Positions 1-21,017 of a stretch of DNA of 21,017 nt are shown here, in pieces. This DNA is from a virus, in IMG/VR virus record IMGVR_UViG_3300010339_000017, positions 1 through 21,017 of that record. One strand, given 5' to 3'. Numbering within the stretch: position 1 is the first letter of the stretch; each line of letters begins with the position of its first letter. The position numbers and the translations under genes were made by a program. The notes under the pieces were generated by a model, which saw only the letters and a list, made by a program, of their open reading frames with translations, was not told the DNA's origin and made no database searches.

Positions 1-25
1 CTCACCGTAAGAAAGGAGAGTTAAC

Positions 26-1324
26 ATGGCTTCAAAGTATATCACTCCAACCCAAGTGCTGAGAGAAGCATTGCGTATTCTGCATAACAAATGCACGATG
101 CTCGCAGCATGTGATCGTCAGTATTCCAAGGAATTTGCCGTTGCCGGAGCCAAGGTCGGTAACAGCATCAATGTCCGCTTACCGAATCGTTACTACGTAT
201 CCCGCCAGACTGCCTTGCAGATGCAGGATACGCAGGAAATCATGATCCCGGTGAAGCTGACCACGCCATATCAGGTCGGTCTCGTCTTCACGGCCCAGGA
301 TCTTCTGTTGTCCCTCGATGACTTCAGCAAGCGCATTATTACCCCCGCCATGGCGGCAATGGCCACGGCAATCGACTACGATGGGTTTGCAATGTACCAG
401 TCCCTCTTCAATCAGGTTGGCAATCCCGGCAGCACCCCTGGTGTGGCTGGCGGAACAGCCGGGAGCATGACCGATAGCAGCAGCCCGAATGTCTATCTCA
501 ACGCCGGTGTGCTGCTGAATTACATGGCCGTGCCGAAAGACTCCAACCGGTGGGTTATGTACGACCCGCTTGCCGAGGCAAGAAGCGCGGCAGGGTTCGC
601 GGGCCTCTTCAACCCCTCCAAGGACATCAGTCACATGTTCCTTGAAGGCGATATTCAACGCGCCCAGGGGTTCAACTTCGCCATGGGCCAGAACATCAAC
701 CGTGTCGTGACCGGCAACCGCGCAGGGTCCGCGACTGTTTACGGCGCACAGGCTCAGAACGGTAGCGTGGTATCGGTTCTTGCAACCCAGAACTGGACTG
801 GCAACACCATCATCAACAAGGGGGAGACATTCAAGATCGCGAATATCGACTTCGTGAACCCGGAGTCCCAGCAGGACACCGGCCAATCCGCCATGTTCGT
901 GGTCACGCAGACGACCCAGGCTAGCGCATCGGGTCTCATGAACATCCCGATCTACCCGAGCATCCAGGTCGCGTCCGTGCCCCAGGGCGCCGCAGCGACT
1001 TACCAGACTGCGACCGGCACAGTGTGGCCGACCGATGGCACGAACCAGGTCGCGAGCAATGCCGCGATCACGTTGCTGTCCGGGTCCGCCTCCACCTCCT
1101 ACCCGCAGCACATGGCATTCCACAAGGATGCGTTCACGTTTGCGACAGCCGATTACCTTATGCCGGGTGGCGTGGACTTTGCCGCGAGAGAGACTTATGA
1201 AGGCGTCTCGATGCTGATAACGCGCCAGTACGACATAAACAATCTGAACTACCCCTGTAGGATCGATGTACTGGGCGGGTGGAATACCCTCCGGCCCGAA
1301 TTAGGCGTGAGAATAACCGGATAA
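26..1324 (+). CDS. Major capsid protein, P22 coat-like
   Basis: This is the shell subunit of the phage head. The 432-residue product is close to the 430 residues of P22 gp5. The N-terminal region (residues 1-110) has the coat-like run of short beta segments and helices. The C-terminal end reads HMAFHKDAFTFATADYLMP and then GGWNTLRPELGVRI, which matches the pattern of the P22 coat family (target helix, then a 'W.TLRPE' ending). The start ATG lies 6 bases after AAAGGAGAG. It is the first gene of the window and is followed by a 117-bp gap before a probable decoration protein. Scaffold, portal and terminase genes would be expected upstream, outside the window. The family call rests on recalled motifs and on gene order; I am confident it is the coat protein and less sure of the exact subfamily. 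Confidence 0.92.
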   Translation: MASKYITPTQVLREALRILHNKCTMLAACDRQYSKEFAVAGAKVGNSINVRLPNRYYVSRQTALQMQDTQEIMIPVKLTTPYQVGLVFTAQDLLLSLDDFSKRIITPAMAAMATAIDYDGFAMYQSLFNQVGNPGSTPGVAGGTAGSMTDSSSPNVYLNAGVLLNYMAVPKDSNRWVMYDPLAEARSAAGFAGLFNPSKDISHMFLEGDIQRAQGFNFAMGQNINRVVTGNRAGSATVYGAQAQNGSVVSVLATQNWTGNTIINKGETFKIANIDFVNPESQQDTGQSAMFVVTQTTQASASGLMNIPIYPSIQVASVPQGAAATYQTATGTVWPTDGTNQVASNAAITLLSGSASTSYPQHMAFHKDAFTFATADYLMPGGVDFAARETYEGVSMLITRQYDINNLNYPCRIDVLGGWNTLRPELGVRITG

Positions 1325-1441
1325 GTTATTGATTTCATTCAACCTTCCGGGTTAAGTCAACATCGACAATGGAGGAGGACACTCCAATAACCCCTGTGCG
1401 TGTGTCGTGACACTTCCCTTCACGCGCTAAGGAGCTTCACC

Positions 1442-3172
1442 ATGGCTAGAAAGCTAATCGCAGTTCCACCTGACGGTATGAATCTTGGGACCAGGGCATC
1501 CGATCAGATGGCGTTCTACGGTATCCAGCCGGTTCCGCAACGCTCCACCAACATGCAGCAGATAGTCCAGGGGGGGCCTGTCATGGCCCTGATGTGCTAC
1601 TCGGCAAATGCTAACGGTATAGCTAACTCCACCGCTAACAATGTGGCTAGCGCCAACGTGGTGATGGTAGGCACCGCTGCAACGGACTTCGTTCTTGGCG
1701 TGAGTATGCAGGCGGCGGTGGCGAACTGCGCCCTATTGGACATTGGTGCTAACATTGCTGCGTCCAACATCACAGTCAACCAGTTTAATCCATCGACCAG
1801 CACCGGCGGCAATGGCGCCAACCTGAACTGGAACGCGGCGCTTCTGCGCGGCGCACCGTATGCTACCCCGACGATGGCCAATACCGGGGCAAACGCGAAC
1901 GTCATCCCGGCAAACGGCGGGGTGGAGGTGGTGCTGACATTGGCGCCCACGGTCACGGCTATTGCCAACGCCACCATCAATGCCGCCGGGCAGCTTACCG
2001 CGATCACGATGTCGAACGTGGGCGCCGGTTATTGGGTCCCGCCGACAGTCGTTATCACGTCCGCGAACCAGGTAACTGACGACCCGATTGCGGCAGGCGG
2101 GACCGGGACCGCTAACGGCGCCCCGATCCTGGCGAATTATTACGCCCCGACTTACGGTGGCCTGCCACCGGCAACCGGCGGCTCCGGCGCTTCAGCCGTA
2201 GCAGTGGTCGCTAACGGCAACGTGACCGGGTGCGTCATCACGAACCCCGGCTCAGGCTACCTGGCGGCTCCGACCATCAGCTTCATCGGTGGGACTTACT
2301 GTGCCCCCGGCATGATGGCGCAGGTGAACACGCTTGTTCCCCAGGCCAATATCGGCGTCACCAATGTCCGGGTCATCGGCAATAACCAGATCGGTGTTAG
2401 CTTCTTCAACGCCAACACCACGGTAGCGGCCAACTTCACCGCGAATAACCTGAGAGTGTTTGCGTTTAACGAGTTCCCGGCCATATCTCCTCTGTCCGTG
2501 CTCACTACCAGCTTCGCTAATGGGGCCAACACTTCCGCCAACACCGCAGTCGTCTCCACCGCAATATCTGCGGTGGGGCTCACCGCCGCCAATGACTTAA
2601 TGATTGGGTGCGGCTTCGCAGCGGCGGCTCCAGCCTTCACCTATATCACCCCTGGCAGCGTTGGCGCCGGTAACTGCACCGTCATGTATTCCGGCTTGGG
2701 TGGCGCTTCAAACAGCCTTGTAGCGAACCTCAACCTGGTATTCTACCGTACCCTCTGCCCTGCACCCCTCAACGTGTGGGCGTACTACATCACGCCGAAT
2801 GCGAACACTGTAGGGGCTTCCACCACGGCTGAGATTGTCTACACTCTGCCGACTGGTGTGGCGCTCCAGGCCAATGCCCCGACAATTGTGAACAATCTCA
2901 ACCCACAGGCCAACCTGTTCATCGGCAATGTACGAGCCAACAGCGCATCCACCCTGGGCATTACCTGGGTCAATGCCAGCAACGCTACCGCCAATGTCGC
3001 CGGCGGCTGGATTCTGATCGGGAACTGCCAGAGTATCCTCACAGTCTTTGCTGCAAACCAGGTCGGCGGGTATTGCACTGTTCCTGTCAGCCAAACCATC
3101 AACCAGTCTATTGACAACATCAACGACTTTCAGCACGCCCTCGTCAACATGGGCGTCATCAAGGGCGCATAA
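1442..3172 (+). CDS. Large Asn/Ala-rich head-associated (decoration or fibre-like) protein
   Basis: This 576-residue protein of unknown precise role is placed directly after the coat gene, as head decoration or head fibre proteins often are. The start is the ATG preceded by CTAAGGAGCTTCACC; an in-frame GTG 42 bases earlier lacks a good site. Residues 1-45 (MARKLIAVPPDGMNLGTRAS and AFYGIQPVPQRS) resemble the N-terminal stub seen on many small phage head proteins. Residues about 170-300 hold two copies of a beta module ending in GAGYWVPPTVVI and GSGYLAAPTISF. The rest is beta-rich, with many Asn, Ala, Thr and Gly. Only two lysines occur, at residue 4 and three residues before the end. There is no signal peptide or membrane segment. 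The next gene's binding site overlaps its stop codon. A structural role is very likely; decoration is an inference. Confidence 0.8.
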   Translation: MARKLIAVPPDGMNLGTRASDQMAFYGIQPVPQRSTNMQQIVQGGPVMALMCYSANANGIANSTANNVASANVVMVGTAATDFVLGVSMQAAVANCALLDIGANIAASNITVNQFNPSTSTGGNGANLNWNAALLRGAPYATPTMANTGANANVIPANGGVEVVLTLAPTVTAIANATINAAGQLTAITMSNVGAGYWVPPTVVITSANQVTDDPIAAGGTGTANGAPILANYYAPTYGGLPPATGGSGASAVAVVANGNVTGCVITNPGSGYLAAPTISFIGGTYCAPGMMAQVNTLVPQANIGVTNVRVIGNNQIGVSFFNANTTVAANFTANNLRVFAFNEFPAISPLSVLTTSFANGANTSANTAVVSTAISAVGLTAANDLMIGCGFAAAAPAFTYITPGSVGAGNCTVMYSGLGGASNSLVANLNLVFYRTLCPAPLNVWAYYITPNANTVGASTTAEIVYTLPTGVALQANAPTIVNNLNPQANLFIGNVRANSASTLGITWVNASNATANVAGGWILIGNCQSILTVFAANQVGGYCTVPVSQTINQSIDNINDFQHALVNMGVIKGA

Positions 3173-3183
3173 GGAGGAAGACC

Positions 3184-3543
3184 ATGCCGAATTGGATTGG
3201 AGTTGCGCCTCAGATTCTCAATGTGACCGCCAATCAGACCGCGAACAGGGCGATTGGCACGGCGTACCAGAACACCACGCAGTTGCCCATGATCGTGTAC
3301 GTGAACTTCACGGGTAATTCTACCTCCACCACGTTCTCGGTGCAGATGGGAGCATCAAATTCCAGCTTCACGGCGAACGGGTCAAGCGGCGCTGCGGTCG
3401 GCGCCTACACCGCCATTATCGGTCAGGTGCCAGCATCCAACGTGGCGCAGACCCAGTTCGCGGTTCCCGCTGGCTGGTGGTATCAGGTAAACGCGAATCT
3501 CGTTACTTCCAGCCTGTGCTGGTGGGAGCAGACGGGGCAGTAA
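3184..3543 (+). CDS. Small beta-rich virion protein (head or surface decoration candidate)
   Basis: A 119-residue protein starting 5 bases after TAAGGAGG, which overlaps the stop of the previous gene, so the two are probably co-translated. The sequence has the layout common in small phage surface proteins: an NRAIGTAYQNTTQLPMIVYV segment like 'Y.N.t..pi.v.v', a Ser/Thr-rich middle, then FAVPAGWWYQV, the 'vPpG..Y.v' turn, and an aromatic end (WWEQ). Between residues 13 and 67 there are seven N-x-S/T triplets (N13, N17, N30, N41, N45, N59, N65). No enzyme motif, signal peptide or membrane helix is present. It lies immediately before a 7-bp repeat block and a glycosyltransferase-like gene. It could equally be a tail or fibre-tip component. 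Confidence 0.75.
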   Translation: MPNWIGVAPQILNVTANQTANRAIGTAYQNTTQLPMIVYVNFTGNSTSTTFSVQMGASNSSFTANGSSGAAVGAYTAIIGQVPASNVAQTQFAVPAGWWYQVNANLVTSSLCWWEQTGQ

Positions 3544-3639
3544 GCGGCAAGCGGCAAGCGGCAAGCGGCAAGCGGCAAGCGGTAAGCGGTAAGCGGCAAG
3601 CGGCAAGCGGCAAGCGGCAAACGGTAAGCGGCAAACAGT
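3542..3639. repeat. Fourteen tandem copies of a 7-bp unit (AAGCGGC)
   Basis: From 3542 to 3639 the unit AAGCGGC or AAGCGGT repeats 14 times with no change of phase. Eleven units are AAGCGGC or AAGCGGT; the rest include AAACGGT and AAACAGT near the 3' end. The block begins in the TAA stop codon of the upstream gene and ends 11 bases before the GGGAGG binding site of the next gene, so it fills nearly the whole gap. The unit length is not a multiple of three, so it is not a conserved coding repeat. Slippage expansion, a protein-binding array and a transcript spacer are all possible. Confidence 0.95.
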
Positions 3640-3663
3640 TAACCTTCAACGGGAGGACACCCA

Positions 3664-4440
3664 GTGGAAACAGGAATGAAGAAAGTCTTATTCACACTTC
3701 AAGTCGGGGGTTATGGCGAGGACATGTCCAAGCTCACCATACCCTTCATGCAGTACCACGCAGACAAGATCGGGGCGGAGTTCCGGGTCATCAAGGAACG
3801 CCGGTGGCCTGAGCTTCCCCCGGTCATGGAAAAGTTCCAGATTTACCACCTGGCGCAGGAAGAGTTCAAGGGTTACGACTGGTTCATTTACTGGGACCTG
3901 GACACGCTGATTCACCCGGATTTCTTCGACGTGACCGCGCTCCTGGGCAAGGACACGACATGTTCGGGCATCACGTCCGATTTCACACCCAACCGGTTCA
4001 AGCCAGACCCGTACTTTCTGCGGGACGGCAGGTTTATCGGCAAGGGCAACTGGTGCGCCATGTTCTCGGACTGGTGCCTGGACTATTACCACCCGCCCGA
4101 GCCGATGACTGCGGAGCATGTCGAGCACTTGGCTCAGAACATCCGGCTGACGGTCGTGGAATCGCGATCCGGCGTCATGCAGCCGAGCCACTTGATTGAC
4201 GATTACTGCGTCAGCCGCAACATCGCCCGCTACGGCCTCAAGCACACGCTCATTTCCGAGATCGCGTCCAAGTTCAACCGGCCCGATATTCCCAACATGC
4301 TCTTTCACCAGTACCTCCACGATATGGACAAGAAGATCGTGATGATGCAGAAGCAGCTCGAACCCCCTACCCAGACCAACCAGAACGGCTGGGGGATCAA
4401 GATCGAGAGTCTGAACGGCAATGGCGAGGTGGCGGCATGA
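3664..4440 (+). CDS. Glycosyltransferase-like protein (GT-A fold, DxD motif)
   Basis: A 258-residue cytosolic enzyme candidate that would transfer a sugar from a nucleotide sugar to an unknown acceptor. The segment KFQIYHLAQEEFKGYDWFIY followed by WDLDTLIHPDF (residues 57-87) has the hydrophobic strand and the D78-x-D80 metal-binding motif of GT-A enzymes such as GT8-like families. GKGNWCAMFSDWCLDYY (about 125-141) may be the acceptor side. The GTG start follows GGGAGG with 7 bases between; an in-frame ATG 12 bases later is an alternative. Its stop overlaps the ATG of the radical SAM gene (ATGA), so the two are translationally coupled. No membrane helix is seen. The acceptor cannot be read from sequence; candidates are virion proteins, the small basic peptides downstream, or host surface glycans. 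Confidence 0.72.
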   Translation: METGMKKVLFTLQVGGYGEDMSKLTIPFMQYHADKIGAEFRVIKERRWPELPPVMEKFQIYHLAQEEFKGYDWFIYWDLDTLIHPDFFDVTALLGKDTTCSGITSDFTPNRFKPDPYFLRDGRFIGKGNWCAMFSDWCLDYYHPPEPMTAEHVEHLAQNIRLTVVESRSGVMQPSHLIDDYCVSRNIARYGLKHTLISEIASKFNRPDIPNMLFHQYLHDMDKKIVMMQKQLEPPTQTNQNGWGIKIESLNGNGEVAA

Positions 4441-5381
4441 GGCCACTCACGGAAATGATCCAATCCGGCATCCAGATCGAGATCACGAACCACTGTCACA
4501 ATAAGTGTTCCAACTGCACGAGGCTGGTCGGGCATCATGCCAAGCCCTACTTCATGGACCTCGCATGGTTCAAGAAGTGCATCGACTCGATGGCGGCAAG
4601 CGGGGGGAGCGACCCGATGAGGTGGCCGGGACTTGTCGGCTTCCTTGGGGGCGAACCCCTGCTCCACCCCGAGTTCGAGGCCCTGTGCGCCTACGCCGCG
4701 AGCAGGTTCCCCAAGAACCAGCTCGGCCTCTGGACCTGTCTGCCCAAGGGCCACGAGGGCTATCGTGACATCATCTGCTCGACCTTCGAGCATATCTTCA
4801 TCAATGACCATTCCCGCGACGATGTGCTGCATACGCCGATCCTGGTGGCTCCACGGTCCACTCCGATCGAACCTTGGGTCGTGGACGTGATCCAGGACAA
4901 ATGCTGGATCCAGAATTCGTGGTCGGCTACCATGAACCCTCGCGGCGCATTCTTCTGCGAAGTGGCCGGGGCATTGTCGATGCTCTTGCAAGACGGCCAC
5001 GGGTGGAAGATTGAACCCGGCTGGTGGCGAAAGGCCCCGAAGCACTTCCGGGCCCAGATGGAAAAGTATTGCTCGGTCTGCGGGGCCGCGTTGCCCATGC
5101 AGCGCCGGGAGAGCGTCGATGGCCGCGATGATGTCTGCCCATGGTGGGCCAAGAAGCTCGAAGAACTCGGCTCACCCAAGTTCAAGGCAGGCAAGACGGT
5201 GCAGGATGGGTTGGTGCTGGGCCAGGACGACCGCCAGTGCGCGACCTACAAGGATATGGAATGGAGAGAGTCCGTGGCGAGCCGCTACGGGATGTTTTTG
5301 ATGCTAAATGACATGGGGTATTGTACACCCTACTTGAGGAAAAATTGGAAAGGAGACTCGAATGGCCAAGAAAAAGGGTAA
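4437..5381 (+). CDS. Radical SAM protein with SPASM-like C-terminal cysteines
   Basis: A 314-residue radical S-adenosylmethionine enzyme. C20-x3-C24-x2-C27 (NHCHNKCSNC) is the 4Fe-4S site and GFLGGEPLLHPEF (68-80) is the GGEP motif that binds the SAM amino group. The C-terminal half adds C156, C174, C212, C215 and C234, spaced like an auxiliary cluster (SPASM or twitch type) of peptide- or protein-modifying members. It starts within the stop of the glycosyltransferase gene (ATGA), and its last 20 bases contain the start of the next small gene, so at least three genes are coupled. The substrate is unknown. The order enzyme-then-short-peptide resembles peptide-maturation loci, but the neighbouring peptides look like DNA-binding tails rather than classical precursors. 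The radical SAM call is firm; peptide modification is inferred. Confidence 0.88.
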   Translation: MRPLTEMIQSGIQIEITNHCHNKCSNCTRLVGHHAKPYFMDLAWFKKCIDSMAASGGSDPMRWPGLVGFLGGEPLLHPEFEALCAYAASRFPKNQLGLWTCLPKGHEGYRDIICSTFEHIFINDHSRDDVLHTPILVAPRSTPIEPWVVDVIQDKCWIQNSWSATMNPRGAFFCEVAGALSMLLQDGHGWKIEPGWWRKAPKHFRAQMEKYCSVCGAALPMQRRESVDGRDDVCPWWAKKLEELGSPKFKAGKTVQDGLVLGQDDRQCATYKDMEWRESVASRYGMFLMLNDMGYCTPYLRKNWKGDSNGQEKG

Positions 5382-5508
5382 GCTCGGCAAGGACGGCGGC
5401 AAGGGTCGAGGCAAGACCACGAAGAAGACCGGCGTGACCAGCAACACCGCATATGGCTCTCACGCAGGTGGCAGTGTGCCTTTAACCGGTGGCGGCAAGA
5501 AGCGCTAG
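5362..5508 (+). CDS. 48-residue Lys/Gly-rich basic peptide
   Basis: A tiny gene with a good AAAGGAG binding site 6 bases before its ATG, overlapping the end of the radical SAM gene by 20 bases. The peptide begins MAKKKGKLGKDGGKGRGKTT and ends TGGGKKR, with 13 Lys/Arg among 48 residues and no cysteine. The next gene's site (AGGAGG) starts in its stop codon, so it sits in a tightly coupled run. It has no recognisable domain. Possible roles are DNA or RNA binding in the packaged head, a minor virion component, or a substrate of the radical SAM enzyme. Most gene callers would skip it for length. The open frame, binding site and tight packing support it being real. Confidence 0.7.
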   Translation: MAKKKGKLGKDGGKGRGKTTKKTGVTSNTAYGSHAGGSVPLTGGGKKR

Positions 5509-5517
5509 GAGGCAGTC

Positions 5518-5667
5518 ATGGCCAAGGAAACAGTCAAGAAGAACAACCATAAGCCGAAGCGCAAGAAGACCAAAGGCTCCGTGGGCAAGAACCTTCTTGC
5601 TCCAGGCAACAAGAAGGTCTCCGGCGCTGGCCGCAGCTCTTACGCAACGCGGGCAGGAGGGCACTGA
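5518..5667 (+). CDS. 49-residue Lys-rich basic peptide
   Basis: A second tiny gene, with AGGAGG 5 bases before the ATG. It begins MAKETVKKNNHKPKRKKTKG and ends SSYATRAGGH, with 14 Lys/Arg in 49 residues concentrated in the first 33. It resembles its upstream neighbour in the MAK start, size, charge and Gly-rich middle (a KxxxxGSVG-type stretch), so the two may be diverged duplicates. Its TGA stop overlaps the ATG of the next small gene (ATGA). The function is unknown; a nucleic-acid-neutralising or packaged peptide is the simplest reading. Confidence 0.7.
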   Translation: MAKETVKKNNHKPKRKKTKGSVGKNLLAPGNKKVSGAGRSSYATRAGGH

Positions 5668-5855
5668 TGGACCTCGTAGGCAGTATCACGAAGCCGAAGA
5701 AACCGAAGAAACTCAAGCTGCCCAAGGCCGCCAAGACCAAGATGCCCAAGCCCAAGAAGCCGCGGAGTGTCAAGGCCAAGGCCCCCAAGAAGTCCAAAGG
5801 GCCTTCCATGGCGAACTTTGTCGCAACACGCAACAAGCAGCTTACAGAGTATTGA
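5667..5855 (+). CDS. 62-residue histone-tail-like Lys/Pro-rich protein
   Basis: The third small basic gene, coupled to the previous one through ATGA. Residues 9-44 are almost entirely Lys, Pro and Ala (KPKKPKKLKLPKAAKTK, then KAKAPKKSKG), very like the tails of histone H1 or of bacterial H1-like proteins. In all, 20 of 62 residues are Lys or Arg. The last 16 residues (SMANFVATRNKQLTEY) are less basic and could form a short helix. No enzyme or membrane feature is seen. DNA compaction inside the capsid is a reasonable inference, but low-complexity Lys/Pro sequence also arises by convergence. Confidence 0.75.
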   Translation: MDLVGSITKPKKPKKLKLPKAAKTKMPKPKKPRSVKAKAPKKSKGPSMANFVATRNKQLTEY

Positions 5856-5880
5856 TCCCGACCCTTAAGGAGGACGTTTC

Positions 5881-6318
5881 ATGCAACCCGTTCCAGCAAT
5901 CGAACCAATCAAGCATTTCCCCTGCATGCTGTACCACAGGGCCAAGCAGCCTATTGTCGTGAAGACCAAGCGTGAGCAGGACGAGGCATTCGTGCAGGGG
6001 TATTCGATGTCCCCCTCCGGCATCACGCAGGAAGAGATGCTGCTCAAGAAAAAGGTCGAGCTGGTGGCTGAGATAGCCGAGATCGACGAGAGCCTTGCCA
6101 TGCTTCGCGGTGGAGTGGAGCCGGAAGACGAACCCGAGCCCGTGAACATGCTCAAGGGCATCGAGGGGGGAATTCCGGTGGAAGAGACACCGGTGCAGGC
6201 AGCCGCTGCCTTGACCGCGCTCTCGCCCGAGGAATTGCGGAAGCAGAAGCGGAATGAATCGCTGCGGTTGGCTCGCGCCGCGCAGAGGGCCAAAAGAGAC
6301 GCGCAGAAAGCATCGTGA
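5881..6318 (+). CDS. Conserved-type phage protein with central coiled coil
   Basis: A 145-residue protein with a strong TAAGGAGG site 9 bases before the ATG. Residues 14-45 (PCMLYHRAKQPIVVKTKREQ, then FVQGYSMSP) match the 'mlYh......vv.t.eEq..a...Gy..sP' pattern that I recognise from many small phage proteins of unknown function. Residues 50-75 (EEMLLKKKVELVAEIAEIDE) form a clear heptad coiled coil. An acidic linker (VEPEDEPEPV) follows, then a basic helix at the end (RKQKRNESLRLARAAQRAKR). It lies just before the gp4-like gene. A virion assembly or scaffold-like role is possible; the exact job is unknown. Confidence 0.75.
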   Translation: MQPVPAIEPIKHFPCMLYHRAKQPIVVKTKREQDEAFVQGYSMSPSGITQEEMLLKKKVELVAEIAEIDESLAMLRGGVEPEDEPEPVNMLKGIEGGIPVEETPVQAAAALTALSPEELRKQKRNESLRLARAAQRAKRDAQKAS

Positions 6319-6339
6319 GGAAAGAATAACCCCGTTCGT

Positions 6340-6358
6340 GATTCGCGATTCGCGAATC
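6340..6358. other. Perfect inverted repeat (8-bp stem, 3-base loop)
   Basis: GATTCGCG, then ATT, then CGCGAATC form a hairpin in the 52-bp gap before the gp4-like gene. The last 12 bases (GATTCGCGAATC) are also a self-complementary palindrome, so this may be a protein-binding site instead. It ends 2 bases before the GAGG binding site of the next gene. There is no T-tract, so it is not a typical terminator. Confidence 0.6.
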
Positions 6359-6370
6359 GTGAGGTGAGCA

Positions 6371-7117
6371 ATGCAGCTCCAGGTTCAAGACATAATCTTC
6401 CTTGCCATGTCCGAATGCGGCGCTGTGAGAATCAACGAGACTCCGGCGCCGTATGAACTAAACCGTGGCATCCAGATCGCGAACATCATGCTCGATCAGT
6501 GGAGCGGTCGCAGGTTGCTGCTCCGCACCACGACCCAGGAGAGTTTCCCGCTGACAGCAGGCGTGGAAAGATACACCATCGGGACCGGGCAGACGTTCAA
6601 CACCACGAGGCCCCTGAGCATCACCGGGGCCTTTATTCGTGACAACTACGGCATCGACACGCCGGTGGAGATCGTGAGCCGGGACAGGTTCGATAGCTAC
6701 CCCGACAAGTCCATCAGCAACGCCAGGCCCATTTCGCTCTACTACGACCCCGGCAACGCCCAGCAGATGAGCCCGCCGGTCGGCGCCATCTGGGTCTACT
6801 ACACGCCGGATTCGTACACACCCTATACCCTCTATATTGACGAGGACAAGTACCTGACCGAGTTCGTCAACGCCACGGACGTGGTTACGTTCGAGCCGGT
6901 GTATTATGACGCGCTCGTGAGCAATTTAGCCGTTAAGCTCTTTCGCCACTACCACAGCCCGAAGGTCCCGATCCCGATGGACATGATGGATGCGGCGGCG
7001 AGTTCACGGAGAATGCTCAGGACTCTGAACACCAAGCCGGTTACGGCAGGGATAGACGTGCCAGGGAAAGCGATGGGGATATATAACATCTACACTGGCA
7101 ATGTGAACGAATACTAG
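6371..7117 (+). CDS. Head-tail adaptor, P22 gp4-like tail accessory protein
   Basis: A 248-residue head-completion protein expected to sit as a ring under the portal. The N-terminal helical part (MQLQVQDIIFLAMSECGAVR, then ELNRGIQIANIMLDQWSGRR) matches the repeating pattern of the podovirus gp4-type family. It is followed by FPLTAGVERYTIGTGQTFNTTRP, the beta insert common to this family, and ends with the helical YYDALVSNLAVKLFRHYHSP. P22 gp4 itself is shorter (about 166 residues), but environmental phages often carry this longer form. The GAGGTGAG site lies just before the ATG. A gp10-like gene follows 10 bases later, the standard P22 order gp4-gp10, which strengthens both calls. Confidence 0.85.
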   Translation: MQLQVQDIIFLAMSECGAVRINETPAPYELNRGIQIANIMLDQWSGRRLLLRTTTQESFPLTAGVERYTIGTGQTFNTTRPLSITGAFIRDNYGIDTPVEIVSRDRFDSYPDKSISNARPISLYYDPGNAQQMSPPVGAIWVYYTPDSYTPYTLYIDEDKYLTEFVNATDVVTFEPVYYDALVSNLAVKLFRHYHSPKVPIPMDMMDAAASSRRMLRTLNTKPVTAGIDVPGKAMGIYNIYTGNVNEY

Positions 7118-7127
7118 GGGGTCCGCG

Positions 7128-8615
7128 ATGGAAGTCCAATTCCTCGGCCCGAGTTTCAGCGGCCGGTCCAATGCAATCGACCCATCCCGCTGCATCAACT
7201 TCTACCCCGAGCTGAACCTCAACCCCGCCGGTAAGTCCAAGACCTCGCTTATCGGCACGCCCGGAACCAGCCTGATCGTGGATTGCGGCAACGGTGGCCC
7301 GGTTCGTGGCCTGTATGAATTCGGCGGGGTGCTGTATATCGTATCGGGCGCCGAGGTATTCTCGTGGAACGGGAGCAGTCTCGCGGTTGTCGGGGTCTTG
7401 GCCACGGCGACCGGCCCGGTCTATATCGAGGACAACGGCCTCACGGCTTACGGCGTCGGGGGCAATCAGATGATGATTGCCGATTCAGTCGGCGGGTATG
7501 TCTGGAACCCGGTCACGAGCGTGTTCACACAAGTTGCCCTGCCTAATGTCCCGATCTCGCTGGCCTTCATGGACGGGTACTTTCTTATTGCCGGGGCCAA
7601 CTCCCAGACGATCTACGCCAGTAATCTCTACGACGGAACCGTGTGGCCCGGTCTAGCTGTCGGCAACGCGGTCAGTAGCACCGGCACCCTCACGGGCATC
7701 ACGGTCTACGACGAGCTGCTGTTCGTGTTCAAGGACAACTGTGGCGAACCGTGGTACGACGCGGGAACGCCGCCGGTGTCCCTGGGCATGCCATTCCAGA
7801 AGTACCAGGGCATTCCGATCAATTACGGCGTCGTGGCGCCACAGTCGGTGGCGCAAGGGGGTGATTTCCTCTACTGCCTCGGTAGCGACGGCAGCGATGT
7901 GCAGGTGATAGGCTGGTCAGGGTACACGCCCAAGCCATTGCTGCCGCCAGCACTTGCCAACCGGGTCTCCCGGCTGCCGGTTGTATCGGATGCAATCGGG
8001 TTCACGTACAGCGATTCCGGCCACATGTTCTATGTCCTGACCTTTCCCACGGGCAACCTAACGCTGGTTTACGACCACACGACCCAGATGTGGCATGAGC
8101 GGTCAACCTACTCGCCCAATGCGCCGAGACGGAACCCGAACCGCTGGGCGGCGAATTGTTATTGCTACTTCAACGGGCAGCATACGGTGGGGGATTACCA
8201 GACCGGCCAGGTGTGGGCCATGGGGAGCCAGTATTATACCGATTGCGGCAACCCGATAATCTCGACCCGGATCGCGCCGATCATGCATGACAAGGAATCC
8301 TGCACCGATCTCTACTTCTACGCGCTCTACATTGATGCTGAGGTCGGTATGGGGTTCAACCCGGTCGTGACGGACACCGATACAGACATGCAGATACCGA
8401 TCATCGGGACCCCGAAAGCCTTCCTGTCATGGAGCATCGACGGTGGGTACACCTGGAGCAATGAATACGAGGCCGCTATGGGCCAGCAGGGGCAGTATCT
8501 CACCCGGCTCATCTGGCGGCGTATCGGTGGCAGCTTCAACATGGTGTTCGATGTCACGATCAGCGATCCGATATATAAGGTTCTCGTTAATACCTTCGTG
8601 GACGTGAGTGATTGA
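7128..8615 (+). CDS. Packaged DNA stabilisation (plug) protein, P22 gp10-like
   Basis: A 495-residue protein, close to the 472 of P22 gp10, which closes the portal channel after packaging and connects the adaptor to the tail needle. The N-terminus (FLGPSFSGRSNAIDPSRCIN and FYPEL) and the next part (TSLIGTPGTSLIV, RGLYEFGGVLYIVSG) match the family's 'N.yPE....k....L.gTPGl' opening. The rest is a string of beta blades in propeller style (SLAFMDGYFLIAGANSQTIY, ITVYDELLFVFKDN). An AGGGGGT site precedes the ATG. Its TGA overlaps a possible TTG start of a hidden small ORF. Order and length agree with the P22 tail-machine block. Confidence 0.85.
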   Translation: MEVQFLGPSFSGRSNAIDPSRCINFYPELNLNPAGKSKTSLIGTPGTSLIVDCGNGGPVRGLYEFGGVLYIVSGAEVFSWNGSSLAVVGVLATATGPVYIEDNGLTAYGVGGNQMMIADSVGGYVWNPVTSVFTQVALPNVPISLAFMDGYFLIAGANSQTIYASNLYDGTVWPGLAVGNAVSSTGTLTGITVYDELLFVFKDNCGEPWYDAGTPPVSLGMPFQKYQGIPINYGVVAPQSVAQGGDFLYCLGSDGSDVQVIGWSGYTPKPLLPPALANRVSRLPVVSDAIGFTYSDSGHMFYVLTFPTGNLTLVYDHTTQMWHERSTYSPNAPRRNPNRWAANCYCYFNGQHTVGDYQTGQVWAMGSQYYTDCGNPIISTRIAPIMHDKESCTDLYFYALYIDAEVGMGFNPVVTDTDTDMQIPIIGTPKAFLSWSIDGGYTWSNEYEAAMGQQGQYLTRLIWRRIGGSFNMVFDVTISDPIYKVLVNTFVDVSD

Positions 8616-8764
8616 GGAGGGGAAGTGAAACGGTTGATCCTTGCTGCTGCCGTGCGATTTGCACCGATACCTCCGCCAACGCTTCCGTCAAATGCAGTGT
8701 TTCCGGCACAACTCTTACGATCACCGGAACGGGATCGGATTATATTAACTGGCTTTGCTTCTAG
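8612..8764 (+). CDS. Hidden 50-codon Cys-rich beta ORF with unusual start
   Basis: A short open frame filling the gap after the gp10-like gene, different from the longer frame that overlaps it. It reads as a plausible protein: VDPCCCRAICTD, then VKCSVSGTTLTITGTGSDYI and NWLCF, with six cysteines and alternating beta residues. It ends exactly at the binding site of the next gene (TAG 8762-8764). No ATG or GTG occurs in frame. TTG at 8612 overlaps the upstream stop (TTGA) but lacks a site of its own. ACG at 8630 has an ideal AGGAGGGG 7 bases upstream, so the true start may be this rare codon or a lost ATG, giving 44 residues. No homologue is claimed. A sequencing error or a decayed gene are alternatives. 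Confidence 0.4.
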   Translation: MRRGSETVDPCCCRAICTDTSANASVKCSVSGTTLTITGTGSDYINWLCF

Positions 8765-8772
8765 AGGAATCA

Positions 8773-9315
8773 ATGGCGACCAATGCGCCCCAACCACTTC
8801 CGTCTTCTGCTGAACCCATCTCGGCCAATTCGCTTGCATGGAGAAAGCAGTTTGACACCGTATGGAAGCTATTGAGCAGCCTGATCACGGAACAGGGCAA
8901 TCTGGCCAATGCCTCGACCGGGTTGGGTGTGGCCGGGGATTTCGTGACGCTCAACGCCAACGGGGATCTGCAAGACGCCGGGTTGAACCCGAGTCTCGCG
9001 GCTCTCCAGCATAATCATTCCAACGCTGCGACCGGCGGGAATCTTGCCAACACCGGGCCGAGTGTAGGGGGTGGAGTGTTCACTCTCCTGACCGGCCAGA
9101 GCAACGTGGTCGTAAGCGACGCCAACGTGACCGCGAATTCGGCAATAACCTTCTCCCCCACCAATGCCAACGGCGCCGGGTTGATTCAATCCTCAACCCT
9201 CGGGCCCTATGAGGTGGTAGCGAATCGCGCACCGGGAGCGTCTTTCACGATCCAGACGTATTCTGGAGGCGCTAGCACGCTCACGGCGAATTACCAGTAC
9301 GTGAGGGTGGGATGA
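8773..9315 (+). CDS. Tail needle or short fibre-like protein
   Basis: A 180-residue structural protein. Position after the gp10-like gene is where P22 has its tail needle (gp26). Residues 20-45 form a helical segment (SLAWRKQFDTVWKLLSSLIT). The middle has GDFVTLNANGDLQDAGLNPS, a connector motif common in phage fibres. The end (SAITFSPTNANGAG, then GASFTIQTYSGGASTLTANY) is the beta-rich tip seen in many tail proteins. The start ATG has AGAGG at short spacing; an in-frame TTG 18 bases earlier is unlikely. Its stop overlaps the ATG of the GNAT gene (ATGA). A needle tip or fibre role is inferred from context; the family is not certain. Confidence 0.7.
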   Translation: MATNAPQPLPSSAEPISANSLAWRKQFDTVWKLLSSLITEQGNLANASTGLGVAGDFVTLNANGDLQDAGLNPSLAALQHNHSNAATGGNLANTGPSVGGGVFTLLTGQSNVVVSDANVTANSAITFSPTNANGAGLIQSSTLGPYEVVANRAPGASFTIQTYSGGASTLTANYQYVRVG

Positions 9316-9845
9316 TCGAGCTGCGGCCATTCACACGCAATGACATCCCGGCGATGTTCAAGATCGCTAAAGAGCACGAACCCTTTGCCGAGTTCGTGGG
9401 GCCCGAGCAGGCAGTGGCGTCGTTATTGAGGCAGGAGGGTTGGGTGTTTTGCGAGAATGGCGTCGTGGTAGGACATGTGACTCTCTCCGACTTCAGGGTG
9501 CTTCATTCCGTACTGCTCCATGCCACAATCATTCCAGCCTGCCGGGGTAAATGTATCAGCGCCCGGGCCCTTCGCACTATATTCGGGCGCCTGTTTGACC
9601 CGGATAGTCTGGATCTCGTCAAGGTCTATGCTTACGCCGTGATGGGGAAAACGTATCAGGCAGCGAGGACACTGGACGATCTTGGGTTTAGCCGCGAAGG
9701 TGTGGACAGGCATGGTCTCGTACTGCCGGATGGGAGAATGTTCGATATATTGAAGTATGCAATGTTACGGGAGGAATGTCCGTGGATCAGGACCAAAGCC
9801 GAGATTCGCGCATGGCTGGCAGGGAGGCGTAATGAACCTCGGTGA
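9312..9845 (+). CDS. GNAT-family N-acetyltransferase-like protein
   Basis: A 177-residue protein of the fold that moves an acetyl group from acetyl-CoA to an amine. It opens with IELRPFTRNDIPAMFKIAKE, the usual GNAT strand-helix start. Strands VVVGHVTLSD and LLHATIIPACRGKCISARAL cover motif A, with R78-G79 in the CoA-phosphate turn. The end (LGFSREGVDRHGLVLPDGRM, then FDILKYAML) follows the RimJ/RimL-like pattern. It is coupled to the needle-like gene (ATGA) and overlaps the next gene by 14 bases. The target could be a protein amine, an aminosugar or a small molecule. Phage structural blocks sometimes carry GNAT genes of unknown substrate. Confidence 0.78.
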   Translation: MIELRPFTRNDIPAMFKIAKEHEPFAEFVGPEQAVASLLRQEGWVFCENGVVVGHVTLSDFRVLHSVLLHATIIPACRGKCISARALRTIFGRLFDPDSLDLVKVYAYAVMGKTYQAARTLDDLGFSREGVDRHGLVLPDGRMFDILKYAMLREECPWIRTKAEIRAWLAGRRNEPR

Positions 9846-10860
9846 CAGCGCGGCCTGCGCGCCCTCGATCACGTTCGCGTTCTACCCGACGCATGTTCAC
9901 TGGAACGCGGGGATCGCGCAACTGTCCGCAATATGCAAGTCTTGGGGTATCCGAACCAACCTCGCGGTTCTCGACTGGTTCACGCCGGGTGAGTTCCACC
10001 CGCCAAGTGACATTGTAGCGTTCTCAGCGGTTCACGAGGGGGATTATCGGGCCTCAATCGGCTACATGAGGAAAGCCAAGGCGCTCGGCAAGAAAGTGAT
10101 CCTGGGTGGTGTCTGGGCAGGTCTGGGCAAGCCTGTGGACGGCAGCGTGGATCACGTATGCCGGGGCGATGGCGAGGAGCTGGTGGAATGGATATTGGGC
10201 GGCGACGAGAGGGTATTCCGCGAATGGCGGATTACGCATGACTTGAACAGCCTCCCGGTTGCCGATTACGAGATATTCGAGGGTGTGGAGTTTGACCGTT
10301 GCCTGGGACCGTTCATGGGCAAGAAGGTGTTGCCGTATTTATCGAGTCGCGGGTGCCTCGGACGCTGTTCGTTCTGCCAGACACGGTTTCAGCCTCCGGG
10401 AAGAAGAATCAGGACCAAGGTTGAAGAAGACCTGATGCCGCTGCTGGAGCGGTATCGACCCGATGGGGTCCACCTCGCTGATGCCCAGTCGCCGTACGAC
10501 GATCCTGCATGGAAAGCCTCTTGGGGCGATCTGCGCGTGCCGTTCGGGTGTTACATCCGGGCGGACATTGAACCGGATGACCTCGACTGGTTGATTGACC
10601 GTGGCATGCAGGCGTGCGCGTTTGGTGTGGAAGCGGGCGACGAGAGGTTCAGGAATGAAGTCTTGAAGAAAGACGTTACCGATGCCCAGATCAAGAGCCT
10701 TGTGGACCGGCTGCGGCACAACGGGGTCTTCTATATCCCCTTCTACATGACAGGCATTCCGGGCGAAGGCTGGATCGAGCAAACTCGCACGCTCCAGGCC
10801 ATGAAGCGGTTTGGCGGCGCCCCGATGTTGTGGCAGTACCAGGACCTCGGAGGTCTCTGA
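9832..10860 (+). CDS. B12-binding-type radical SAM enzyme
   Basis: A 342-residue enzyme. Start: the ATG after AGGGAGG, overlapping the GNAT gene by 14 bases; an ATG 75 bases earlier in the same frame has no site. Residues 10-125 look like a cobalamin-binding Rossmann-like domain (GKKVILGGVWAG; then VDHVCRGDGEELVEWILGG, the 'vD.v..GeGE' motif). The radical SAM core carries C175-x3-C179-x2-C182 (SSRGCLGRCSFCQ), FGVEAGDERFRNEVLKKDVT (264-283) and the FYMTGIPGE turn (304-312). The classic B12 Asp-x-His-x-x-Gly loop is not obvious, so the cofactor may be lost. Such enzymes do methylations or carbon-carbon rearrangements. It ends soon after the core, without a long C-terminal domain. The substrate is unknown. 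Confidence 0.85.
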   Translation: MNLGDSAACAPSITFAFYPTHVHWNAGIAQLSAICKSWGIRTNLAVLDWFTPGEFHPPSDIVAFSAVHEGDYRASIGYMRKAKALGKKVILGGVWAGLGKPVDGSVDHVCRGDGEELVEWILGGDERVFREWRITHDLNSLPVADYEIFEGVEFDRCLGPFMGKKVLPYLSSRGCLGRCSFCQTRFQPPGRRIRTKVEEDLMPLLERYRPDGVHLADAQSPYDDPAWKASWGDLRVPFGCYIRADIEPDDLDWLIDRGMQACAFGVEAGDERFRNEVLKKDVTDAQIKSLVDRLRHNGVFYIPFYMTGIPGEGWIEQTRTLQAMKRFGGAPMLWQYQDLGGL

Positions 10861-10902
10861 CAGTTAATCCTTACGAGGGCTCCCCGGAGCAAGGAGAATA
10901 TC

Positions 10903-11871
10903 ATGGCGGCGATAGGCGGGATAGTAGCAGGTGTAGGCAGCGCGGCTGGCGGTATAATGTCCGGTATGGGGGCGCAGAACGCGGCAAGCACATCGGCCAG
11001 TGCTCAAGAGCAGATGCTCCAAACCGCCATAGGTCTGCAATGGCCGCAGATCACATCCGGGTATCAGGCGCTAGGGTTGCAGGACTACATGCTCGGACTA
11101 GGACCCAAGCCCGGTACTCTCAACTCGAATATGCTGACTGCCAGTAGCATGACCCCGGTGCAGCAGAGGACGTTCGCGTCAACCCTTCCCGGTGTCTGGC
11201 AGCAGATAGTCAAAAATGGTGGCCAACTATCGTGGGGCGCACTATCGACCCCGCAACAGCAGGAGCTTATGAATTCCATGCCTGCCGTGGCGGAAGAGAT
11301 GATGGGTGTGGGTTCCAGCACGAGCGCTCTTGGTTCGCAGTACGGCTACGGATCGCTCTTGCAGCCATTCACGGCCCAGCAGATGTATCAGGACCCAGGG
11401 TACCAGTTCCGGCTGCAATCCAGCCAGAACGCGCTCCAGTCGGCAGCGGCAGCAAGCGGGACATACGGTAGCGGGACCATGGCGCAGGCGTTGCAGCAAA
11501 ACGCCGGGAACCTCGCCTCGCAGGAGTACGGAGCAGCGTATCAGCGGTACCTCGAACCGTTCTCACTGCTCGGCGCCATATCCGGGCAGGGAGCGAGTGC
11601 CGCGAGCGGTGCTGCTGGATTGACCGGTGCGGCTGGATCGAGCATTGGCAACACACTGATGCAAGGTGGTATGGCGGGCGCCCAGGCCATGGGCCAGGGC
11701 ATCAACAGCGGATTTGGCGCGCTGCAATCGGGGTTGAACAACTACGCCACGAACACGAACATACAGAACCTATTGTCACAGTTGGCTTACACGCAACAGT
11801 ATAACGCAGGGAATACTCCTATGAGCAGCGACTATTACAACCCCACTGCTGGTCCTATCGGAAGTTACTAG
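10903..11871 (+). CDS. Ejection (internal virion) protein, DNA-transfer type
   Basis: A 322-residue protein with a Gly/Ala-rich N-terminus (AAIGGIVAGVGSAAGGIMSG) that could insert in membranes. Residues 154-217 (PFTAQQMYQDPGYQFRLQSS, then GTYGSGTMAQALQQNAGNLA and SQEYGAAYQRYL) match a motif I recognise in many podovirus genes next to ejection proteins ('DPGYqFRl.qG..Al...aAa.Gg..SG....L..ygq.laS.EY..ay.R'). The last third is Gly/Ala/Ser-rich with helical tendency. CAAGGAGAATATC precedes the ATG. Two larger ejection candidates follow. It probably corresponds to the gp7/gp14/gp20 set that forms the trans-envelope channel. Confidence 0.75.
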   Translation: MAAIGGIVAGVGSAAGGIMSGMGAQNAASTSASAQEQMLQTAIGLQWPQITSGYQALGLQDYMLGLGPKPGTLNSNMLTASSMTPVQQRTFASTLPGVWQQIVKNGGQLSWGALSTPQQQELMNSMPAVAEEMMGVGSSTSALGSQYGYGSLLQPFTAQQMYQDPGYQFRLQSSQNALQSAAAASGTYGSGTMAQALQQNAGNLASQEYGAAYQRYLEPFSLLGAISGQGASAASGAAGLTGAAGSSIGNTLMQGGMAGAQAMGQGINSGFGALQSGLNNYATNTNIQNLLSQLAYTQQYNAGNTPMSSDYYNPTAGPIGSY

Positions 11872-11885
11872 TCAAGGAGATTGAC

Positions 11886-14333
11886 ATGGCCGATGACAAT
11901 ACCGACTACAGCCCGAGTCAAGACCCAAACAGCGTCATGCCGCTGCCTCCGGGAACCGTCACCAATATGCTGGCGCAGAACATGTTCCCGAATCCGTGGT
12001 ATAGGTTCCTGGCAGGCATGGGCGCGTACCATCCTGTTGCTGCTGCCCAGAACGCCCTGGGGCTCGCTACAAGCGCCGATGAGCGGCAGAACCAGATGTA
12101 TTTGAACAGGATCAACTACGAAGCGGCGAAGATGAACGGTATGCAGCAGGGGGGCCCGCCACTCGGGGGTGGACCGCCGCCTGTAGCGCCGCAGATCGCG
12201 CCACAAGCAGCGGCGCCGGGGCAGAATATGCTCGGTGGGGGTGGGGGTGGGGGTGTATCGGTTGGAGGCGCTCCACAACTTCATGCTCTTGCCCAATCTG
12301 CGGCTGCCCAATTCGGGCTGCCCCCAAAGCTCGCGGAGGGAGTAATCGGAGCCGAATCTGGGTGGAACCCCAATGCAGTGTCCCCCAAGGGCGCTCAGGG
12401 CCTGATGCAGCTCATGCCGGGTACTGCAAGAGACTTGGGTGTGACCGATGCCTTTAACCCGGAGCAGAACCTCCTCGGTGGCACAGCATACCTCAGCCAG
12501 CAAATGCAGAGATTTGGCAATGACATACCCAAGGCCCTTGGAGCATACATTGCCGGTCCCGAAGCCGTGGCTCAAGCAGTCCAAGCAGGTGGCGAGGACT
12601 GGATCAATCATCTTCCTCCTGGCAAGATCGGACCAACCAAGGCATATATTGCAGATGTAGAGCGCAGAATGCAGGGGGCTGACTTCCCTGGACCGTACAA
12701 GGGTGGAATGATGGGTGGCGGTGGTCTTGCTGGTGGACAACCCAACATGTCCCAGATGACTGCGAGCACCGACCCGAGGTTCGTGCCTCAAGCCCCCGAC
12801 CAGGCTCAAGCCCCCGACCAGGCTCAAGCCCCACCCACTCAGTTCCCCGCTCCGATCGGCGGTATCCAGAATGAATCCGGCTGGTCCGGCTGGCGGAACC
12901 ATGTCTCGGCTGAACCCGCACTTCGCTACCCCGCTGCGTTGCTCGCAGCCTCCCCGCAGTTGTTGCAACAGGTCAAGGTCGAGGAAGCCCAGCAGGAGGC
13001 GTATGGCGCGGCATTTAACGCTTCGCTGGAACAGGGCATGGCCAAGTGGTCGCGTATGAACCTCGATGACGCCACCAAGCAAAAGATGAAGAACGACTGG
13101 ATCGACAGGCAGCTCGCCCCGATGCTCTTTGACGCGAAGACGGGCAATCTGAAAGACCCGCGAATGGGGGATGCGGCGAGAAAACTGGCGATAGCGCGGG
13201 ATGCGGATATATCGGGGCCGCCGAATAAATATTCCGTTACCGCTAAAATCACCCCGACCTTGATCCGTGCCATGGAACGGTACGGCCTGCCACCGGACAT
13301 GATACAGCTCGCGCAGGAGAACCCAGGCAAGGAAGCCACATGGGGGAACGATCCCAAGACCGGTCCTGGCCTAGCCATTGTCGAGCCCAAGGGAGCGGAA
13401 GAGAAGAACCAAACAAAGGAACAATTAACCAATATATGGCTGCACGATCCTGATCCCGTAAAGAGCAAGCAGGCGAAAGAAAATCTCGACGCTATAGAGC
13501 AATCCGAGATCAGAGTGGCGGGAGCAAAGACCGGGGCAACTGAGAAGGCTAAAAGGGAGGTTGCTCAAACAGATCCAAACGCTTTTGCTAATTGGCCCGA
13601 AGATAGGAAGAAGACTCAGTACGAAATAGCCCTCCATGGTGGCAAACCACCACAGTTCGCGTGGCGTGATGCAGAATCCCGAAACGCCTATTCAGCAGGT
13701 TACGCCCAATACGTGATAGACAAATACCAAGAGCAAGGTGGGGCTAAATCGGAAACAGAAAAGGCTATATTTTCATCTGACAAGGATTCCCTCGATTCCA
13801 TTACAAAGGGCATGGACATGATTAAAGCGTTCGAGGTTGGGGCTGACCAGAGCTTAGACCTCCTGGCAGAAACCGCTGACAGATACGACCGGGGGGAATA
13901 TCCAAAGGCCAACGAGTGGAAACAGATATTTGCTTACTATACTGGAGACAAGGACATCCGGGCCTTTCAGAACGTGCTTGTTACCTCAGCCACAGAATAT
14001 GTGAAGGTAATCAATGCTGGCCCGACTCCGACCGCTGCGGAACTTTCTGTTATGGGCCAGCAACGGGCCAAGGAGATGATTGCTGCTGCCGATACACCGG
14101 AGCAGCTTAAGAATGAAATCGACAAAATGAGGCAGGAAATGGCAATAAGCAGCAATAAGCTAACGCAACAGCGCGAGTCTATCGTGAACCGTATGGAAAC
14201 AGGGGTGCGTGGTGGGTCTTCCACTGATGCCGCTAGCAAGGTAGACTGGATGGAGCGTGCAAAGGCAGCCAACCCAGCCTACAGTGAAGATCAACTTGAA
14301 GAAATGTGGAAACGCAAGAACGGAGGGAAATAA
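11886..14333 (+). CDS. Internal virion protein with lytic transglycosylase (SLT) domain
   Basis: An 815-residue ejected protein that would cut peptidoglycan during DNA entry. Residues about 135-262 hold a soluble lytic transglycosylase domain: EGVIGAESGWNPNAVSPKGA with catalytic-position E157, then QGLMQLMPGTA (171-181) and LLGGTAYLSQQM. The usual AYNAG motif reads AYIAG (220-224). Before the domain comes a Pro/Gly-rich linker with a Gly run; after it a QAPDQA repeat (18-bp unit, 12789-12832). The C-terminal 450 residues are helical and charged, with no recognised domain. AAGGAG lies 6 bases before the ATG. Its TAA overlaps the next ATG by one base. It is comparable in concept to T7 gp16, with the SLT domain at the N-terminal side. 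Confidence 0.85.
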   Translation: MADDNTDYSPSQDPNSVMPLPPGTVTNMLAQNMFPNPWYRFLAGMGAYHPVAAAQNALGLATSADERQNQMYLNRINYEAAKMNGMQQGGPPLGGGPPPVAPQIAPQAAAPGQNMLGGGGGGGVSVGGAPQLHALAQSAAAQFGLPPKLAEGVIGAESGWNPNAVSPKGAQGLMQLMPGTARDLGVTDAFNPEQNLLGGTAYLSQQMQRFGNDIPKALGAYIAGPEAVAQAVQAGGEDWINHLPPGKIGPTKAYIADVERRMQGADFPGPYKGGMMGGGGLAGGQPNMSQMTASTDPRFVPQAPDQAQAPDQAQAPPTQFPAPIGGIQNESGWSGWRNHVSAEPALRYPAALLAASPQLLQQVKVEEAQQEAYGAAFNASLEQGMAKWSRMNLDDATKQKMKNDWIDRQLAPMLFDAKTGNLKDPRMGDAARKLAIARDADISGPPNKYSVTAKITPTLIRAMERYGLPPDMIQLAQENPGKEATWGNDPKTGPGLAIVEPKGAEEKNQTKEQLTNIWLHDPDPVKSKQAKENLDAIEQSEIRVAGAKTGATEKAKREVAQTDPNAFANWPEDRKKTQYEIALHGGKPPQFAWRDAESRNAYSAGYAQYVIDKYQEQGGAKSETEKAIFSSDKDSLDSITKGMDMIKAFEVGADQSLDLLAETADRYDRGEYPKANEWKQIFAYYTGDKDIRAFQNVLVTSATEYVKVINAGPTPTAAELSVMGQQRAKEMIAAADTPEQLKNEIDKMRQEMAISSNKLTQQRESIVNRMETGVRGGSSTDAASKVDWMERAKAANPAYSEDQLEEMWKRKNGGK
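12234..12255 (+). repeat. Short G-run tract within the SLT gene
   Basis: The DNA reads GG-T then three runs of five G separated by single T, and a final TG, encoding a poly-glycine linker. It is a potential G-quadruplex and slippage site just before the transglycosylase domain. Coding frame is kept. Confidence 0.7.
12789..12832 (+). repeat. 18-bp tandem repeat coding QAPDQA
   Basis: Two full copies and part of a third of the unit CAAGCCCCCGACCAGGCT sit in the linker after the SLT domain. The copies are identical at DNA level, so the duplication is recent. Confidence 0.85.
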
Positions 14334-16660
14334 TGGCTAACCTGCCGGAGTTTATTGACCCTGATACCGGAAAGCCCCTCCCGGCGTTTGGGGTTGATCC
14401 TACAAAGCCGGATAATCGCATATTTGAGCAGAAGAACCCCCAGAAGGCCAAAGAGATCGAGGGTAAAGGTCGTGTAGAACTGTTCCTCAAAGGTGTTGGT
14501 TCCGGCCTCCAGAACATGATGGAAAACATAGGTCAATTTGCAACTACAGTGGGCGGCAGGATGGCGCCGGGGGAAGACACGCGGAAATTCACCCGTGATA
14601 TTGGCGAACGCTTGACCAAGGAATCTGAGCAGCGACGATCCGAGTTTGAGCCCTATAAGCAATATGGCCCGTTCACTGGCTACGCGAAGGGCGGGGAGTT
14701 TCTCGGGGAGACTGCACCGTGGCTGCTTGCCGGACCCGAGCTTGGCGGAGAGTCGCTTCTTGGCCGGACTGCTGGTGGCGCAGCGATGGGTGGTTTGATG
14801 GGGGCGACCGAGTTCGTGCCCCCAAGCACCAAGAATCCTCTCGCGCAAAGGGGAACAAATCTTCTGACTGGCGCCGGGGCAGGCGCCTTGGGTGGCCTTG
14901 GTGGTGGGTTGCTGACCAAGACCGGCAAGGCGGCAGCAGGGAGTGTACCGGCGACCGAGACTCGGCAACTGGCCGAGAAAGAGGGTGTCCGTGACCTCAC
15001 GTATGCTGAGGAGAAAACCGGTCAGAGTAGTTGGTCCGACCAGATGAGAGAACATCTTCCCTCGTGGCTGGGTGGGATAAAGCCGCTGCGAGAACGACAG
15101 GCTGCCGATGCCGAATCTGCCATGGCAAGCCACTTTGCCCAGTACACTGTGGACCCTGCGTCGGGATCGACCGAGGCCATGAGAGTGGCCAATGACGAGC
15201 ACCTCGATAAAATGTACGAGCAGGTGAGAAAGAACGCGCCTCTTGTTCCGCATGGGAAAGCAGAGAACACGAAGATCGTTGTGGGGCAGTTGCGGAAAGA
15301 CTACCCTGGAGTCTTCGAGGCAATACAGAATTCGAGGGCCAAGTCGATACTCAATAACATCGGGGGAGAGTTGAAAGACAAGAAAGTCGAGACAATGACT
15401 CTTGACAAGTCCGGGAACCCTATCACCAGAATGGAACCTCCTGATTTTAGTTTCGACGATCTGTGGGCGTTAAGAAAGAATCTTGGTAAAGAGATTGGCT
15501 CGGCCAAGGACAACATAGCGCATGGCGCGTACAGTCAGCTCTACGGGGCAGTGTCGGATGATATTGACAGGATGCTCGAAGCTGCTCCTGGCGCCGCCTT
15601 TGCTGATTTCAAGAAAGCCAATGCGGATTATAAGCAGTACGGGGTAAAGTTTGATGCTCTCCGGGATGCTTACGACAAGGCAATGGGCACTACCGGTTCG
15701 AGCGGCATGTTCTCGCCCCAAGCCTACGCTAAGGAATTGCGGAACTTGGCCAATGATCCGAAGTATAAGAAGAATGTGAAATGGACCGAAGAGGAGATTG
15801 GCAAGATGAGCGGGCTGGCAAATGTTCTCCAGGTAGTGAATCGGTCAGCTCAGTACATGCAGAATCCGCGTACAGGGTACAGTCTCATTCCTTTCGCTCT
15901 TGCAGGGCTCAGTGAGGAAACAGCCCACGTTATGGGGATGTCGGGGACAGGTAGCATCGAGGCCACAGCAGGGTCAGTGGGTGCTCTGGGGGCAGCGGGC
16001 CTTGTTTCCAAATTCCTCACCACCACGCGATTCGGCAAGGACCTGCTCATGGCAGCGGCCAAGGTTGAGCCGGATAGCCAGGGTATGCAGTGGATAATGT
16101 GGCATCTGTACTCGAAGATACCGCAGTATGCTGCATCTGAGGCAGCGATGAGAGGTGCAAGGAAGGATACACCCATGCCGAGTGGGGAGAAGCAACCACC
16201 GCAGCCTGCAAACCCTAACCAGGCCCAGGGGCAAGAGGCGCCGATCCCTGGGCGGCAGGAGGGTGGACCAGTGGAGAAGCAGGAACCAAAATACGAACCT
16301 GCCAGCAATGAAGGTGGGCCAAAACCCCTGGAGCGGGGAAATATAGACTACAATACCCGACCGGCTGTGAAGCTACCAGACGGTAAAGTAGCATCGGTCA
16401 GGTCGATAACCATTACTGGAGAAAAGGGTGCATATCTAATCCCCACTGTAGCGGATGATGGCCGGATAATGAGCAACAGGGAGGCGGTGGAACAGTTTAA
16501 TAAAACTGGGAAGCATCTGGGTCGGTTTAAAACTGAAGAGGACGCAGACAGGTATGCTGAAATGCACCATGCTGAGATGGGGCCGCAGGATAAGCTGAAG
16601 GCATTAGAGGAAAAGCCCAAGAAAGCATGGGGGAAGAAGAAGGAAGAACCGAATGACTGA
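14333..16660 (+). CDS. Large ejection (internal virion) protein
   Basis: A 775-residue protein, start ATG overlapping the previous stop (TAATG) after CGGAGGG. The N-terminal half has Gly/Ala-rich hydrophobic segments (GRTAGGAAMGGLMGA, LLTGAGAGALGGLGGGLL) that could cross a membrane. The middle (200-500) is helical and charged. Another hydrophobic stretch lies near 565-585 (AGSVGALGAAGLVSKFL). After a Pro/Gln-rich linker, residues 669-748 form a compact domain (GNIDYNTRPAVKLPDGK, then AYLIPTVADDGRIMSNREAV and TGKHLGRFKTEEDADRYAEM) that I recognise as recurring at the ends of large internal virion proteins. The tail is Lys/Glu-rich. Context with the SLT protein suggests the ejectosome. Its last 8 bases overlap the ATP-grasp gene. 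Confidence 0.78.
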   Translation: MANLPEFIDPDTGKPLPAFGVDPTKPDNRIFEQKNPQKAKEIEGKGRVELFLKGVGSGLQNMMENIGQFATTVGGRMAPGEDTRKFTRDIGERLTKESEQRRSEFEPYKQYGPFTGYAKGGEFLGETAPWLLAGPELGGESLLGRTAGGAAMGGLMGATEFVPPSTKNPLAQRGTNLLTGAGAGALGGLGGGLLTKTGKAAAGSVPATETRQLAEKEGVRDLTYAEEKTGQSSWSDQMREHLPSWLGGIKPLRERQAADAESAMASHFAQYTVDPASGSTEAMRVANDEHLDKMYEQVRKNAPLVPHGKAENTKIVVGQLRKDYPGVFEAIQNSRAKSILNNIGGELKDKKVETMTLDKSGNPITRMEPPDFSFDDLWALRKNLGKEIGSAKDNIAHGAYSQLYGAVSDDIDRMLEAAPGAAFADFKKANADYKQYGVKFDALRDAYDKAMGTTGSSGMFSPQAYAKELRNLANDPKYKKNVKWTEEEIGKMSGLANVLQVVNRSAQYMQNPRTGYSLIPFALAGLSEETAHVMGMSGTGSIEATAGSVGALGAAGLVSKFLTTTRFGKDLLMAAAKVEPDSQGMQWIMWHLYSKIPQYAASEAAMRGARKDTPMPSGEKQPPQPANPNQAQGQEAPIPGRQEGGPVEKQEPKYEPASNEGGPKPLERGNIDYNTRPAVKLPDGKVASVRSITITGEKGAYLIPTVADDGRIMSNREAVEQFNKTGKHLGRFKTEEDADRYAEMHHAEMGPQDKLKALEEKPKKAWGKKKEEPND

Positions 16661-18188
16661 TCTCGTTCCCGCTATCCGCGTGGATAAGTACGGCAAGCTC
16701 TACGTCGGCTCCCCCGGCCAATGCCACGACGAGGTGTGCAAGCGGTATCGGGTGAACGTGTTCGACGACGATCAGAGAGGATTTAGTCATGACGGAGGTG
16801 CAACTTTCCTACCCCGCAAGGAGGCTGCCGGTTGGCTTAAAGAGAATAATTCCACCTTGTGGGAAGAAGTGAAATCTCAAGTTGGACCAGAGGGATTACA
16901 TTCACATCATCTTTCTCCTACTGTAGATATCTCAATGAAATCATTACTATTTATAGACAGAGGAGGCTTATACGTTTGGATGGCCCAGGAACTCGGCAAG
17001 GCATACCGCCACGTGTGGTATCACCTGCTGGATTCTTCCCCTTACAAGCAGTCCAACCTGTCGGACATCGGGACCGGGCTGCCGGAAATCCAGCGGGTGG
17101 ATGAGCTTGAATCGTACCTCGATAGAGCCGATATTGTCTATTTTCCCGACATTTACGATGGAAAGCGGCAACACTGGTTGCGTGAATCAGGACATCGTGT
17201 GTTCGGCTCTGGCCGCAGTGATGTGATTGAACTGGACAAGATTGGGTTCCTCGACCGGCTGGAGCAGGTGGGACTCCCTGTACCGGAAACAGAACTCGTC
17301 CACGGCGCCGAGGAACTCTGCCTCTTCCTGCGTAACCGGAAACCTAGCGACTGGTGGATCAAGCCACTATATCGCGGAGATGGAGAAACCCGAAAGTTCA
17401 CTGGCATGAAGCATCTCCGCAACTGGATCGAGCAGGACCTTGTGCCAAGAATCGGCAAACGCGCTGAGACTGTCCCATTCCTCGTTCAAGCAAAGATCGA
17501 GTCCAAGACTGAACCTGGCTGGGACGGGATGCAGGTGGATGGGCAATACACCTCCTGCTGTGCCGGGTACGAGGTCAAGGACCAGGGTCTTGTCACAAGA
17601 GTCTTTGGCCGTGACGAGACACCCGAGATCCTGGACCACGTGAACCAAGCGATGGCTCCATTCTTCAAGGAGCTGGGTATTCGCGGGCATTACTCGACCG
17701 AGATCAGGGTCACGGAAGACGGTGAGCCATACTTTATCGACCCAACCTGTCGCATACCGAGTCCAGCAGGAGAACTGTTCCCGAGACTCTACAAGAACTA
17801 TCCCGAGGCCGTGTGGCAAGTAGCGTGCGGATTGGTGCCTCAGCTCGAACCCGCTGCCAAATACGGCGCCGAGGTCGTTCTCGTGAGCCCGTTCGCGGAC
17901 AAGCACGAGATATGCGTGGAGTTTCCCGGGGAGCTTTCCGGCCACATCATGCTCAAGTCCCACTGCAAGCGTGACGGGGCATATTATTGCATTCCGGGGC
18001 AACCGGGAACATCAGGGTATTTCTGCTGCGTGGTCACATGGGGTGACGACTGGCGCGAGTGCGGCAAGGAGGCGATGGAGATCGTGAAAGAGATCGTGAC
18101 CGAGGAGATTGAATACGAAGAGGGTCTGTTCGACGAGGCCGAGAAGGCGATAGAAGGGGGCAAACAGTATGCAGGGATCGAGTTTTAA
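16653..18188 (+). CDS. ATP-grasp ligase-like enzyme fused to a small phage N-terminal domain
   Basis: A 511-residue protein. Residues 1-92 resemble a stand-alone phage protein (RGFSHDGGATFLPRKEAAGW, then GLHSHHLS, compare the 'GF....GrF.dR.EA...A......LhSeDL' pattern). From M95 (MKSLLFIDRGGLYVWMAQEL) an ATP-grasp enzyme begins: pre-ATP domain to about 190, PSDWWIKPLYRGDGET with K237, PFLVQAKIES (275-284), and the metal-side strand YSTEIRVTEDGEPYFIDPTC with D363, echoing PurD-like ligases; the usual Asn after the acidic residue is Thr. ATP-grasp enzymes join a carboxylate to an amine or thiol. The start overlaps the previous gene by 8 bases. DNA around the fusion (about 16845-16985) is AT-rich compared with its surroundings. 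The substrate is unknown; peptide or aminosugar ligation are options. Confidence 0.75.
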   Translation: MTDLVPAIRVDKYGKLYVGSPGQCHDEVCKRYRVNVFDDDQRGFSHDGGATFLPRKEAAGWLKENNSTLWEEVKSQVGPEGLHSHHLSPTVDISMKSLLFIDRGGLYVWMAQELGKAYRHVWYHLLDSSPYKQSNLSDIGTGLPEIQRVDELESYLDRADIVYFPDIYDGKRQHWLRESGHRVFGSGRSDVIELDKIGFLDRLEQVGLPVPETELVHGAEELCLFLRNRKPSDWWIKPLYRGDGETRKFTGMKHLRNWIEQDLVPRIGKRAETVPFLVQAKIESKTEPGWDGMQVDGQYTSCCAGYEVKDQGLVTRVFGRDETPEILDHVNQAMAPFFKELGIRGHYSTEIRVTEDGEPYFIDPTCRIPSPAGELFPRLYKNYPEAVWQVACGLVPQLEPAAKYGAEVVLVSPFADKHEICVEFPGELSGHIMLKSHCKRDGAYYCIPGQPGTSGYFCCVVTWGDDWRECGKEAMEIVKEIVTEEIEYEEGLFDEAEKAIEGGKQYAGIEF

Positions 18189-18240
18189 GGCGCAGGGTCT
18201 TGGAATTGGTTGCGGCAGCGCGGTGGGGGAGGATGAACCG

Positions 18241-18609
18241 ATGAAGGACATCAGGATCAAGTTCATACCGGTAGGCGAGATGCGGTATCCGAGCACGGGA
18301 GACTATTTCGAGACAGACAAGACGATTGAATTCAGGATCGCCCTGATGCCGAACGAGATCCACATGGCCGCCGTGCTGCTGCATGAGGTAGCAGAGTTCT
18401 TTGACGTGAGAAGGCGGGGTGTCCTGCTCAAGGATATTGATAATTTCGACATGAGCCACCCGGAGCTGGATGAACCCGGCTGGGATAAAGCTGCACCCTA
18501 CGCGGTCTCTCATGCGTTGGCGGATGCGGTGGAGAGAGTGTTCATCTTGGGCGCCGGGGAGTTTTGGCCGGAGTATGACGAGGCAGTCGAGAACCTGTTC
18601 AAGGAGTAG
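18241..18609 (+). CDS. Conserved phage protein with HExxE motif (zincin-like candidate)
   Basis: A 122-residue protein; the chosen ATG follows GGGGGAGGATGAACCG. A longer reading from 18169 would overlap the ATP-grasp gene and has no good site. The layout matches a widespread uncharacterised phage family: RYPSTGDYF, a beta strand, then AAVLLHEVAEFFDVRRRGV (H48, E49, E52), DNFDMSHPELDEPGWDKAAP, and YAVSHALADAVERV (H91). H48-E49-x-x-E52, with H91 further on, could bind a metal, but HExxE is not the classic HExxH, so protease activity is not claimed. It lies between the ATP-grasp gene and the tail fibre. Confidence 0.75.
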   Translation: MKDIRIKFIPVGEMRYPSTGDYFETDKTIEFRIALMPNEIHMAAVLLHEVAEFFDVRRRGVLLKDIDNFDMSHPELDEPGWDKAAPYAVSHALADAVERVFILGAGEFWPEYDEAVENLFKE

Positions 18610-18612
18610 ATG

Positions 18613-20523
18613 ATGGCGACGATGGTTGACCCGATAATGAACTTCACCGAGGATGGCGCCGCAAACGGCAGCCTGTTCACGCTCAACCCAGGGACATCAT
18701 GGCCGAGCGGGGCCAAGTTTGCCTATTCCGACAAACCGTGCGCCAATGCCCTGCCAAACCCCATCACGCTCTCGGCCAACGGGCAGCCAACAGTGGCGGG
18801 TGGCGCGATCACGCCGGTGTACGGCAAGGGGCAGTACAAACTGCTGCTGGTGGCGGCAGGGGGGAATTACACTGCGCCCATCTGGACCGTGGACAATGTC
18901 GACCTGCTGGGGTCTTCCACCCTGACCACCATCGGGACGTATAACAACAGCCTCAACACCGCTGTCTCGACGATTGGCGCGAACGCGGCTTATGTGATCG
19001 TAGACGCCACGGCCAATATCACGGCCAACAACCTCACGGTTCCGGCCACAACTTCGATCCAGGTCCTTCAAGGCGGCAGCGTGGCCCTGGGAGGCTTCAA
19101 TGTAGCATTCAACGGGCCGTTCACGGCAGGGGGGTATCGGGTCTTCACCGGCTCGGGCAACGCGACATTTGGCGCGAACGCGCTCCCGGCTGGGCCGAAT
19201 CCGGCATGGTGGGGTGGAGGGGCAGGCGGCGCGGCCAACGCGAGCAATTCATGGTCAGTGCCGAGTTTGCCAGGAGGTGTGACCCCGGATGTGTCCACGG
19301 CATACTTCCTCTACCGAACCGCGAACAATGGCGCGATCACGAACTTTGCCAATGGCGGCGCGGGGCAGTCCTTCTGGCTCGTGGCCAATGACTCGAACAC
19401 TTCCGTGACCCTCGGGACCAACATCCTTGGCCTCGGCGGGACCACAGGCACAGTTAGCTTGATTACTGGCGACCTCGCGCAGTTGATCTTTGACGGGACC
19501 AAGTGGCATTACCTCGGGGCTACCGGGTCGAGCACGACGATGTACCGGAATCGGCTCATTAACGGGGAGATGCGGATTGACCAGAGGAATAACGGGAACA
19601 GCAACACGGTGGCGAATGGGGCTACCCTGACCCCGGCCAGCCTGACCTACACCGTGGACCGGTGGGGGGTGGCGGCGACCGGGGCCAATGTGACCGCGCA
19701 GCAGGTAGCGGGAGCCGGGCAATTCAAGAACTATCTCCAGATTTCCGGGGCATCGAGCGTTACCGGGGTCTCGGTCGCCCAGCGGATTGAGTCGATCAAT
19801 ATCCTCGACCAGGCCAACTCGACCGTGGCGCTGTCCGTGTACCTCGCCACGACTGCTGCTAACGCGAACGTGACATGGACCGCGTACACGCCGCCTGCAA
19901 GCAATGATACGTGGACCGGCAACGACACGCAGGTGGTGACGGGGACCTTCGCGGCAAACGCGAACATGACGCGGTACTCGACCACGATCCCGCTCACGGC
20001 AAACGCCACACGCGGCCTGGAAGTAGTCCTGAGCCTCGGAGCCTTGACCGGTGGCCTGATATGGACCTTGACCGGGTGCCAGCTTGAGGCAGGGCCAATC
20101 TCCTCGGTGTTCGAGAGACGACCGGATGACATTGAACTGATGCGGTGCTGGCGATACTTGCCGGGGTGCCGGTCTACTTCCACGGGGTATGCCGGACCCT
20201 TCACCGGTGTTGGTGTGGGCGCTAATGTAGCGTACTTTACCGTACCACTCCCCGTTACCCCCCGCACAGGCATCACCAACCCCACGGTGGCTAACGTGGC
20301 AAACTGTTGGGAAGTTTACCTGGCTAATGGCAGCAGCTACAACGTACCGGTATCCTACCTGGGGTTTGCTGGATTCGGCGGATTTAACCTTAATGCAATA
20401 CTGGTATCGTTGAATGCAAATGGACTAGCCACTATCCCAGCCAACGCACCTGCGTGGCTGGTGGCTAATTATTCGGCAGCTAACGGAAATCAGGCTTACG
20501 TGTTTGGTAATGCGGAATTGTAG
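18613..20523 (+). CDS. Tail fibre or tailspike protein
   Basis: A 636-residue receptor-binding candidate. ATG 18613 is 6 bases after AAGGAG; ATG 18610 is only 3 bases away. Residues 46-98 (LPNPITLSANGQP, YGKGQYKLLLVAAGGN, APIWTVDNVDLLG) match the virion-attachment domain used by podovirus tailspikes. Residues 125-205 (SIQVLQGGSVALGGFNVAFN, then GPFTAGGYRVFTG and NPAWWGGG) follow the usual entry into a beta helix. A fibre segment (GDLAQLIFDGTKWHYLG) leads to NRLINGEMRIDQRNNG (313-328), start of a carbohydrate-binding-like beta sandwich ending in QLEAGPISSVFERRPDDIEL and MRCWRYL (490-516). The last 115 residues form a separate variable tip. No lyase or hydrolase site can be identified. It is the last + strand gene. 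Confidence 0.87.
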   Translation: MATMVDPIMNFTEDGAANGSLFTLNPGTSWPSGAKFAYSDKPCANALPNPITLSANGQPTVAGGAITPVYGKGQYKLLLVAAGGNYTAPIWTVDNVDLLGSSTLTTIGTYNNSLNTAVSTIGANAAYVIVDATANITANNLTVPATTSIQVLQGGSVALGGFNVAFNGPFTAGGYRVFTGSGNATFGANALPAGPNPAWWGGGAGGAANASNSWSVPSLPGGVTPDVSTAYFLYRTANNGAITNFANGGAGQSFWLVANDSNTSVTLGTNILGLGGTTGTVSLITGDLAQLIFDGTKWHYLGATGSSTTMYRNRLINGEMRIDQRNNGNSNTVANGATLTPASLTYTVDRWGVAATGANVTAQQVAGAGQFKNYLQISGASSVTGVSVAQRIESINILDQANSTVALSVYLATTAANANVTWTAYTPPASNDTWTGNDTQVVTGTFAANANMTRYSTTIPLTANATRGLEVVLSLGALTGGLIWTLTGCQLEAGPISSVFERRPDDIELMRCWRYLPGCRSTSTGYAGPFTGVGVGANVAYFTVPLPVTPRTGITNPTVANVANCWEVYLANGSSYNVPVSYLGFAGFGGFNLNAILVSLNANGLATIPANAPAWLVANYSAANGNQAYVFGNAEL

Positions 20524-20527
20524 AGAG

Positions 20528-20571
20528 GGCAGGAGAGTGGGGAAAGGGCATGATTCACCCTTCCCCCTGCC
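20528..20571. terminator. Hairpin between convergent genes (terminator candidate)
   Basis: GGCAGG and GGGGAAAGGG on the left pair with CCCTTCCCCC and TGCC on the right around the loop CATGATTCA, with a bulged A and an unpaired AGAGT. It lies between the tail fibre stop and the stop of the - strand gene. No T-run follows in either direction, so intrinsic termination would be imperfect. Confidence 0.55.
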
Positions 20572-20574
20572 TGG

Positions 20575-20853
20575 TCAATCCTTGACGCAGGACGTTTGAG
20601 TGTAAATACCATAGTAGACGCCAAGGTTAGCCTGCCAGGTTTCGATAAACGCAGATGCAGCTTCACATGCGCCGTAAGTCATAAATGGGGTGGTGGAAAG
20701 AACAGGAGTCGGCATGTTGCCGGGAAGACCCTCGGGCTGCAAGAAGATCACAACCAGCTTCCAGGGGTCGTTTCCATCAGCTAGGCACGTTCCCGCCATC
20801 ACCATTGCCACCAACATCCCCACCATCACCATTGCTGCAATAACTTTCTTCAT
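20575..20853 (-). CDS. Small secreted (signal peptide) protein of unknown function
   Basis: A 92-residue protein on the opposite strand to all other genes. The start MKKVIAAMVMVGMLVAMVMA follows an AAGGGGG site 8 bases upstream; a longer in-frame reading extends into a low-complexity repeat and is not believed. The first 25 residues form a typical Sec signal peptide (two Lys, hydrophobic core, likely cut after CLA, before DGNDPW); GTC is not a proper lipobox, so lipoprotein is unlikely. The mature part (about 67 residues) has Cys at 63 and 89 that could form one disulphide, and motifs KLVVIFLQPEGLPG and FMTYGACEAASAFIETWQAN. Its separate orientation suggests independent expression, possibly a morphon carried by the phage or the edge of host DNA. 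No homologue is claimed. Confidence 0.65.
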   Translation of the reverse strand: MKKVIAAMVMVGMLVAMVMAGTCLADGNDPWKLVVIFLQPEGLPGNMPTPVLSTTPFMTYGACEAASAFIETWQANLGVYYGIYTQTSCVKD

Positions 20854-20901
20854 GTCTTTGCCCCCTTGTCGATATAATCCTGCGTTAAAAGCCTGCGCCG
20901 C

Positions 20902-21017
20902 GACCGCGACCATGACCCCGACCTCGACCTCGACCGTGACCCCGACTCCAACCGCGCCCACGACCGCGACTCCGACCGCGACCACGACCGCGATCCCGAC
21001 CCCGATCTCGACCCCGA
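20902..21017. repeat. Degenerate 6-bp tandem repeat (GACCNN), running off the window
   Basis: Nineteen consecutive hexamers of the form GACCNN (a few with GAT, AAC or GCC), then a partial unit at the end. The frame that starts at ATG 20912 reads Thr alternating with Pro, Ser, Ala and Val (MTPTSTSTVTPTPTAPTTAT, open to the edge); the frame starting with GAC reads Asp-x repeats but has no start codon. The repeat lies just upstream of the - strand gene. No gene is called here. The 164 bases from 20854 to the end hold only this repeat and the upstream region of the - strand gene. Confidence 0.9.

Follow-up and report, generated by a model that had tools for sequence, protein, structure and literature searches.

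A glycosyltransferase and radical SAM gene pair among the virion genes of a P22-like phage, with a proposed role in particle glycosylation

To our knowledge, particle glycosylation is known for only a few phages. Mycobacteriophages are one such case, in which glycosyltransferases encoded by the phage attach sugars to the virion (Freeman et al. 2023, cited in PMC12619734). As far as it is described there, that system resembles the locus reported here in having a phage-encoded glycosyltransferase, and its acceptor, a capsid or tail tube subunit, has the role that we propose; it differs in its hosts and glycosyltransferase families, and a radical SAM partner is not mentioned for it in the literature searched. 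Host-recognition islands of pelagimyophages carry GT8-type glycosyltransferases and radical SAM cassettes, and modification of the O-chain was the function favoured for them (PMC7029224). Compared by description, these islands are similar in that they are variable and combine glycosyltransferase and radical SAM genes with adjacent genes for tail fibres; they differ in belonging to SAR11 myophages, and a fixed pair of the two genes was not reported (PMC7029224). The original prediction for our locus stated that no phage system was described with its set of five enzymes, namely a glycosyltransferase (GT), two radical SAM proteins (rSAM1 and rSAM2), a GNAT acetyltransferase and an ATP-grasp enzyme. 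In the literature searched this holds for the full set, but earlier work had separately recorded glycosyltransferase genes and radical SAM genes close to those of phage tail fibres (PMC7029224, PMC7150976).

The window analysed here is a whole viral record of 21,017 bp and represents the late block of a P22-like podovirus, with every listed gene on the + strand. Pfam and PHROG profiles placed a P22-type coat protein, an SU10/P22 adaptor, Hc3 and ejection proteins in that order. The major coat protein (26..1324; PF11651, E 1.9e-35; phrog_283, E 1.8e-61) is followed by fib590 (1442..3172), p119 (3184..3543), GT (3676..4440), rSAM1 (4437..5381), a gap of ~500 bp, the small charged head-block protein p145 (5881..6318; 64% identity in the relative L002), the SU10/P22-type head-tail adaptor (6371..7117; PF24175, E 6.8e-7; phrog_12985) and the head closure protein Hc3 for packaged-DNA stabilisation (7128..8615; phrog_578, E 1.6e-81). 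Then come p186 (8773..9315), a short tail-fibre or spike-like protein with 50% identity in L002 and a weak match to a K1-lyase C-terminal domain (E 4.7e-4, below the cut-off), the GNAT (9312..9845), rSAM2 (9832..10860), a gp7-like DNA-ejection protein (10903..11871; phrog_598, E 3.8e-9), an internal virion or ejection protein with an SLT lytic transglycosylase domain (11886..14333; PF01464, E 4e-27) and p784 (14333..16660), assigned as a large ejection protein by position and size (its counterparts before the ATP-grasp gene have 1432 aa in G001 and 1243 aa in L221). The ATP-grasp enzyme (16653..18188), p146 (18169..18609) and the tail fibre protein (18613..20523; phrog_4492, E 7.5e-24) end the order. 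As predicted, the five enzymes lie in one direction within 3664-18188, among coat, adaptor, ejection and tail-fibre genes, and the claimed stop/start overlaps were confirmed, with 4 bp for GT/rSAM1, 4 bp for p186/GNAT, 14 bp for GNAT/rSAM2 and 8 bp for p784/ATP-grasp. None of the five enzymes contained a transmembrane segment.

A DNA-level search of the phage-record collection with the window matched nothing, and the relatives described below are mostly metagenomic fragments, with mechanical gene calls in GC-rich loci. The coat gene of relatives contains an insert, which was not identified as a known intron because an Rfam search gave zero matches. G001 (64 kb, coat ~85% identical), the nearest relative of sufficient length for this test, has all five enzymes in the same order and places, with identities to the window of 66% (GT), 68% (rSAM1), 53% (GNAT), 65% (rSAM2) and 70% (ATP-grasp), and L002 (19 kb) has the first four in the same order on a contig that ends before the place of the ATP-grasp gene. 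The enzymes thus co-occur in late blocks of relatives, as had been anticipated, and are not scattered singly. Pairwise dN/dS of GT, rSAM1, GNAT and rSAM2, where computable (the ATP-grasp gene was outside this set), was 0.07-0.22 with synonymous sites near saturation, which resembles the values of structural genes; these four genes are under purifying selection. Given the low dN/dS and the same order in G001 and L002, the five-gene arrangement is not due to chance. The five enzymes constitute three modules and not one unit, namely GT with rSAM1, GNAT either alone or accompanied by rSAM2, and ATP-grasp, and these modules differ in their range among phages and in their position.

The first module begins at the conserved ATG of GT at 3676, four codons downstream of the GTG start (3664) given originally. 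Although GT matched no family in Pfam, PHROG or NCBIfam, its AlphaFold2 model showed a confident GT-A fold (pLDDT 94.4), and Foldseek gave 174 matches in the PDB with E<=0.001, the best 50 of which were all GT-A enzymes. The best of them was PBCV-1 A64R, a capsid glycosyltransferase (E 2.9e-6; TM ~0.5, ~10% identity). A TM of ~0.5 places the modelled GT by fold and not by family, and the resemblance to GT34/A64R is in fold alone, without a sequence-family match; A64R also comes from an algal virus and has no radical SAM partner. The DxD motif seen in the first reading corresponds to D74 and D76, which together with H211 are invariant in 31 relatives. By its predicted fold and invariant DxD, the window GT is a GT-A glycosyltransferase.

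The CxxxCxxC motif of rSAM1 (CHNKCSNC), also recognised in the first reading, is formed by C20, C24 and C27. These are invariant in 129 of 129 relatives, as are C156, C174, C212 and C215, the spacing of which suggests one auxiliary 4Fe-4S cluster of the twitch type. Family models were less informative, as Pfam Radical_SAM matched at E 0.015, below its cut-off, and no NCBIfam model scored above its own cut-off. A PDB profile search gave superfamily-level matches only, including a weak one to BtrN (E 0.004); the similarity to this radical SAM sugar enzyme reflects the radical SAM core, as does that of rSAM2 to AprD4 (E 1.8e-6). Structure prediction, recommended for the active sites in the original prediction, thus succeeded for GT; a model of rSAM1, built from six sequences, was too poor for use (pLDDT 50). 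In a tree of the 129 rSAM1 proteins, 48 phage sequences formed a single clade (SH-aLRT 99). A search of 50,697 phage records found no full-length rSAM1 relative, the best match having 25% identity over 59% of the length.

Linkage between GT and rSAM1 was then evident from 43 viral loci with rSAM1 obtained by alignment search. GT was upstream in all 37 loci closest to the window's rSAM1 (L010-L046), within ~6 kb and mostly adjacent, while the six loci without GT are divergent and those of the six placed in the tree fall outside the phage clade. The converse association was looser, with rSAM1 present, within the DNA examined, in 33 of 80 GT loci. A Methyltransf_24-like domain, often fused to GT, occurred in 29 of the 76 newly retrieved among these loci. 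A methyltransferase of this type or an NAD-dependent sugar-nucleotide epimerase frequently lies between or beside GT and rSAM1, and fusions of rSAM1 itself are seen with a Methyltransf_24-like domain (L004) and with a GT2 domain (L005). Outside P22-like phages, the two genes are found near genes for major head proteins from several other, unrelated families, and also near those for terminase, tail, internal virion or collagen-like fibre proteins. GT and rSAM1 are therefore a true two-gene cassette in phages with unrelated capsids. The structural neighbourhood is raw adjacency and not an enrichment figure, and since the exact neighbour differs among non-P22 phages, one cassette lying after terminase, adjacency alone cannot name the acceptor. 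Homing endonucleases (GIY-YIG-like, HNH) are located inside several cassettes.

In P22-like phages, the cassette occupies the interval from coat and fib590 to the adaptor (slot A). The protein fib590 is a head-fibre-like virion structural protein and candidate acceptor with weak PHROG structural matches; it matched none of 50,697 phage records and is kept after coat in L002, G001, L003, L017, L006, G021 and G022. Downstream of it, p119 is a small Ser/Thr/Asn-rich candidate decoration protein, duplicated in L002 and G001. Enrichment of N-glycosylation sequons was considered as a mark of acceptors and discarded, as within the window it appeared only in p119 and the tail fibre and did not recur in relatives. 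The enzymes in slot A varied among phages. The window group has GT and rSAM1, L003, L017 and their kin have GT, an epimerase and rSAM1, L006 has two methyltransferases and a protein judged by eye to be GT-A-like, G021 has a hexapeptide sugar acetyltransferase and a GT2 for which the PDB search ranked the flagellin transferase GmaR first (a match in fold or at distant sequence level), and G022 has several glycosyltransferases, a methyltransferase-like gene and large fibres. These recurring sugar enzymes share no homology, and since L006, G021 and G022 were retrieved via Hc3 or ATP-grasp and not via GT or rSAM1, their recurrence is not a search artefact. Among annotated P22-like phages, slot A of ctTUS972 contains a methyltransferase together with an A197-like transferase, while PAE2, PBR31, DSL-LC05, P26218 and ctNMl277 have no enzyme annotated in slot A and no match to fib590.

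Variable slots of this kind, the homing endonucleases, and the wide distribution of homologues of all enzyme classes would also be expected if the enzymes were modular morons, i.e. unrelated fitness genes that gathered where the late operon tolerates insertions and that have nothing to do with the virion, serving for example nucleotide-sugar or purine metabolism, with the PurD-like ATP-grasp enzyme as an auxiliary metabolic gene. We regard this explanation as quite improbable, as strict GT-rSAM1 pairing and the return of non-homologous sugar enzymes to one slot are unexpected for random cargo.

Bacterial relatives of rSAM1 were informative for function. Most of them sit in GT2-rich, polysaccharide-type clusters, where 40 of 93 immediate neighbours were GT2 and epimerases and FkbM methyltransferases also occurred; by analogy, such clusters would suit a cell-surface glycan equally well. 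Flagellin was near only 3 of 77 bacterial relatives. The sister group of the phage clade, however, consists of Scalindua, Trichlorobacter and Desulfuromonadaceae sequences with TPR-GT41 or TPR-GT2 genes nearby, and in two of its three members (L054 of Trichlorobacter and L090 of Desulfuromonadaceae, both flanked by TPR-GT41) flagellin is the third gene downstream. OGT-type GT41 enzymes use proteins as substrates. These two islands resemble the phage cassette in having an rSAM1 homologue beside protein-type glycosyltransferases and the gene of a structural protein, and differ in the GT family and in having a cellular flagellin in place of a virion protein; any role of rSAM1 there is likewise putative. 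A literature search combining flagellin glycosylation with radical SAM found no related system.

The main rival to virion modification is therefore weighed on these same data. GT, rSAM1 and their partners might alter LPS, capsule or their precursors late in infection, excluding other phages or keeping progeny from re-adsorbing to debris. The polysaccharide-type GT2/epimerase clusters around most bacterial relatives are in line with it, and O-chain modification was proposed for the tail-fibre-island glycosyltransferases of pelagimyophages (PMC7029224). We consider it unlikely, purpose included, as all of the enzymes are soluble and have no flippase, polymerase or membrane partner, co-expression with late genes comes late for superinfection exclusion, and the nearest bacterial relatives of rSAM1 adjoin flagellin genes. 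The original prediction had the enzymes acting during assembly on virion proteins, ejected proteins or the host surface, and several independent lines, read from sequence, point to the first of these.

Our best reading is thus virion glycosylation, because the enzymes are soluble, the GT fold is nearest to the PBCV-1 capsid transferase, late structural genes are neighbours, and the bacterial sister group of the phage rSAM1 clade is linked to GT41 and flagellin. We estimate at somewhat better than an even chance that GT and rSAM1 glycosylate a surface protein of the virion, using a sugar edited by radical SAM chemistry, the other late modifications being separate. The soluble GT would add a sugar to a surface protein from the same operon, the likeliest acceptors being fib590 or p119, directly upstream. 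By radical chemistry, which may be oxidation, epimerisation or deoxygenation, rSAM1 would alter the sugar, either as a nucleotide sugar or after its transfer, and in other phages a methyltransferase or epimerase would join or replace it. With such cassettes being exchanged in the slot downstream of coat, particle glycans would differ among relatives, perhaps evading anti-phage recognition or tuning adsorption. More tentatively, and with less than an even chance in our estimate, the cassette represents a widespread family of phage virion glycosylation systems whose radical SAM enzyme turns a capsid or fibre sugar into glycans foreign to the host, from a swappable slot beside the coat gene. If so, complex sugar chemistry on virions would be common and previously missed. 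The phage rSAM1 clade and its flagellin-linked bacterial sisters offer a direct enzymatic test of the function of the rSAM1 family.

GNAT with rSAM2 (slot B) and ATP-grasp (slot C) would each be a modification module of its own, expressed late and located beside tail proteins; they share expression with the cassette, without a demonstrable common pathway. The predicted GNAT matched phrog_1249 (acetyltransferase, E 1.3e-5), with a Pfam GNAT match below the cut-off (E 4e-4), and has 57% identity in L002 and 53% in G001. rSAM2 is a radical SAM protein, probably of the B12-binding class, and matched PF04055 (Radical_SAM) above the cut-off (E 7.6e-9); NCBIfam B12-rSAM models were partial and below the cut-off, PF02310 matched weakly in the relative L018 only, and the reading frame begun at 9757 was over-extended. 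It is known only from the window, L002 (70%), G001 (65%) and L018 (37%), where it adjoins a different GNAT, which passes the family cut-off. The pairing of GNAT with rSAM2 is thus rarer than that of GT with rSAM1. An acetyltransferase between tail genes and ejection proteins is also present in L018 and, as annotated, in PBR31.

The slot C enzyme is PurD-like by profile comparison (hhalign probability 98%, E 2e-13, residues 94-485), its partners over ~390 residues being L004 phage proteins that match GARS_A at E 8e-17; searched directly, it matched nothing in Pfam or NCBIfam, PurD proper (phosphoribosylglycinamide synthetase) included. Besides G001 (70%), relatives with 27-42% identity occur in the same place in L221, L223, L224 and L225. 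In the window as in G001, G005, L221, L223 and L225, the gene comes after the last ejection protein and before the tail fibre, a place that is fixed in P22-like phages even when the sugar cassette differs. The original prediction had suggested, as an inference, that the five enzymes form one pathway, in which the ATP-grasp enzyme would build a sugar or amino acid that is then acetylated, radical-edited and transferred. The shared order in the window and G001, the four of four possible enzymes in L002, the company of ATP-grasp with GT and rSAM1 in G005 and the PurD-like ATP-grasps of L004 and L030 agree with such a pathway. We nonetheless reject it as very unlikely because relatives show the modules apart: the contigs of L221, L223 and L225 have ATP-grasp in its usual place but neither GT nor rSAM1, GT often occurs without rSAM1, and PBR31, an ordinary P22-like phage, also has its acetyltransferase after the tail genes. 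Directly after the ATP-grasp gene, p146 encodes a small companion with a conserved LHE(L/V)xE motif, which is 48% identical in G001 and 33% in L221.

The glycosyltransferase (GT) and twitch-type radical SAM (rSAM1) genes of the cassette were separated in several phages by GIY-YIG-like homing endonuclease genes, assigned by motif (viral loci L019:3522-4100, L023:2512-3321, L033:4294-4998 and L044:7361-7987). HNH genes were also found close to these cassettes, and both gene types may aid cassette mobility. In the window, rSAM1 is followed by ~500 bp without a convincing gene (5382-5880), the + strand of which is strongly A-rich (AT skew ~0.3); a 157-aa ORF there looks spurious.

In the bacterial loci with the nearest rSAM1 homologues, from Trichlorobacter (L054:13530-16027) and Desulfuromonadaceae (L090:13546-15586), flagellin, FlbT-like and FlaF-like genes lie directly 3' of a cluster of rSAM1 and TPR-GT41, an OGT-like glycosyltransferase. 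Both are predicted flagellin glycosylation islands carrying a radical SAM gene, and no description of such an island was found in a literature search on flagellin glycosylation and radical SAM.

Directly 3' of the ATP-grasp gene, the window encodes p146 (18169-18609), which takes this position in three lineages with its LHE(L/V)xE motif kept, and is possibly a partner of the ATP-grasp enzyme.

The coat gene, uninterrupted in the window, is split after codon 18 in both close relatives, L002 (3667-5354, insert ~0.4 kb) and G001 (L138:12221-14347, ~0.8 kb). The inserts matched no Rfam family and each hold a related small ORF (EERFEFRGTHV...WKCCKC); from sequence, the interruption resembles that by an intron. 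The L002 adaptor gene also carries ~87 extra in-frame residues between codons 72 and 76 (11031-11291), compared to the window.
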